The notes beneath the pieces were generated by a model. The model was not told where the DNA came from. It ran no database searches and saw only the letters and a program-made list of their open reading frames with translations. Both the position numbers and the translations under genes were made by a program. Below, in pieces: positions 1 to 51,673 of a stretch of 51,673 nucleotides of DNA (position 1 is its first letter; every line of letters starts with the position of its first letter). The stretch covers positions 1-51,673 of the IMG/VR virus record IMGVR_UViG_3300048834_001057; one strand, 5' to 3'. The stretch comes from a virus.

Positions 1-127
1 GATAGTCCAAAACTGGTAAAAAATTAAGTTCTGAAATGTTGTACCTATGTTGTACCTAATTTGGTATAACATTTACAAAGTATTGTATTTCAACACATTA
101 TAAAGCTACTTTTGACAAGGTATTGTT
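1..127. repeat. Left copy of 127-bp direct repeat (attL or circle junction)
   Basis: Bases 1-127 are identical to 23724-23850; the copies diverge after TATTGTT (GTCATAAC here, AGCGGTAG on the right). Bases 1-19 encode the last residues (IVQNW, stop) of the nuclease gene found complete at 23251-23742, so the window opens inside a copy of that gene's 3' end. The repeat abuts the integrase gene, as expected for an attachment end. The window starts exactly where identity starts, so the true repeat may be longer or the overlap may be an assembly k-mer effect. Confidence 0.85.
37..70. promoter_or_regulatory. Tandem 11-bp repeats, probable integrase arm sites
   Basis: TGTTGTACCTA occurs twice in perfect tandem (37-47, 48-58), followed by TTTGGTATAAC (60-70), which is nearly the reverse complement of GTTATACCTAA at 243-253. 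A further TGTTGTACCTT lies at 254-264. Short repeats near the att core and beside a tyrosine recombinase gene resemble arm-type binding sites. The 37-70 block is repeated in the right copy. The function is inferred. Confidence 0.5.
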
Positions 128-131
128 GTCA
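111..131. other. Putative recombination core of the element
   Basis: TGACAA (113-118) and TTGTCA (126-131) are inverted around the 7-bp spacer GGTATTG. This is the layout of a tyrosine-recombinase core site. The two 127-bp copies diverge just inside the right arm, as expected if strand exchange takes place in the spacer. In the right copy the second arm is replaced by TTAGCG. Confidence 0.5.
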
Positions 132-234
132 TAACCTCTCACCCTTTTACTTTCTTTTACTCCTAAACCCTTGTAAAATAAGGCTTTTATCATTTTCACT
201 ATCTTAATTTGATGCATAAAAAAGTAACGAAAAG

Positions 235-266
235 CTTGTTTTGTTATACCTAATGTTGTACCTTTG
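235..266 (+). promoter_or_regulatory. Putative promoter of the integrase gene
   Basis: A TAnnTTTG -7 box (TACCTTTG, 259-266) lies 21 bp after a TTG (235-237). This fits the Bacteroidota sigma factor pattern and sits about 44 bp before the integrase ATG at 310. It overlaps a candidate arm site (254-264), so integrase may repress itself. Confidence 0.4.
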
Positions 267-309
267 TACTCTGTTGCACCGCATTGCACAACCCTGTAAA
301 ATATTAGAT

Positions 310-1527
310 ATGGCATCAATCAAATTAGTACTCCGAAATGATAAAGTAGGCAAAGATGGCGAAGCACCTTTGTACCTTAGACTTATCAAAGACCGCAAAA
401 CTAAATTCATTTCTTTAGGTGTTAGGTTAGTTCCAAATGAATGGGACGAAGATAAACAAAGAGTTAAAAAGAACCACTCAAATTCTGCAAGAATAAATGC
501 ACTACTGGCACAAAAGGTTGCAGAAGCTGAAGGACAAGTTGCAGACCTTGAAAGAAAAAAATCACAGCCATCAGCAAAGAAGTTGAAGGAAGCCATCAAA
601 GGAAAAGATGCAACCAACTTTTTTGAATACAGCTATGCAAGATGCGAAAAACAGAAAACAACATTATCACCTGCCACTTACCGGAATTACACCAAGTACA
701 TCAGTAAGTTTGAAAAATTTATGGGTACATCAGAAGTCTATTTTGAAGACATCAATGTAACCACCCTTAAAGATTTTGCAAACCATTGTTCCAAAACTTT
801 GAGCAACAATAACACTACAATTCACTACTCCTTAACCATCCTTTCCATTATGTTCAAGGATGCACAAAGAGAAGATATAATTCCTACCAGTTTGTACCCC
901 TTTGATAAGTTCAGAGTAAAGAAAGAAAAGAGCAGCCGCAACTACTTAAACAAAGAGCAATTAGCAGCACTCGAAGCATTGGAAGTTTCGCAATTAGGCA
1001 AAGCACAAATTTGTAAGGATATGTTTTTGTTTGCTGTTTATGCAGGTGGTTTACGATTTGGTGATGTAATAGAATTGCAATGGAAACATTTTTTAGCAGC
1101 CGACAATCGTATTTCTAAAGTTATCCGCAAAACAGGAAGGCAACACAGTTTTAAAATGGGAAGTGTGGCCATTGAAATACTTGATAAGTACAAAACAAAA
1201 AACAGTCAGCCCGAAGATTTTATTTTTCCAATAATGGAGTACAGCGATTTGTATTTCAAGGATAATTTTTTCAGGTCAAAAGAAACAGAACGCCACAATG
1301 CACTAACCAATTTTCACCTCAATAATTTTGGAAAGACACTCAAACTTTCGTTTTCGTTGTCCTTTCATCTTAGCCGCCATACTTTTGCCACCAGAGCATT
1401 AAACAACGGAATGAGAATAGAACACGTTTCAAAATTGATGGACCATTCTGGAATTGGAATTACACAAGTATATGCAAAAATCATCAATGAAGAATTAGAC
1501 AAAGCAGTGGATCAATATTTAGGTTAA
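310..1527 (+). CDS. Tyrosine recombinase / integrase
   Basis: Site-specific recombinase of the phage-integrase family, 405 aa from the ATG at 310. The longer frame from 241 runs through the promoter, and homologous Bacteroidota integrases typically start near MASIKLVLR. The N-terminal ~90 residues look like the Arm-DNA-binding domain, residues ~110-210 like a SAM-like core-binding domain, and the rest is the catalytic domain. Catalytic residues seen: R249 (GLRFGD), H353-x-x-R356 (HLSRH), H379 (DHSG) and nucleophile Y388 (VYAKI). The set is complete, so the enzyme should be active. It lies just inside the 127-bp repeat and is the likely agent of excision and integration of the 23.7-kb element. 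It is not an integron integrase by context, and no extra integron-specific helix was recognised. Confidence 0.95.
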   Translation: MASIKLVLRNDKVGKDGEAPLYLRLIKDRKTKFISLGVRLVPNEWDEDKQRVKKNHSNSARINALLAQKVAEAEGQVADLERKKSQPSAKKLKEAIKGKDATNFFEYSYARCEKQKTTLSPATYRNYTKYISKFEKFMGTSEVYFEDINVTTLKDFANHCSKTLSNNNTTIHYSLTILSIMFKDAQREDIIPTSLYPFDKFRVKKEKSSRNYLNKEQLAALEALEVSQLGKAQICKDMFLFAVYAGGLRFGDVIELQWKHFLAADNRISKVIRKTGRQHSFKMGSVAIEILDKYKTKNSQPEDFIFPIMEYSDLYFKDNFFRSKETERHNALTNFHLNNFGKTLKLSFSLSFHLSRHTFATRALNNGMRIEHVSKLMDHSGIGITQVYAKIINEELDKAVDQYLG

Positions 1528-1550
1528 AATCATTATTTTTCGCTTTTTAA

Positions 1551-3449
1551 ATGGCAATAATTTCAGATAATCAAATAAACGTATACATCGACAAGCTGCT
1601 TAACTTCGTTGATGGCTTGCCTATGGGCGACAATGGCAAAGAATATATCAGAGCAAAATTGTTAGTGGATTTTTTAGACACTTGGCAATTTGATGATGAA
1701 GCCAACAGCTTCACCCTTGAAGAATACCTTGCTAATACTTCAAATTCACGCTTTACAGAGGTTCAAACCACCTATGGTATAAGAAATACCACACAAATAA
1801 AAAGGTGGATAGAAGGCTTTAAAACAGCATTAAGAAAGGCAAGAGGAAAAGCATTAGAAAACCATTTAAAAGAGTTAGATAATTTACACCCAGCCCTCAA
1901 AGCTGCAAGGCTTACAAAAAACCTGGCAGGCATTACCCGAGCAGAACTATTTGAAAAACATGGCATCCAATCCATCAAAGACCCGGAATGGAACAACCAA
2001 CTTAAAGAAATTTTAGGTTCTGAAATTACCTTTTCAAAAGAGCAAGCCGACCTACTAACAAAAGCACCGAACCCACACAAACAAACACAGGCAAGTGATG
2101 ATGAAATATTGATTGTCGAAGAACTTGAAAACCGTTTGGCAATTGAAGCAGTGGAGTATAAGCGAAAGGTTGATGAACTTTGGGAAACACACAAATTTGA
2201 CCCCACTTATTTTGACAGCTTTATTTCAGGTCCATTGCTTAACGAGTTTACAAAGTCCGTTTATGAAAGAATTAAGCCATTGAATAATCAGGTTATAAAT
2301 CAGTACCTCAATTTATCCCTGCAACAATTTAAAACACATACACCACCCAAAAGACACAAGGCTTTTTTGCTCAACTATCATAATACTTATTGGTTTCCGA
2401 ATGTGATGGAGTATAAAGAAAACGAGTATGATGCAAAATATGCCACCCATGTTTGGAAACATTACAACAACCACTTTCATTTATTCAAAGAAGCATTTCA
2501 GAAAATTTATGATGATTTTAAAACAGGGTTAGGAAGCAATGCAACACCACCAGCAACAAACAAAATCAAGGATGATAATTTCAATATTTTCATAAAGGCT
2601 TTAGAATACAACTACCCTCTGGAACATGCACCGTTAAGTTATTACTATCAGTGGCGTGACAACCTTTCTTACCTCAAAAAAGAAGTGTTGAGCAATCTCA
2701 TTCACTTAGAACAGGATGCAAGAAAACCATACCTCAACCGCCTAAAGTTTGAATTGAATGAAACATTTCAGCATTGCCATACAAGCCAAGAAGAATTAAA
2801 TAACCTTTATACAAAATACGAAACCAGTGAAGAAGAATTGCTTCGTAATCGTTCATACACCAACGCTTTGCACATTGCCATAAATGATGAACCACCAAAG
2901 TTTAAAGATACATTTGAGGAAGGTTTTAACCTCGACACAGAGAACATTCAACACACCTTTTACAATTTACATTATGGCAAAATAATTCTTTCAGCACTTG
3001 ATTTTTTGAATGAACAAGCCATTGAATATGGCTTTATTCAGAAAGATGAAACACCTCCGCAACCCATCAAGAATAAGCCTTCGGCTTTATCTTTTAAATA
3101 CATCAATACAATTGGTGGCTATGAAAATATTACCGACCTATTGAAATCTTTAAAGAAAAATAATCTTGTTGATGAAAATACGACCATTGCCAATTTTAGA
3201 AGCATATTTTCAGCAAAAGAAATTCAACAAAAAATCATCTGGACAGGCAACATATCTGAGTTAGCCCATTTCATCAAAACCCTGCATAACACAGAAAAGA
3301 AGGTAGAAGATACCAAACAAAAACAATGGGATATAACTATCAATTGTTTTGATATGGCAAACGGTACAGTCTTAACAAACCAGAAATTAAAACAACAACA
3401 AACTCCAGCCAGTGCAGCCATCATTGAAAAAGCAGTCAAAATTCTCTGA
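1551..3449 (+). CDS. RteC-like mobile-element protein, function unassigned
   Basis: 632-aa, largely helical, charged protein starting 23 bp after the integrase. No enzymatic motif was recognised. The C-terminal part (about residues 510-632) contains KIIWTGNISELAHFIKTL. This resembles the W-T-G-N-x-x-x-L-x-x-x-I pattern near the C-terminus of RteC, an excision regulator of Bacteroides conjugative transposons; this is resemblance from memory, not an alignment. Location directly behind the integrase fits a regulator or accessory factor of element mobility. The N-terminal ~180 residues include a stretch resembling a helix-turn-helix (RNTTQIKRWIEG), also unproven. A terminator at 3501-3533 ends the integrase transcription unit. 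Confidence 0.6.
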   Translation: MAIISDNQINVYIDKLLNFVDGLPMGDNGKEYIRAKLLVDFLDTWQFDDEANSFTLEEYLANTSNSRFTEVQTTYGIRNTTQIKRWIEGFKTALRKARGKALENHLKELDNLHPALKAARLTKNLAGITRAELFEKHGIQSIKDPEWNNQLKEILGSEITFSKEQADLLTKAPNPHKQTQASDDEILIVEELENRLAIEAVEYKRKVDELWETHKFDPTYFDSFISGPLLNEFTKSVYERIKPLNNQVINQYLNLSLQQFKTHTPPKRHKAFLLNYHNTYWFPNVMEYKENEYDAKYATHVWKHYNNHFHLFKEAFQKIYDDFKTGLGSNATPPATNKIKDDNFNIFIKALEYNYPLEHAPLSYYYQWRDNLSYLKKEVLSNLIHLEQDARKPYLNRLKFELNETFQHCHTSQEELNNLYTKYETSEEELLRNRSYTNALHIAINDEPPKFKDTFEEGFNLDTENIQHTFYNLHYGKIILSALDFLNEQAIEYGFIQKDETPPQPIKNKPSALSFKYINTIGGYENITDLLKSLKKNNLVDENTTIANFRSIFSAKEIQQKIIWTGNISELAHFIKTLHNTEKKVEDTKQKQWDITINCFDMANGTVLTNQKLKQQQTPASAAIIEKAVKIL

Positions 3450-3454
3450 TTTGC

Positions 3455-3558
3455 ACTCTACACCTTACAATAAGTTTTAAAAAACTTTCACCCAATACCA
3501 AACGCCAGGCTTAGCAGCTTGGCGTTTTTTTTTGCATACTCTACACTCTACACCTTAC
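3455..3558. repeat. 14-bp direct repeat around the terminator
   Basis: ACTCTACACCTTAC is present at 3455-3468 and again at 3545-3558, bracketing the terminator in the intergenic space before the HTH gene. It may be a protein-binding site or a trace of local duplication. No function can be assigned. Confidence 0.6.
3501..3533 (+). terminator. Rho-independent terminator
   Basis: AACGCCA pairs with TTGGCGTT across an 11-nt loop and is followed by a run of T residues. It lies 52 bp after the stop of the 632-aa gene. Confidence 0.8.
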
Positions 3559-3649
3559 TCTAAACCCTTATCTGCAAAGGTTTTTAGCCCCTCTTTACTG
3601 CACAAATTTGCTTCATAATTCATTTATAAACATCAAAATTTAAAAAGCA

Positions 3650-3934
3650 ATGGAAGCAGTAATCCTAACAAAAGACCAGTATCAGGAATTAGTTGTGCGA
3701 ATGGACGAAATTAAGTCCGCATTAACTGAAAAACAGAAAGAACCTAAAGATGTATTTCTTGACAATCAAGATTTCCTCCAACTGATGAACATCAGTAAAC
3801 GAACCGCACAATCTTGGCGTGACGAGGGTATCATTTCATTTTCCCAAGTAGGCAGCAAAATCTACTACCGAATGAGTGATGTGCAAAAGCTATTAGACAG
3901 CAATTACAACCAAGCATTCAAAAAGAGAAAATGA
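3650..3934 (+). CDS. Helix-turn-helix excisionase-like protein
   Basis: 94-aa protein with a short N-terminal coiled region followed by a MerR/HTH_17-type domain. LMNISKRTAQSWRDEGIISF is the helix-turn-helix and QVGSKIYYRMSDVQKLL the wing, a layout common in Bacteroidota excisionases and mobile-element DNA-binding proteins. It sits 25 bp upstream of the primase/helicase gene and is probably co-transcribed with it. It could act in excision or in control of replication. The HTH domain call is firm; the excisionase role is inferred from position. Confidence 0.8.
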   Translation: MEAVILTKDQYQELVVRMDEIKSALTEKQKEPKDVFLDNQDFLQLMNISKRTAQSWRDEGIISFSQVGSKIYYRMSDVQKLLDSNYNQAFKKRK

Positions 3935-3959
3935 GTATTAACCCTGTAAAGTTTAGAAG

Positions 3960-6014
3960 ATGTCTATCACTAAAGAAGCCATATTAGCTAAAATATCAAG
4001 CTATGATATATTAAATCATTATTTACAACCCTATCACAACACAGGCAGGTTAATAAGTGGTAAGAATATTAGCAACCCATTTATAGCAGAAAAGCAACAA
4101 TCACCCAGCTTCAATATTTTTTGTGCCTTGCCTCAACATGAGTGGAGATACAAAGATTTTGCAACTGGTGATGAAGGCAGTTGTTTTGATTGCGTAATGA
4201 AACTTTTGAATGTTTCTTTTCCCGAAGCACTCGAAATTATTAACCGTGACCACTGCCTTAACTTGGAAAATGATCACAAAAAAGTTGTTCCGCCACAACG
4301 GACAGCACCGGAACAACCTAAGTCAAATTTCTCAGTCAAGAAAAGGCCATTCAGCGATGCTGAATTAACCTTTTGGAATAAGTACAACATTTCCATTGAA
4401 ACCTTGCAACGCTTCAATGTAGCAGCCTTAGAAGAATTTAGCAACATCAGTAAAGAAGGCAAACCGTACACAGTTAAGAGCAGTTCCGAAAAATTCATTT
4501 TTGCTTATGATAATGCCACTTGGTTAAAACTCTACAAACCATTAGATGAAAAACAATACAAGTTTCAGTATTTAGGTAATAAAGAGCATGGTTATATTTT
4601 TGGATGGAAGCAACTACCCGACAAAGGCGAAAAGCTATTTATTACAGGTGGTGAAAAAGATGTATTGAGTTTGGCAGCACAAGGTTTCAATGCTATTTCG
4701 CTTAACAGCGAAACCGCAACTTTAGAAAAGGCAATTGCTGATGAATTGAAACTTCGTTTCAATCACATCATTGTACTTTATGATAACGATGCAACAGGCT
4801 TAAAACAATCCGAACTTTTGGCAGTAGCACATGGCTTTAACAAAATCACATTGCCAACAATTCCGCATAATGGCAAAGACATTTCCGATTACTTCGCCTC
4901 AAGAGGCTCATTATCGGTTTTTGATGAGTTGCTTTCAGCTTCGCTTCAAGCACCTCCACCCGAAGCACTAAACCCCGATAAGGTTGTGTTTAATGCAGTA
5001 GAATTAATGGCAATGGGAAACTTAGAACCTCAATACCTAATGTCTCCAATTTTGCCACAAAAAGGCACAGCAGTTTTAGCAGGGAAACCCGATACAGGTA
5101 AAAGCCAATTTGCAAGGCAATTGTGTATTCAAGTTGCATTAGGCTTAAAATCATTCATTGATTTTGACATTAATCCTATTCACAGCCGTTCTATTTATGT
5201 GGCTACTGAAGATAATTTAGAAAACACACGTTACTTAATGAGCAGGCAGATGAATGGCTTAAATCAAGGACCAAAAGATAACCTACGGTTCATTTTTGCC
5301 GATACTATGGAGCAAGAAGAAATACTGAAAGAATTGGACAACCAACTAACAATAGCAGCAGCCGATTTAGTGGTGGTAGATAGTTTTGGCGATATTTTCA
5401 AAGGAGGCGACAGCAATAACAATATGGCAATGAGAAACACAGTAAAGACCTTTGATAAAATTGCCAAAAAACACAACTGCCTTATATTGTTTGTTCACCA
5501 CATCAACAAAGGAGCATACCGCCAAGCACCAGGGCAAGAGCATATTCAAGGTGGTGCAGGTCTTATGCAAAAAGTAAGATTAGGTATTCAGCTTTCAGAA
5601 GGCGATAATAACACAAGATATTTCACAGTGGTAAAGGGTAACTATTGCCCAAAGGAATACAAGCAAAATTCCCTTGTATTGGACTTTTCAGAGGAAACAT
5701 TTTTATTTTCAAATACTGGCAAATTAATACCTACATCAGAATTAGGAACACAACCCAATGAAGATAAAAAGGAAGAAAAGTATAGTGAGTTAGAAAGTAT
5801 TGCAGAAGAAATATTTGGAGACCAATTGGTATCATACAGCAACTTTGTGAAACGGTTTTGTGAAATAACAGGCAAAAGCATCCCGACAGCAAAAAGGGCA
5901 CACACCAACCTTAAAAAGTTAGAAATTATTGTTGAAGCAAACGGCAGCTATCGTTTAGCCAATCCAAGTAAAGATGAATTTTCAGAGGATGAAACAGACG
6001 AAAATCTCTTTTAG
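3960..6014 (+). CDS. Primase (CHC2/TOPRIM) fused to RepA-type AAA helicase
   Basis: 684-aa replication protein. Residues ~1-100 resemble a DnaG-type zinc-binding region (CFDCVMKLLNVSFPEALEII). Residues ~215-310 form a TOPRIM domain (FITGGEKDVLSLAAQGF then IIVLYDNDATG). The C-terminal ~330 residues are a RecA/RepA-like ATPase with Walker A GKPDTGKS at ~375-382 and Walker B ADLVVVDSFGD. Such primase-helicase fusions serve replication of plasmids and integrative elements. It follows the HTH gene by 25 bp. The GTATCA cluster that begins at its stop codon could be the matching origin. Together these suggest that the element can replicate after excision. Confidence 0.85.
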   Translation: MSITKEAILAKISSYDILNHYLQPYHNTGRLISGKNISNPFIAEKQQSPSFNIFCALPQHEWRYKDFATGDEGSCFDCVMKLLNVSFPEALEIINRDHCLNLENDHKKVVPPQRTAPEQPKSNFSVKKRPFSDAELTFWNKYNISIETLQRFNVAALEEFSNISKEGKPYTVKSSSEKFIFAYDNATWLKLYKPLDEKQYKFQYLGNKEHGYIFGWKQLPDKGEKLFITGGEKDVLSLAAQGFNAISLNSETATLEKAIADELKLRFNHIIVLYDNDATGLKQSELLAVAHGFNKITLPTIPHNGKDISDYFASRGSLSVFDELLSASLQAPPPEALNPDKVVFNAVELMAMGNLEPQYLMSPILPQKGTAVLAGKPDTGKSQFARQLCIQVALGLKSFIDFDINPIHSRSIYVATEDNLENTRYLMSRQMNGLNQGPKDNLRFIFADTMEQEEILKELDNQLTIAAADLVVVDSFGDIFKGGDSNNNMAMRNTVKTFDKIAKKHNCLILFVHHINKGAYRQAPGQEHIQGGAGLMQKVRLGIQLSEGDNNTRYFTVVKGNYCPKEYKQNSLVLDFSEETFLFSNTGKLIPTSELGTQPNEDKKEEKYSELESIAEEIFGDQLVSYSNFVKRFCEITGKSIPTAKRAHTNLKKLEIIVEANGSYRLANPSKDEFSEDETDENLF

Positions 6015-6071
6015 TATCAGGTATCATGGGTATCATTTGCCTAAGGGTTTTGATACTTTGATACCTGATAC
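6014..6071. repeat. GTATCA iteron-like inverted cluster, possible origin
   Basis: The perfect 13-bp inverted pair GTATCAGGTATCA (6014-6026) / TGATACCTGATAC (6059-6071) encloses a further GTATCA (6030-6035) and TGATAC (6051-6056), six hexamers in all. There is no T-run, so it is a poor terminator. A second AT-rich palindrome (GGTAAAAATATTTACC, 6077-6092) follows. Repeated short sites next to a RepA-type helicase gene suggest an origin or a regulator-binding array. Confidence 0.55.
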
Positions 6072-6121
6072 CATCTGGTAAAAATATTTACCCTTCACCA
6101 AATTGCACTTTTTTACTTTTA

Positions 6122-6146
6122 TTTGACTACTTTTGACAAGTCAAAA
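6122..6146. promoter_or_regulatory. Operator for the XRE controller
   Basis: TTTTGAC-AA-GTCAAAA (6131-6146) is a perfect palindrome, preceded by another half-site TTTGAC (6122-6127). It lies 13 bp before the XRE start codon, as in controller (C-box) operators of restriction-modification systems. CTACTTTTGACAAG here (6127-6140) is identical to 106-119 in the attachment repeat. Confidence 0.6.
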
Positions 6147-6158
6147 TTAGTTGAATAG

Positions 6159-6443
6159 ATGTCCTTCGGTGAAACCATAAGAAAACAAAGAGAAAGTAAA
6201 AATTTGCTACTTCGTCAGGCTGCTGCCTTCTTAGAAGTTGACACAGCTTTTGTAAGTAAACTCGAAAGAGGGGAACGCAACGCAAGCCGTGAGCAAGTCG
6301 TTAAATTGGCAGAATTTCTACAAACTCCAGCCGAGCCACTCATAACAATTTGGCTTGCAGATAAAATTTCAGATACAATAAACAATAGCAAGGAGGGCGA
6401 AGATGCTTTAAAACTTGTACTTAAAACCTATAAGAAGAAATGA
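6159..6443 (+). CDS. XRE-family controller protein of the defence operon
   Basis: 94-aa helix-turn-helix protein: GETIRKQRESKNLLLRQAA, then FLEVDTAFVSKLERGERNAS, which is the typical XRE recognition helix and the usual glutamate/arginine signature. It is the size and type of a restriction-modification C protein. Its stop overlaps the start of the SNF2 gene by 4 bp (ATGA), so it is the first gene of the operon. It probably regulates transcription from the palindromic operator at 6122-6146. The family call is firm; the controller role is inferred. Confidence 0.9.
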   Translation: MSFGETIRKQRESKNLLLRQAAAFLEVDTAFVSKLERGERNASREQVVKLAEFLQTPAEPLITIWLADKISDTINNSKEGEDALKLVLKTYKKK

Positions 6444-9316
6444 GCATTACACCTTACCATGCTAAATATTTCGCATACGAACTTACCAAACGTAGTTCAT
6501 CAGACAGTATGCAAAAACTTGCTTCTACTTTAGTAGATGCACAAGTAGATTTAAACCCTCATCAAGTTGAAGCTGCATTATTTGCTTTTCGTTCCCCCTT
6601 GTCCAAAGGTGCTATTTTAGCCGATGAAGTTGGGTTAGGTAAAACAATTGAAGCTGCATTAGTAATATCTCAAAAGTGGGCAGAAAGAAAACGTAAAATA
6701 ATTATCATAACTCCTGCAAATCTTCGTAAACAGTGGTCACAGGAACTACAAGATAAATTCTTCCTTTCATCAATTATTCTTGAAGCAAAATCATTCAATG
6801 ATTGCGTTAAAAAAGGAAACTTAAACCCATTCGACCAGCCGGAAATAATCATTTGTTCATACCAGTTTGCAAGAACTAAAGAACCTTATATAAAATCAAT
6901 CGGTTGGGATTTAGCAGTGATTGATGAAGCCCACAGATTAAGAAATGTTTATAAGGCAGGTAACAAAATTGCCAAGTCAATTAAGGATGCACTGAATGAA
7001 GCTCCAAAAATACTTTTAACAGCAACCCCTTTACAAAATACCTTATTAGAGTTGTATGGTTTGGTGAGCATTATTGATGATTATTCTTTTGGCGATTTAA
7101 AAAGTTTTAAGACCCAATACAGCAGAGTAACAAGCACAGCAGATGCAGAAGCATTCACAGAGTTAAAAGAAAGACTAAAACCAATTTGTAAACGAACATT
7201 AAGACGACAAGTTTTAGAGTATATCCGTTATACAAACAGAATTGCATTGGTGGAAGAATTTTATCCTACTGATGAAGAACAGAAATTGTATGATATGGTT
7301 ACAGATTATCTGCAAGCAGAAAATCTGTATGCTTTACCTGCAAGCCAACGTAAACTGATGACTTTAATATTGAGAAGGCTTTTAGCCTCCTCTACATTTG
7401 CAATTTCAGGCACTCTGGAAGCATTAGGTTCAAAACTTAACGGTATAATTACCAAGAGCAACGAAACCAACACAGAAGAAATAATTGCCGATAATTTTGA
7501 AACCTTTGATGAATTAAAAGACGAGTGGGATGAAGATGAGGAAGAAGTAAAAGAGGAAAAGGTTTATACAAGTGAAGATTTAGAAAACATAAAATCCGAA
7601 ATACAATCATTAAAGGAATTTGAAACCTTAGCAAAGTCCATTACCAAAAATTCTAAAGGAGAAAAACTCTTTACAGCCCTTGAAAAGGGTTTTAAAGAAA
7701 TGGTAAGATTAGAAGCACCCCAAAAAGCAATCATATTTACAGAAAGCACAAGAACTCAATTATACCTCCGCAATATTTTAGAAGCCAGAGGCTATGCAGG
7801 TAAAGTGGTTTTGTTCAACGGTTCAAATACAGACCCTAAATCAAGAGAAATTTATTCAGCTTGGGCAGCTAAATACAAAAACACAGACAGAGCAACAGGT
7901 TCAAGAAGTGCTGATATGAGAGCTGCATTAGTTGACTATTTTAGAGAAGAAGCAACTATAATGATTGCCACCGAAGCAGCAGCAGAGGGTATCAATTTGC
8001 AGTTCTGTTCTATGATTATCAATTACGATATGCCTTGGAACCCCCAACGTATTGAACAAAGAATTGGTAGATGTCACCGCTATGGTCAAAAATATGATGT
8101 TGTAGTTATAAATTTCTTAAACAAAGCAAATGCAGCAGACCAAAGAGTTTATGAGTTGCTTCGTGATAAATTCCAATTATTCAATGGTGTTTTTGGTGCG
8201 AGTGATGAAGTATTAGGTAATATAGAAAACGGTGTTGATTTTGAAAAAAGAATAGCAGAAATATATCAAAATTGCAGAACCGTTGCAGAAATAAATCAGG
8301 CTTTCGATGTATTAAAAAGCGAACTAAAAGACAGTATAGAAGATGAATTTAAAAAGACCCGAAAAAACTTATTAGAAAACTTTGATGAAGAAGTACACGA
8401 AAAATTACGCATAAACCTACAAGAGAGTAAAGAGTATCTTTCAAAATACGAAACATGGCTTTGGGACATTACACAATATTTTTTAGCCACCAATGCTGAG
8501 TTTTCTGTTGATGAACATTCATTTCGTTTATTAAACAATCCATTCCCCGAAGTTAAAATACATCCTGGTCCTTATCGTATTGGTAAAAATATAGACGATG
8601 CTAATGTTTACCGAATTGGACATCCTTTGGCTCAAAAAATAATTGATACCTGCAAGGCTACTAAATTGGAAGAAATTGAGCTTGTTTTCGATTATACCAA
8701 TACAGTTAAAAACATTGCAGCCATTGAAGGTTTTGTTGGACAATCGGGTTATATGATGGGCAATGTATTAAGTATTACATCTTTTGAATTAGAAGAGTTT
8801 ATCCAATTGTGTGGTATCACCGATAATGGAGCTTTATTAGATAAGCACCAATGCGAAAGGTTCTTTTCAATTCCAGCTACCGTCAATAATTCAGCAATAG
8901 CAGTTCCATTAAGCGTTTCTCTAAAATTAGCAGAGCAAATTCGTACACATCGTTTAAGCACCTTAGATGAAATTGGACAACGCAATGCTGTTTATTTTGA
9001 AAACGAATTAGAAAAATTAGACCATTGGGGTGAAGACCGCAGAAACTCCTTAAAAGTAACCCTTAAAGATTTGGATTTTGAAATTAAGGAAGTAAAGAAG
9101 CAATCACGATTAGCACCCAATTTGCCTGATAAATTAAAACTCGAAAAACAACGTAAGAAGTTAGAAAACGAAAGAGATACTGCATGGAAAGAATATGATG
9201 GTGCAGCAAAAGAAATAGAACAAAACAAAGACAAGTTAATAGACCAGATTGAGCAAAGATTACAGCAAAATTTGAATGAAGAACCTTTGTTTTTAATTAA
9301 ATGGAAACTTATTTAA
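6440..9316 (+). CDS. SNF2/Swi2-family helicase-like ATPase of the defence operon
   Basis: 958-aa superfamily 2 translocase. Walker A DEVGLGKT at residues 62-69, DEAH at 162-165, motif III LLTATPLQN, and C-terminal lobe motifs FTESTRTQL, ATEAAAEGINLQ and RIEQRIGRCHRYGQ are all intact. An acidic insert (EEEVKEEK) separates the lobes. The last ~110 residues form a charged coiled coil ending in a hydrophobic LFLIKWKLI tail. SNF2 proteins of this length occur in bacterial defence loci, for example DrmD of class 1 DISARM, but no DISARM core gene is present here. It overlaps the gene before by 4 bp and the one after by 16 bp, so expression is coupled. Probable role: moving along or sensing phage DNA together with Mod/Res. 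Confidence 0.9.
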   Translation: MSITPYHAKYFAYELTKRSSSDSMQKLASTLVDAQVDLNPHQVEAALFAFRSPLSKGAILADEVGLGKTIEAALVISQKWAERKRKIIIITPANLRKQWSQELQDKFFLSSIILEAKSFNDCVKKGNLNPFDQPEIIICSYQFARTKEPYIKSIGWDLAVIDEAHRLRNVYKAGNKIAKSIKDALNEAPKILLTATPLQNTLLELYGLVSIIDDYSFGDLKSFKTQYSRVTSTADAEAFTELKERLKPICKRTLRRQVLEYIRYTNRIALVEEFYPTDEEQKLYDMVTDYLQAENLYALPASQRKLMTLILRRLLASSTFAISGTLEALGSKLNGIITKSNETNTEEIIADNFETFDELKDEWDEDEEEVKEEKVYTSEDLENIKSEIQSLKEFETLAKSITKNSKGEKLFTALEKGFKEMVRLEAPQKAIIFTESTRTQLYLRNILEARGYAGKVVLFNGSNTDPKSREIYSAWAAKYKNTDRATGSRSADMRAALVDYFREEATIMIATEAAAEGINLQFCSMIINYDMPWNPQRIEQRIGRCHRYGQKYDVVVINFLNKANAADQRVYELLRDKFQLFNGVFGASDEVLGNIENGVDFEKRIAEIYQNCRTVAEINQAFDVLKSELKDSIEDEFKKTRKNLLENFDEEVHEKLRINLQESKEYLSKYETWLWDITQYFLATNAEFSVDEHSFRLLNNPFPEVKIHPGPYRIGKNIDDANVYRIGHPLAQKIIDTCKATKLEEIELVFDYTNTVKNIAAIEGFVGQSGYMMGNVLSITSFELEEFIQLCGITDNGALLDKHQCERFFSIPATVNNSAIAVPLSVSLKLAEQIRTHRLSTLDEIGQRNAVYFENELEKLDHWGEDRRNSLKVTLKDLDFEIKEVKKQSRLAPNLPDKLKLEKQRKKLENERDTAWKEYDGAAKEIEQNKDKLIDQIEQRLQQNLNEEPLFLIKWKLI

Positions 9317-9522
9317 TCAACGATATGAGCAAGAGCAACGCAGAATTAGCTAAAATAATTGACGATAAATTGAAAGCGGCTGGCTTAATCAATGATACTG
9401 AAACTCAATTGGTGATTAAATTGGCAAAGGGTACTTTAAAAGATGTGGATTGGAAATTAGCATTTGAGGAAGTTTTAAATAAACCTGTTACAAAAACAAT
9501 TGATACAGATGAAGCTAAATAA
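9301..9522 (+). CDS. Small 73-aa defence-operon protein
   Basis: 73 aa from 9301, or 65 aa from the in-frame ATG at 9325 (MSKSNAELAKIIDDKLK). Predicted helical, with no recognised domain. It is squeezed between two large genes, overlapping the SNF2 end by 16 bp and the ATPase start by 14 bp, so its product is probably made in step with them. That argues it is a subunit or adaptor of the same complex rather than a chance frame. The biochemical role is unknown. Confidence 0.7.
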   Translation: METYLINDMSKSNAELAKIIDDKLKAAGLINDTETQLVIKLAKGTLKDVDWKLAFEEVLNKPVTKTIDTDEAK

Positions 9523-11839
9523 CCTCTACATATCCTCTTTTAGAGGTGCTACCAAGCCCGTAACAATTGACTTTGACCCTTCAAAGAAAATCACTATGAT
9601 TTTTGCTGAAAATGGTAATGGCAAATCAACTATTGCAGATGCTTTCATTTGCTTACTTACAGAGAATAGAGGCTCATTAGACGATAAATCTTCAATTGAT
9701 CCACAGTTTATTAAATCATTAGGTACAGGCACTGGAGAAACTAAAATAACACTAAGCACAGATATTGGAACTTATTCAGCATCATTGGCCGGTACAGCCA
9801 AAGATTTTACCAAAACACCATCAACTGGTTTACCACCATTGCGGTTTTTACGTAGAAGCCAAATCATCAACATAATGAATTTAAAACCTTCTGAAAGGTA
9901 TAATTCATTGAAGGACTATATTGATGTTTCAGGCATTTATGCAGCAGAGGAAGAGTTAAGAAAAACAAGCAGAGATGTTGATAATGAATTAGAAAATTCA
10001 GTTCGTGTACTTGCAAGTGCTAAAGATACTTTAGAACAAGCATGGATTAAAGAGGGCAAGCCACAAGGCGATATGTTATTGTGGGCAAAAGCACAAGCCG
10101 AAATGGATTTGAGTAAAGATAAAATTGCACTCAATACACTAAGATTATTAACGAATGAATGGAGGGCAATTGATAATAAGTACAAAGAAATATTAGGTTC
10201 AATAGGTGTAGTAAAGGCATCACAAACGGCATTTAACAATGCAACGGAGGCATTAAAGAAATTACAAGCTGAGAGCATTAATAACAATGCTTCGCTGTTT
10301 ACTTTATTACAACAAGCCAAAAACTATATTGCAGCAAAAGACCCTATTACAAATTGCCCTGTTTGTTCAAACGATATTGATAAAACCGAAGTGCTTACTT
10401 CTTTAAATAAGCAAATTACTTCAATGGATGCATTAGGCAAAGCAGCCAAGTTAGTAGAAGATACAAAAAAGGTAAACGATAAAAATATTGCAATTCAGAA
10501 CAAAGCAGTTGAAACATTTAGTGGGCTTTTGATTAAGTATAAAAATTCAATAGCTAAGTACAAAACAGATGTACCAGATATTGCACCTTTTGTTGATACA
10601 ATTGGCAATGATATTAGTGCTAACTATACTTGTTTTACTGCTAATATCGCACCATTAACTGCCTTGTTTGTTAGAATTGAAAATGCTGAAAAACTAAAGT
10701 CAAAAGCAATAGAGCAACACAACTTTATAAAGACACAATTTGATACAATTACCCTTCAACTCACAAAATCAGAAAAATTAGGCAAACTTTCCATTGCTAC
10801 TGCTAAAGCATTGGTTATAGTGGAGAAGGAACGCAAAGATTACTACGATAACGAATTACTATCTATATCGGGTGAAGTAGAACAGATGTATCAAAGAATA
10901 CACCCAAAAGAAGGCTTAGGAGGTATAAAACTATTTCTTAATCCAAAATTCAAAACATCTTTAGAATTACAAGCCAATTTTCATACAGAGGAAGGCATTA
11001 CACCACAATCTGTTTACAGCGAAAGCCATTTAGATACGTTGGGCATTTGCATATTTTTAGCATTGGCAAAAAAATATAGCACAGGCGACACTATCCTTGT
11101 TTTAGATGATGTGGTAATGTCAGTTGATGATAAACATTTAGACAGGTTTATTGATTTATTGCATGATGAAGAAAAACACTTTGGGCAAATAATTATTACC
11201 ACACATTACAGACCTTGGAGAGAAAGATACCGCAACAATAGAGCACCAGCAGGTAATGTTCAATTCATGGAACTTCGCAACTGGACAAAAGAAAACGGTA
11301 TTCGTGTTTTCAATAGCAAAATTATTTTAGCAGAGTTAAAGCAATTATTGGCAGATGAAAAAGATTTTCATAGAGAAAATATTGCAGGTACAGCAGGTAG
11401 AATGCTTGAAAATATTTTGGACTACATTACACTAAAATATTCATCACGTTTACCACGTAAGCCAAAAGCAGATTATCAACTTCACGAATTACTTACAGGC
11501 TTATCTAAAGAATTGCTAAAGGTTTTTAGAGTAGAACATTTCACAAAAGACGAAGATGGCAAATACTCTGTATTGTCTAATGATATTCCATTAGTGACTG
11601 TAATAGATAAATTGAAACAACTTAAAGCAGTTCGCAACCAAGTAGGAGCACATTTTAATTTTGATGGGCAGTTAGTAAGTGACGATGATGTAATTGAATT
11701 TGGAAATGCAACGGTTGAATTTGCCGAATTATTAATTTGTGCAGAAACAGGAGCATTACCCGACAAGGATAGTTCGGGTTCATATTGGGAAACAAAATCA
11801 GGTTCAATTAAACTTTATCCATTAGTTGACCCTAAATAA
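9509..11839 (+). CDS. Rad50/RloC-like ABC ATPase with zinc hook and possible HEPN domain
   Basis: 776 aa from ATG 9509 (a TTG at 9500 is also in frame). Walker A ENGNGKS (K39) is near the N-terminus. Long coiled-coil arms flank a zinc hook CPVC at 283-286. A signature-like SESHLDTLG and Walker B ILVLDD (D533-D534) close the ATPase. About 200 further residues end in a helical domain containing RNQVGAH (R709, H715), which matches the R-x4-6-H pattern of HEPN ribonucleases. RloC, a Rad50-like protein linked to R-M loci, has the same order: ABC ATPase, zinc hook, C-terminal HEPN anticodon nuclease. The architecture is seen; RNase activity is inferred. Alternatively it is a plain DNA-end sensor of the RecF/SMC type. 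It lies 15 bp before mod. Confidence 0.75.
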   Translation: MKLNNLYISSFRGATKPVTIDFDPSKKITMIFAENGNGKSTIADAFICLLTENRGSLDDKSSIDPQFIKSLGTGTGETKITLSTDIGTYSASLAGTAKDFTKTPSTGLPPLRFLRRSQIINIMNLKPSERYNSLKDYIDVSGIYAAEEELRKTSRDVDNELENSVRVLASAKDTLEQAWIKEGKPQGDMLLWAKAQAEMDLSKDKIALNTLRLLTNEWRAIDNKYKEILGSIGVVKASQTAFNNATEALKKLQAESINNNASLFTLLQQAKNYIAAKDPITNCPVCSNDIDKTEVLTSLNKQITSMDALGKAAKLVEDTKKVNDKNIAIQNKAVETFSGLLIKYKNSIAKYKTDVPDIAPFVDTIGNDISANYTCFTANIAPLTALFVRIENAEKLKSKAIEQHNFIKTQFDTITLQLTKSEKLGKLSIATAKALVIVEKERKDYYDNELLSISGEVEQMYQRIHPKEGLGGIKLFLNPKFKTSLELQANFHTEEGITPQSVYSESHLDTLGICIFLALAKKYSTGDTILVLDDVVMSVDDKHLDRFIDLLHDEEKHFGQIIITTHYRPWRERYRNNRAPAGNVQFMELRNWTKENGIRVFNSKIILAELKQLLADEKDFHRENIAGTAGRMLENILDYITLKYSSRLPRKPKADYQLHELLTGLSKELLKVFRVEHFTKDEDGKYSVLSNDIPLVTVIDKLKQLKAVRNQVGAHFNFDGQLVSDDDVIEFGNATVEFAELLICAETGALPDKDSSGSYWETKSGSIKLYPLVDPK

Positions 11840-11854
11840 AAATAGTAAAAGAAA

Positions 11855-13774
11855 ATGGCAGAAATACAAAAACAAGAACTTACCTCAATGAATATTACAG
11901 AGGATCAACTGCAAAAGTTAAAACAACTTTTCCCCGAGGCATTTACCGAAGGGCTAAAAGTAGATTGGGAAAAACTCAAACTTACATTAGGTAAGGCAAT
12001 AGATACAGGCAAAGAACGCTATGGAATGAATTGGCCTGGAAAAGCCGATTGTTTTAAAACCATCCAGCAGCCAAGCATAGCAACACTTATTCCTGCAAGA
12101 GAAGAAAGTATAGATTTTGACACCACTCAAAATTTATTTATTGAAGGCGATAATTTGGAAGTATTGAAGCTATTGCAAAAAAGCTATTTAGGTAAAATTA
12201 AGTTCATGTATTTCGACCCGCCATATAACACAGGTAAAGATTTTGTTTATCCTGATAATTATTCAGAAAGTCTTGATACCTATTTAGAATATACGGGGCA
12301 AGTAGATGCAGATGGTAAAAAGTTCGGTACTAATACGGATACTGATGGTAGGTATCATAGTAAGTGGATGAATATGATGTACCCACGTTTGTTTCTAGCA
12401 AAAAATCTATTGAAGGAGGATGGAGCTATCTTTATTTCTATTGATGATAACGAAATTCATAATTTACGTTTATTATGTAATGAAATATTTGGTGAAGAAA
12501 ACTTTGTTTCTCAGGCTGGTTGGCAAAAAGTATATAGCCCAAAAAATCAAGCGAAATTATTGTCTAATGATTACGAATATGTTTTAATCTACAGTAAAAA
12601 TAACGCAGAGTTCAAGGTTGGTTTATTGCCACGTACAGAAGAAATGAATAATAGATATTCTAATCCAGATAATGACCCAAGGGGGCCTTGGAAGTCAGGT
12701 GATTTGGTGGCTGCTGGCGAAAGAAAGGGAGGGTATTATATTGTACGTAATCCTCACAATGGCAAAGAATATAATGTACCGAGTGGCAAGCATTGGGCTT
12801 TTTCAGAGGAAACAATGAAACAAATGCTTTCTGAAAATAGAATATCATTTGGCAAAAACAATGATAGTTTTCCAAGTTCAAAACAATTTTTAAGTGAAGT
12901 CAAGCAAGGCAGAGTTCCATCTTCATTATTATCGTATAAAGAGTATGGCCATACGGATGAAGCTAAAAAGGATTTTATAAAATTATTTGGTGATGATGGT
13001 CGCACTATTTTCGAGACTTTAAAGCCAGTTAAGCTTATTAAGAAACTAAGTTTAATTGCAAATATTGGCAAGGACGATATAGTGTTAGACATATTTGCAG
13101 GTTCGGGAACAACTGCTCAAGCTGTGTATGAATTAAACTTTGAGGACGATGGCAATAGGAAATTTATTTGTGTTCAGTTACCCGAGAAAAATGATGAAAA
13201 AAGTGAAGCTTTTAAGGCAGGTTATCAATTAGTTTCTGATATAACAAAAGCGAGAATAAGAAAAGCATCTGCTAGCCTAAAAGAACAAATTGAAACTAAA
13301 AATAAAGTTGCTTCTCAAACTATTTTTGGGGCATCAAATAAAAAACAAATTGACCTTGGAGTGAAAGTTGTAAAACTTTCAAAATCCAATTTCAAAATTT
13401 GGGATGCTACATTAGAAAAAGAGCCTGAATTAATTCAAGCAAAATTATTTGAACACATACAGCATATTTCACCCGAAGCAGAGCAAGAAGCAATACTCTA
13501 CGAGTTATTGCTAAAATCAGGTTTTGAACTTACCACACCAATAGAAAAATTAACCCTTGCAGGGTTAACTGTTTTCAGTATTGCCGAAGGGCAATTGCTT
13601 ATTTGTTTAGAAAAGGAATTAACACACGATTGTCTTAAAGCAATGGCAGAGTTACAGCCTACCAGAGTTATTTGCTTAGACGAAGCATTTAAAGGTGAAA
13701 ATGCAGATGCACTAAAAACCAATGCAGTTCAAATAATGAAAAGCAAAGGAGTTGTAAACTTTAGAACGGTATAG
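11855..13774 (+). CDS. mod: Type III DNA methyltransferase (Mod), adenine-N6
   Basis: 639-aa beta-class N6-adenine methyltransferase. The N-terminal region leads to NLFIEGDNLEVLKLLQ and catalytic motif IV DPPY at 121-124. The target-recognition region lies between about 190 and 390, and the SAM-binding motif DIFAGSGT follows at 412-419. The order DPPY before FxGxG and the length are those of type III Mod proteins. It pairs with the Res gene 4 bp downstream to make the methylating and restricting complex. The frame is intact with no phase-variable tract seen in the gene. The site recognised cannot be read from sequence. Confidence 0.95.
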   Translation: MAEIQKQELTSMNITEDQLQKLKQLFPEAFTEGLKVDWEKLKLTLGKAIDTGKERYGMNWPGKADCFKTIQQPSIATLIPAREESIDFDTTQNLFIEGDNLEVLKLLQKSYLGKIKFMYFDPPYNTGKDFVYPDNYSESLDTYLEYTGQVDADGKKFGTNTDTDGRYHSKWMNMMYPRLFLAKNLLKEDGAIFISIDDNEIHNLRLLCNEIFGEENFVSQAGWQKVYSPKNQAKLLSNDYEYVLIYSKNNAEFKVGLLPRTEEMNNRYSNPDNDPRGPWKSGDLVAAGERKGGYYIVRNPHNGKEYNVPSGKHWAFSEETMKQMLSENRISFGKNNDSFPSSKQFLSEVKQGRVPSSLLSYKEYGHTDEAKKDFIKLFGDDGRTIFETLKPVKLIKKLSLIANIGKDDIVLDIFAGSGTTAQAVYELNFEDDGNRKFICVQLPEKNDEKSEAFKAGYQLVSDITKARIRKASASLKEQIETKNKVASQTIFGASNKKQIDLGVKVVKLSKSNFKIWDATLEKEPELIQAKLFEHIQHISPEAEQEAILYELLLKSGFELTTPIEKLTLAGLTVFSIAEGQLLICLEKELTHDCLKAMAELQPTRVICLDEAFKGENADALKTNAVQIMKSKGVVNFRTV

Positions 13775-13778
13775 TATT

Positions 13779-16676
13779 ATGAAATTAAAATTCGACAGTA
13801 CACAGCCGTTTCAGTTGCAAGCAGTTCACAGCTTTGTAAATTTATTTGATGGGCAGCCATTAAATCAATCCGATTATACAGTAGAAATAAATGCAAGTAA
13901 TCAGCAAGGGCAAAGTAGCATCTTTCAATCAGAACTTGGTATTGGTAACAACCTTACCATTAATGAAGAAACATTGCTAAAAAACCTACATGCTATACAA
14001 GAGGAAAATGATTTAGATGCCACACCCGAACAGGAATTTAAAAAGAACGGTTTCAACTTTTCAGTTGAAATGGAAACAGGCACAGGCAAAACTTATGTGT
14101 ATCTTCGCACCATTTTTGAACTCAGCCAAAAATTTGGCTTCAAAAAATTCATTATAGTTGTTCCAAGTGTAGCCATCAGAGAAGGTACAGTAAAGAATAT
14201 AGAAATAACAGCAGTCCACTTTAAGGCATTATACAACAATATTGAATTTGAATATTTTGTGTACGACAGTAAAAAAGCAAACCGCCTAAGGCAGTTCGCC
14301 ACCAGTAACCAGTTGCAAATAATGATAATCAATATTGATGCTTTTAACAAAGACACCAATATTTTCAACCAAGAACGTAATCAATTAAATGGCTTTAGTC
14401 CAAAAGAATTTATTAATTCAGTTAGACCATTTGTATTAATAGACGAACCCCAAAGTGTTGATAATACAAGTAAAGCACAAGAAGCCATAAAATCATTAAA
14501 CCCAATTTGCATATTCCGTTTTTCTGCTACGCATAAAAACCCTTACAATCTCATTTATAAACTAGACCCTATTAGGGCTTATGAGCTTCGTTTGGTTAAG
14601 CAAATAGTAGTAGCCTCAGTAGTAGGTGCAAATGCTCAAAACGATGCTTATGTGAAGCTATTAGAGGTAAACAACAAGGCAGGTATAAAAGCTAAAATCC
14701 GTATTCAAGTACAAGGCATTGGTGCAGTAAACGAAACAGAAATGTGGGTAAAGCAAAATGCTGATTTATTTGCACTATCCAATGAAAGAGCAGCCTATCA
14801 AAATGGTTTTGAAGTATTAGACATAAGTGCAGAACCAGGCAATGAGTATATTGATTTTACTTCGGGCAGATTATATTTAGGACAAGAAAGAGGCGGTATT
14901 ACAGATGATTTGATTGAAATACAAATTAAGAACACCATCAAAAAACACTTAGATAAAGAACTGCAATTAAAGGGAAGAGGTATAAAAGTATTGAGTTTGT
15001 TTTTTGTAGATAAAGTTGCCAATTACAGAACCTATGATGAAGAAGGGAAACCAATACCAGGTAAGTTTGCAGAGTTGTTTGAAAGGCATTATAATGAATT
15101 GATAGAATTACCCCAATACAAAGAGTTAGCTATTTTTCAAGTAGATAAGATCCATGATGGATATTTCTCAGCCGACAAAAAAGGAGTTTATAAAGACACC
15201 AACGGAAGCACCCAAGCGGATGATGATACCTATGCTAAAATCATGCGAAACAAAGAACAGTTACTTTCAATGGACGAGCCATTGAAGTTCATCTTCTCCC
15301 ACTCTGCACTTCGTGAAGGTTGGGATAATCCGAATGTGTTTCAAATATGTGTTTTAAGAGAAGTAGGCAGTACCAAAGAAAGAAGGCAAACATTGGGTAG
15401 AGGCTTGCGTTTACCAGTAAACAGCGAAGGAGAAAGAGTAAAAGACGATAGTATAAATAAACTTACTGTAATAGCAAGAGAAAGCTATGCTGATTTTGCA
15501 AATGGCTTACAAAAGGAATATGAAGAAGATTGTGGCGTTACCTTTGGTAAAGTGCCAAAAATAGCCTTTGCAAAAATTACAGCAACAGTTGGTGAAGAAG
15601 AAGTTGCCTTAGGCAGAACATCAAGTGAAAATATTTGGGCAGAATTAGTAAGCAAAGGTTTTATTGATAACAACGGTAAAATACAAAATACATTCAATCC
15701 TTCTAAAGAAGGCTTTTCATTAGGTTTATCAGAAAAGTTTGCAGAAAAAGAAAGTGATATTATTACGGTACTTCAATCCTATCAGTTAGAAAGACACATC
15801 AAAAAAGACGAAGAACCCAAGCGTTTAAAAATCAATAAACAGATTTTCCTTGACCCTGAATTTGAAAACCTTTGGAATAAAATTAAGCACAGAACAACCT
15901 ACCAAGTAGATTATTCCACAGATGTTTTAATTGCTAACGCAACTAAAACTATAAAGGAAATGGAAAAAATTGAACCAGTAAAAGTTGCTTACCGTGAAGA
16001 TATTATTGGAGTAGAAAAGAAAGGTATTACAACCACCAATACAAAAGCCAACGAAATAAAATTAGAATACTCAGGCAATCTACCAGATATTTTAGCATAC
16101 CTACAAAAGGAAACAGAATTAACACGTTCCACATTGGTTAAAATCCTTTCTGAAAGCAATCGTATTGTCGAGTTTGCTATCAATCCTCAAAAGTTTATGG
16201 ATGCAGTAGCAGCTATTATAAACAGAGAATTACACAGGCTTATGATTGATGGTATAAAGTATGAGAAACTAACAACAGGGCAAACAGAATGGAGTATGCA
16301 GCTATTCAGAGAAGAAGAATTGAAAGACTACTTTGAGCAATGTTTAGTAGTTAAAAATTCAGTATTTGATAGAGTAATTTATGATAGTGAAATAGAAAGA
16401 AAGTTTGCAGAAGATTTAGACAAAAGAGAAGATATAAAGCTATTTGTAAAACTACCATCATTCTTTAAAGTAGAAACCCCAATAGGCACATACAACCCCG
16501 ATTGGGCAATAGTAAAGCACAATGATGATACAATCTATTTAGTGAGAGAAACCAAAAGCACCAAAAACTTTGAGAAGCTAAGAAATTCAGAAGCAGACAA
16601 AATAAAATGTGGCAGAAAACACTTTGCAGCCATCGGTGCAAACTTTGATGTAGTAACTAATTCTTTGGAGGTATAA
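13779..16676 (+). CDS. res: Type III restriction endonuclease (Res)
   Basis: 965-aa superfamily 2 translocase-nuclease. Walker A ETGTGKT at 99-105, motif II DEPQ at 222-225, RFSATHK motif III, and motif VI region REVGSTKERRQTLGRGLRLP are present. The C-terminal PD-(D/E)xK nuclease shows D908 (NPDW) and E924-T-K926 (RETKS). All key residues are intact, so cleavage is expected when the partner Mod finds head-to-head unmethylated sites. It starts 4 bp after mod and closes the packed run that begins at the XRE gene. Confidence 0.95.
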   Translation: MKLKFDSTQPFQLQAVHSFVNLFDGQPLNQSDYTVEINASNQQGQSSIFQSELGIGNNLTINEETLLKNLHAIQEENDLDATPEQEFKKNGFNFSVEMETGTGKTYVYLRTIFELSQKFGFKKFIIVVPSVAIREGTVKNIEITAVHFKALYNNIEFEYFVYDSKKANRLRQFATSNQLQIMIINIDAFNKDTNIFNQERNQLNGFSPKEFINSVRPFVLIDEPQSVDNTSKAQEAIKSLNPICIFRFSATHKNPYNLIYKLDPIRAYELRLVKQIVVASVVGANAQNDAYVKLLEVNNKAGIKAKIRIQVQGIGAVNETEMWVKQNADLFALSNERAAYQNGFEVLDISAEPGNEYIDFTSGRLYLGQERGGITDDLIEIQIKNTIKKHLDKELQLKGRGIKVLSLFFVDKVANYRTYDEEGKPIPGKFAELFERHYNELIELPQYKELAIFQVDKIHDGYFSADKKGVYKDTNGSTQADDDTYAKIMRNKEQLLSMDEPLKFIFSHSALREGWDNPNVFQICVLREVGSTKERRQTLGRGLRLPVNSEGERVKDDSINKLTVIARESYADFANGLQKEYEEDCGVTFGKVPKIAFAKITATVGEEEVALGRTSSENIWAELVSKGFIDNNGKIQNTFNPSKEGFSLGLSEKFAEKESDIITVLQSYQLERHIKKDEEPKRLKINKQIFLDPEFENLWNKIKHRTTYQVDYSTDVLIANATKTIKEMEKIEPVKVAYREDIIGVEKKGITTTNTKANEIKLEYSGNLPDILAYLQKETELTRSTLVKILSESNRIVEFAINPQKFMDAVAAIINRELHRLMIDGIKYEKLTTGQTEWSMQLFREEELKDYFEQCLVVKNSVFDRVIYDSEIERKFAEDLDKREDIKLFVKLPSFFKVETPIGTYNPDWAIVKHNDDTIYLVRETKSTKNFEKLRNSEADKIKCGRKHFAAIGANFDVVTNSLEV

Positions 16677-16677
16677 A

Positions 16678-16785
16678 ATGAAAAAAATATTAATACTTAT
16701 CACTTCAATTTGCCTTTGCCAAATTTCGTTTTCACAAACTGTTCCGCTTGACAGCGTTCATTTTTATGTAGGTAAAAAAAAGTGA
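16678..16785 (+). pseudogene. 35-aa secreted-protein remnant
   Basis: The ATG overlaps the end of res (TAAAATG). The 35 residues begin with a clear signal peptide (MKKILILITSICLCQISFSQ) and stop after VGKKK. The length is too short for a normal exported protein, so this is probably the 5' stub of a truncated gene, although a small exported peptide cannot be excluded. Confidence 0.4.
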
Positions 16786-16820
16786 GCAATTTTATTAAAA
16801 ACTAAATAGAACTTAGCATT

Positions 16821-17645
16821 TTGGCAGTAGCACCAATCATACATATCACAGCAACTTCATTAAAAGAGGAGTTGCATACAACAGGCAATAGCCCAATAAA
16901 GGTTATTGGTAGTGATTACAATATGTATGTTGCTAAAAACAGTAAGAATAAAAACCCAGCCACAGATATTATTAATGAGGTATTGGCTCACTACTTTCTA
17001 ACACTCTGGGAAGTACCATCTCCCAATATTGCCTTAATAACAATTGACCCAGCACATCTTTTACCAGAGTATTCTAACAATCACCGACCTCATTATTACA
17101 ACAATGAAATATTTGCCTCTCAATGGATAAACAACTCTGTGGACAGTTCTATAATGTTTGAAATCAACAAGAAGAAAGATTACGATAAGTTCAATAACCC
17201 CGAAATCCTCTTTAAAATAGGTTTGTTTGATATTTGGGTAGAAAATGACGATAGAAAGCCAACAAACCACAACCTACTATTCCAAACTATTAATGGCAAA
17301 CAAAACATCGTTCCAATTGACCATTCCTTTATTTTCAGCACAATGAATTACAGTGATTTAGACCCTGAAACATTCAGCCCCATTGAAAATGAGAACATTT
17401 TTGTGTCCAGTTTAGGAGCCAGTTTGAAGCGGTATAAGAAGAAAAACAAAAAATGGCAACCAATTACCAGGGATTATTTTTACCTTTGCGTTGAAAATTG
17501 TAAGCAAGAATACGCTAACATTGTCGCAAATATCCCTCCTAGTTGGGGTTTTACAGCAGAAAATCAAACAAAATTGTACGATTTTTTGTTTGACGATGAA
17601 CGTAACAGCTTAGTTTACAATGAGTTTGAATACAAATTAAGATAA
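16821..17645 (+). CDS. HipA-like kinase domain protein
   Basis: 274 aa if the TTG at 16821 is the start; the next in-frame ATG (16926 region) would remove a conserved-looking N-terminus. The segment WVENDDRKPTNHNLL (N142, D144-R145, N149) and PIDHSFIF (D167) match the catalytic loop N-x-DR-x-x-x-N and metal-binding Asp pattern of HipA/PI3K-like kinases. It is shorter than HipA toxins and lacks a HipB-type partner. Its stop overlaps the start of the DUF3037-like gene by one base, a pairing I know from other genomes without an assigned function. It may be a phosphotransferase acting in phage defence; the substrate is unknown. Confidence 0.7.
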   Translation: MAVAPIIHITATSLKEELHTTGNSPIKVIGSDYNMYVAKNSKNKNPATDIINEVLAHYFLTLWEVPSPNIALITIDPAHLLPEYSNNHRPHYYNNEIFASQWINNSVDSSIMFEINKKKDYDKFNNPEILFKIGLFDIWVENDDRKPTNHNLLFQTINGKQNIVPIDHSFIFSTMNYSDLDPETFSPIENENIFVSSLGASLKRYKKKNKKWQPITRDYFYLCVENCKQEYANIVANIPPSWGFTAENQTKLYDFLFDDERNSLVYNEFEYKLR

Positions 17646-18514
17646 TGCAAACGTTTTATACCATAATAAAAATAGCACCAAATACTATGACAGACGACTG
17701 TTTGTCCATAGGGTTATTGGTATGCGATGGTAGTAAATACTGGTTGCAATTTTCGGAGGAAAGAAAGAATGCTTCAAAGCGTTTGATGGATGAAAATGCT
17801 GATGCAGTTGATTTTATTGTAAAGCAAATTAACTTACATATTCAGAAATTGAACAAGGAAATCATTAAATCTAATTCTGAACTTTTCCCTCTCAATTCAC
17901 TTTTAAATTCAGAATATTTTAGTTATCTAAATAACTATTCAAATGGGTTGTTGAGGTTCTCAAAGCCATCATTTTTGAATGATGTAATCAATGAAGAGAA
18001 ATTCTTAAAACTGTTTGCTTTACTAATTGATAAAAATATAGAAAGAGAGCCTAAAGTAAAGGACACTGCAAACGATAAGTTTTATGCAGCTATCAATAAA
18101 AATCTTATCAAAAAAGTAGAGAAAAAAATACATACAAAGGTTAATATAAATTCGGCTACTCTTCCATCTATGTATTTTCAATATGAAATGGATTGCATAG
18201 GTTTAAATGGTGCTTTTGTTGGTGCAAAATCAATTCCATTCAACAAGTCAGTTCAAACATTGGATAAGGACATAACACATTACATTGCCTTAATATCTTT
18301 GCTTTCTACCAAGTACAATAAGGATGTTAAAAAAAACAATTTCTTTCTAATTGCTGATGAACCAACCGTTATTACTTCACCGGAACATAACACTTGGGAA
18401 AACATCATTCACAACCCATTATTCAAGGTAGTTAATTCAGAGCAGGTAAATACAATTACTGAAACAGTAGAAAAGACAAAGGCAAAGACCTTTTTAGAGG
18501 TATCTGCTCAATAA
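17645..18514 (+). CDS. DUF3037-like protein, partner of HipA-like kinase
   Basis: 289-aa soluble protein. The N-terminus (FYTIIKIAPNTMTDDCLSIG, then LLVCDGSKYWLQFSEER) resembles the DUF3037 family, whose members commonly begin with a beta strand followed by an N-E/D-x-x-x-x-G-V/L-L-V segment. Translationally coupled to the kinase-like gene (TAATG). No catalytic motif seen. By context it may be the regulator or the target of the kinase. Family assignment is from pattern recall and is moderate. Confidence 0.6.
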   Translation: MQTFYTIIKIAPNTMTDDCLSIGLLVCDGSKYWLQFSEERKNASKRLMDENADAVDFIVKQINLHIQKLNKEIIKSNSELFPLNSLLNSEYFSYLNNYSNGLLRFSKPSFLNDVINEEKFLKLFALLIDKNIEREPKVKDTANDKFYAAINKNLIKKVEKKIHTKVNINSATLPSMYFQYEMDCIGLNGAFVGAKSIPFNKSVQTLDKDITHYIALISLLSTKYNKDVKKNNFFLIADEPTVITSPEHNTWENIIHNPLFKVVNSEQVNTITETVEKTKAKTFLEVSAQ

Positions 18515-18619
18515 TTCATTCCGCTTTGAACTTACATTTCGTTTCATAATCCCATGAACCAAATAAGCAAAATCAATTGTTTTTAGGATATAGTCTGATA
18601 ATATTTAAAAAATATGTTG

Positions 18620-18627
18620 TACTTTTG
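18620..18627 (+). promoter_or_regulatory. -7 box upstream of the 79-aa/protease pair
   Basis: TACTTTTG matches the Bacteroidota TAnnTTTG box and lies 36 bp before the ATG at 18664, in a 149-bp gap after the DUF3037-like gene. The two-gene unit downstream is therefore probably transcribed on its own. Confidence 0.45.
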
Positions 18628-18663
18628 CAGTCAATTTCAGATATTGCACTTCACTTTTAGTTT

Positions 18664-18903
18664 ATGTCAAAACAAAAAAATATGGAAAATTCAAAATCAC
18701 TTGGCATGACTGGTAAAATTGTCTCTAAGGAGGTAATTGATAAAAATCAAGCTGCATTTGAATTTTTAGACCGGTATAAAAAAACCATAAGCATAATCGA
18801 GAGAACAAGTGCTGCATTAGGCAAGAAGGTAGTTTATAAAACTACTTCAGGTTCTTCAATAAATGGAAACCTAAACCTAAATTCAATTGGCACAACGCAC
18901 TAA
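18664..18903 (+). CDS. Small 79-aa protein coupled to the serine protease
   Basis: 79 aa, basic, with alternating lysine-rich stretches and a glycine/serine/asparagine-rich C-terminus (SGSSINGNLNLNSIG). No family recognised. Start ATG 18664, or 18682 (MENSKSLGMTG). Overlaps the protease gene by 17 bp, so the two are probably co-regulated. It could be a protease regulator or substrate; this is context inference only. Confidence 0.6.
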   Translation: MSKQKNMENSKSLGMTGKIVSKEVIDKNQAAFEFLDRYKKTISIIERTSAALGKKVVYKTTSGSSINGNLNLNSIGTTH

Positions 18904-19879
18904 ATTTACTTCTACCCAATCTTGGTTTGACTTTTTAAATTCAGGTATTCAACTAACTCCTGCTGATTTAATAGCTTTCCGTTTAAAATGCTATGAAGAA
19001 ATAGAGGCATTAAGAGGCAGACCTCTTCTTGTATATGTTTCTCAAGCATTAGGTGCTTTACCCGGTGCTCCAGTTTCAATTGATGTTACAGATATTGACG
19101 GTTTCACTGATTTAGTAAATTCAGTTCCTACCGATAAAACAGCAGTAGATGTTTTAATACACAGTCCAGGTGGTAGTCCCGATGCCACGGAAAGAATTGT
19201 TTCAATACTTCGTAATCGTTTTACCGAAGTTCATTTTTTAGTTCCTCATTCTGCCTATTCAGCAGCAACAATGATGGCACTTTCAGGTAATTCAATTACA
19301 CTTCATCCAAGTGCTACTTTGGGGCCTATTGACCCTCAACTTTCCGACCCTCAATATGGTTATGTCCCTGCAAGAAGTATCAAAAGAGGTTTTGAAAAAG
19401 TAAGGGATATTATTAAAACAGAAGGTCCAGAAGCATTACCTGCATACATTCCTTTGATTGAAAAATATTCTTTGCACCTTCTTGAATTATGTGATGACAG
19501 CGAAAATTTATCGAAGCGTTTAGTTACTGATTGGTTGAAGGCATATATGTTCAACGGCATAGCAAATGCTGATGAACAAATAAATACAATAGTAGATTTC
19601 TTTTCAGCTTACGATACCCACCTTACTCATTCTAGACCATTGGTGTTTGGTAAAATTAAAGATTTCGGATTAACCCTTTCAGTAGCAGATGGTGAATTGA
19701 AAGATTTACTTTGGGAAGTTTATATTTTAATCAATGGTTTTTTCACACTTACTCCTTTTGTGAAATTATTTGAAAACCGTTACGGTATTTCATGGGGCAG
19801 GTCTTATTCACTTTCAGTGCAACCTCAAGCCCCTGCATCACAACAAAATGTTGGTGATGGTACTCCCAAAATAGGATAA
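18887..19879 (+). CDS. SDH/ClpP-like serine protease (crotonase fold)
   Basis: 330 aa with a TTG start overlapping the upstream gene. VDVLIHSPGGSPDATERIV is the oxyanion-hole glycine region, and HSAYSAATMMALSG (H121 to G134) carries the nucleophile, probably S125, as in SDH-type and SppA/ClpP-like peptidases. ATLGPIDPQ follows as expected. No signal peptide or membrane span, so it is cytosolic, unlike SppA. The C-terminus is proline/glutamine-rich and disordered-looking. Position in a defence island and coupling to a small unknown protein suggest an inducible effector or regulator. The peptide substrate is unknown. Confidence 0.8.
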   Translation: MAQRTKFTSTQSWFDFLNSGIQLTPADLIAFRLKCYEEIEALRGRPLLVYVSQALGALPGAPVSIDVTDIDGFTDLVNSVPTDKTAVDVLIHSPGGSPDATERIVSILRNRFTEVHFLVPHSAYSAATMMALSGNSITLHPSATLGPIDPQLSDPQYGYVPARSIKRGFEKVRDIIKTEGPEALPAYIPLIEKYSLHLLELCDDSENLSKRLVTDWLKAYMFNGIANADEQINTIVDFFSAYDTHLTHSRPLVFGKIKDFGLTLSVADGELKDLLWEVYILINGFFTLTPFVKLFENRYGISWGRSYSLSVQPQAPASQQNVGDGTPKIG

Positions 19880-19884
19880 GATTT

Positions 19885-19965
19885 ATTAGGGCATTCCCTT
19901 TCAGGTCGGGCTTTCCGCTACAATCTTTTGCGAAAAGCAAAAGGATTTCCACTTCAATCCCTAAT
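19885..19965. repeat. Bacteroidota intergenic palindromic element
   Basis: ATTAGGG (19885-19891) pairs with CCCTAAT (19959-19965). Inside is a hairpin AATCTTTTGC / GCAAAAGGATT (19922-19947), with TCGGGCTTTCCGCT between. The words GGTCGGGCTTTCCGCTACAA and AAAGGATTTCCACTTCAATC resemble a repeat I recall from many Bacteroidota intergenic regions. It follows the protease stop by 6 bp and may end its transcript. Confidence 0.55.
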
Positions 19966-19969
19966 GCAA

Positions 19970-21056
19970 TTAATCAGTGTGGCTATGCCACGAATTTAAT
20001 TAATACCCCCCCGAACCAACCGCACAGTAATACGGCTTAGTGCTTTGCAACTGCACAAGGCAAACCCTTCAAAGCACTCTATGGTATTGCAGTCAGTTTT
20101 TAACTGTCATACTTTTTGTGTGGGGTGTTCCCAACCCATACAGCACATTGCTATCCTCATTCCGCTAAAGCTCCATTGCGGTAGCAAAGAGCTGTGCCAT
20201 TACACCACCCCAAACAAAAAGACATTTCACTCCAACCACCACCACCGTTCCATTTATGCCAGTATAAAAACTGCCTGAAGCTAAATAACATAATGTGGCA
20301 TTATAGTACTGCCTCTTGCCACGCTTATGCAAGCATCCAAACGCACAGTCAGTCCTATAATAACATTATGTTAAATAGCCAATACCATAGCCATTTTGAT
20401 AAAATGGAAGCCGTATTTCTTGCCAGCCCACACCCCCCAAAACCACGCACCCCAACCACCCTTTTCAGCGGTGCAGTAAAAAATAAAGCATAAGTTGTTT
20501 TATTGCCAATGTGCATTCGGTAGCTTCATTCATTCGTGTCCATTCCGTTTCAGCGTTTTGTTCATTACGCTTTGCTCCAATCTCTACACTACCTTCCACT
20601 TCATTACCTCTCATTTCATTTCAGCCACCTCGATGCACCGCACAGCAAGAGTGGCTCATTCACTTCTCTTCACAATACCCAAGCATTATTCCATTCCGCA
20701 ACTTCGGCTACTTGCCATACCACAATGCAACTTTGCAAGGTTTGCAATTGTAGCAAAGTTCAGCCATCGCTATAAGTAGCCGAAAGCTGCTCCATTCCAT
20801 ACCCATAGCAATTGTTTCGTTCCGTTCAATCACCACACTTGCTTTTTCCAACCGCACTTAAATTTTGGTATGCTTTATTTTTTTCTGCGACTTGTTAGCC
20901 CCAATCCAACGCACTGAATACATCTTGTTTATCACTATAAGAATTAAAAAATGCAACAATCATTCTGAATACAATTCTTGATTAGAATTTGAAATACTAA
21001 ATACATTTTGAAATAACCAAAAGGAAAAAAATAAAAATAAAAAGTGCAGCAAAATT
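19970..21056. other. 1.1-kb non-coding stretch with unusual composition
   Basis: No convincing gene on either strand: frames present are short, overlap one another, and translate to cysteine/histidine/serine-rich strings with no domain. The plus strand is rich in CATT/CCAC words and poor in G, unlike the genes around it. One nested stem-loop stands out (20703-20784). It may hold an origin of transfer, a large structured RNA or decayed sequence. Confidence 0.5.
20703..20784. other. Nested stem-loop in the non-coding stretch
   Basis: Outer arms TTCGGCTACTT (20703-20713) and AAGTAGCCGAA (20774-20784) are perfectly complementary over 11 bp. Inner arms AACTTTGC (20729-20736) and GCAAAGTT (20753-20760) pair over 8 bp. 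There is no T-run. Structured RNA or a DNA hairpin is equally possible. Confidence 0.6.
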
Positions 21057-21205
21057 AGGTGGCTCACACAAGCCCACGCTGATTTAAAAACCAAAAGACT
21101 ACGGCATAATGAAAGGCAAATAATCTATTTATTTTTTAATAGGTATTTGCCTTTCACCCTTCGGGACTTATTCCGTTTCCTTTTGGTTTTTAAGCCTCGC
21201 CACCT
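21057..21205. other. Stem-loop A of a homologous pair
   Basis: Three nested helices: AGGTGGC (21057-21063)/GCCACCT (21199-21205); an arm with CCAAAAGACTACGGCATAA (ends 21109) and its partner TTATTCCGTTTCCTTTTGG (21168-21186), with flanking A and T runs also pairing; and TGAAAGGCAAATA (21110-21122)/TATTTGCCTTTCA (21144-21156). The middle arms recur in stem-loop B, while outer and inner helices differ. Confidence 0.75.
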
Positions 21206-21333
21206 ATGCAAGTGCTTTCTTTTTTTTTCTGTTTTTTTTCTTTGTCAAAAATTTTATTGGTGTTGTGCGAAGCGTAGCGAAGCACAGTACAGGCAAGGGG
21301 CAGAAGCAGATACAAACTTTAAAAGCAAGTATT

Positions 21334-21756
21334 ATGCACAGTCCAAAAATTCACACATTCAACCCAAAAAATCCAGTATGCGATTTTAGCGTTTTCATTC
21401 TCTGTAAAGGATTAAACAGCGGAAAACCACTCGAAAAGCCTTGTCCAAATTGCTTTGTAATAGCTTGTAAAAATGCCGATGAAATGGATTTTTACAAAAC
21501 CCTTGCATTTGGATTATGGAAGGCAAAGCACTTTCATCAGTTCCTTGTTGGTTCTGTTATTCCATTCATCCGAATTGATGATTTTAAAAGCACCATCAAA
21601 ACCCAAGCGGAAGAAGTCAGTAAAAATAAATTGGCTTTTGCTACCGATGTGCAAAAAGTGAAGCTGATTGAACGCAAAGAAAAACAGATGTACGAAACAT
21701 TAGCATTATTAGCAGATGTAAAAAGAGCAATGATGCACCGGTACTTCAAACGGTAG
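21334..21756 (+). CDS. Small conserved-type mobile-element protein (DUF6943-like)
   Basis: 140 aa from ATG 21334. An upstream extension to 21265 lies just after stem-loop A and looks non-coding. Segments FNPKNPVCDFSVFILCKGLN, KPCPNCFVIAC and DEMDFYKTLAFGLWKAKHFH resemble a family (DUF6943, from memory) often seen on Bacteroidota conjugative elements. The C-terminal half is a charged helix. Function unknown; the CPNC pair could bind metal. It stands alone between two homologous stem-loops, which suggests that the gene and flanks move or are regulated as a unit. Confidence 0.65.
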   Translation: MHSPKIHTFNPKNPVCDFSVFILCKGLNSGKPLEKPCPNCFVIACKNADEMDFYKTLAFGLWKAKHFHQFLVGSVIPFIRIDDFKSTIKTQAEEVSKNKLAFATDVQKVKLIERKEKQMYETLALLADVKRAMMHRYFKR

Positions 21757-21830
21757 CGGTAATGGCTGCCAAAAACTGGGGAAATGCTTTTGCACCATAA
21801 AAAATTTATATGCAAAAATAGCAAGGGGGG

Positions 21831-21942
21831 CAGACGCACAAAGCCAACATTAAAAAAACCAAAAGACTACGGCATAAACACAGACCCACCGCACAAGGCT
21901 TTCATTTATTCCGTTTCCTTTTGGTTTTTTTATCCCCCTTGC
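21831..21942. other. Stem-loop B of a homologous pair
   Basis: Outer helix GCAAGGGGG (21831-21839)/CCCCCTTGC (21934-21942). The middle arms repeat those of stem-loop A: CCAAAAGACTACGGCATAA ending at 21877 and TTATTCCGTTTCCTTTTGG at 21906-21924. There is no inner helix like that of A. Outer clamps differ in sequence between A and B but pair perfectly in both. Confidence 0.75.
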
Positions 21943-22290
21943 AGAGAGAAGCATATAAATTATTTCATTATGCAAAATCATCCACGTATTTCAGCAGGCA
22001 GCCAGTTAGGCAGTTGCCATTTCTCTCAGCAGGTCATCCATCAGCACTTGCAGCTTTCAACTTTTGCCTATCAGCGTTATATCCGCAGGTCATCGTTAGC
22101 CCATCAGCCAGTTTTTGGCATCAAGGTTTATCGGCTTCCATGTGGCTGTTTCGTTTGGTGCTATCCATCAGGTGTTCGTGAGCTTTCAGCATTGCCCTTT
22201 TAGGGCTTTGTTGTTCTCATTTCGACCATAAACCCACCATAAGGATAGGGTAAAGGCAATATGATTGCCATCATAGTGAAAAATGATGCA
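21943..22290. other. Apparently non-coding stretch with short repeats
   Basis: A frame ending at 22203 is open, but its translation has no domain and an unusual His/Ser/Gln composition. The DNA carries GCAGGTCATC twice (22029-22038, 22085-22094) and several CATCAGC/CATCAGG words. I see no supported gene. Confidence 0.4.
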
Positions 22291-22320
22291 AAAAGAAAAA
22301 CCCCACCGATTTGGTGAGGC
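22291..22320 (-). terminator. Terminator of the minus-strand gene
   Basis: Read on the minus strand, CCTCACC pairs with GGTGGGG and is followed by TTTTTCTTTTT. It lies about 30 bp after the stop codon of the gene at 22350-23156. Confidence 0.75.
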
Positions 22321-22349
22321 TTCCTTTTTTCGATAACCCTGTAAAGTTA

Positions 22350-23156
22350 TTAGAAAATGTCTTGTACTTTCAACGCATTACCTGAATTGAACAAGTAGTA
22401 GTTTACACCAACTTGTTGATAGAACTCAATACCAATGCAATTCAAAACACTCACATCAGCAGTCAACACAGGTGAACCTGGCAATGTACTTGTAATGGTG
22501 GTTGGCAATGCTACTGGAGCACCTAAATCAATGTAGTTTGAATATGCAACATTTGAAAGCTCATTTAATGAAGGATCAATAGGCTCATAAATTCCAGAAG
22601 TAGAGTTGAACTCAAAATCCGAAATAACTGAAATTGCACTAATCAATCTGAAATGAGTTGCACCAGCAGGAGCATTCACAAAATTAATTGGATTGAAAGC
22701 AGGTACAGTTAAAGTTGCACTATCACGAGCAGGAGTATTTGTAAGAGTGAAAGGAGAAAAGAAAATGCTATCAAAACTCACATTCTTATCAAAATTCAAA
22801 CCTTTTAAATACTGTTGTTGTGTTGAAATCAAAATGGCTCTGTAACCCCTTGCTTCGGTTAAATCCTCCAAGTTGATTTTTTTCATGATAGCCGTTAAAC
22901 GGCCTGTAAGCTGCGGGTCACTCATTTGTTTCATCAATTGAGCTAATCCAACACGAACTGATTTTCCAGCTGCTGCACAGCCTCCAAACTCATTCATGTT
23001 TTCCCTTGTTCTTTCAAACTCAGGTGCAGTTTTTACTTGTTCACCAGTTGGTCCCCCAACTAAGCCAGCGAAGTGGCCTTGTAAACCTTTGATTTTAAAG
23101 TGGCGAATATCGCCTAATGTACCTTTGTACTTTAATGGTCCTGATTGACGTGCCAT
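22350..23156 (-). CDS. Unrecognised 268-aa protein with MARQ-x-G-x-x-KYKGTLGD N-terminus
   Basis: 268 aa with no signal peptide or membrane segment. The first ~130 residues (MARQSGPLKYKGTLGDIRHF, then GPTGEQVKTAPEFERTRENM, NEFGG) form a recognisable Bacteroidota family seen from memory in many genomes without a function. Its basic glycine-rich start and conserved FERTREN-x-NEFG block recall structural or DNA-binding proteins. The C-terminal half is beta-rich (threonine, valine, proline). It is the only minus-strand gene of the element and has its own terminator. Carriage as a cargo gene is likely. Confidence 0.7.
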   Translation of the reverse strand: MARQSGPLKYKGTLGDIRHFKIKGLQGHFAGLVGGPTGEQVKTAPEFERTRENMNEFGGCAAAGKSVRVGLAQLMKQMSDPQLTGRLTAIMKKINLEDLTEARGYRAILISTQQQYLKGLNFDKNVSFDSIFFSPFTLTNTPARDSATLTVPAFNPINFVNAPAGATHFRLISAISVISDFEFNSTSGIYEPIDPSLNELSNVAYSNYIDLGAPVALPTTITSTLPGSPVLTADVSVLNCIGIEFYQQVGVNYYLFNSGNALKVQDIF

Positions 23157-23250
23157 AGTTCTATTTTTTTAAATGTTTTTAATTACTAAAATTTGATGTA
23201 AATTTACGCCATAACTAATTGACTATCAAGTATTAAAGAAGTGTAAAACA

Positions 23251-23742
23251 ATGCAACTAAACGTAAAAGAACAGACAATCATAAAAACACACCTAAAAGT
23301 TGCCAAAGTGGTGGATGGTGATGGAATAATTGTAACCAATTTATTCAACAAGCAAGAAGAGGAAATAAGACTTTTGGGGATTGATGCACCGGAATTAAGA
23401 ATGTGCAATAAATTGAAACAAGATGAAAAAGAAACCCATATTGCAGGGCAGTTATTAATGGAGCTTGGAAGAAAGGCTCAAAAATTTATGATTAGTGTTG
23501 TACCACCCGAAACAAATATCACTTTAGTCCAGGAGGAGCAGAGCCAAATTGATGCTTATGGCAGAACATTAGCTTATGTATATTTGCCTGATGGTAGTTG
23601 CTTAAATGAAATAATGATTGCAGAAGGCTTTGCCAAGCCCTACAATCGCTTTTTTTGCTCCGAACTACCAAAGTATCAACTATTGAGCAACACCGCTAAA
23701 ATCAAGCAAAAGGGGCTATTTTCGATAGTCCAAAACTGGTAA
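23251..23742 (+). CDS. Staphylococcal-type (thermonuclease-like) nuclease
   Basis: 163 aa, SNase fold. KVVDGDGIIV begins the barrel, IRLLGIDAPE holds the first catalytic Arg, ELGRKAQKFM the following helix, and DAYGRTLAYVYLPDG the second Arg. No signal peptide, so it acts inside the cell or after lysis. Its last six codons lie in the 127-bp repeat, so recombination at att preserves its 3' end. The same 3' end opens the window at 1-19, which fits a circular element or a second gene copy just outside. Possible roles: DNA processing during transfer, or defence. Confidence 0.85.
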   Translation: MQLNVKEQTIIKTHLKVAKVVDGDGIIVTNLFNKQEEEIRLLGIDAPELRMCNKLKQDEKETHIAGQLLMELGRKAQKFMISVVPPETNITLVQEEQSQIDAYGRTLAYVYLPDGSCLNEIMIAEGFAKPYNRFFCSELPKYQLLSNTAKIKQKGLFSIVQNW

Positions 23743-23850
23743 AAAATTAAGTTCTGAAATGTTGTACCTATGTTGTACCTAATTTGGTATAACATTTACA
23801 AAGTATTGTATTTCAACACATTATAAAGCTACTTTTGACAAGGTATTGTT
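23724..23850. repeat. Right copy of the 127-bp direct repeat (attR)
   Basis: Identical to 1-127, including the tandem TGTTGTACCTA pair. It begins inside the nuclease gene and ends at TATTGTT, joined to AGCGGTAG. The last three bases GTT (23848-23850) with AGC form the GTTAGC that begins the first flanking cassette, so the element is joined exactly to the edge of the cassette array. Confidence 0.85.
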
Positions 23851-24070
23851 AGCGGTAGTGCCTTATTGCCCCCAATGGGTCAAATGGTAGTCGCTAATGT
23901 CAAGTTTACTCGCAATTGGCCGAAATGCTTAGGGGGTTTGAAAATCACTTACAAAGAAATACTGGTGATGCGAATTAAAAGCTCGTCAAATTCTAAGGGA
24001 TGGCAATGGTCTGGGGCTGATTCTGATTCATTCATTAATGGAGATGTCGTTTCGTGGCATTACTGCTAAC
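23848..24070. other. Flanking cassette a, with matched inverted ends
   Basis: Begins GTTAGCGGTAGTGCC and ends GGCATTACTGCTAAC; the ends are reverse complements at 13 of 15 positions. Cassettes b and d show the same rule, as expected if each was once a circle closed through its own attC-like site. It contains a 67-aa frame. Confidence 0.6.
23866..24069 (+). CDS. Possible 67-aa cassette protein
   Basis: Open frame of 67 aa, or 33 aa from the ATG at 23968, ending GWQWSGADSDSFINGDVVSWHYC. The stop lies in the attC-like palindrome, as for other cassette genes here. No family recognised. The C-terminal composition looks coding, but the frame is short, so this is uncertain. Confidence 0.35.
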   Translation: MPPMGQMVVANVKFTRNWPKCLGGLKITYKEILVMRIKSSSNSKGWQWSGADSDSFINGDVVSWHYC

Positions 24071-24195
24071 GTTTTGCAACTACACGATGTTGCGTACAGA
24101 CACAAAAACATCTTTCAGTTTAACACGGAATTGAAAGGTACAAAACAAAGTTTAAATTAATCACAATGTAGCAATAGCGTGTAATTGCTGTTATA
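24065..24195. repeat. attC-like palindrome L1
   Basis: 131 bp from GCTAAC (24065-24070) to GTTATA (24190-24195). Arms GCAACTACACG and CGTGTAATTGC match at 10 of 11 positions when folded, and GATGTTGCGTAC pairs with GTAGCAAT with a bulge. Length and layout (AAC box, unpaired positions, GTT box) are those of integron attC sites; the RYYYAAC/GTTRRRY consensus is only partly met. Confidence 0.6.
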
Positions 24196-24206
24196 ACTCG
24201 TTTTTT

Positions 24207-24494
24207 ATGGGAAAGCACCACAGAGAACCAATAAAACACACTTGTCCTGATATTGATAAATTGATTAAAGGACAAAACGAAATAATGAAACTTATAAGAA
24301 ATTATCAAAAGATAGATGAAATTGATGATTTGAAAGATATTATTTCTGATATAGAAAATATACTTTGGGATTTCGAGGATAAACTCGAAGAACTTAGAAG
24401 GTCAAACGATACCTTAAGAGATTGGGGTATTTCTGAAGCGGAAGAAGTTGATAAACTAGAGGATAGGGTTTGCACTTTGCAAAATGAGTTATAA
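24207..24494 (+). CDS. 95-aa coiled-coil cassette protein
   Basis: Highly charged, helical protein (PDIDKLIKGQNEIMKLIRNY, then repeated acidic heptads, ELRRSNDTLRDWGISEAEEV, LEDRVCTLQNEL), probably a coiled coil. No family or enzyme motif. The gene begins 12 bp after the L1 palindrome and its stop (GAGTTATAA) lies in the start of the next palindrome, the usual fit of a gene in a recombination cassette. The cassette starts TTATAACTC and ends GAGTTATAA. Confidence 0.65.
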   Translation: MGKHHREPIKHTCPDIDKLIKGQNEIMKLIRNYQKIDEIDDLKDIISDIENILWDFEDKLEELRRSNDTLRDWGISEAEEVDKLEDRVCTLQNEL

Positions 24495-24842
24495 CGGATA
24501 GTAATATGAAAAGTTGCTGAATTAAGCACGAAAATTAATAAATAAACCTAAAATAAAAAGCGTATGGATTTAGAAATTTTAAACAAAGGAATAAGAATAA
24601 AAGAAAGTATTGATGTTTACGAAAATCAATTAGCAACTATACGAAAATTGTATGCTAAAAAGGAAGATTTAAGTTATGACGATATTGAAAAGCTGTTCGC
24701 AATAGCAAGTAGTAACAACCAATTTGTAATAGAAACACTAAATAATGATTTAAAGAAGTTATAGCTTTTTATTTTCTTCGATTAAGCAACTACCTTAATT
24801 AAAGAGAACTGACCTAAGCAATTTTTTATATTACGTGTTAGC
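24489..24842. repeat. Expanded attC-like palindrome L2
   Basis: The left arm TTATAACGGATAGTAATATG..AAAGTTGCT and right arm AGCAATTTTTTATATTACGTGTTAGC fold together: GTAATATGAAAAGTTGCT matches the complement of the right arm at 16 of 18 bases. The right arm is close to those of R1 and R2. Instead of about 85 bp between arms, this copy has about 290 bp containing a 66-aa frame. Confidence 0.6.
24564..24764 (+). CDS. 66-aa helical protein inside palindrome L2
   Basis: MDLEILNKGIRIKESIDVYE then NQLATIRKLYAKKEDLSYDDIEKLF and a charged C-terminus; entirely helical in appearance, with no family recognised. It lies within the loop of the enlarged L2 palindrome, not between palindromes. It may share a transcript with the 95-aa gene 70 bp upstream. 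Coding is plausible because the frame is well composed. Confidence 0.55.
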   Translation: MDLEILNKGIRIKESIDVYENQLATIRKLYAKKEDLSYDDIEKLFAIASSNNQFVIETLNNDLKKL

Positions 24843-24896
24843 AACTGGCGCACTCTAACACGTAATACTTGCGAAACGATTGTGCGCTTGTTGCCA
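24829..24896. repeat. Interleaved inverted repeats at the cassette/prophage border
   Basis: TTACGTGTTAG pairs with CTAACACGTAA, and GCAACTGGCGCAC pairs with GTGCGCTTGTTGC (11 of 13). The order is A-B-A'-B', a pseudoknot-like topology. It looks like a gene-less mini-cassette immediately followed by prophage DNA. Confidence 0.55.
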
Positions 24897-24931
24897 ACTA
24901 AGGTATAACCACACTTCACAAACTGAACCAC

Positions 24932-25144
24932 ATGGAAAGGCTCATTGCCTGCAGTAATAACGGTGAACTAAACTACACCGATGAACTTCACATATTGCAC
25001 CATTTGCTCGATAAATTTAAGCCCATATCATTAAGCGATTATGCCCGTAAAGAGCGCATTACCCTAAACGGCGCAAAATGCCGGATAGCCGCCGGAAAAG
25101 TGATGAACCTTCAAATGATTGGCAAAACTTTTATAATAGACTAA
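24932..25144 (+). CDS. 70-aa phage DNA-binding (excisionase-like) protein
   Basis: 70 aa. The C-terminal half (SLSDYARKERITLNGAKCRI, AAGKVMNLQMIGKTFIID) follows the pattern of small winged or AlpA/MerR-like DNA-binding proteins of Bacteroidota phages. The N-terminus is helical. It is the first gene of higher-GC prophage character after the cassettes. Probable early regulator; target unknown. Confidence 0.6.
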   Translation: MERLIACSNNGELNYTDELHILHHLLDKFKPISLSDYARKERITLNGAKCRIAAGKVMNLQMIGKTFIID

Positions 25145-25182
25145 AAAAAACAAGCATGTACTTAAAATAACCTGTATTTTAG

Positions 25183-25213
25183 TTGCGAAATACTAAGTAT
25201 ATACTTATATTTG
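25183..25213 (+). promoter_or_regulatory. Phage promoter with embedded operator
   Basis: TTG (25183-25185), 20-bp spacer, and -7 box TATATTTG (25206-25213) fit the Bacteroidota promoter. The perfect 14-bp palindrome TAAGTATATACTTA (25194-25207) fills the spacer and touches the -7 box, so a bound repressor would block RNA polymerase. It drives the two small genes at 25240 and 25416. Confidence 0.6.
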
Positions 25214-25239
25214 TACAACAATAAACCAGAACATAAATC

Positions 25240-25416
25240 ATGAAAAATATATTTTTAACAACAACAGAAGGAAACTTAAAAACCAAAGACGGCGAGGAAC
25301 TAACGTTTAGGGTTTACTCAGACGGTTGGGTTAAAATTGAAGGCTTCAACATGAGAAAGGACTTCCCTAATGAAAATGAAGCTTTCAACTATGTGCAATC
25401 AAAAAAAATAGCTTAA
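25240..25416 (+). CDS. 58-aa phage protein
   Basis: 58 aa (MKNIFLTTTEGNLKTKDGEE, then VYSDGWVKIEGFNMRKDFPN and a short helix). Compact alpha/beta composition, no family recognised. It starts 26 bp after the promoter -7 box, and its stop overlaps the next start (TAATG). Its position between an operator and a regulator suggests an early or lysogeny-control function. Confidence 0.6.
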   Translation: MKNIFLTTTEGNLKTKDGEELTFRVYSDGWVKIEGFNMRKDFPNENEAFNYVQSKKIA

Positions 25417-25583
25417 TGGATATCACTAAATTAAAAAAAGAATTAAAGCTTTCAAATGCCGACATAGCCGAGTTCTTCGGTTTAAGTACTTCCTCTTTTG
25501 AGAACAGTTCCGCAAAGAGCAGGTATGAAAATGCCCTGTGTAAATTCTATGAGTTTATAAAAAAGCCAAAAAAAACCATATAA
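25416..25583 (+). CDS. 55-aa helix-turn-helix phage regulator
   Basis: 55 aa. KLKKELKLSNADIAEFFGLS followed by TSSFENSSAKSRYENALCKF reads as a helix-turn-helix of the XRE-like or phage-regulator type found in Bacteroidota prophages. Coupled to the 58-aa gene. It is a candidate for the protein that binds the palindrome at 25194-25207. Confidence 0.65.
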   Translation: MDITKLKKELKLSNADIAEFFGLSTSSFENSSAKSRYENALCKFYEFIKKPKKTI

Positions 25584-25681
25584 TTAAAATTATACATTAA
25601 TCTACATATAATACTAAAAAGATTACATTTACATAGTCTTAAATTTTTAAGCATATTAACTAACCGTATAAATAATTAATT

Positions 25682-26284
25682 ATGAAAATCATTAAAATTT
25701 TTGCCTTTATAATTATAGGCATTGTATTGTTTTTACTTACAATTGGCGTAATAACTGCCATGTTTTCAACTACATCGGATAGCGACGACAACCCGGTTGA
25801 ACAAAAGAAAAATGAAATTACCAATGTGGAGGAAAAGCCAGTAGAACCCGAAGAACCAACCTATCTATGGGAATATAGCCAAAGCACTGATGAAATGGAT
25901 AACAAAACTAGGTATTTTGCTTCTATACTCTCCGATAACAAATTATATTTTGAATTTCCTTATGGCGGCGGTTCTGCCGGTATTTTAACCATTAGAAACA
26001 TGGATGGCAAAAACAGCGTGGTTCTTAGGATTGAAAAAGGTCAGTTTATGTCAAATTACGATGATTCGGAATATATAAGGGTTAAATTTGATGAAGATGA
26101 TTTAGAAAAGTATGGTTTCAATACGGCTGCTGATGGCAGCAGCGATATTATTTTTCCATATCAATCAGCAAAGCTTATAAGTAAAATAAAAAAAGCAAAA
26201 AAGATAAAAATTGAAGCACATTTTTATAATGAAGGGCGCCAAGTTTTAAACTTTACAACCGAAGGACTTCAATGGGATAAATAA
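25682..26284 (+). CDS. Membrane-anchored 200-aa phage-borne protein
   Basis: 200 aa with one N-terminal hydrophobic segment (residues ~5-28, KIFAFIIIGIVLFLLTIGVI), a proline/glutamate-rich linker (VEEKPVEPEEP) and a beta-rich outer domain. No lipobox cysteine. No family recognised. It is a single gene with its own terminator between early regulators and the late head genes, the typical place for a lysogenic conversion (moron) gene. Superinfection exclusion or envelope modification is possible but unproven. Confidence 0.65.
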   Translation: MKIIKIFAFIIIGIVLFLLTIGVITAMFSTTSDSDDNPVEQKKNEITNVEEKPVEPEEPTYLWEYSQSTDEMDNKTRYFASILSDNKLYFEFPYGGGSAGILTIRNMDGKNSVVLRIEKGQFMSNYDDSEYIRVKFDEDDLEKYGFNTAADGSSDIIFPYQSAKLISKIKKAKKIKIEAHFYNEGRQVLNFTTEGLQWDK

Positions 26285-26302
26285 ACTAAATTAAACAACC
26301 CA

Positions 26303-26330
26303 AAAACCCCTCACATCCGAGGGGTTTTTT
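26303..26330 (+). terminator. Rho-independent terminator
   Basis: ACCCCTC and GAGGGGT pair across a 6-nt loop, followed by TTTTTT. It ends the membrane-protein gene 20 bp after its stop. Confidence 0.9.
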
Positions 26331-26345
26331 ATTGCACAAATTTTT

Positions 26346-26353
26346 TATATTTG
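26346..26353 (+). promoter_or_regulatory. Promoter -7 box of the 102-aa gene
   Basis: TATATTTG just before GTAGC and the ATG at 26358, immediately after a terminator. The transcript leader would be only a few bases long, so the gene is nearly leaderless. Confidence 0.45.
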
Positions 26354-26357
26354 TAGC

Positions 26358-26666
26358 ATGAGTAAAGGCAGGGACAAAACATGCATACAGGAGCGCAACC
26401 TCAAGCTTCTTGCACGGTTTTATTTTTACAGCAACCTGTTAAGCCTAAAGTTTGAAAGGTGCGTAAGCAACCTCGAGCAGGAATTCAACATTAAGGAGGC
26501 CACCATTACCAGTATCGTGGCGCAAAACAGCGACACCATCAATAATTTTGCAAGCAACAAGGTTACCATTGCCAAATTAAAGGCCTCGTACCCCTACCTT
26601 AACTGGCACTATAATCATGCCACGAGGTTTCAAAGCGCATCGCAACTACTTTTAAGCCTGGTCTAA
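26358..26666 (+). CDS. 102-aa phage protein, possible DNA-binding
   Basis: 102-aa, basic, helical protein. FNIKEATITSIVAQNSDTIN resembles a helix-turn-helix and ASYPYLNWHYNHATRFQSAS follows. I recall this type beside Bacteroidota Mu-like head modules but without a function. It is convergent with the head operon and its last 68 bp overlap the end of the gp37-like gene on the other strand, so transcription may interfere. Confidence 0.5.
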   Translation: MSKGRDKTCIQERNLKLLARFYFYSNLLSLKFERCVSNLEQEFNIKEATITSIVAQNSDTINNFASNKVTIAKLKASYPYLNWHYNHATRFQSASQLLLSLV

Positions 26667-27030
26667 GGTTTTCGGGGTTTTGGGCGGTACGGCTAAAGGG
26701 GTAAAAGTTTTCGTTGCCAAAACCCTGTAACTTTCTGTACACCAAATTGGTGGTTTTAAAATAGGCCAGGGCGTTGCTGCGCATGGTGGTTTCGGTTTTG
26801 TTGTTGGTTTCGCCGTATGCCTTAAATGCCAGGGTAATCTTGAAGGTGCCCGCAACTTGCTGCATGGTGGTTTCAATATCGGTGCACTGGGGCATTTCAA
26901 TATCTATAAGGGCGCAGGGGAAGGCCACGGGCGGGTTTTCATCGTTTAGCTGGCCTACGTTTAGGTCTATCCATTTAAGTTCGGGTATGTCGCTTAAAAG
27001 CGTTAAAAGTTGTTGGTATAGTGCTTCCAT
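26599..27030 (-). CDS. Mu gp37-like tail-joining protein
   Basis: 143 aa from ATG at 27030 (a longer start at 27051 would overlap gpG). MEALYQQLLTLLSDIPELKW begins it, with FPCALIDIEMPQ and later alternating strands. Position directly after gpG at the end of the head operon, size and fold pattern fit the DUF1834/gp37 class that connects head and tail. Family assignment rests on gene order more than on motif. Confidence 0.6.
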   Translation of the reverse strand: MEALYQQLLTLLSDIPELKWIDLNVGQLNDENPPVAFPCALIDIEMPQCTDIETTMQQVAGTFKITLAFKAYGETNNKTETTMRSNALAYFKTTNLVYRKLQGFGNENFYPFSRTAQNPENLRPGLKVVAMRFETSWHDYSAS

Positions 27031-27034
27031 AGTT

Positions 27035-27574
27035 TTATTTTCTAAATACATATCTCAGTTCCTGTACGGCCACGCGTTTAAGGCGTGCCTTTAAATAGGG
27101 CGATTGTTTTGCCCCACCAATAAACATACGTTTGGGCAGGTTCTGGTTAATGGTCCGGGTAAAGGCCTTTACGTTCTGGGTGCTGCCGTCCTGCATTTTG
27201 CGCGTAAAGGGCTGCACCTGCTGCACCACTTGCCCACGAAAGCCAAAGTTGTGCGCCCGCATATAGGGCGCTTCGGCACCGCCTGCCACTATGAACGCCT
27301 TGTTTTCCATAATGCGCCCTACCCGTATGCTGCGCTTGCCCCTGCCCGTTTTTACCAGCACCGCCCTGCCAGCATCGTCCTTTTTGCCCCATTTGGTGGG
27401 GTTCTTGCGCTTTTGCCAAACCTCTTGGCTAAAGCCACTCCACGCTTCCTGCTCGAAGCTTTGCAATGAAAAGTTAACGGCCTCTTCGCCCAGAATAGCG
27501 GGCAAATCCCGTAAGGTCTGGGCTAGCTTTTGCTTTACTTGCTGGTTAAATAAATTGGCTATACGTTTGGCCAT
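27035..27574 (-). CDS. Phage virion morphogenesis protein (Mu gpG-like)
   Basis: 179 aa, basic. The N-terminal amphipathic helix is followed by a region with WQKRKNPTKWGKKDDAGRAV, LVKTGRGKRSIRVG and MRAHNFGFRGQVVQQVQPF. The L-x-x-T/S-G-x-L/R-x-x-S-I pattern and the HNFG motif are typical of gpG/gpS-type tail-completion proteins. It lies between MuF and the gp37-like gene as in Mu. Confidence 0.8.
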   Translation of the reverse strand: MAKRIANLFNQQVKQKLAQTLRDLPAILGEEAVNFSLQSFEQEAWSGFSQEVWQKRKNPTKWGKKDDAGRAVLVKTGRGKRSIRVGRIMENKAFIVAGGAEAPYMRAHNFGFRGQVVQQVQPFTRKMQDGSTQNVKAFTRTINQNLPKRMFIGGAKQSPYLKARLKRVAVQELRYVFRK

Positions 27575-27606
27575 TTAAAAAGGTTTTAAATATTGTTTAA
27601 ATTTTG

Positions 27607-27720
27607 TATATTTGTACTCTCGGTTAGGGACGGAACTTCGAGAGTCCTATAAGCCTCGACCCCAGCAAAGGCAAAACGAATGTTTTTTAAATGTTTGTTT
27701 TGCCTTTGTCTTTTAACCGT
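27607..27720 (+). ncRNA. Candidate phage small RNA antisense to the MuF 3' end
   Basis: In the gap between gpG and MuF (both minus strand) the plus strand has a -7 box TATATTTG (27607-27614), then a stem ACTCTCG (27616-27622)/CGAGAGT (27639-27645), and a 12-bp terminator-type stem CAAAGGCAAAAC (27666-27677)/GTTTTGCCTTTG (27697-27708) with TCTTTTAACCGTTTTTT after it. The U-rich tail exists only on the plus strand, so a ~100-nt plus-strand RNA is favoured. Its 3' end overlaps the last MuF codons in antisense. Confidence 0.5.
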
Positions 27721-28895
27721 TTTTTAATTAATTGTAAATCATATTGTCTAATACTATTATTAGGGAGAATGGTTGTAATAAAGTGAACATTCTTATTTCT
27801 GTTTTTTGTGATAGATTCAATCAACACCCGATACATATCCCTATAGCTTTTGGGTTCTTTTGTTAAACGTAGAATTAATTCAGATGCGCGTTGTTTGCTC
27901 GCCTCTTTTAAACCATTTTGGAGTGCGGATTTGCCGTTCTCCGTTGTTACAACCTTAACATCGACAAAATGATTTAATAGTATATTGAAAGCATCGGGAT
28001 TTGATAAGCCGTCGTTTATTATTGGTAACATTCTATACTTCATGCCATCTTCAGCTAAAACTGTTAAAGCAGATTTATTTTTAGCAAACTCCACTTTGTT
28101 TTGTTTACCATTTGTAAACACTTCAAGTTGCCCAGAGCCTTGAATAGGCACTTTTGTAAAGATTATGCCTTCATATCTTTTGTTAAATTTATTGTCATAA
28201 AATAGTTGTTTAGTGGTTATTAGCACAGCATTAGGCGTATTGGCTATGTAGCTGTTGGTATCGGTAAAAATCTTGCCGGTTATGGCGGGGTTGTTCCTAA
28301 AGGCTTCCGGAATATCGGGCACACTAAAATTCTGGGTCGGTACGCCACGCCGAAGCTTTTTAACCGTAGTACGGCAATTAAAGTGGTTTGGTGGGAAAAA
28401 CACCAACAGCATCGGGTCGTCAACCCGAACGATAACGTTGTGCAAGGGCGCGCAGATATCGCTTGTATGGTCGTCCTTAACCACCACAAACTGTATAAAC
28501 GGGAAAATGTGCTTGTCGCGCTGTATTTCGCCCCACAGGCGCGCCATTTGCGTGCTGGCAACAATGGTGTTGTACTCTGTTTTTAAATGGCGTACCGATG
28601 TGCCCACAACGGCTTGGGCTTCGCGTTTAAAGTCGTTCCAGGTGCGCAACGCCCCGGTGCCGTCCAGCAGTAAATTATTAAGCCTTATTAAGTCGTTGTA
28701 ATTTTTTGCCGATGAAAAGTTCCAGACGTTCTGTTTCAGCTTTTCGCGAATCACATAATCGGGCGTGTCCCATTCCACGGCAAACACATCATCAATGGCA
28801 TTGCTAAAGGCAACTGCCTGTTTTTCAACAATGCTTTCAACTATCTTGTTTTTGGGGATGTTCTTGTTTTTGTAAACATCCTTTAGGCTGTTCAA
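27687..28895 (-). CDS. MuF-type head morphogenesis protein (frame opens at 29040)
   Basis: 402 aa if begun at the TTG 28895, but the same frame stays open upstream to the portal gene and its codons (RYEELDWQALEQEYHPC, INLSEGNPPDWADLLADDW) look genuinely coding. No ATG, GTG or TTG precedes 28895 in that frame back into the portal gene. The MuF core is DDHTSDICAPLHN to FFPPNHFNCRTTVKKL, with the conserved Cys/His pattern of SPP1 gp7/Mu gp30. The C-terminal ~200 residues are an extra domain of unknown type (EFAKNKSALTVLAEDGMKYR). Most economical reading: made as a portal-MuF fusion through a -1 frameshift at 29030-29036. Confidence 0.8.
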   Translation of the reverse strand: MNSLKDVYKNKNIPKNKIVESIVEKQAVAFSNAIDDVFAVEWDTPDYVIREKLKQNVWNFSSAKNYNDLIRLNNLLLDGTGALRTWNDFKREAQAVVGTSVRHLKTEYNTIVASTQMARLWGEIQRDKHIFPFIQFVVVKDDHTSDICAPLHNVIVRVDDPMLLVFFPPNHFNCRTTVKKLRRGVPTQNFSVPDIPEAFRNNPAITGKIFTDTNSYIANTPNAVLITTKQLFYDNKFNKRYEGIIFTKVPIQGSGQLEVFTNGKQNKVEFAKNKSALTVLAEDGMKYRMLPIINDGLSNPDAFNILLNHFVDVKVVTTENGKSALQNGLKEASKQRASELILRLTKEPKSYRDMYRVLIESITKNRNKNVHFITTILPNNSIRQYDLQLIKKRLKDKGKTNI

Positions 28896-28996
28896 CCAAT
28901 CATCGGCAAGCAGGTCTGCCCAATCGGGCGGGTTGCCTTCGCTTAAATTGATGGCGCAACACGGGTGGTACTCCTGTTCTAAAGCTTGCCAATCAA

Positions 28997-29036
28997 GCTC
29001 CTCATAGCGGTTTAATTCTATTGAGGAGCGTTTAAA
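28997..29036 (-). promoter_or_regulatory. Putative -1 programmed frameshift signal, portal to MuF
   Basis: On the minus strand the portal frame reads ..TTT TTA AAC GCT CCT CAA TAG. T-TTA-AAC is the canonical X-XXY-YYZ heptamer UUUAAAC in the correct phase (29036 to 29030). It is followed at once by an 8-bp hairpin, GCTCCTCA (29029-29022) / TGAGGAGC (29004-28997), with the portal stop in its 17-nt loop. The -1 frame continues uninterrupted into MuF. The run of nine A/T (29034-29042) also permits transcriptional slippage or an assembly error. Confidence 0.6.
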
Positions 29037-30286
29037 AAAAAATCCTTGAACCTGTTGAATAACGAGAGCTCTTTGGCGCTTACCTTTTCGGGGTCTTTTT
29101 TCTTTTTGCCCTTGGGTTCTTCGCCCTGGTCGCCTTCCTCTTTTTTGGCATTGGGTGGCAGCGGTTCTGTGGGGTCTTGCACCTTGCCCTTGCCTTTGGG
29201 CAAATTAAAGGTTTCAAAAAAGTAAGCTTCATCTACGCCGCTGTTTGTAAGGCTGTTTACCTTTTCGGCAATGGTAAGCTGTTTTTCCTTGGTTAGTTTT
29301 TCGCCCCGTTCGGCAAACACAAAGTTACCGCCCTTTACGGGGTAGCCCCGTTTTTCCAAGCGTGGTAGCAGCTCGGTGTTCAACAGGCGCTGTATGTACC
29401 GCCTATCGGCTTGGTTCAGGTCGTCCTCGGTCTCGCCATGCACGTAGGCTTGGGCATAACTGCCGCCTTCTTTGGTGGTCATGGTCTGGCTGTTTATGCC
29501 AATAAGTATCTGTTCGTCGCACCATTTTAAAAAGGTATCGTGTATGGTTACGTTTCCACTGGCACTTTCGCCCAGGGTTTTCACATCGCCGTTTTTGCTC
29601 ATGGTTATGCTGCCCCCAGAACCGCGGTTCTTAAAGGCCTCTTCCATTTCAATGCGCCCGTTTTCATCATCGGGGTCGTACAGCCCCACCATTTGGGGGA
29701 TGCCGTATATTTCGCAATATTGCGCATAATCGGCACCGCCATTTCGTTTGAATATCACAAAGGGCGCTGTTTTGTTGAACAGGCCTAAATCGGTATCCTT
29801 GCCCAAGTTAATAATCCAATCGTTATCTACATAACTCCAGCCATCATCATCAAAACGGTTTTTAAGGATGGTCTTGGTTTCGGTGTTCAAGTGCTGCCTT
29901 GGGATGTTGAAGGGCTTGAACTTGCCATCAACCCAATTGAGCTCGATAACCGTTTTGCCGTAAAACTTGGTTTTCATAAACTCGATAACCAGTTCTTCAA
30001 ACTCGGGGGTATCGATAAACTCCTTCATCGCTTCCACTTCCTTTTTATCCTTTTGGAAAAGGATCTCGCTGTTGGTAATGGCGCGTATGCGTTTATCTAC
30101 CGCATCGGAAAGTACCAGATCGTTAAGCAGGTTATCAATCAAATCGTAGTACGCCGCCCTACGCCCACGGTAGGCGGTGTTCATCAATGTTTGCCAATTG
30201 TCAATACCAACGGCGCTGGCACGCGGTGGCGTAAGCACTAATACGTTGCTTATGTTGATTGCTTTTTTGGGTTCTTGTTTTGCCAT
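29018..30286 (-). CDS. Portal protein (Mu gp29-like, DUF935)
   Basis: 422 aa. VKTLGESASGNVTIHDTFLK, KTKFYGKTVIELNW, GIPQMVGLYDP and GSYAQAYVHGETEDD are typical of the Mu gp29/DUF935 portal family, which forms the 12-mer DNA gate at the capsid vertex. Length is a little below Mu gp29, and the C-terminus is a lysine/glutamate-rich tail (KKEEGDQGEEPKGKKKKDPE) ending LFNRFKDFFLNAPQ. The start is the ATG at 30286, 3 bp after the gp36-like stop. The last codons contain the frameshift site. Confidence 0.85.
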   Translation of the reverse strand: MAKQEPKKAINISNVLVLTPPRASAVGIDNWQTLMNTAYRGRRAAYYDLIDNLLNDLVLSDAVDKRIRAITNSEILFQKDKKEVEAMKEFIDTPEFEELVIEFMKTKFYGKTVIELNWVDGKFKPFNIPRQHLNTETKTILKNRFDDDGWSYVDNDWIINLGKDTDLGLFNKTAPFVIFKRNGGADYAQYCEIYGIPQMVGLYDPDDENGRIEMEEAFKNRGSGGSITMSKNGDVKTLGESASGNVTIHDTFLKWCDEQILIGINSQTMTTKEGGSYAQAYVHGETEDDLNQADRRYIQRLLNTELLPRLEKRGYPVKGGNFVFAERGEKLTKEKQLTIAEKVNSLTNSGVDEAYFFETFNLPKGKGKVQDPTEPLPPNAKKEEGDQGEEPKGKKKKDPEKVSAKELSLFNRFKDFFLNAPQ

Positions 30287-30289
30287 GGT

Positions 30290-30712
30290 TTAATAGTGGT
30301 TTGTGCGTTTGGGGTTGGAATGGTAACTGAAGCTGGAAGCCTTATCGCTTTCCGGGGCTTCCTCAATTTTTGGCAGCGATGCCGGCATGCCTTTATACAC
30401 CGCCGTAAGCCAATCAACGGCCTGCTGGTACCGGAACTTCTTATCTTCATAGTCAATGCTCGGGTTTGCCAGCCCAATGAGTTCCCAAATGGCTATGTCC
30501 TTTATTATTTTGAGCAAAAGCGGGTTGCGTTCCTGCCCTGTTTTGGCAAAAATGGCCGCTGTGTCGTAGTGCTTCATAAGCTTGCTGGTGGCAAACTCTA
30601 TGGCCATGTCTATACAGGCAAGGGCAATAGTTTCGTCGCCTTCAATAATGGCTTCAATTTCGCTTTCCCGGGCGTGGGTTTTTAGTTCGCTAATAGGTAA
30701 ATAGGGCATCAT
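30290..30712 (-). CDS. Mu gp36-like protein (DUF1320)
   Basis: 140 aa, beginning MMPYLPISELKTHARESEIE. Acidic, helical, with the length and N-terminal motif of DUF1320 head-tail connector proteins (Mu gp36). Its start overlaps the TerL stop by one base. In Mu this gene lies later; here it sits between terminase and portal, as in several Bacteroidota Mu-like prophages (recall). Confidence 0.7.
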   Translation of the reverse strand: MMPYLPISELKTHARESEIEAIIEGDETIALACIDMAIEFATSKLMKHYDTAAIFAKTGQERNPLLLKIIKDIAIWELIGLANPSIDYEDKKFRYQQAVDWLTAVYKGMPASLPKIEEAPESDKASSFSYHSNPKRTNHY

Positions 30713-32223
30713 TAGTATCGTTTTTTGTTTGTTGGTTTGCTGTGTGTTTGTGGCGGTGCCACGTTTTGTTTGTTTTTGTGGTTTATGCAGAATACGGCAC
30801 CTTCAACGGCATCGGGGCCATCGTCGTTGATGCGGCTTTTTGCCGAGAGGCCCAAGAACTGGAACTCCATCGCTTTCATGTCCTCGGTATCCTTAAAGGC
30901 TTCGTTGAAAATAAGCTTGCCGTTGCTGTTCAATGGCTCTAAATTGCTCTCAATGCGGTAAAACTTATCGGGCTTGTCGCGCTCATCGGCCTTTAGGTTA
31001 AGCGTTTTGTTGTGCCGTTTGTTGGCCTGTTTTATTTCGCGCTTAATGGTATCGTCAATCCATGGCCACTCGATTATTAAATAGGTAGCCGATTTATCGT
31101 TTACAAAGTCCAACAGCTCAAACTGCCAATCTATCATTTGGCGTGTGGTGGTTTGCCGGCACCGCACCCATAGTACGTGGTATTCGTCTTTATACTTGCC
31201 AATAAGAGCCGTGGCCTTGTAATCTGCATTTTTTTTATAGGAGGGGTCTGTATAGCCAATTAGGAACTTGTAATTTTTAAGCGGCTGCATTTTGCCATAA
31301 TGAAGCTTTTTGAACACCTTGCCGAGTACGACCGGGTTGTTGAAATATTCCTTCTGGGCAGAGGCGGCGCTCATTTTAGAGAGTACCCTGTCTATATGCT
31401 CTTCGGAATTTTTTGCCCATGAGCTTTTGCCGTTCTCGTCGCGAATGTTTACCACGGTAGTTTTATCGGCAAACTCGCTTGCTTTTTTGATGCAGCAATA
31501 ATCGGCAATAATGTTACCGTTCCAAATGGCCAAAAAGGGGTTTGAAATGGAGCGCGCGCCATAAACGGCCTGTTCTACCCATTCCCACTTCTTGTCTATA
31601 ATATCGGGGTTGCGGCAATCCTCATCGGTATCAAAATCATCAAACACGGCGCTATCCGGCCTAAACTCTTCGTTCCTGGCACCACGGGGGCTTTGGCGCG
31701 CGCCAAGTGCCAAAAACATGCCGCCGCTTTGCAGCATGAAGCTTTCCTCGCTCCAGTTGCCAAAGGTTTCCTGTACGCCGTAGTCGTGGATGATGCGGCG
31801 GTTGCGCTCGAAGGTAAGTTTGTAAGGGCGCAGGATGCGCACGGCGGCTTCCTTGGTGCTTGAAATCATGAAGGTAAACTTCTTCTTGCCGGTTAAATGC
31901 AGATAGATAAGCTCCATCATGGTTAAACCTGTTTTGCTCATTTCGCGGCACCAGTTGCGCACTTCTATCCATTCCGGATTGTTCAATACCCGTTTTGAAG
32001 AAGCGATATGGAAGTGGGGCGCATCCGAGGTGCAGTACTTTTCAAAATAGTGCTTTTTCCACTTCTCAAAATCGGCTTCCAGTGCGGTGCGCCTTGCTTT
32101 AATGGCCTCGTCGCTTTCAAACAGGTCAACATCGCTTGCGCTCTGGAGGTTATCATAGTAATCGTTCCAAAAGTCGAAAGCAACCTTGTCGTCGCGGGTA
32201 TGTTTAATTTTGCCAAGCATCAA
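30712..32223 (-). CDS. Terminase large subunit (Mu gp28-like)
   Basis: 503-aa DNA-packaging motor. The Walker A segment is unusual, CREMSKTGLT rather than GxGKT. Walker B is SAVFDDFD, and a coupling segment IWNGNII follows. The C-terminal RNase H-like nuclease shows IGYTDPSYKKNADY (Asp), LIIEWPW (Glu) and DDGPDAVEGAVF (Asp). The C-terminal tail is basic. The start overlaps the small terminase stop by 4 bp. All functional blocks are present. Confidence 0.9.
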   Translation of the reverse strand: MMLGKIKHTRDDKVAFDFWNDYYDNLQSASDVDLFESDEAIKARRTALEADFEKWKKHYFEKYCTSDAPHFHIASSKRVLNNPEWIEVRNWCREMSKTGLTMMELIYLHLTGKKKFTFMISSTKEAAVRILRPYKLTFERNRRIIHDYGVQETFGNWSEESFMLQSGGMFLALGARQSPRGARNEEFRPDSAVFDDFDTDEDCRNPDIIDKKWEWVEQAVYGARSISNPFLAIWNGNIIADYCCIKKASEFADKTTVVNIRDENGKSSWAKNSEEHIDRVLSKMSAASAQKEYFNNPVVLGKVFKKLHYGKMQPLKNYKFLIGYTDPSYKKNADYKATALIGKYKDEYHVLWVRCRQTTTRQMIDWQFELLDFVNDKSATYLIIEWPWIDDTIKREIKQANKRHNKTLNLKADERDKPDKFYRIESNLEPLNSNGKLIFNEAFKDTEDMKAMEFQFLGLSAKSRINDDGPDAVEGAVFCINHKNKQNVAPPQTHSKPTNKKRY

Positions 32224-32678
32224 TTTAAAATGGTTTTAATGAATTGGTTGGCGTAGTTGCCAATTAAAAGCGCATCGTCCGTGTTTTGTTTTTTGGCAAA
32301 ATCGATGAAGGCCGTTAGTGAGTTTACGTGTTCGGACACCAGTGCTTTTGTTTCCAGGTCTTTGATGTCCTTTATAAGTTGGCGGCGCACTTGTGCCAGT
32401 TTAAAATCGGCAAAGCGTTGCCCCTCGGGTTGCTGTTTTATAGAGTTGTTTATTTGCTCCAGTTCTTCCATCATAAGGCGCAATTGCTCGCTTCGGGTAA
32501 GGATCAAGTTTTTCTTGTACTTGTCCAGCTTCAAATCCTTGATCCACGTCCTAATGGTCTTGGCGGTTCCGCCTACCTTGCGCACCAGTTCATCAATGTC
32601 CACAATGCCCCTATCTACATAATAAAGGTGTAAAAGTTCCTGCTTTTTTAGTTTGGTATCTGCCGTTAATCGTGCCAT
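32220..32678 (-). CDS. Terminase small subunit (Mu gp27-like)
   Basis: 152 aa. The N-terminal HTH (LYYVDRGIVDIDELVRKVGG, TAKTIRTWIKDLKL) is followed by long helices, suited to a DNA-recognising oligomeric ring. First gene of the minus-strand head operon, coupled to TerL. Its promoter must be in the 32679-32847 divergent gap. Confidence 0.8.
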   Translation of the reverse strand: MARLTADTKLKKQELLHLYYVDRGIVDIDELVRKVGGTAKTIRTWIKDLKLDKYKKNLILTRSEQLRLMMEELEQINNSIKQQPEGQRFADFKLAQVRRQLIKDIKDLETKALVSEHVNSLTAFIDFAKKQNTDDALLIGNYANQFIKTILN

Positions 32679-32747
32679 TGTATGAGTTATTTATAGCAAA
32701 AGTCGCTAAAGATGCCCCGTAATAAAAAAACACTATTTATGTTATAT

Positions 32748-32764
32748 TGATACTTTAGGTATCA
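32748..32764. promoter_or_regulatory. Palindrome in the divergent late promoter region
   Basis: TGATAC (32748-32753) and GTATCA (32759-32764) are inverted around 5 bp in a very AT-rich gap between the divergent head and protease/capsid units. It may bind a late activator or repressor controlling both directions. The half-site word also occurs in the 6014-6071 cluster; this may be chance. Confidence 0.4.
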
Positions 32765-32847
32765 TACCGTAAAATACTATATATCATATACATTGCTTTT
32801 TTTTAAAGAGAAATGTTTATGCAACTTTGCCAAACAATAAACACACC

Positions 32848-33810
32848 ATGGCCAAAAAAATCCCCTTTATATTGAACGATCCCTCGGTTAAGAATACCCA
32901 CGGTTTTCATGTGGACACCAAAGGCATCGTACTGGAGCGGTTTTTAAAAAATCCCATCTGCCTAAAAGACCACAGCAACAAAACCAAGGACGTGCTGGGC
33001 ACTTGGGTAAACCTGCATGTAGAGAACGACATTTTAAAAGGCCACCCTCAATTCGACACCCAAGACCAAGAAGGCCTTGAGGTAGTTAGAAAGGTTGAGA
33101 ACGGCACCATAAAGGGCAGTTCCTTAAAACTGGGGTTGATAGGCGGTAAAGCTGCCTTTAAAATGATAGAAGACAAGCTAACCCTTGTAAGCAGCGAACT
33201 TCGTGAAATATCCATCGTGCCCGTAGGCTCTAACGGCAACACCATTGCCCTTTGCGATGATGAAGGCACCGACCTTTCGGATGCCGAAATACAAGAGCTA
33301 TGCCTCTCGGCACTTGAACCACAAAAACCATTTAAAAACGATACTATGAAATTATTAACAGATTACCTGCAACTAGCTGATGATGCCGATGATGCCGCGA
33401 TACTACAGGCCATAAAGGAAGTGGAAGTAAAGCTAACCGAAGCCACCAGCAAGCGCGACGAATACAAACTGAAGCTTGAAGCCCTAGAAGCGGAACAGGC
33501 TACAAAATTAAAAGCCGAGTTTGATACCGAACGCGAACTGGCATTGAAAGACGGCCGCTTGGATGCCACCGCCGATGCTGCTTTAATTGAACTGGCAGCC
33601 GATAAGCCAGAGAATGGCCTTAAGTTCCTTAAAGGCCTGCCCAAGCGCAAACCCATTGCCGCAAACCTGCAAACCGAGGAAACCGTGTTGGCCGCCTACG
33701 ACAAAAAAACGTGGGACGAACTGGACAAAGAAGGGCTGTTGCTTTCGTTAAAACGCGACCACAAGGCGTATTACGATGCGCGCTTTAAAAAGGAATTCCA
33801 AAAAGAGTAG
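32848..33810 (+). CDS. Prohead protease fused to scaffold
   Basis: 320 aa from ATG 32848; the frame from 32827 needs a TTG start. Residues ~1-150 are an HK97-type (S78/U35-like) serine protease: H42 in KDHSN, S91/S92 in IKGSSLKLGL and the ELREISIVPVGSNG strand. Residues ~170-320 are acidic and coiled (EVEVKLTEATSKRDEYKLKL), a scaffold-like domain. There is no separate scaffold gene, so one polypeptide probably templates and then processes the capsid. Length and order match protease-scaffold fusions ahead of capsid genes. Confidence 0.8.
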   Translation: MAKKIPFILNDPSVKNTHGFHVDTKGIVLERFLKNPICLKDHSNKTKDVLGTWVNLHVENDILKGHPQFDTQDQEGLEVVRKVENGTIKGSSLKLGLIGGKAAFKMIEDKLTLVSSELREISIVPVGSNGNTIALCDDEGTDLSDAEIQELCLSALEPQKPFKNDTMKLLTDYLQLADDADDAAILQAIKEVEVKLTEATSKRDEYKLKLEALEAEQATKLKAEFDTERELALKDGRLDATADAALIELAADKPENGLKFLKGLPKRKPIAANLQTEETVLAAYDKKTWDELDKEGLLLSLKRDHKAYYDARFKKEFQKE

Positions 33811-33854
33811 TAACCCCAAACCATCTATAAACCAAAAACAAATAAATCAAAATC

Positions 33855-34970
33855 ATGAAAAACCTAAAACTATCAAGTCTATTATATAATGTAATCGCAT
33901 TATTTATAGTGTTGTCCCTATTCGTTGGCCCCTCCGTTGGTGTATTGGCGGCCGCCATTCCCTTGGCGTTTGTAACAGGTACGCTGTTATCGTTCGTTAA
34001 TTTGCCAAAAGGCCTCGCCATGGCAGAACTGCAAATCGAGATATGGCAAAAGACCATTCAGGAAAAACTGCTACAGGACAACTCCTTCTTAAACCACGTG
34101 TCCGATGTATCGCAAGACAACATCCTTGCGGGCAAGATTGTGCACATACCACAAGCAGGCGCGCCCAGTAACGTAGTTAAGAACAGAACCACCTTACCGG
34201 CCGTTGTTGCGCAAAGAACCGACACCCAAGTGCTGTACCAAATAGACGAGTACACCACCGACCCCGTGCACATCAAACATGCCGATACGGTAGAGCTTTC
34301 GTATGATAAACGCCGTTCGGTACTAGACCAGGACATCAAAAACCTATCTGAAGAAGTGGCCGAGGGCATGCTTACCAACTTTGTGGTTTCGCCCGTTGGC
34401 ACCAACAATACCTTGCCGCTTGGCAACATTTTAGCCACCGATAGCACCACCTTGGTAGCCCCGGCATTGGCAGGCGCAACCGGCAACCGTAAAGCCTACC
34501 GCTTAAACGATTTGCAACGCGTGCGCAACTTCTTTGTATATGCCAAGGCATGGCAAGAAGGGCAAATGTATGGCTTGTTAACCCCCGAAGCTGCAGTACA
34601 AATGTTTCCTGCTGAAAGTGCCATTACGGCGCATTACATGAATGCGGCCTCGGAAGCTGAACGCCGCATGGGCATCATCTACAAGGTACAAGGATGGAAC
34701 TTGATGATACGCTCCAGCATTTACCATTTGGGCGCCGATAAAAGCTTTAAGGCTTTTGGATCGGTAGCCGCTGCCACCGATACCGAAGGGTGCTTGTTCT
34801 GGAACAAGAACATGCTTGAAAAAGCCATAGGTACTACCGAAGCTTTCGAGCGTTTGAAAGACCCCACTTGGTACGGCGACATCTACTCCTTCTTGGTAAG
34901 GATGGGTGGGCGTGCCAAACGCAAAAACTTTGAAGGCGTTGCGGTATTAATGCAAGATAACGCAGCCTAA
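33855..34970 (+). CDS. Major capsid protein with hydrophobic N-terminal extension
   Basis: 371 aa from ATG 33855, or 316 aa from ATG 34020 (MAELQIEIWQKTIQEKL), where the usual capsid sequence begins. The body (HIPQAGAPSNVVKNRTTLPA, YQIDEYTTDPVHIKHADTVE) is that of Bacteroidota tailed-phage major capsid proteins. Residues 1-55 hold two hydrophobic stretches and could be a cleaved pro-segment, a membrane anchor during assembly or a fused small protein. Follows the protease by 44 bp. Confidence 0.8.
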   Translation: MKNLKLSSLLYNVIALFIVLSLFVGPSVGVLAAAIPLAFVTGTLLSFVNLPKGLAMAELQIEIWQKTIQEKLLQDNSFLNHVSDVSQDNILAGKIVHIPQAGAPSNVVKNRTTLPAVVAQRTDTQVLYQIDEYTTDPVHIKHADTVELSYDKRRSVLDQDIKNLSEEVAEGMLTNFVVSPVGTNNTLPLGNILATDSTTLVAPALAGATGNRKAYRLNDLQRVRNFFVYAKAWQEGQMYGLLTPEAAVQMFPAESAITAHYMNAASEAERRMGIIYKVQGWNLMIRSSIYHLGADKSFKAFGSVAAATDTEGCLFWNKNMLEKAIGTTEAFERLKDPTWYGDIYSFLVRMGGRAKRKNFEGVAVLMQDNAA

Positions 34971-34979
34971 AACAATCCT

Positions 34980-35006
34980 AAGGGCATAAGCCAGCCTTAT
35001 GCCCTT
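34980..35006 (+). terminator. Strong hairpin after the capsid gene
   Basis: AAGGGCATAAG and CTTATGCCCTT form an 11-bp stem with a 5-nt loop, 10 bp after the capsid stop. There is no T-run on the plus strand, so it is more likely a partial terminator or 3'-end protector for abundant capsid mRNA. Confidence 0.6.
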
Positions 35007-35020
35007 ATAAAAAAAGAACC

Positions 35021-35452
35021 ATGGTAACCAGCAAACAGGCAGAAACTAAATACGGCGTTCCCAACGTACACATGGAACGTAAGCACTTGGTGCTTTGGGA
35101 TGTTCCGGATGCTATCAATAAGGAACTGCAAGTAATACCAAACAAGATTTATTGCAATAAAGATCTGGTAAAGCCCTTGCAAAATGCCTTTGAAAACATC
35201 ATACAGCGCGGTTTGCAAAAAGAGCTAAAAACATGGGACGGTTGTTTTAACATTCGCAACAAACGCGGTTTGTCAACGTACAGCTTGCACGCTTGGGCCA
35301 TAGCCATCGACATTAACGCCGCCTGGAACGGTTTGAACAAAGTACCAACCATGAGCAAGCAACTTGTAGCCTGTTTTACAGATGCGGGGTTTGATTGGGG
35401 CGGTACCTGGACACGACAGGACGGGATGCACTTTCAACTGAAAACGATATGA
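35021..35452 (+). CDS. M15-family D,D-peptidase (endolysin)
   Basis: 143 aa, VanY/M15-type zinc peptidase. Zinc ligands H90 and D97 lie in SLHAWAIAID (S88-x-H90-x6-D97) and H137 in DGMHFQL. The full length is catalytic domain; there is no signal peptide, so it needs the holin to reach peptidoglycan. It lies directly after the capsid gene, with a membrane protein overlapping its stop. Likely role: cell-wall lysis at phage release. Confidence 0.85.
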   Translation: MVTSKQAETKYGVPNVHMERKHLVLWDVPDAINKELQVIPNKIYCNKDLVKPLQNAFENIIQRGLQKELKTWDGCFNIRNKRGLSTYSLHAWAIAIDINAAWNGLNKVPTMSKQLVACFTDAGFDWGGTWTRQDGMHFQLKTI

Positions 35453-35775
35453 ACTTTAAAAACCTTGCTGAAAACTTGATCATTGTCATCCTTTCGGCCT
35501 TAGTTGGCGGTTACATAGGTTATACGGCATCAACGGCGTCGAACAAACAAACCATCGAGCTTTTAAGGCCAACCATTGAAGAGGCCATCCGAAAGGAAAC
35601 CACGTCCATTTCAAACGAGTTTAAAACCGAAATCAAGAAACTGAAAAACAGAAAGGGCGAAGTGATGCTGGACATAGACCCAGAACTGAACAACGAAATT
35701 GAACAGACCAACGACACGCTAGCCCAACGCCCCGGGTTTTTTACAAGGCTATTCAAAAAAAAACAAAAACATTAA
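35449..35775 (+). CDS. Spanin-like small membrane protein
   Basis: 108 aa from ATG 35449, overlapping the endolysin stop (ATGA). One N-terminal transmembrane segment (LIIVILSALVGGYIGYTAST), then a long charged periplasmic helix (EEAIRKETTSISNEFKTEIK), and a basic end. This is the plan of an inner-membrane (i-)spanin or Rz-like protein. No o-spanin lipoprotein was found nearby. Function inferred from layout and the lysis context. Confidence 0.6.
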   Translation: MNFKNLAENLIIVILSALVGGYIGYTASTASNKQTIELLRPTIEEAIRKETTSISNEFKTEIKKLKNRKGEVMLDIDPELNNEIEQTNDTLAQRPGFFTRLFKKKQKH

Positions 35776-35786
35776 TTCTATAAATT

Positions 35787-36152
35787 ATGAACAAAGCAGA
35801 GTTACAAACCAAGGCAGACGAACTATTTAAGCTGCACCCCAGTTTAGAGGTGCTGCACCTAACCTCGGACGGTTCTGGGTTTTCAGACGAAAATAAGCAC
35901 AGGGCAGAAGCCTATGCCCAAACCCTAAAGAACACCAAAGTGGTTGTTTTTAACAGAGATGAAGAAGCAACCGCAGAAACGAAAACCCAAGACACGAACA
36001 CTTTAGATCGTGAAGCCTTGGCCTTGGAATATGAAGCCTTGTTTGGCAGCGCACCAGGACACAACTGGAAAGCCGAGACCATAAAGGCCAAGATAGACGA
36101 GAAAACGGCGGCAATAAACAGCGTGCCGGTAATAGACCCCGAAACGGTTTAG
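35787..36152 (+). CDS. 121-aa phage structural-region protein, unknown
   Basis: 121 aa, acidic. N-terminal ADELFKLHPSLEVLHLTSDG resembles a small alpha/beta fold, and the C-terminal part (REALALEYEALFGSAPGHNW, KAETIKAKIDE) resembles a short helical HeH/LEM-like motif that often ends phage proteins. Lies between lysis and tail-tube genes. Function not recognised. Confidence 0.65.
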   Translation: MNKAELQTKADELFKLHPSLEVLHLTSDGSGFSDENKHRAEAYAQTLKNTKVVVFNRDEEATAETKTQDTNTLDREALALEYEALFGSAPGHNWKAETIKAKIDEKTAAINSVPVIDPETV

Positions 36153-36194
36153 TAAAAACAACATCATTTAAACAACAATTAAAACCTATTTAAA

Positions 36195-36683
36195 ATGGCA
36201 GAAACAAAAACATACGGGCTTTTACAAGTTTTGGCCGGCACCGTGTTGACGTCTGGAGACTTTCCAGATGCGGGCGACATGACCGAGCTTTGTAAAACCT
36301 ACAAGAACTCCTGCGAGTTCACCGAGGCAGACCCAACGATTACCGATGAGTTCTCCGACCAACAGGACGACCCCATTCACACCTTTATTGAAAAGGGCTC
36401 GAAAGAAATTAAGTTCTCAACCTTCGATTATACCCCCGCAACGTTGGTAAAGCTAAAAGGCGGCACCTCGTTGAACGATGTATGGTCGGAACCGGCAACC
36501 ATCCCAGAGATATTCCAAGCCATCGAACTGAAGCTTGCAAGCGGCAACTCCTTTAAGTTCCCCAAATGCAGGATCTTCGCCAAGTTTAACGCCAAATTGG
36601 TGAAAAACGGGCTGTCGTTGCTAGAGGTAACCATTAAACCAGTATTGCCTGCCGATGGCAAACCTGTGGTAATGTTTGGCTAA
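36195..36683 (+). CDS. Tail tube (major tail) protein
   Basis: 162 aa, beta-rich. TKTYGLLQVLAGTVLTSGDF at the start, DEFSDQQDDPIHTFIEKGSK in the middle and LLEVTIKPVLPADGKP at the end suit a tail-tube fold. Position directly before the frameshifted chaperone and tape measure is the invariant place of the tail tube gene. Stop overlaps the chaperone start by one base. Confidence 0.7.
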   Translation: MAETKTYGLLQVLAGTVLTSGDFPDAGDMTELCKTYKNSCEFTEADPTITDEFSDQQDDPIHTFIEKGSKEIKFSTFDYTPATLVKLKGGTSLNDVWSEPATIPEIFQAIELKLASGNSFKFPKCRIFAKFNAKLVKNGLSLLEVTIKPVLPADGKPVVMFG

Positions 36684-37350
36684 TGGACGTAAACACCGAA
36701 AAACGGGCGGCAAATATATTATTGGAAAGAGGTGTGAAGGTGTCAATCAAAGCACCTCTTTTTTTTAGGCTATTTGGCAAAAAGCAAATGCGCATTGTGG
36801 TAAAAGCGCCCACGCTGGCAACGCTTATAAACATTGCAAACGAGAGTTTAAGCATTGAACTGGAGGAAACAATCAACCTTAAACAGGCCACGCAAGTAGT
36901 AAGCCAGCACGGTAAAACCATGAGCCGCATAGTGGCACATGCCGTTATAAACGGCACGGTTATGCCTTTTAGGGTGCGCCTTTTGGCCTGGTACTTGCGC
37001 AAGCATGTAGCCGTAAACGAACTGTTCTACCTGTACCAGCTTATCATGCTATACGGCGGCTACGAGGATTTTATAACTATTATCAGATTCACACAGGCAA
37101 CGCGGATAACGAAGCCGATGAACCTGAGCCAAGACGAAAAGAGGAGTTAACAAGCGAGAGCTTCCATAGCCTTTTTGGTTTTATTGGGTACATAGCCGAA
37201 AAAACGGGCTGGACAAAAGCAGCCATTTTAAAGTGCACCTTTTTAGAGCTGAACCTGCAACTGGCCGATGCCCCAAAACTGATAAAGAAGAAGCACAAAA
37301 GCGAATTTAAGAACGATGACGAACTAAAAGCGTTCTTCAACATACACTAA
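36683..37350 (+). CDS. Tail assembly chaperone, short and -1 frameshifted forms
   Basis: The zero frame gives 155 aa (36683-37150). A -1 frame is open from 36973 to a stop at 37348-37350, contains no ATG, GTG or TTG, and has good coding sense (LTSESFHSLFGFIGYIAEKT). A slip near the end of the first frame would make a ~222-aa protein, as with lambda gpG/gpGT just upstream of the tape measure. No canonical heptamer is present; the best candidate is C-GAA-AAG (37135-37141), close to lambda GGGAAAG. Both forms would guide tape-measure assembly. Confidence 0.7.
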
Positions 37351-37353
37351 ATA

Positions 37354-40300
37354 ATGCCAGATTTTGAACCCATAGAAATTGAGATTGCTTTAAACTCGCC
37401 CAAAGCATTACAGGAAGCCGCCAAAATTGAGGGGGCTTTAACTGGTTTGGATGCCGCCGTAAGCGATACCGAAAGCAGGTTCAAGGCATACGTTGCCCAA
37501 AAGCTGCGGGCAAACGGCGTATCGGTTGAAAGCATACGCCTTACCGACAAGGAAGTATTGGCCGTTAAAAATTACATGAACGCCATACAGGGCCTAAAAA
37601 CCATGATGGACCAAGCCACCGACCCCACACAAATTGGCGTTTACAACTTTAAGCTTACCGAGCTGCAAAGTAAAATCGATGCCATTTTAACCAAGGGTGC
37701 CGCACAGGGCCTGCAAAACACCAACACCACCATTGCCCAACAGGGCACAACCCTACAAACCACCAAACGGCAATGGGACGGGTTGGGCAATTCCATCAAT
37801 CAAATTACCCGCGAGCTTCCCGCCTTTACCTTTTCGGCACAAACGGGCCTGCTGGCCATATCCAACAACATCCCCATACTGGCCGATGAGATAAACCGCC
37901 TAAAACTGCGCAACCAGGAACTGGTGGCATCGGGCGGTACCAGCGTGCCCATTTGGAAGCAAGTGGCAAAAAGCTTTTTAAGCTGGAACACCCTGTTAAG
38001 CGTTGGCGTTACCTTGCTTACTGTTTATGGGAAGGAAATTTTTAGCTGGATAGGTTCGTTATTTAAAGGCAAAGCGGCCATCGATGCTTTGAAGGCAAGC
38101 CAATCTGCGTTAAACACAGCTTTGAAAAGTGGTAGTTATCAAAAAGTTATAGGCGATGTTATACAGCTAAGTTCTTATGTAAAACTTGCTAGAAAAGAGT
38201 TTATTGACAAGGAGGTTGTTGTAAAAAAATATAATGACACTATTGGGAAGGCTTCGGGTGAAGTTAAGAACTTGCAGGAGGTAGAACAAGGCCTTATAGA
38301 TAAAGCCCCAGCTTATGTAGAGGCAATGCTTTATAAAGCTGCCGCTGAAGTTGCGCAAGCTGAAGCTGCCACAAAATTAGCAGAAAGCAGAAAGAAACAG
38401 CAAGAGATTGAGGACGAAATAATTAAGATTAAAGATAAAAAGGATACCCGCGGATTTGGCGGCTACAACCCTACGGTAAGCGGTTCTGTAAATGTTTCCA
38501 GTTTACAAAAGGACAGCGAAATTAGGGCCGAGAACAAAAAACTAGAGGAATTGCTTCAGGAAAAGGCTGAAATTGTAAAGTCTTCCAACAATGTTGTAAA
38601 TAGCTTAAATGAGGAAGCTGCCCGAATAGCTAAAGATGCGGGCTTGAAAATTTTTGGAGATCCAGAAGTGGATAAACAAAACAAAGAAAAAACCGTTTCC
38701 GACTACCAAACCCTTCTCGACAAACTAACCGAGCTCGATAAAGAATACAGCCGGAAACAATTAACCAAAGATGAAGAGGAGCTTCAAGCTTTAAAGGATA
38801 AGTTCGATAAAATAAGAACCCTTATAACCGCCTTCAACGCCAACCCAAAAAACAAGGTAAAAATACCCATAGACGGGTTGAACGCCCTAGAAAAAGAAGC
38901 CGAAAAAGCCTTAACCTACCGCCAGGACACCGCTAAACTTGAAACCCAGCTAGACCAGGAAAAAGAAGTGTACGCCGCCTATGAAGCCTTTAAGACCCAA
39001 GTGGGCATGGAAGCGGCCGAAGAACGCTACGGCGCACTTTTAAACGGTTTCCAGAACTATGGCGAGCGCCTCAAGGCCGAATACGCAAAACTTGAAGCCT
39101 CCTTGGCCACAAAGCCCCAAGCGGAAGTAACAGGCCCCGAAGCAGAACGCCTAAGCCTTTTGCAGGGCAAAATTGCCGAGTTCGAGCAAAACCAGAACGC
39201 CGCCAGCCAAAAACGCTTTGCCGATGCCTACAACGCCGCCATAACCTACCAAGAGACCTTGGTGCAAATTGAGGCCGACTACAACGCCAAGGTGCTGGAG
39301 CTTGACAAAATTTCAAACGCCAAATTGCGCGCGGCTAAAATTGCCGAACTAATCAGGACCAAACAACAGGTGCTCGACGCCCTAAACGCCGAGGCCTACG
39401 AGCGTGCCACCATTTTTGAAAACCTGAGCACCAATTTAATGGGCATTAGCCGCCGCGAGCTTGATAACCGTATAAAGTCCATCGAGGAGTATTTGAGCAT
39501 AGCCAAGGGCAGCATTACCGAAGAGCAACGTGCCTATGTAAAAGCAGAACTGGAAAAGGCCAAGGCCATAAAAGCATCAACAAATGTAGGTGTTGAAGAA
39601 AAAGCCTTGATAGAGCGCAAAGCGGCACTTGTAAAGCGCATTGCCGATTTGCAGGCCAAGGGCGTTGTAAACGTAAGCGACGAAGTTGCCGAACTTGAAA
39701 AAGTAAACGGCGAGCTTCAAGGCATCCTTTCAAAAAAATTAGGCCATTTATCCAATATAGCTGGCGAGTTGGGCAGTTCCTTTACTGAACTGGGCGGTGC
39801 GCTAAAAAATTACGATGAAGGCCTTGGCGATACCATCGAAACCATGGGCGAACTTATAAATGTGGTAGGCGATGCAGCAGCAGCCGGCGCATCGTTTGCC
39901 GCGGGCGATGTTGTTGGCGGCATTACAAGCAGCATAAAGGCCATTACGGGCATATTGAACATTGGCGCAAAAGCAAGGGAAAGCGAGCGCAAGGCCTTGG
40001 AAGAGATAAAGAAATACCACGACGAAATTTTTGCCAGCCAATTAAGCTACAATGCCGCCCTGCGAACCCGCATAAGCGATGAAATAAAGCTGAACGACCT
40101 GTATAAATCGCGGGTTGAGAACATAAAAGAAGAAATTGCCGCCAATAAAGAAAAATACGCCAGCGCGGTAAAAGACCAGAACGAGGCCTTTAAAAAGCTT
40201 TTAAATGCGCAAACCGTAGTGGATAAGAAAACCGAAAAGTATGGCGGCTTTTTGGGCATTGGCAGAAAAACCCGGGTGAATGAAATAAAACAAACCGTGG

Positions 40301-41160
40301 CCGAACTTTTGGGCATTGGCCAGTATGTTGAAAAGAAACTATTTGCCGGTTCCGTATTTGAAAGAACCCTAAAGGTTTTTGAACCCGGCACCATTGAGTA
40401 CACTGATGAACTGTTTGAAAAACTGGAAAAGATTAATGCCGAAAAGCCCCTAACGGGCGATGCCAAAACGGCTTATGAGCAATTAAAGCAATTGCGCGAT
40501 GAGTACGGCAGCATTGAAGAGGCACAGCGCGAGCTGCAAAAACAACTGGTCGATGCCGTTACCGGTACCACGGCGCAGGCCTTGGCCGATAGCATTAAGG
40601 AAGGCATTTTAAGCGGTAAAAAAACCTTTGCCGACTTTGCCGATGACATTGAGGGCTTTTTGCGCAATGCCATAATTGCCGGCATGAGCAGCAAAATAAT
40701 CGAGCCCGAAATGCAAAAGCTGCAAGACCAACTGTACAGCTTTCTGGGCGATGGCATTTTGACCGCCGACGAAAAACAGCAGTTCCAGGACATGTACCTG
40801 CGCATTGCCGAAGAAGCCAATGCCTATCTGGATTTAATAAACCAAGCGGGCATAAATGTGGGCACCACCGCCACCGATGCCAATAGTTTGGCAGGTGCCG
40901 TAAAGGGCATAACCGCAGACCAGGCCGATTTATTGGCAGGGCAATTTGGCGGGTTAAGATTGACCCAGTTGGAAACCAACCAAATACTGCGCGCCAATTT
41001 TTCGGCACAACTGGCCGATACCGGCAAGCAGGTGGCCTTACAGATAGATATTGAAAAAAACACCCGCAGAACCGCCGATAACACCGAGTATTTAAAAGGC
41101 ATAGACCAAACATTGAAAGACATACAAACCGATAAAGCAAGTAAGGCAAATGGCATTTAA
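37354..41160 (+). CDS. Tail tape measure protein
   Basis: 1268 aa, the longest gene, with long coiled coils (repeated Lys/Glu/Ala helices, e.g. EEELQALKDKFDKIRTLITA), a hydrophobic segment at ~205-235 (FLSWNTLLSVGVTLLTVYGK) and a glycine/alanine hydrophobic zone at ~840-880. Sets tail length and helps DNA entry. It starts 3 bp after the frameshift extension of the chaperone. If the usual relation of about 1.5 angstrom per residue holds, the tail would be about 190 nm; this is an estimate. Several internal stretches vary in base composition (38100-38700 is AT-richer), hinting at recombination. Confidence 0.9.
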   Translation: MPDFEPIEIEIALNSPKALQEAAKIEGALTGLDAAVSDTESRFKAYVAQKLRANGVSVESIRLTDKEVLAVKNYMNAIQGLKTMMDQATDPTQIGVYNFKLTELQSKIDAILTKGAAQGLQNTNTTIAQQGTTLQTTKRQWDGLGNSINQITRELPAFTFSAQTGLLAISNNIPILADEINRLKLRNQELVASGGTSVPIWKQVAKSFLSWNTLLSVGVTLLTVYGKEIFSWIGSLFKGKAAIDALKASQSALNTALKSGSYQKVIGDVIQLSSYVKLARKEFIDKEVVVKKYNDTIGKASGEVKNLQEVEQGLIDKAPAYVEAMLYKAAAEVAQAEAATKLAESRKKQQEIEDEIIKIKDKKDTRGFGGYNPTVSGSVNVSSLQKDSEIRAENKKLEELLQEKAEIVKSSNNVVNSLNEEAARIAKDAGLKIFGDPEVDKQNKEKTVSDYQTLLDKLTELDKEYSRKQLTKDEEELQALKDKFDKIRTLITAFNANPKNKVKIPIDGLNALEKEAEKALTYRQDTAKLETQLDQEKEVYAAYEAFKTQVGMEAAEERYGALLNGFQNYGERLKAEYAKLEASLATKPQAEVTGPEAERLSLLQGKIAEFEQNQNAASQKRFADAYNAAITYQETLVQIEADYNAKVLELDKISNAKLRAAKIAELIRTKQQVLDALNAEAYERATIFENLSTNLMGISRRELDNRIKSIEEYLSIAKGSITEEQRAYVKAELEKAKAIKASTNVGVEEKALIERKAALVKRIADLQAKGVVNVSDEVAELEKVNGELQGILSKKLGHLSNIAGELGSSFTELGGALKNYDEGLGDTIETMGELINVVGDAAAAGASFAAGDVVGGITSSIKAITGILNIGAKARESERKALEEIKKYHDEIFASQLSYNAALRTRISDEIKLNDLYKSRVENIKEEIAANKEKYASAVKDQNEAFKKLLNAQTVVDKKTEKYGGFLGIGRKTRVNEIKQTVAELLGIGQYVEKKLFAGSVFERTLKVFEPGTIEYTDELFEKLEKINAEKPLTGDAKTAYEQLKQLRDEYGSIEEAQRELQKQLVDAVTGTTAQALADSIKEGILSGKKTFADFADDIEGFLRNAIIAGMSSKIIEPEMQKLQDQLYSFLGDGILTADEKQQFQDMYLRIAEEANAYLDLINQAGINVGTTATDANSLAGAVKGITADQADLLAGQFGGLRLTQLETNQILRANFSAQLADTGKQVALQIDIEKNTRRTADNTEYLKGIDQTLKDIQTDKASKANGI

Positions 41161-41572
41161 CGATACTTTAAACGATATAAACCTTTATACGGGTTTCGGT
41201 TTGGTAATACAAACTGGAACGGAAGCCCTTTTGGAGTTCCCGGAGCGCAAAACCACCTTGGAAGTGGATTGGCGCGAACAAAACGGCACCGATTATGATT
41301 TGTCGCTGCCCGTTTTTAAAGATAGAGAAGTGACCCTAAAATGCGCCATCATGGCGAATGATGATACCGCTTTTTGGGTGCAGTACTATGCATTACGTGC
41401 TGAATTGGCCAAACCAAATTGGCAAGAATTATATATAGCCGACCACAACCACAGCTACGACGTGTTTTATAAAAAGTCGGGCAACTGGGACAAAAAATCG
41501 AAACGCCTTAAAAATGTGCCGAAGGTGTTTGTACAGTTTAACTTAACATTACAAATAAAGCATGATTTATAA
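41150..41572 (+). CDS. Distal tail-type protein
   Basis: 140 aa overlapping the tape measure stop by 11 bp. MAFNDTLNDINLYTGFGLVI, EFPERKTTLEVDWREQNGTD and VFVQFNLTLQIKHDL suggest a beta-barrel distal tail protein that joins the tube to the tip. The position between tape measure and the large tip protein supports this. Sequence match is recall only. Confidence 0.6.
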   Translation: MAFNDTLNDINLYTGFGLVIQTGTEALLEFPERKTTLEVDWREQNGTDYDLSLPVFKDREVTLKCAIMANDDTAFWVQYYALRAELAKPNWQELYIADHNHSYDVFYKKSGNWDKKSKRLKNVPKVFVQFNLTLQIKHDL

Positions 41573-44500
41573 CATCAAACGAAATACGGCTATCATTGCA
41601 AGCGTGCAGGCAGAAGGCACCATAACCCGTAAAATCATGGCGGAAGAGTTGGTGGCCATGTCCTTTAACCTGCCCGAATTTATCGAATTCAGCATTAACG
41701 ATACCGTGGAGGTTTATGGCAACACCTATACCATGCTTACCACGCCCACGGTTGAAAAAACAAGCACCCACGCCTTTAAATACACCTTGAACTTTACCAG
41801 CGTGAAGTACGAACTGGCAAAGGTGCAGTTCTTTTTTCCCGACAGCAATAACGAATTGACCCTGTCAGAGTTCAGCATTACCGGTACCCCAAGCCTGATG
41901 CTCAATTTGCTGCTTCAAAACATGGGAAGGATCTATACCGGTTGGACCCTCGGAACCGTAAGTGCCACTGTTGGCAAACAGATAAGCTTCAACGGCGATA
42001 ACTGTTTATCTGCCCTGGCTAAAATTGCCGAGGCATTTGATATTGAATATTGGGTAGATGGCGACAAAAGCATCCACCTAACCCAGCGTGCCGCCATAAG
42101 CGGTTATACCTTGGAATACGGTCAAAACAAGGGCCTTATAAACATAACCCGCACCCCGTTTGACAACAGCAATGTGGTAACCCGTTTGTACGCCCGTGGT
42201 TCAGAAAGCAACATACCGAGCAATTACCGAAATTACTCCAAACGTTTGCAGATGACCGAGCTTTATTTGGAAAACAACCTCTCGCAATACGGCATTATTG
42301 AACATACCGAAATTTTTGACGATGTACGCCCCGAGCGCATTGGCACCGTTACGGCAGTAAACGCCAACAACGTACTGGAATTTACCGATACGGGCATCGA
42401 TTTTGATTTGAACGAAACCGATGTAAATGGCAACACCACCATTTTAATAAACGACGTGCCGGCAAAAGTAACCTTCAATACCGGGCAACTGGCGGGCTAC
42501 AGCTTCGAGATAAAAAAACATGGCTACAACCACGCCAATAAAACTATTGAGCTCTTGCCCAATAAAGACGAAAAGGCCTTGGAAGTGCCATCTGCCTTAC
42601 TAAAGCCCGCCATTGGCGATACCTATGTGATAACCGATATAGCCATGCCGCAAAGCTATATAACGGCAGCAGAAGAGACACTAACACTATTGGCACAGGA
42701 TTATCTGGACGAAAACTCCGTACAGCGCCATAAATATACCGTAACCGGGGACCGTTTTTATTTTAAAGCCCTGGGCATAAACCCAACCTTGGGCCATACC
42801 GTGCGCTTTATTGATGCCGATTTTAACCTGGACAAAAACCTTCGGGTCATTGCACTGGTAAAAAACCTGCAAGACCCCTACGATGTGCAGTTTGAACTGG
42901 CCGAACGTGCGGTGCTTTCAAAAATAGTTTTGAACTATATCGAAAACCAGCAAAAACAGGCCGCTATTATACAGGCGCAACGCTACAACGCCGATATGGC
43001 GCGCCGTAGCTACACCTTTGCCAAAGAGATACAGGACAACGTTTTTGATGGCGAGGGCTATTTTAACCCCGAAAACATAAAGCCCTTGAGCATAGAAACT
43101 AAGATGCTTACCGTGGGCAGCCGCATGCAGCAGTTCAATTTGGTTGATGTGGCGTTGGCCATAACCAGCAACAACACCGCCTTAAGCAATACGGCGGGCA
43201 AACTGGTACATTTAACTTTGGAAGATGCCCCACGGGAGTGGAACATGGCCGCCAACACGCAACTGAACATCCCTTCAGCATTCCACTATATTTACGTGAA
43301 GGCCGATAAGGTGGGCACCAACGCCAGCATTTTGGCCAGTACCGCCCAGATAAAAGTAGATGAAGATGCGGCGTTTTACCATTTTGAAGCGGGCTACCTC
43401 TCATCGGTACAAGATGGTTTTAGGCGCATAAAAACAACCTATGGGTTTACCCAAATTGCCCCGGGCGAAATTAGCACAGGGCGCATCGCATCGCCCAACG
43501 GCACGAGCTATATCGACTTTTTACAGGATAGGATAGACATAAACGCCAAAGTTACCTTTACGGCCGATAGCCCCGCATTATTGGCGCAAACGCAGGCTAT
43601 AAACGCCATACAGGTTGGTGGCAGGAACTTGATTGTAAATTCGCCCAATTTTTTGCTGAACATATCCGACACCGGAAATCAAAGTTCTAGTGTTTTTGAA
43701 AATGATTATGTGAAATTAACACCAATTAATAACGGCAATGCATATTGTGCGCTAAGGACCTATCTGGACAGAATACAGGGTGAAACTTATACCGTTTCAT
43801 TTGATTTAATGACAGAAGATCCGATTAGGTTTTTCTTTTATTTTTCGGAATCTTATGTAAGTCCTTCCTTTCCATCTACAGGTGGAAATTGGAAAAAAAT
43901 AGCTATTACTTACACACAAACAGGAGAAACAAAAACGGGAGGTATAGACTCACCACCTTTCCTATTTGGCTTTTCAGATCTCATAGCTAATAAAGTCGTG
44001 AAGTATAAAAACCTCAAGTTGGAAAAAGGCAACAAAGCCACAGACTGGACGCCAGCACCCGAGGATGTACAGGCCACTATTGCAAACGCCCAAACCGCAG
44101 CGCAAAACTATGCCGATGCACAGGCGGAACTGGCAAGGGTTACCGCAAGTGCCTATGCCGATGGTATTGTTGATGCCGAAGAACAGCGTGCCATAAACGA
44201 TGCGCAACTAAAGGCCGATAACGCCTATTTGGCATCGAAAGCCTACGCCGATGCGCAGGATGCCCTTTTGAACACAGCCATACTAGACCAGGTACAACCG
44301 TTTATAGACAAGGTAGATTTTATTGCAAACACCACCATAGAGGGCAATAGGGTAGCCACGGGGGTATTGGCCGTAGGCAACCAAAACGGGGCCAACGCCT
44401 TTATAACAGGGCTAGGAACGGCAGCTGATGACATACGCTTTGCAGCCGGTAGCGATTGGGCAAACAGGGCAACCGCCCCATTTAGGGTGTTGGACAATGG

Positions 44501-45236
44501 CACCATTATAGCCCTTTTGGGCATTATTGGCGGGTGGAACATTAAAACAGAAACCCTCGAATCGATTGCAGGGGGCACAACCCCCAAGCTTATTTTAGAT
44601 TCAGCAACAGGGCAAGTAATTGTAAACGGCGGCAAAGTAAAGGTAAACAGTGGCGAGATAGAGATAAACGGCGGCAAAATACAGATAAACGATACGAGCG
44701 GCCGGATATCGTTTATAGATGGCGATGGCATCTTGTCCAATTCGGGCAACCAATATGCCTTACAGCCCTCTACTGGCATTATAGCAAAAGCAAGCGTTGT
44801 GGGCCTTGGTTTTGGCAATGTTGACAAAGACCTTACTTACGACGACAATTTTTTAGCCGGTGTTTTTGGCAATGCCGAAAACACTTCCAGCAATCCCGCA
44901 CCCGCTTTTGGTGGTGCTTTTTATGGGTTAAAGTCGTTCGGGCAGTTCAAGAATTTGGTAAAGGTAACCACGGCCACGTTTTATGTGGGTGCCAACGAAG
45001 ACTATATTGCCTGCTACAACACCGCCGCCACGACCATTTATTTGCCAACAAGCAAACGCTATGCAGGCAGGATTGTGTATGTAAAGCGCATGGCATCGGG
45101 CACGGTTACCATAAATGGCAATGGCATCAATATATGGGGAAGCTCATCGGCGGTTAGCATCACATTAACAGCAGGACAAACGGGCCTATTGGTTTTTGAC
45201 GGCACTTATTGGGCATCGAACAAAATGGGCGTATAA
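41562..45236 (+). CDS. Large modular tail-tip / receptor-binding protein
   Basis: 1224 aa. Residues ~1-480 resemble baseplate hub/Tal proteins (FSINDTVEVYGNTYTMLTTP, DIEYWVDGDKSIHLTQRAAI). A coiled or collagen-like connector follows. Residues ~690-830 form a carbohydrate-binding-type module (GGRNLIVNSPNF to KLEKGNKATDWTPAPED). The C-terminal fibre has repeats (INGGKIQIND, VNSGEIEING) and a trimer-like end. DNA encoding the binding module (about 43640-44040) is visibly AT-richer than its flanks, a sign of module exchange that could alter host range. Overlaps the preceding gene by 11 bp. Confidence 0.75.
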   Translation: MIYNIKRNTAIIASVQAEGTITRKIMAEELVAMSFNLPEFIEFSINDTVEVYGNTYTMLTTPTVEKTSTHAFKYTLNFTSVKYELAKVQFFFPDSNNELTLSEFSITGTPSLMLNLLLQNMGRIYTGWTLGTVSATVGKQISFNGDNCLSALAKIAEAFDIEYWVDGDKSIHLTQRAAISGYTLEYGQNKGLINITRTPFDNSNVVTRLYARGSESNIPSNYRNYSKRLQMTELYLENNLSQYGIIEHTEIFDDVRPERIGTVTAVNANNVLEFTDTGIDFDLNETDVNGNTTILINDVPAKVTFNTGQLAGYSFEIKKHGYNHANKTIELLPNKDEKALEVPSALLKPAIGDTYVITDIAMPQSYITAAEETLTLLAQDYLDENSVQRHKYTVTGDRFYFKALGINPTLGHTVRFIDADFNLDKNLRVIALVKNLQDPYDVQFELAERAVLSKIVLNYIENQQKQAAIIQAQRYNADMARRSYTFAKEIQDNVFDGEGYFNPENIKPLSIETKMLTVGSRMQQFNLVDVALAITSNNTALSNTAGKLVHLTLEDAPREWNMAANTQLNIPSAFHYIYVKADKVGTNASILASTAQIKVDEDAAFYHFEAGYLSSVQDGFRRIKTTYGFTQIAPGEISTGRIASPNGTSYIDFLQDRIDINAKVTFTADSPALLAQTQAINAIQVGGRNLIVNSPNFLLNISDTGNQSSSVFENDYVKLTPINNGNAYCALRTYLDRIQGETYTVSFDLMTEDPIRFFFYFSESYVSPSFPSTGGNWKKIAITYTQTGETKTGGIDSPPFLFGFSDLIANKVVKYKNLKLEKGNKATDWTPAPEDVQATIANAQTAAQNYADAQAELARVTASAYADGIVDAEEQRAINDAQLKADNAYLASKAYADAQDALLNTAILDQVQPFIDKVDFIANTTIEGNRVATGVLAVGNQNGANAFITGLGTAADDIRFAAGSDWANRATAPFRVLDNGTIIALLGIIGGWNIKTETLESIAGGTTPKLILDSATGQVIVNGGKVKVNSGEIEINGGKIQINDTSGRISFIDGDGILSNSGNQYALQPSTGIIAKASVVGLGFGNVDKDLTYDDNFLAGVFGNAENTSSNPAPAFGGAFYGLKSFGQFKNLVKVTTATFYVGANEDYIACYNTAATTIYLPTSKRYAGRIVYVKRMASGTVTINGNGINIWGSSSAVSITLTAGQTGLLVFDGTYWASNKMGV

Positions 45237-45272
45237 AACATTACGATTTTTAATATATAAAGAACAAACAAC

Positions 45273-45611
45273 ATGGCAAACCCAACAGCATTCCATAACC
45301 CCTTCAACTTTGGCACGTTCGATATTACCACGAGCCAAAAAGGAAAAACCATTGCATGGGCCGGCGATTACCCCATCATGGCAACCGCAAAAATAGCGGC
45401 TTATTTTGGCGATACAAAAGTGAAGGAGTACACCATTGGCAACGGGCTTATTGTGTTAAACAACAGCCTTGATGCCACCTTAACGCTTGATGGTGCCGAT
45501 TTTGCCGATTACATAAATTGCACGCTTACCTTCAAATGCAATTTGTTTATAGATGGCGATGAAGAATTTACGTTTAAACTTCAAATACTAAAAGGCGCAT
45601 GGACATCATAA
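45273..45611 (+). CDS. 112-aa tail-tip accessory protein
   Basis: 112 aa, beta-rich (FNFGTFDITTSQKGKTIAWA, DYINCTLTFKCNLFIDGDEE). No family recognised. It begins the run of small genes after the tip protein that probably build tail fibres or tip decorations. Ends overlapping the next gene by 13 bp. Confidence 0.6.
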   Translation: MANPTAFHNPFNFGTFDITTSQKGKTIAWAGDYPIMATAKIAAYFGDTKVKEYTIGNGLIVLNNSLDATLTLDGADFADYINCTLTFKCNLFIDGDEEFTFKLQILKGAWTS

Positions 45612-45784
45612 TAAACACCACAACGGTAACGGGCACGCTTACGGCCGATGGCGTTACCATAAACGGCACGCTTACCCTAGGCGGTAGCGGAACGGCAACC
45701 ATACCACCGGCTTTCGAGCAACGGGTGGCAGAACTGGAAGAATTCAAACTTAACGGCACCATAAACGGTGGCATAATATTTTAA
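45599..45784 (+). CDS. 61-aa fibre-type protein
   Basis: 61 aa, repeats of TVTGTLTADGVTINGTLTLG, then a short helix (FEQRVAELEEF) and NGTINGGIIF. The strand-rich repeat and terminal helix suggest a small trimeric fibre or collar piece. The end INGGIIF resembles the ends of the next protein (IDGGTI), hinting at a shared joint sequence. Confidence 0.6.
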   Translation: MDIIINTTTVTGTLTADGVTINGTLTLGGSGTATIPPAFEQRVAELEEFKLNGTINGGIIF

Positions 45785-45786
45785 CT

Positions 45787-46284
45787 ATGGCAAACACAAT
45801 TTTATTAAAACGAAAAGGAACCGCAGGAGCGCCATCATTGGCATCTCTTGCCATTGGCGAAGGCTGTCTGGTAGTTCCAGACAACACGCTTTATTACAAA
45901 AAGGATGCGGGAACGCTATTATCGTGGCCTGCGGGCGCGGGCGCGGGCGACATGCTTGCATCTGTTTACGACCCCACGGCCAAGGGCGCCGATGCCTTTA
46001 GCATGGGCAATATGGTTGAAACCGCAACCAAAAAGATACTTACCGATACTGAAAGGGCGGCCATTGCAGCCAATACGGCAAAAGTAAGCTACAATGCGGC
46101 AGCGGTAACCGCCGAGATTAATGCGGCCATTGATGCCCTTATAGCCGGTGCGCCCGGAGCTTTAAACACTTTAAAAGAACTGGCCGATGCCATGGCAAAC
46201 GATGCGGCCTTTAGCGCAACCGTAACGGCAGCTTTGGCCGCCAAGTTGGACGCAAACAGCACGATAGACGGCGGAACGATATAG
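45787..46284 (+). CDS. 165-aa tail-fibre protein with tip N-domain
   Basis: 165 aa. N-domain MANTILLKRKGTAGAPSLAS, LAIGEGCLVVPDNTLYYKKD is related to the next gene's. The C-part is a helical coiled region (AEINAAIDALIAGAPGALNT, ANDAAFSATVTAALAAKLDA) typical of phage tail-fibre connectors. N-domain resembles that of Mtd-type and other tail receptor proteins (recall). Starts 2 bp after the previous stop. Confidence 0.65.
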   Translation: MANTILLKRKGTAGAPSLASLAIGEGCLVVPDNTLYYKKDAGTLLSWPAGAGAGDMLASVYDPTAKGADAFSMGNMVETATKKILTDTERAAIAANTAKVSYNAAAVTAEINAAIDALIAGAPGALNTLKELADAMANDAAFSATVTAALAAKLDANSTIDGGTI

Positions 46285-46286
46285 CT

Positions 46287-46505
46287 ATGGCAAACACTAT
46301 TAAGATAAAACGGAAAACAACCGCAGGCGCGCCCGCAATAGGCTCGCTTGCGGATGGCGAATTGTGCTTGGTAGTGCCTGATAAAACGCTTTACCAACGT
46401 GTTAATTCGGCTAATTTAATGGTGGTAAACAGCCCGGTTATAACCGTAAGCACAACAGCCCCAGCATCGCCAACTTTAAACCAGTTATGGGTAGACACCA
46501 ATTAG
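46287..46505 (+). CDS. 72-aa paralogue of the fibre N-domain
   Basis: 72 aa: MANTIKIKRKTTAGAPAIGS, LADGELCLVVPDKTLYQRVN is clearly homologous to the start of the upstream 165-aa protein but ends after PASPTLNQLWVDTN. It is a stand-alone N-domain made by duplication. It may form a plug or an adapter for the next fibre protein. Starts 2 bp after the previous stop. Confidence 0.7.
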   Translation: MANTIKIKRKTTAGAPAIGSLADGELCLVVPDKTLYQRVNSANLMVVNSPVITVSTTAPASPTLNQLWVDTN

Positions 46506-46507
46506 CT

Positions 46508-47404
46508 ATGAGCGGGGAAATTAAAGTACATAACGGCAGCAGTTTTAATTGGAAACCAATAAAAGTATGGAACGGTAGCGCGTGGGTTGTGAAGCCTTTG
46601 AAGTTTTGGAACGGCACGGAGTGGAAGCTTACGAATGATGTTTTTACCTACGACACCGATGCGCAGGCATTCATAACCGCAGTAGGTACACTTACAACCC
46701 CACAAGAAGTTGCTATTAATGATTTAGTAGTTGGGTTGAAGGCAAACGGCACCTGGAGCAAGTACAAAGCTATCTACCCATTTATAGGAGGTACAGCATC
46801 TTCGCATAAATGGAATTTGAAAGACCCAAGGGATTTGGATGCGGCTTTTAGAATAACATATAGTGGTGGCTTGACACATTCATCGGCTGGAGTTTTAGGC
46901 AATGGAAGTAGCGGTTATATGAATACTCATTTTTCGCCCGCAAGCAACTTAACGATTAATAGTGAAACAATGAGTTTTTACACTACAACTGAAACTACTG
47001 AAACGAGTACCGATCCTATTATTATGGGCGCTGGAAATTCATTCACTCAAGTTTCTTTATTAAGTGTTGATGAAACAACAATATTTTGCCGCTTAAATGA
47101 CACACTTCGCTTTATAGGTAATACCATAAGAACTGGATTATTTACGGCATGTAAAAACGGGTCAAGCACAATAAAGATATATAAAGATGACGTACTAAAA
47201 TTCACTACAACTGGAACAGGTAGTTTGCCAACTTTACCACACTTCATTTTGACACTAAATTATGGCGGATATCCTTACGGCGATGGATATAGCAATCAAA
47301 ATGTGGCTTATGCAGGTTTAGGCGATGGCTTGAGCGATACAGAAATTGCCAACGATTATACAGTAATACAAGCATATCAAATCGCTTTAGGACGAGAAGT
47401 ATGA
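46508..47404 (+). CDS. Tail protein with lectin-like C-domain
   Basis: 298 aa from ATG 46508 (the frame from 46487 overlaps the upstream gene and starts with GTG-type codons). The N-terminal repeats FNWKPIKVWNGSAW and VKPLKFWNGTEWKL are W-N-G binding repeats. The remaining ~230 residues look like a LamG/concanavalin-like beta-sandwich (SHKWNLKDPRDLDAAF, FILTLNYGGYPYGDG). Likely a host glycan-binding component at the tail tip. DNA after about 46680 is AT-richer than the upstream half. Confidence 0.65.
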   Translation: MSGEIKVHNGSSFNWKPIKVWNGSAWVVKPLKFWNGTEWKLTNDVFTYDTDAQAFITAVGTLTTPQEVAINDLVVGLKANGTWSKYKAIYPFIGGTASSHKWNLKDPRDLDAAFRITYSGGLTHSSAGVLGNGSSGYMNTHFSPASNLTINSETMSFYTTTETTETSTDPIIMGAGNSFTQVSLLSVDETTIFCRLNDTLRFIGNTIRTGLFTACKNGSSTIKIYKDDVLKFTTTGTGSLPTLPHFILTLNYGGYPYGDGYSNQNVAYAGLGDGLSDTEIANDYTVIQAYQIALGREV

Positions 47405-47574
47405 TAAAACAACACCCACTAAACAACGAAGCCCTATGGTGCGGTTATTTTTTGACCCATGCGCAAAAGCGCGAATTGATAAACCAAACCATGCGTGAAT
47501 TTGATAAACCAGTACACGAACGCAAAAAGCCCTTCCAGTTGGTGGAACTGGTAAGGCACATGATAAGAAAATAA
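47401..47574 (+). CDS. 57-aa phage protein
   Basis: 57 aa, start overlapping the previous stop (ATGA). MIKQHPLNNEALWCGYFLTH, AQKRELINQTMREFDKPVHE; basic and helical. No family recognised. Being coupled to the tail gene and 12 bp ahead of the holin gene, it may take part in lysis or late assembly. Confidence 0.6.
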   Translation: MIKQHPLNNEALWCGYFLTHAQKRELINQTMREFDKPVHERKKPFQLVELVRHMIRK

Positions 47575-47586
47575 TATAAAATTACA

Positions 47587-48096
47587 ATGAACTTAACCTT
47601 AATGATATTGAAATCGAAAATAGTGTTCCATGCGCTATTTACAAAAAAGAGCTTTTTTTTGCTGCCCTTGGCAACCGTGCCGGTACTAATAGAAAAGCCC
47701 CAGGCCATAAGCGTATTGCTGGCCTTTATGGTGGCCGATTTTGCAACGGGCGTACTTGCCAGTTGGGAGGAAAAAAAACAGGCCGAAAAACGGGACCCGG
47801 CATTGCGCAACCAAAACCTAATTAGTAGCGAAAAACTAAAGAAGAGCGGGCTAAAATTTTTTTTGTACGCCAGCACCATACTACTAGCGCACTGGCTTGA
47901 AAAAGTATTTTTTATAAAGAGTTTCGGCTTTAGCATAAGCGATTCGCAGTTTACCATTACCATTGCCACTATTTCGTGGTGGATCATGGTGGAGGCTTAC
48001 TCGATTTTGTTCGAGAACCTGAAACGCCTGGGCGTGGACCTTCTTAAAATATTCAGAAAAATAAAGGCCATCAAAAACGATGTGCTGGAAAAGTAA
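47587..48096 (+). CDS. Phage holin
   Basis: 169 aa. Hydrophobic segments at ~16-50 (LFTKKSFFLLPLATVPVLIE, ISVLLAFMVADFATGVLASW) and ~85-125 (FFLYASTILLAHWLEKVF, FTITIATISWWIMVEAYSIL). The FADxATGVLASWEEKKQ pattern is typical of the Bacteroidota phage holin family that opens the inner membrane. The endolysin and spanin-like genes are about 12 kb upstream, so lysis genes are split. A second start at 47602 is possible. Confidence 0.8.
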   Translation: MNLTLMILKSKIVFHALFTKKSFFLLPLATVPVLIEKPQAISVLLAFMVADFATGVLASWEEKKQAEKRDPALRNQNLISSEKLKKSGLKFFLYASTILLAHWLEKVFFIKSFGFSISDSQFTITIATISWWIMVEAYSILFENLKRLGVDLLKIFRKIKAIKNDVLEK

Positions 48097-48115
48097 CCAT
48101 TAAACAAATATATAT

Positions 48116-48304
48116 ATGGAAACCATTAAAAACAACCCAGTAACCACTTTTGTAGCCGTAGTAACGGCCATTACCAACGTATGGAACCTTGCCGTAGATA
48201 ACGCCGAACTTTTAGGCATTGGCGGCAAAACCATTGCCATTGGCAGTTTGGTATTAACAGCTGCCATGGTAGTGTACAACACGCTTAAACCGGCAACTAA
48301 ATAA
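48116..48304 (+). CDS. 62-aa small membrane protein near holin
   Basis: 62 aa: an N-terminal TTFVAVVTAITNVWNLAVDN and a second hydrophobic stretch AIGSLVLTAAMVVYNTLKPA. Two weak spans and small size fit a second holin or antiholin. It follows the holin by 19 bp and is the last gene before the hairpin-rich gap. Confidence 0.6.
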   Translation: METIKNNPVTTFVAVVTAITNVWNLAVDNAELLGIGGKTIAIGSLVLTAAMVVYNTLKPATK

Positions 48305-48310
48305 CCTTTG

Positions 48311-48339
48311 GGAGGGCGGTTATAAAAAAAAAGCCCTCC
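48311..48339 (+). terminator. Hairpin after the lysis genes
   Basis: GGAGGGC (48311-48317) pairs with GCCCTCC (48333-48339) around an A-rich loop, 7 bp after the 62-aa gene's stop. The 3' side lacks a T-run. Its 3' arm and next bases, CCTCCAAC (48335-48342), can instead pair with GTTGGAGG (48393-48400) in the next hairpin, so mutually exclusive folds exist. Confidence 0.55.
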
Positions 48340-48351
48340 AACATTTAAAAT

Positions 48352-48454
48352 ACTTCTCAAGGTAATCTTAAATTTAGTAGCAAAGCCACCGCGTTGGAGG
48401 ACCAAAAGTCTTCTATGCGGTGGCTTTGCTGTTTTAAAAATTACCTTGAGAAGT
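48352..48454. ncRNA. 103-nt three-helix structured element
   Basis: ACTTCTCAAGGTAAT (48352-48366)/ATTACCTTGAGAAGT (48440-48454), AGCAAAGCCACCGC (48379-48392)/GCGGTGGCTTTGCT (48417-48430) and GAGGAC (48397-48402)/GTCTTC are three collinear helices. The two outer ones are perfect over 15 and 14 bp. It sits between lysis genes and the methylase genes. It may be a structured RNA, a bidirectional transcription barrier or a DNA hairpin such as a packaging or excision site. Confidence 0.6.
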
Positions 48455-48465
48455 GCAAATATATA

Positions 48466-48511
48466 GTAAACAATCAAATCAATCAATCAAAAAACGAACA
48501 ATCAATCAATC
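48466..48511. repeat. AATC-rich short tandem repeat before dam
   Basis: CAATCAAATCAATCAATCAA and, after AAAACGAA, CAATCAATCAATCC: imperfect tetranucleotide runs in the leader immediately 5' of the methylase ATG at 48513. Such runs can change length by slippage. Being upstream of the ATG they could alter expression, not the frame. Confidence 0.55.
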
Positions 48512-48512
48512 C

Positions 48513-49337
48513 ATGAAAAAAATCAATTACACCCAGTCGCCCCTGCCGTTTATGGGGCAAAAGCGCAAGTTTTTAAAAGCGTTTAAAGAAGCTTTAAATG
48601 CTTATCCTAAAGATGCCGTTTATGTAGACCTATTTGGTGGCAGCGGCCTTTTGGCGCACACCACCAAGCAGCACTACCCGATGGCCCGGGTTATTTACAA
48701 CGACTACGACAACTATCGTGCCCGCATAAAGGCCATACCCCAAACCAATCAACTTATAGGGCAAATACGCCACCTGTTGCAAGATTGCGCCAAGGACAAG
48801 CGTATTGTTGGCCACCACCGCGAAAGCGTTTTAAAACTGATAAAACAGCATGAGGCCACTTTTGGTTTTGTTGATTACATTACCATGTCGTCATCGCTGT
48901 TGTTTAGCATGAATTACGCTATAAGTTATGAGGAACTTGAAAAAAACACCCTTTACAATTGCGTAAGGTTGAGCGATTACAATGCAGAAGGCTATTTGGA
49001 TGGTCTGGAGATAGTACAAGAAGATTACCGGGTGCTATTTGATGCCTACAAAGGTTTGGATAACGTGGTTTTCTTGATAGACCCACCGTATTTGCAAACA
49101 ACTTCAGCTACCTATAAAAATTATTGGAAACTGGCAGATTACTTAAACGTGCTTACCGTTTTGGATGGGCACAGGTACTTTTATTTCACTTCAAATAAAT
49201 CATCCATCATAGAGCTTTGCGAGTGGGTTGGCACCCAAACCCTGTGCACAAACCCCTTTGCCGGGGCGCAAAAACTGGAAATCAATACCCAGATGAACCA
49301 CAACTCGTCGTACACCGATATTATGTTGTTTAAATAG
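48513..49337 (+). CDS. Dam-like N6-adenine DNA methyltransferase
   Basis: 274 aa from ATG 48513 (the frame from 48453 is the tetranucleotide leader). The D12-class order is seen: PFMGQKRKFLKAF at the N-terminus, DLFGGSGLLAH (D39 to H49) for SAM binding and LIDPPYLQT (D190-P-P-Y) for catalysis. No cognate nuclease nearby, so it is an orphan methylase, probably protecting phage DNA from host restriction or regulating phage promoters. Adjacent to a C5 methylase. Confidence 0.85.
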   Translation: MKKINYTQSPLPFMGQKRKFLKAFKEALNAYPKDAVYVDLFGGSGLLAHTTKQHYPMARVIYNDYDNYRARIKAIPQTNQLIGQIRHLLQDCAKDKRIVGHHRESVLKLIKQHEATFGFVDYITMSSSLLFSMNYAISYEELEKNTLYNCVRLSDYNAEGYLDGLEIVQEDYRVLFDAYKGLDNVVFLIDPPYLQTTSATYKNYWKLADYLNVLTVLDGHRYFYFTSNKSSIIELCEWVGTQTLCTNPFAGAQKLEINTQMNHNSSYTDIMLFK

Positions 49338-49345
49338 TTTGCGAA

Positions 49346-49462
49346 ATGAAGCAAAGAAAAAAACAACAGGCATTTGTGAATAGGGAACTGGACATAAAAA
49401 AAATACGCACCGATTATGATAAAATTAGAATTAGACTGGAAGCTGGCCACGGCATACAGTAA
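49346..49462 (+). CDS. 38-aa leader ORF overlapping dcm
   Basis: 38 codons (MKQRKKQQAFVNRELDIKKI and on) starting 6 bp after dam and overlapping the first 47 bp of the C5 methylase gene in another frame. Strongly basic. It may be a real small protein or only a translational bridge between the two methylase genes. Evidence is limited to position and start codon. Confidence 0.3.
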   Translation: MKQRKKQQAFVNRELDIKKIRTDYDKIRIRLEAGHGIQ

Positions 49463-50450
49463 GCCCCATGGGCTAAAAGTGTTCGGCACGTTTGTTTGTG
49501 GCGGTGGCAGTACCATGGGCTATAAACTGGCAGGCTTCGAGCATTTGGGCGGCGTTGAGATAGATAAACGGCTGGAAAGACTGTACAGGGAAAACCACAG
49601 CCCCAAGCACTTTTATTTAGAAGATATTAGGCAATTTAACCAGCGTGAAGATTTGCCCGCGGAACTTTACGATTTGGATATTTTGGACGGTTCGCCACCA
49701 TGCACCACCTTTTCCATGTGCGGCAAACGTGAAGCCACATGGGGCAAAACAAAAGTGTTTAAAGAAGGCCAAACAGAACAAACGCTTGACGATCTGGTGT
49801 TTGTTTACTGCGATACCATTGAAAAATTGCGCCCCAAGGTGGCCCTGTTGGAAAACGTTCCTGGCATCGTAGCGGGTAGGGCAAAAGGCTACGCCATTGG
49901 CATTTATGAAAGACTGGAAAAGTTGGGATACCATGTGCAGGTGTTCCAGTTGAACGGTGCCACCATGGGCGTACCGCAAGCCCGTGAACGGGTGTTCTTT
50001 ATTGCCCGAAGAAAGGATTTGAACTATAAACCTTTGGAGCTTTCGTTTAACGAGCCGCCCATAACCTTTGGTAAGGTGGTCGATAAAGGCAGTACCACGC
50101 ATAAACCGCTATGGCCTTCTATTGTAGTGCGTTGGCCATACCTAGAACGCGGCGACCAGAACCTAAAGTTTGCCGATGCCAAGTACCGCAATAAAACGAC
50201 CTACAACGCTTTTTTTAGCACATCGGTGTTGTACGACGATGTGGTGGCCAATACCTTGACAAGCAACGGCACAACGGTGTATTATGACGAAAAGCGCAAC
50301 TTAAACGACACGGAGTATAGGCGTATAAGCAGCTTTCCGGCCGATTACAACTTTTGTGGCATGGACGTTCGCTACGTGTGCGGGATGAGCGTACCGCCGT
50401 TGATGATAGCCCAAATAGCGGAACAAATGGAGTCGCAATGGTTTAAATGA
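49416..50450 (+). CDS. C5-cytosine DNA methyltransferase
   Basis: 344 aa. Motif I FVCGGGSTMGYKLAGFEHLG, catalytic motif IV GSPPCTTFS with C96, motif VI LLENVPGI, motif VIII GVPQARERVFFIARR, then the recognition region and motifs IX-X ending RRISSFPADYNF. All catalytic residues are present. No partner endonuclease, so it is an orphan phage methylase like its neighbour. Last gene of the prophage before its terminator and border repeats. Confidence 0.9.
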   Translation: MIKLELDWKLATAYSKPHGLKVFGTFVCGGGSTMGYKLAGFEHLGGVEIDKRLERLYRENHSPKHFYLEDIRQFNQREDLPAELYDLDILDGSPPCTTFSMCGKREATWGKTKVFKEGQTEQTLDDLVFVYCDTIEKLRPKVALLENVPGIVAGRAKGYAIGIYERLEKLGYHVQVFQLNGATMGVPQARERVFFIARRKDLNYKPLELSFNEPPITFGKVVDKGSTTHKPLWPSIVVRWPYLERGDQNLKFADAKYRNKTTYNAFFSTSVLYDDVVANTLTSNGTTVYYDEKRNLNDTEYRRISSFPADYNFCGMDVRYVCGMSVPPLMIAQIAEQMESQWFK

Positions 50451-50453
50451 TGT

Positions 50454-50479
50454 TTAAAGGGCGTTTATTCGCCCTTTAA
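50454..50479 (+). terminator. Terminator at the prophage right end
   Basis: TTAAAGGGCG and CGCCCTTTAA form a 10-bp perfect stem with a 6-nt loop just after the C5 methylase stop. The palindrome works on both strands. Confidence 0.75.
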
Positions 50480-50497
50480 CAATTACTGTACGCAGGT

Positions 50498-50540
50498 AAA
50501 AATTGTACTTTTTGATTTAAAAAATTGTACTTTTTGATTT
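50498..50540. repeat. Tandem 22-bp repeat at the prophage right border
   Basis: AAATTGTACTTTTTGATTT occurs twice, in copies of 21 identical bases with a 22-bp period (50498-50518, 50520-50540). Mu-family phages carry adjacent 22-bp transposase-binding sites at the right end. The period and place fit, but the left prophage end shows no matching copy, and no terminal CA was found. Confidence 0.65.
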
Positions 50541-50554
50541 TGCGATTATAGAAA

Positions 50555-50684
50555 GCTAACGTTTATGTATAAGAATAGTTGCGGGTTTGTACGCGAGGAT
50601 TTTCCGAAGGAAAATCAGACGTTACAAACACGCAACGACCTTTGATTAAGCACTAAACCGCAATTATTTTTATACGGTGTTAGC
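50555..50684. repeat. attC-like palindrome R1
   Basis: 130 bp from GCTAAC to GTTAGC. The arm GTATAAGAATAGTTGCGG matches the folded CCGCAATTATTTTTATAC arm at 16 of 18 bases. Inside are GTTTGT/ACAAAC and a tip hairpin GATTTTCC-GAA-GGAAAATC. The tip hairpin (GAGGATTTTCCGAAGGAAAA) is identical in R2, although the flanking cassette ends differ. Confidence 0.7.
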
Positions 50685-50693
50685 ACCAGTTTT

Positions 50694-51359
50694 TTAATTC
50701 AATTTTATATGTTTTCTAACTCTTGATTCAAGTTCTGTTAATTCAGGATTTTCATTCAAAATATTATTTTCTTTCATTCTATTCAAAGCTGTTTTCGTAT
50801 AATCTAATAACTCTTCTTTATCCACTTCAGAAAAATTTCCGTTTATATCGTTAGCACTTCGTATTTTTAAATTTTCAGGAATTTTTCCTTTTTCAGACAT
50901 TTTCTTTTTTACCATTTCGTGGCAACTTTCTAGCATATTGTAATTCATTTCATAAAGGTTGAAACCCATATTTATTGATTTAAGTAAATATTCTTGCCCT
51001 TTTTCTATTTCTCCAATTTTTCTATATGTTAATCCTAAAAGACCATATAAATTTGGGTCACTTCCATCAATTTCAATGTATTTCTCAAAATCTTTTATTG
51101 CGTCTATATTGTAATTTAAATATTCAAGAGCAATTGCTCGATTTTCTAATGCTTTTGAATTATTTGGGTCTAATGTCAAAACTAAATCAGAAATTATTAC
51201 ACAACTATTTGCATCTTTAACTAAAAATTTTTCGCTTGCTTTTTTGTTTAATTTATCAACATCAATATTATTTTCTTTTGGGATATTAATTTTATTTCTA
51301 TCTCTAATTCCGACAATATAAAAAATCAGAAGAATTATGATTATTAGAATTATTTTCAT
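50694..51359 (-). CDS. TPR-repeat membrane-anchored cassette protein
   Basis: 221 aa. One N-terminal transmembrane segment (IILIIIILLIFYIVGI), then about three tetratricopeptide repeats (LTLDPNNSKALENRAIALEY, KYIEIDGSDPNLYGLLGLTY and RKIGEIEKGQEYLLKSINMG) and a charged C-terminus. The gene fills one cassette; the cassette begins GTTAGCACCA and ends TGGTGCTAAC. TPR proteins serve as binding scaffolds; partner unknown. AT-rich compared with the prophage. Confidence 0.75.
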   Translation of the reverse strand: MKIILIIIILLIFYIVGIRDRNKINIPKENNIDVDKLNKKASEKFLVKDANSCVIISDLVLTLDPNNSKALENRAIALEYLNYNIDAIKDFEKYIEIDGSDPNLYGLLGLTYRKIGEIEKGQEYLLKSINMGFNLYEMNYNMLESCHEMVKKKMSEKGKIPENLKIRSANDINGNFSEVDKEELLDYTKTALNRMKENNILNENPELTELESRVRKHIKLN

Positions 51360-51377
51360 CTGTTCGATTTAATTGGT

Positions 51378-51512
51378 GCTAACGTTTATGTGTATGGAAA
51401 GTTGCGTGCTTGTGTGCGAGGATTTTCCGAAGGAAAATCAGATGCAGGCAAGCAAAGCAACTGACATTGGTTTAGTATAAAACTAGCAATTTTTTATACA
51501 CGGTGTTGTAGC
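51378..51512. repeat. attC-like palindrome R2
   Basis: 135 bp from GCTAAC (51378-51383) to GTTGTAGC (51505-51512). The arms GTGTATGGAAAGTTGC and GCAATTTTTTATACAC fold at 13 of 16 positions, and the tip hairpin matches R1. The right box differs (GTTGTAGC), as expected if it belongs to the next cassette. Confidence 0.7.
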
Positions 51513-51587
51513 ACGTTTTTATTTTATTAATATTTCAATGTCTTTTTGTAAGCTTCCCCAAAATTCGATCCATTCAAAAATAGAATT

Positions 51588-51673
51588 TTATTCATTTAAT
51601 CGGTATTGAATTGGTGTTTTATTTTTAAGTGATTTGTGTGGTCTATTATAATTGTAATCGTGTATCCATTCTT
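51588..51673 (-). mobile_element. 3' end of an IS3-family transposase gene (partial)
   Basis: The minus strand ends EWIHDYNYNRPHKSLKNKTP then IQYRLNE and a stop. W-I-x-x-Y-N-x-x-R-P-H-x-S-L-x-x-x-T-P-x-x-Y is the C-terminal signature of IS3-type OrfB (rve_3). The remainder is outside the window, so completeness and element ends cannot be judged. It lies 75 bp after palindrome R2. Confidence 0.85.

Follow-up and report, generated by a model that had tools for sequence, protein, structure and literature searches.

Two hairpins in a 51.7-kb virus record belong to a Bacteroidota-wide family of probable single-stranded DNA promoters

At the ssoA-type single-strand origins of rolling-circle plasmids, folded single-stranded DNA is recognised by the host RNA polymerase, and the product is a short primer. 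In recipients of the F plasmid, ssb and further leading genes are expressed from Frpo1 and Frpo2 before the second strand is made (PMC9849209); single-stranded DNA promoters are surveyed in PMC11541004. Such promoters have so far been described from a few enterobacterial plasmids, together with sequence-similar candidates. No report of them in Bacteroidota was found in the literature searched, which did not include preprints and subscription journals, and the main text of the 2024 leading-region survey is without any word beginning with 'Bacteroid-'. The promoters of Bacteroidota carry TTTG near -33 and TAnnTTTG near -7 (PMC7366714, PMC2483708), the -33 motif being weakly supported in Flavobacterium (PMC7366714). 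We here present two hairpins, A and B, which are probably promoters that work only in single-stranded DNA and switch on protective genes upon entry into a new cell.

The hairpins lie in a 51.7-kb virus record, the whole of which was analysed and is referred to as the window. An integrase, a primase-like protein and a type III restriction-modification system with an SNF2 helicase are found on its left, and a Mu-like phage on its right. The restriction-modification region (6440-16676; MTase 11855-13774, REase 13779-16676) also encodes, on one strand with the system itself, an AAA ATPase, and its SNF2 helicase is DrmD-like; it follows the integrase and the primase-like gene. The Mu-like prophage (27000-51000, to the right of the elements; portal, F-like protein, prohead protease, tape measure, prophage tail) is possibly the reason why the record was classed as viral. 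A link between the hairpins and Mu-like phage was considered and rejected, as only 2 of the 13 genomes that have related cassettes or copies contain a Mu portal, and in neither is it on the same contig. The Flavo-1 RNA (RF01705), listed as an sRNA, was detected on the minus strand at 19900-19969 (62 bits), about 1.1 kb to the left of A; it is a separate Rfam family, near A and B but overlapping neither.

There are exactly two copies of the element in the window, and most of what the original prediction had read from the letters holds. The middle arms common to both stem-loops are exact 24-nt direct repeats (21086-21109 = 21854-21877 and 21168-21191 = 21906-21929), whereas the outer clamps are unlike in sequence yet perfectly paired, AGGTGGC (21058-21064) with GCCACCT (21199-21205) in A and GCAAGGGGG (21821-21829) with CCCCCTTGC (21934-21942) in B. 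The 13-bp inner helix TGAAAGGCAAATA/TATTTGCCTTTCA is confined to A and absent from B, and the gene between the stem-loops does encode 140 aa (21334-21756). As for the limits given to them, the stem-loops are real, but a start of B at 21831 truncates its own clamp, and both elements reach further. The whole predicted minus-strand hairpin of A, comprising closing helix, bubble, clamp, core and inner hairpins, extends over approximately 21020-21250 (DNA fold of the minus strand, -48.5 kcal/mol), and that of B over 21799-21965, with a closing helix formed by 21799-21812 and 21951-21965 (-44.0 kcal/mol for the minus versus -38.6 for the plus strand). On the minus strand, one core arm, CAAAAGACTACGGCATAA, includes the -33 TTTG and is located at 21092-21109 in A, where TTTG is the complement of 21092-21095, and at 21860-21877 in B. 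The other, TTATTCCGTTTCCTTTTG, forms the template side at 21168-21185 in A and 21906-21923 in B; the arms lie within the exact repeats and are largely invariant among copies. Between the arms of A, the predicted inner hairpins make up a variable loop region (21110-21165), in which the 13-bp helix pairs 21110-21122 with 21144-21156 and is followed by a CCCTTCGGG hairpin at 21157-21165; this region varies freely among copies.

A -7 box stands on the minus strand at the base of each hairpin, TAATTTTG (TAnnTTTG) at 21050-21057 in A and TATTTTTG at 21813-21820 in B, the latter predicted to be unpaired in a bubble opposite 21943-21950. In the DNA folds of both elements the bubble lies outside the clamp and is succeeded by an additional closing helix, so that the predicted order in B is the GCAAGGGGG/CCCCCTTGC helix, the open TATTTTTG, and a helix closed by ATATGC/GCATAT. 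Covariance-model scores were higher on the minus strand for A (66 bits vs 25 on the plus strand) as well as for B (85 vs 36). When the plus strand was folded as RNA and compared with shuffles, z was -8.5 for A and -5.7 for B, and none of 200 shuffles equalled either.

The two stem-loops are members of a phylum-wide family. The original prediction would have been refuted by the lack of further copies with preserved pairing in any genome, or by misassembly of the region. A pattern search in one-genome-per-species data gave at least 119 stretches with both core arms around a free loop, the flanking helices being compensated, and misassembly is unlikely because a near-identical arrangement of A, gene and B occurs in an independent assembly (L072), with the same layout in L065, L079, L083 and L149. 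Among the matches listed, nearly all are from Bacteroidota (Flavobacteriia, Sphingobacteriia, Chitinophagia and a few others); in an even sample of the phylum, the pattern was present in 17 of 395 genomes, and a reversed-pattern control gave 0. In the order to which a Prolixibacteraceae locus belongs, the covariance model matched 3 of 119 genomes, one match being weak. A second pattern, run on viral contigs, returned only an already known locus, a scan with the right arm only gave mostly chance matches within genes, and blastn against phage and plasmid collections found no homologue besides an Aquimarina plasmid. A few rare matches carry the labels Pelotomaculum (L094), Parvularcula (L096), Chlorobiota (L058) and BMS3Abin03 (L125), the first two being possibly misbinned contigs. 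There is also a sub-family with the core CAAAAGCTTACGGCATAA (L179:9848, L187:10246, L190:9904, L191:9598, L192:6227), a copy of which directly follows a relaxase gene in L191 and L192.

For comparison among copies, a set of 53 diverse ones was picked for unlike flanks. In this set approximately 15-16 nt of either core arm never change, the mismatches among them, and AAAGACTACGGCATA, in the arm with the -33 TTTG, is invariant, whereas loop and flanks are free to vary. Even so, the first outer pair is Watson-Crick in 46 of the 53 copies, with all four pair types represented, compared with a mean of 22 and a maximum of 32 in shuffles. Selection for a fold had been predicted from A and B, and judged from this wider set of sequences the fold is indeed under selection, its sequence changing while the pairing stays.

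Which strand folds was assessed from stability. With the core neutralised by a symmetric one, the minus-strand hairpin was the more stable in 41 of the 53 copies and the plus-strand hairpin in 8 (p 2e-6; since the copies are related by descent, this p value and the one given below overstate). Mismatched flanks showed a smaller strand bias in the same direction, so part of the minus-strand stability is due to composition. With native cores, the minus strand was more stable in 120 and the plus strand in 7 of 132 copies, which are non-independent through their common core. Simple positional wobble counts also favoured the minus strand (38 vs 20), but were excluded as evidence because internal loops confound them. 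In the predicted folds, then, box, bubble and stability all favour the minus strand, which is the template of the downstream gene, and the element is strand-specific.

The promoter boxes themselves point to the same strand. The core terminates in CTTTTG, and within 800 bp around the copies strict TAnnTTTG forms a single peak, on the minus strand and 21-60 nt to the left of the left arm (17 occurrences in two 20-nt bins, against 0-3 per bin elsewhere), while on the plus strand there is no peak in the same 800 bp, either upstream or between hairpin and gene. In the window, 20900-22200 contains only two TAnnTTTG on either strand, at 21057-21050 and 21820-21813, that is, at the bases of A and B. 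From box to TTTG there are 19 nt via the template arm in each element (21186-21204 in A, 21924-21942 in B), as against 34 nt (A) and 39 nt (B) in linear DNA. This holds more widely: in the folded minus strand of the 53 diverse copies, 26 of 43 TAnnTTTG-like matches lie 19-21 nt from TTTG along the template arm, where 3.9 were expected (p 6e-17), and in the plus-strand control of the same copies none of 11 box-like matches did so. The signal was gone when right flanks were re-dealt among copies (mean 5.9, maximum 10), and of all words of the form ab..cdef, TA..TTTG is the commonest at this spacing on the minus strand and absent from the plus strand. In 31 copies, selected for having a box 17-22 nt away in the fold, TTTG and box are 19-47 nt apart in linear DNA; in L094 the distance is 47 nt linear versus 21 nt folded. 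Across predicted folds the pairing profile is high up to the box, low across its AnnT and high beyond, describing duplex, bubble and duplex. About two fifths of the diverse copies are without a box of at least 5/6 matches at 17-22 nt in the predicted fold, owing to mispredicted folds in some and to diverged boxes, such as TACCTTGC, in others. A scan for sigma-70-type promoters gave nothing exceeding shuffles. In these models only the folded minus strand yields the correct promoter geometry, and boxes of the host primary sigma factor are predicted to be correctly spaced only upon folding, which is one mark of the Frpo-like class. Where linear spacing is near 20, the minus-strand box of duplex DNA could belong to a leftward promoter.

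A protein-bound palindrome would be one way to account for a core that is invariant across the phylum. However, an operator or silencer recognised as double-stranded DNA by a conserved host or element protein has no need of compensatory flanking helices, conserved mismatches or a box spacing that is constant in the fold alone, and we consider this reading very improbable. Another possibility is that the plus strand is transcribed into a structured 5' leader (attenuator, protein-binding or riboswitch-like RNA) by which the downstream gene would be controlled. The elements do stand 30-360 nt before start codons and are co-directional with them, their RNA fold is strong, and a T-rich stretch lies behind many copies. 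Yet no conserved promoter lies upstream on the plus strand, the minus strand forms the better fold, and the -7 box and bubble on the minus strand would have no role in an RNA; in Rfam, A and B had no match at gathering score and belong to no known RNA family. A leader RNA is therefore quite unlikely. A fold in RNA or in single-stranded DNA had been envisaged originally, and it is the single-stranded DNA that is supported. Likewise, the suggested regulatory RNAs of conjugation survive as far as conjugation is concerned, while the conserved promoter box, being on the other strand, and the greater stability of the minus-strand hairpin speak against a transcribed regulatory RNA.

The genes behind the hairpins are in keeping with a promoter function. 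The next sizeable downstream ORF is co-directional in 102 cases and not in 14 (n=116), whereas the orientation of the upstream ORF is random (59:53), and the element is a non-coding, stable intrastrand hairpin upstream of a gene. The predicted target of A is the 140-aa gene on the plus strand, a DUF6943 member (Pfam PF22105, E 3.7e-46) with orthologues downstream of the element at other loci; that of B is a 77-aa ORF at 21970-22203, also on the plus strand and conserved in aligned homologues, which begin 48-50 nt past the core in L065, L076, L079, L083, L103, L126 and L149. No PHROG or NCBIfam match was found for the 77-aa ORF. The commonest downstream families are SSB, ParB, DUF932, RadC-like JAB and DUF6943, followed farther downstream by PRTRC genes and a T4SS coupling protein. 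Several of these (SSB, ParB, DUF932, RadC) resemble the genes served by single-stranded DNA promoters in F plasmids (PMC9849209, PMC11541004). A 268-aa protein without family matches is encoded on the minus strand of the window at 22350-23156 and is conserved beside element copies, mostly B-like, in 10 loci.

The same gene arrangement bears on the original idea that A and B are folded recombination ends of a small mobile unit, comparable to integron attC or IS200/IS605 sites. Two homologous folded sites do surround one gene in the window and in a few relatives. But most copies are single and stand before unrelated genes, their orientation to the next gene is fixed, and where pairs occur they are directly repeated around a gene of one and the same family, each copy preceding its own co-directional gene. 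Gene swapping between paired copies was not seen, nor were paired sites bounding variable cargo; the idea is largely refuted and in our estimation extremely improbable. Because A precedes DUF6943 and B precedes the 77-aa ORF, loci with two copies are more aptly seen as two predicted promoter-gene units in series than as a bracketed unit.

Linkage to conjugation genes was also observed. Of the 31 cases with a PF03432 relaxase gene within 30 kb of a copy, 28 have it on the strand of the hairpin and 24 have it downstream, and so the hairpin genes stand before the relaxase, pointing at it. Relaxases are usually located in the lagging region (PMC11541004), and the layout is the one that would be expected if oriT adjoins the relaxase, the presumed polarity of the transferred strand being read from relaxase orientation. 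A PF03432 relaxase is absent near many of the Flavobacteriaceae copies, and there is none among the window proteins scanned. An Aquimarina conjugative plasmid (L205), with annotated TraG, TraO, TraQ, MobC and relaxase, carries two hairpins (L205:3995-4180 and L205:6895-7058) in which the outer, promoter half is the same and the inner sequence is different. They stand ahead of genes for a DEAD helicase and a JAB/RadC protein; farther along, on the same strand, comes the relaxase gene, and 77 nt of the inner part recur at plasmid positions 17912 and 19201. As far as can be told from its sequence, this plasmid is a natural experiment in which the core has been replaced and the promoter geometry retained.

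Hairpin, strand, spacing, bubble, covariation, gene orientation and relaxase linkage are the grounds on which we favour single-stranded DNA promoters. The almost complete restriction of the family to Bacteroidota lends support, because the sigma factor of that phylum uses these boxes (PMC7366714, PMC2483708). Once single-stranded, which is the state of the transferred strand during conjugation, the minus strand would fold back on itself and rebuild a promoter with a -33 TTTG duplex, a melted bubble and a downstream duplex, the bubble exposing the -7 TAnnTTTG on the non-template side 19-21 nt away. The recipient RNA polymerase could use this folded promoter at once and transcribe out of the hairpin base into the gene, that is, DUF6943 for A, the 77-aa gene for B, and ssb, parB, DUF932 or radC elsewhere. 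Transcripts are predicted to begin a few nt past the bubble, near 21215 for A and 21955 for B. Second-strand synthesis would then return the arms to ordinary duplex, in which the -7 box lies on the wrong strand at no constant distance, and this would turn the promoter off. Use by RNA polymerase, the timing, and the identity of the minus strand with the transferred strand are what we infer from these features.

A possible second role is primer synthesis for the complementary strand. That could even be the only role, with RNA polymerase or a primosome priming the complementary strand at a single-strand initiation site (ssi/sso) and gene expression being incidental. The same geometry would suffice for it, the invariant core could bind a host replication factor, and the title of Masai and Arai 1997, as cited in PMC11541004, describes Frpo for both transcription and primer synthesis. 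Against this, priming alone would not require several copies in one element, each of them just before an establishment gene and co-directional with it in the proportion given above, and a pure priming site seems unlikely.

If the hairpins are taken to be promoters active in single-stranded DNA, there remains more in them than promoter boxes. The invariance of the inner core, with its mismatches, goes beyond what the -33 and -7 boxes require. It suggests that another factor is involved, which may be host-encoded, as the same core stands before many different genes. We entertain, with somewhat less than even confidence, a broader possibility, namely that the hairpins are an independently evolved class across Bacteroidota, in which the sigma boxes go together with an invariant mismatched core that a dedicated factor, probably encoded by the host, would read. 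Such a class may act as a general switch, sensing single-stranded DNA as it comes in and shutting itself off upon conversion to duplex.

Should the promoter reading be true, early expression from the incoming strand would have evolved more than once, and the leading regions and likely transferred strands of Bacteroidota ICEs could be marked by sequence alone. The genes behind the hairpins (DUF6943, DUF932, RadC-like JAB and the 77-aa ORF) would become candidate establishment or anti-defence genes. It would also offer a test of a sigma-factor-specific prediction and possibly a tool for recipient-only expression in Bacteroidota.

The closest described systems are the Frpo/ssi elements of F, ColIb-P9 and related enterobacterial plasmids. 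The present hairpins resemble these in being long, non-coding and placed in front of genes such as ssb, in boxes that intrastrand pairing rebuilds, and in near-identical copies, more than one to an element; presumably they also resemble them in their position in the leading region and in having their genes read from the transferred strand. No Frpo-bearing plasmid was matched by blastn among the 72,556 plasmid records of PLSDB, a search of plasmid records rather than a direct comparison with the letters of Frpo. The ssoA-type origins yield a short primer, whereas a gene follows the elements described here in fixed orientation. Frpo/ssi elements use TTGACA/TATAAT in place of the Bacteroidota -33/-7 boxes; unlike them, the present hairpins have an invariant mismatched core, stand before DUF932, RadC, ParB and DUF6943 targets, and occur in the phylum Bacteroidota, in ICEs more than in plasmids. 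The hairpins would thus be a new family, apparently unrelated in sequence, of an already known, Frpo-like mechanism.

Follow-up and report, generated by a model that had tools for sequence, protein, structure and literature searches.

How does this phage express its MuF protein, when the MuF reading frame opens inside the end of the portal gene and has no start codon there? We examined the minus strand of the window, by which we mean the whole 51,673-nucleotide stretch analysed (positions 1 to 51,673 of IMG/VR record IMGVR_UViG_3300048834_001057), together with the portal genes of related phages. Taken together, the sequence features described below argue that the portal end probably encodes a programmed -1 ribosomal frameshift giving a mixed set of portal and portal-MuF proteins, a reading to which we assign a probability of roughly 0.88.

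The portal-MuF junction

The features of the junction are collected in Table 1. The portal product scores 225 bits against the Mu-type portal profile PF06074, above its curated cut-off of 23.9, and the -1 product scores 43.2 bits against the MuF profile PF04233, also above its curated cut-off (29.6). On the minus strand the portal gene ends in GAT TTT TTT TTA AAC GCT CCT CAA TAG (29044-29018), with the stop codon TAG at 29020-29018. The initial annotation had pointed to a UUUAAAC heptamer in portal phase, to a perfect 8-bp hairpin enclosing the portal stop and to an uninterrupted -1 frame that becomes MuF and lacks a start before 28895, and all three are confirmed by our analysis. The stem of the hairpin is capped by a TAG/CTA extension and the portal stop lies in its loop. 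Since the T run is nine nucleotides long, there are also two in-phase heptamers beyond UUUAAAC, namely T_TTT_TTT and, as the third in-phase heptamer of the portal frame, T_TTT_TTA (29039-29033). Thus, the in-phase X_XXY_YYZ motif needed for programmed -1 frameshifting is present here as T_TTT_TTT, and in the relatives as T_TTT_TTY.

Table 1. Positions of the junction features in the window.
Feature	Coordinates	Strand	Details
Portal gene (0 frame, Mu-type)	29018..30286	-	ORF of 422 aa plus stop; PF06074 E 1.7e-66
Slippery heptamer U_UUU_UUU	29036..29042	-	portal phase (GAT TTT TTT); T_TTT_TTY at the same place and in phase in relatives
UUUAAAC (T_TTA_AAC) heptamer	29030..29036	-	in phase; not conserved; directly abuts the hairpin
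Spacer, heptamer to hairpin	29030..29035	-	6 nt, TTAAAC
Hairpin, 8-bp perfect stem	28997..29029	-	GCTCCTCA (29029-29022) with TGAGGAGC (29004-28997); fold -14.5 kcal/mol
MuF part (-1 frame)	27687..29030	-	447 aa plus stop; PF04233 E 7.4e-11; N-terminus conserved
First conventional start of MuF frame, TTG	28893..28895	-	no ATG, GTG or TTG earlier; position not conserved
MuF domain match	28362..28634	-	residues 133-223 of the -1 product; PF04233
CdiA_C-like C-terminal region	27768..27974	-	residues 353-421 of the -1 product; Pfam CdiA_C E 0.0033, below cut-off

The C-terminus of the -1 product scores 18 bits against the CdiA_C profile (cut-off 26.6). A structure model of this product (pLDDT 86.6) has a fold match to the CdiA-CT structure 4g6v with an E value of 1.4e-4, so that the modelled end of MuF resembles a CdiA-CT toxin, with a putative toxin or nuclease role.

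Elsewhere in the window, positions 3960-16676 have the look of a defence island, with type III restriction-modification genes (DNA methylase, RE_endonuc/ResIII), an SNF2 helicase and an SMC-like ATPase. Two further DNA methylase genes, one of the D12 adenine class and one of the C5 cytosine class, occupy the right end (48453-50450).

Conservation of the slip signal and of the start-less MuF frame

Viral contigs, species-representative genomes and phage records were searched for related portals, which gave about 100; named sources are almost without exception Bacteroidota. A scan of the viral contigs with the Elizabethkingia portal alone gave no matches. The related junctions occur in two polarities. 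In class A, to which the phage studied belongs, the 0 frame encodes the portal and the -1 frame encodes portal-MuF. In class B, portal and MuF are already fused in the 0 frame, as a single ORF of about 820-880 aa, and the -1 frame stops after 15-36 codons. The nearest relatives (L010, Riemerella, Elizabethkingia, Soonwooa and the Elizabethkingia phage TCUEAP3) have similar portal ends, usually with a T6C run: GAT TTT TTC NNN NNN GCT CCT CGA TAG. Other stems at the same spacing, including GCCCCG/CGGGGC, GGACAG/CTGTCC and GCCCCC/GGGGGC, are found in Hankyphage p00 (L009), in rumen and Chitinophagales sequences and in further lineages.

For statistical comparison we used 55 representatives (32 of class A and 23 of class B), consisting of 53 taken at 85% portal identity and a further two whose MuF modules are exchanged. 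Note that only junctions carrying the heptamer were picked, and its occurrence in 55 of 55 is due to selection; the stem played no part in the choice. When a stem is defined as six strict Watson-Crick pairs with a loop of 3-30 that start exactly 6 nt past the heptamer, 51 of the 55 representatives have one. Within these portal genes, the control rate is 0.9% over 19,514 positions matched for phase and 0.7% over those that are GC-rich, and none of 200 shuffles gave more than 4 of 55. The representatives share ancestry and are not independent, although the portal tree nonetheless spans many deep lineages. This spacing falls in the 5-9 nt given for 3' stimulatory structures of -1 sites (PMC5009743). 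The 5' arms of the stem comprise 13 different sequences, each with a perfect partner, and covariation is observed as changes on both sides at pairs 2, 3, 5 and 6. The codon that precedes the slip heptamer is one of seven, all ending in T, and FF dipeptides elsewhere in the same genes are encoded as NNT TTT TTY in only 1 of 46 cases. On these sequence comparisons we judge that the combination of heptamer, spacer and stem is beyond chance and that the conserved slip site is U_UUU_UUY, which corresponds to the U_UUU_UUU heptamer in the phage.

The comparison therefore strongly supports the view put forward in the initial annotation that a -1 shift, aided by a 3' hairpin, fuses the portal to a MuF that has no start of its own, and it moves the place of the shift. 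Specifically, an alignment of homologous loci had been suggested as a check, and in it the hairpin and the missing MuF start are conserved and the UUUAAAC heptamer is not. That heptamer, originally named as the slip site, occurs in this phage only and leaves no spacer before the hairpin, the conserved motif being U_UUU_UUN, which ends six bases short of the hairpin; UUUAAAC may still add to slippage in this phage. Nor is the locus a single case, since the signal spans Mu-type phages of Bacteroidota, for example Hankyphage p00 and an Elizabethkingia phage, as well as P. gingivalis phages in the reverse polarity, with an A9 analogue in RcapMu and other alphaproteobacterial Mu-like phages.

The MuF frame is conserved directly after the heptamer in the -1 frame (RSSIEL..YEELDW...PDWAD), and its substitutions are distributed 1719/1132/2359 over codon positions 1, 2 and 3, a codon-like pattern. 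Of the downstream products tested, 48 of 49 match PF04233, and class A phages have no shared MuF start codon, as expected of a conserved overlapping -1 ORF that lacks another route of expression. In L010 and L047 the first ATG, GTG or TTG of the frame is at residue 163 and 171, respectively, which is within the MuF domain, so a whole MuF cannot arise there by ordinary initiation. Hankyphage has an ATG at residue 12, which makes separate MuF initiation possible in that phage. The C-termini of the relatives' MuF products vary (CdiA_C-like in 18, PBECR2 in 10, PBECR3 in 5 and glutamine deamidase in 2), in line with MuF polymorphic toxins (PMC5576092, PMC5512222).

The deposited MuF starts of TCUEAP3 (L005), RcapMu (L114) and RcWaterboi (L207) are internal, about 95-275 nt past the portal stop, and these annotations probably miss the N-terminal part of the protein. 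The annotated MuF N-termini in this group are wrong or doubtful, which bears on work on MuF toxins.

A few relatives depart from the common pattern. The heptamer is present in L013, where the usual stem is absent at +6, and in L064, which has no stem at +6. L050 and L069 have a fused ORF without an in-phase T6 heptamer, and in L057, a MAG, the T6 run is out of phase. Four further loci with a fused portal-MuF ORF and no T6 (L056, L097, L098 and L099) have an in-phase A_AAA_AAA near the junction, with a -1 stop within a few codons, and possibly represent the same frameshift device again. Saprospiraceae-type portals (L048, L049, L051, L055 and L197-L200) also lack T6 and carry A_AAA_AAG, A_AAA_AAA or G_GGA_AAG, followed by six bases ending in the portal stop and a GCCGTAG/CTACGGC stem, with the -1 frame open for more than 400 codons.

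In alphaproteobacterial Mu-like phages (RcapMu, L117-L175 and L183) the end of the portal carries an A9 run. In RcapMu and many of its relatives the 0 frame stops 1-8 codons past this run and the -1 frame is that of MuF; others keep A9 in a single ORF of about 915-970 aa, where the -1 frame stops 2-10 codons on; and still other alphaproteobacterial Mu-like phages have ordinary overlapping start codons, as in Mu and MP42. No obvious 3' hairpin was seen at the A9 sites. Virion proteomics of the roseophages vB_ThpS-P1 and vB_PeaS-P1 was considered as direct evidence and dropped, as their portal and MuF genes are separate and overlapping and are uninformative here.

Two polarities and apparent exchange of the MuF module

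Class B comprises P. gingivalis phages and many Bacteroidales, Prevotella, Parabacteroides and Cyclobacteriaceae prophages, and its junction carries the class A signal (NNT TTT TTC, 6 nt, stem). Judged from sequence, both classes would give the same two proteins, with the shift yielding the long one in class A and the short one in class B. If the plain portal is the dominant product in class B, this would demand efficient shifting.

On a portal tree built with the junction left out, polarity must have switched at least three times on branches with good support. Specifically, the portals of L062 (class A) and L063 (class B) are 93% identical and those of L061 (class A) and L070 (class B) are 95% identical, yet in each pair the polarity is opposite, apparently because the MuF module has been exchanged: within these pairs the MuF modules are only about 26% identical. 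The heptamer, spacer and stem are retained in both of the swapped forms. The simplest reading of these sequences is that exchange of the MuF module by recombination near the portal C-terminus flipped the polarity. Such near-identical portals with opposite polarity amount to a natural test of whether both products are needed.

For a class B fusion, the AlphaFold model is of low overall confidence (pLDDT 71), and its one informative part is a disordered linker at residues 364-431, itself modelled with low confidence, in which the slip-site FF lies. We lean slightly towards a broader view in which dual coding of portal and portal-MuF is old and general in Mu-type heads, producing mixed rings with a few covalent MuF-effector arms. 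As part of this proposal, MuF-effector modules would be exchangeable because the slip signal sits in a disordered linker, which lets modules swap despite the reversal of polarity.

Proposed mechanism, alternatives and known systems

From the heptamer, the spacer, the covarying stem, the start-less MuF frame and the polarity swaps, all read directly from the sequence, we infer the following course of events. The majority of ribosomes presumably terminate and release the 422-aa portal. The hairpin, positioned at the mRNA entry channel, would hold a fraction of ribosomes on U_UUU_UUU, where two Phe-tRNAs would slip together by -1 (UUU UUY to UUU UUU), and reading on in the -1 frame would produce a portal-MuF fusion of about 870 aa, presumably as the minor product. 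A slip at U_UUU_UUU would give the junction ...KDFFFKRSSIELNR, and a slip at UUUAAAC would instead give ...KDFFLNRSSIELNR. As a point against this, U_UUU_UUU shifted far less readily than A_AAA_AAG when placed in E. coli constructs (PMC5009743); its behaviour in Bacteroidota may differ. Portal and fusion would then co-assemble in one ring and enter the virion, which would place a limited number of MuF modules covalently at the portal within the head and carry the nuclease-like tail of MuF to the same location. Where the polarity is reversed, portal and MuF already share one gene, and the shift would yield the plain portal. By analogy with SPP1 gp7, the likely purpose is to equip the portal ring with MuF modules in limited number, at a ratio that may differ between classes A and B. 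If correct, this would explain how MuF number is limited on a ring of identical portal subunits, and suggests a loading route whereby MuF-borne effectors enter heads as covalent parts of the portal.

A different origin of the fusion would be slippage of RNA polymerase on the T9 run, such that a minority of mRNAs join the two frames and the ribosome does not slip. Runs of nine A or T do slip in bacteria (PMC5009743), this phage has such a run, and the A9 sites of the alphaproteobacterial relatives, which keep the long homopolymer and have no obvious hairpin, make polymerase slippage possible in that group. However, the T run is exactly six long in 49 of the 55 representatives and longer in only 6, the hairpin follows on the 3' side at a constant distance of 6 nt and is untranscribed while the polymerase is on the run, and the G_GGA_AAG of Saprospiraceae-type phages is no homopolymer. 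The run length and the fixed hairpin make transcript slippage, which the initial annotation had raised as a caveat, improbable for the family; the caveat stands in part for this phage, whose T9 leaves room for some slippage of this kind.

It is very unlikely that MuF is instead translated apart from the portal, from an internal or a non-standard start codon or by ribosomes that re-initiate past the portal stop, with no fusion formed. Mu, MP42, lotta8-1 and others do have MuF as its own gene with its own start, and annotators have set internal starts in TCUEAP3 and RcapMu, but the absence of a conserved start, most evident in L010 and L047, argues against separate translation, which also leaves unexplained the conservation of heptamer and stem and the single ORF of class B. 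The other caveat raised for this locus was an assembly indel. With such an indel, or equally with a sequencing error or gene decay, portal and MuF would truly be one in-frame gene. A nine-base homopolymer is a plausible place for such an error and in-frame portal-MuF fusions do exist among the relatives. Contig L003, which has 3 mismatches in 4,107 nt relative to the phage, carries the identical T9 run, however, and the same break occurs at the same place in dozens of genomes, isolate and phage genomes included, with different run lengths (mostly T6C), a conserved hairpin and a -1 frame conserved in a codon-like manner, so that this explanation is barely credible.

We found no description of a portal-MuF frameshift in the open-access full texts searched, and the accessible part of the main recoding review does not mention portals. 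One close precedent is RcapMu, whose annotators recorded a short portal with a 'possible +1 frameshift' and a MuF lacking any good start. In its sequence, A_AAA_AAA lies one codon ahead of the stop and MuF is in the -1 frame; it differs from the phage studied in its A9 run, in the lack of a clear hairpin and in the direction of the shift as annotated. No follow-up of this remark as a conserved feature was found in the literature. Microbacterium cluster EA and EB phages likewise have portal and MuF in a single polypeptide, but these are by their description simple gene fusions, with no frameshift signal reported (PMC7302621).

As regards the MuF protein itself, SPP1 gp7 is located at the portal inside the head in 1-2 copies per capsid (PMC5576092) and is present inside the procapsid (PMC6316719). 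A few copies of MuF at the portal is also what we predict for the portal-MuF fusion; gp7, however, has its own gene and binds the gp6 portal non-covalently, whereas a covalent fusion is predicted here. MuF polymorphic toxins of temperate phages share the variable C-terminal toxin or nuclease domains, but MuF has been treated as a separate portal-adjacent gene in that work and a frameshift fusion is unmentioned (PMC5576092, PMC5512222).

With respect to established frameshifts, both dnaX and the lambda tail chaperone offer parallels (PMC5009743). The gamma and tau forms of dnaX are short and long products of a -1 shift, and which form needs the shift differs by species; dnaX is, however, a cellular gene with A_AAA_AAG and a 5' Shine-Dalgarno stimulator, whereas portal/MuF has U_UUU_UUY and encodes a phage head protein. 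Lambda gpG/gpGT, of a type conserved across tailed phages, also arises by a -1 shift near the end of a virion-assembly gene, giving a short and an extended product at a set ratio. The signal described here sits between portal and MuF rather than in the chaperone genes before the tape measure gene, would generate a covalent portal fusion, is reversed in polarity in some relatives, and has products that are expected in the virion, which gpG and gpGT are not. If our reading holds, it would be another widely conserved frameshift in tailed-phage structural genes, beside that of the tail chaperone.
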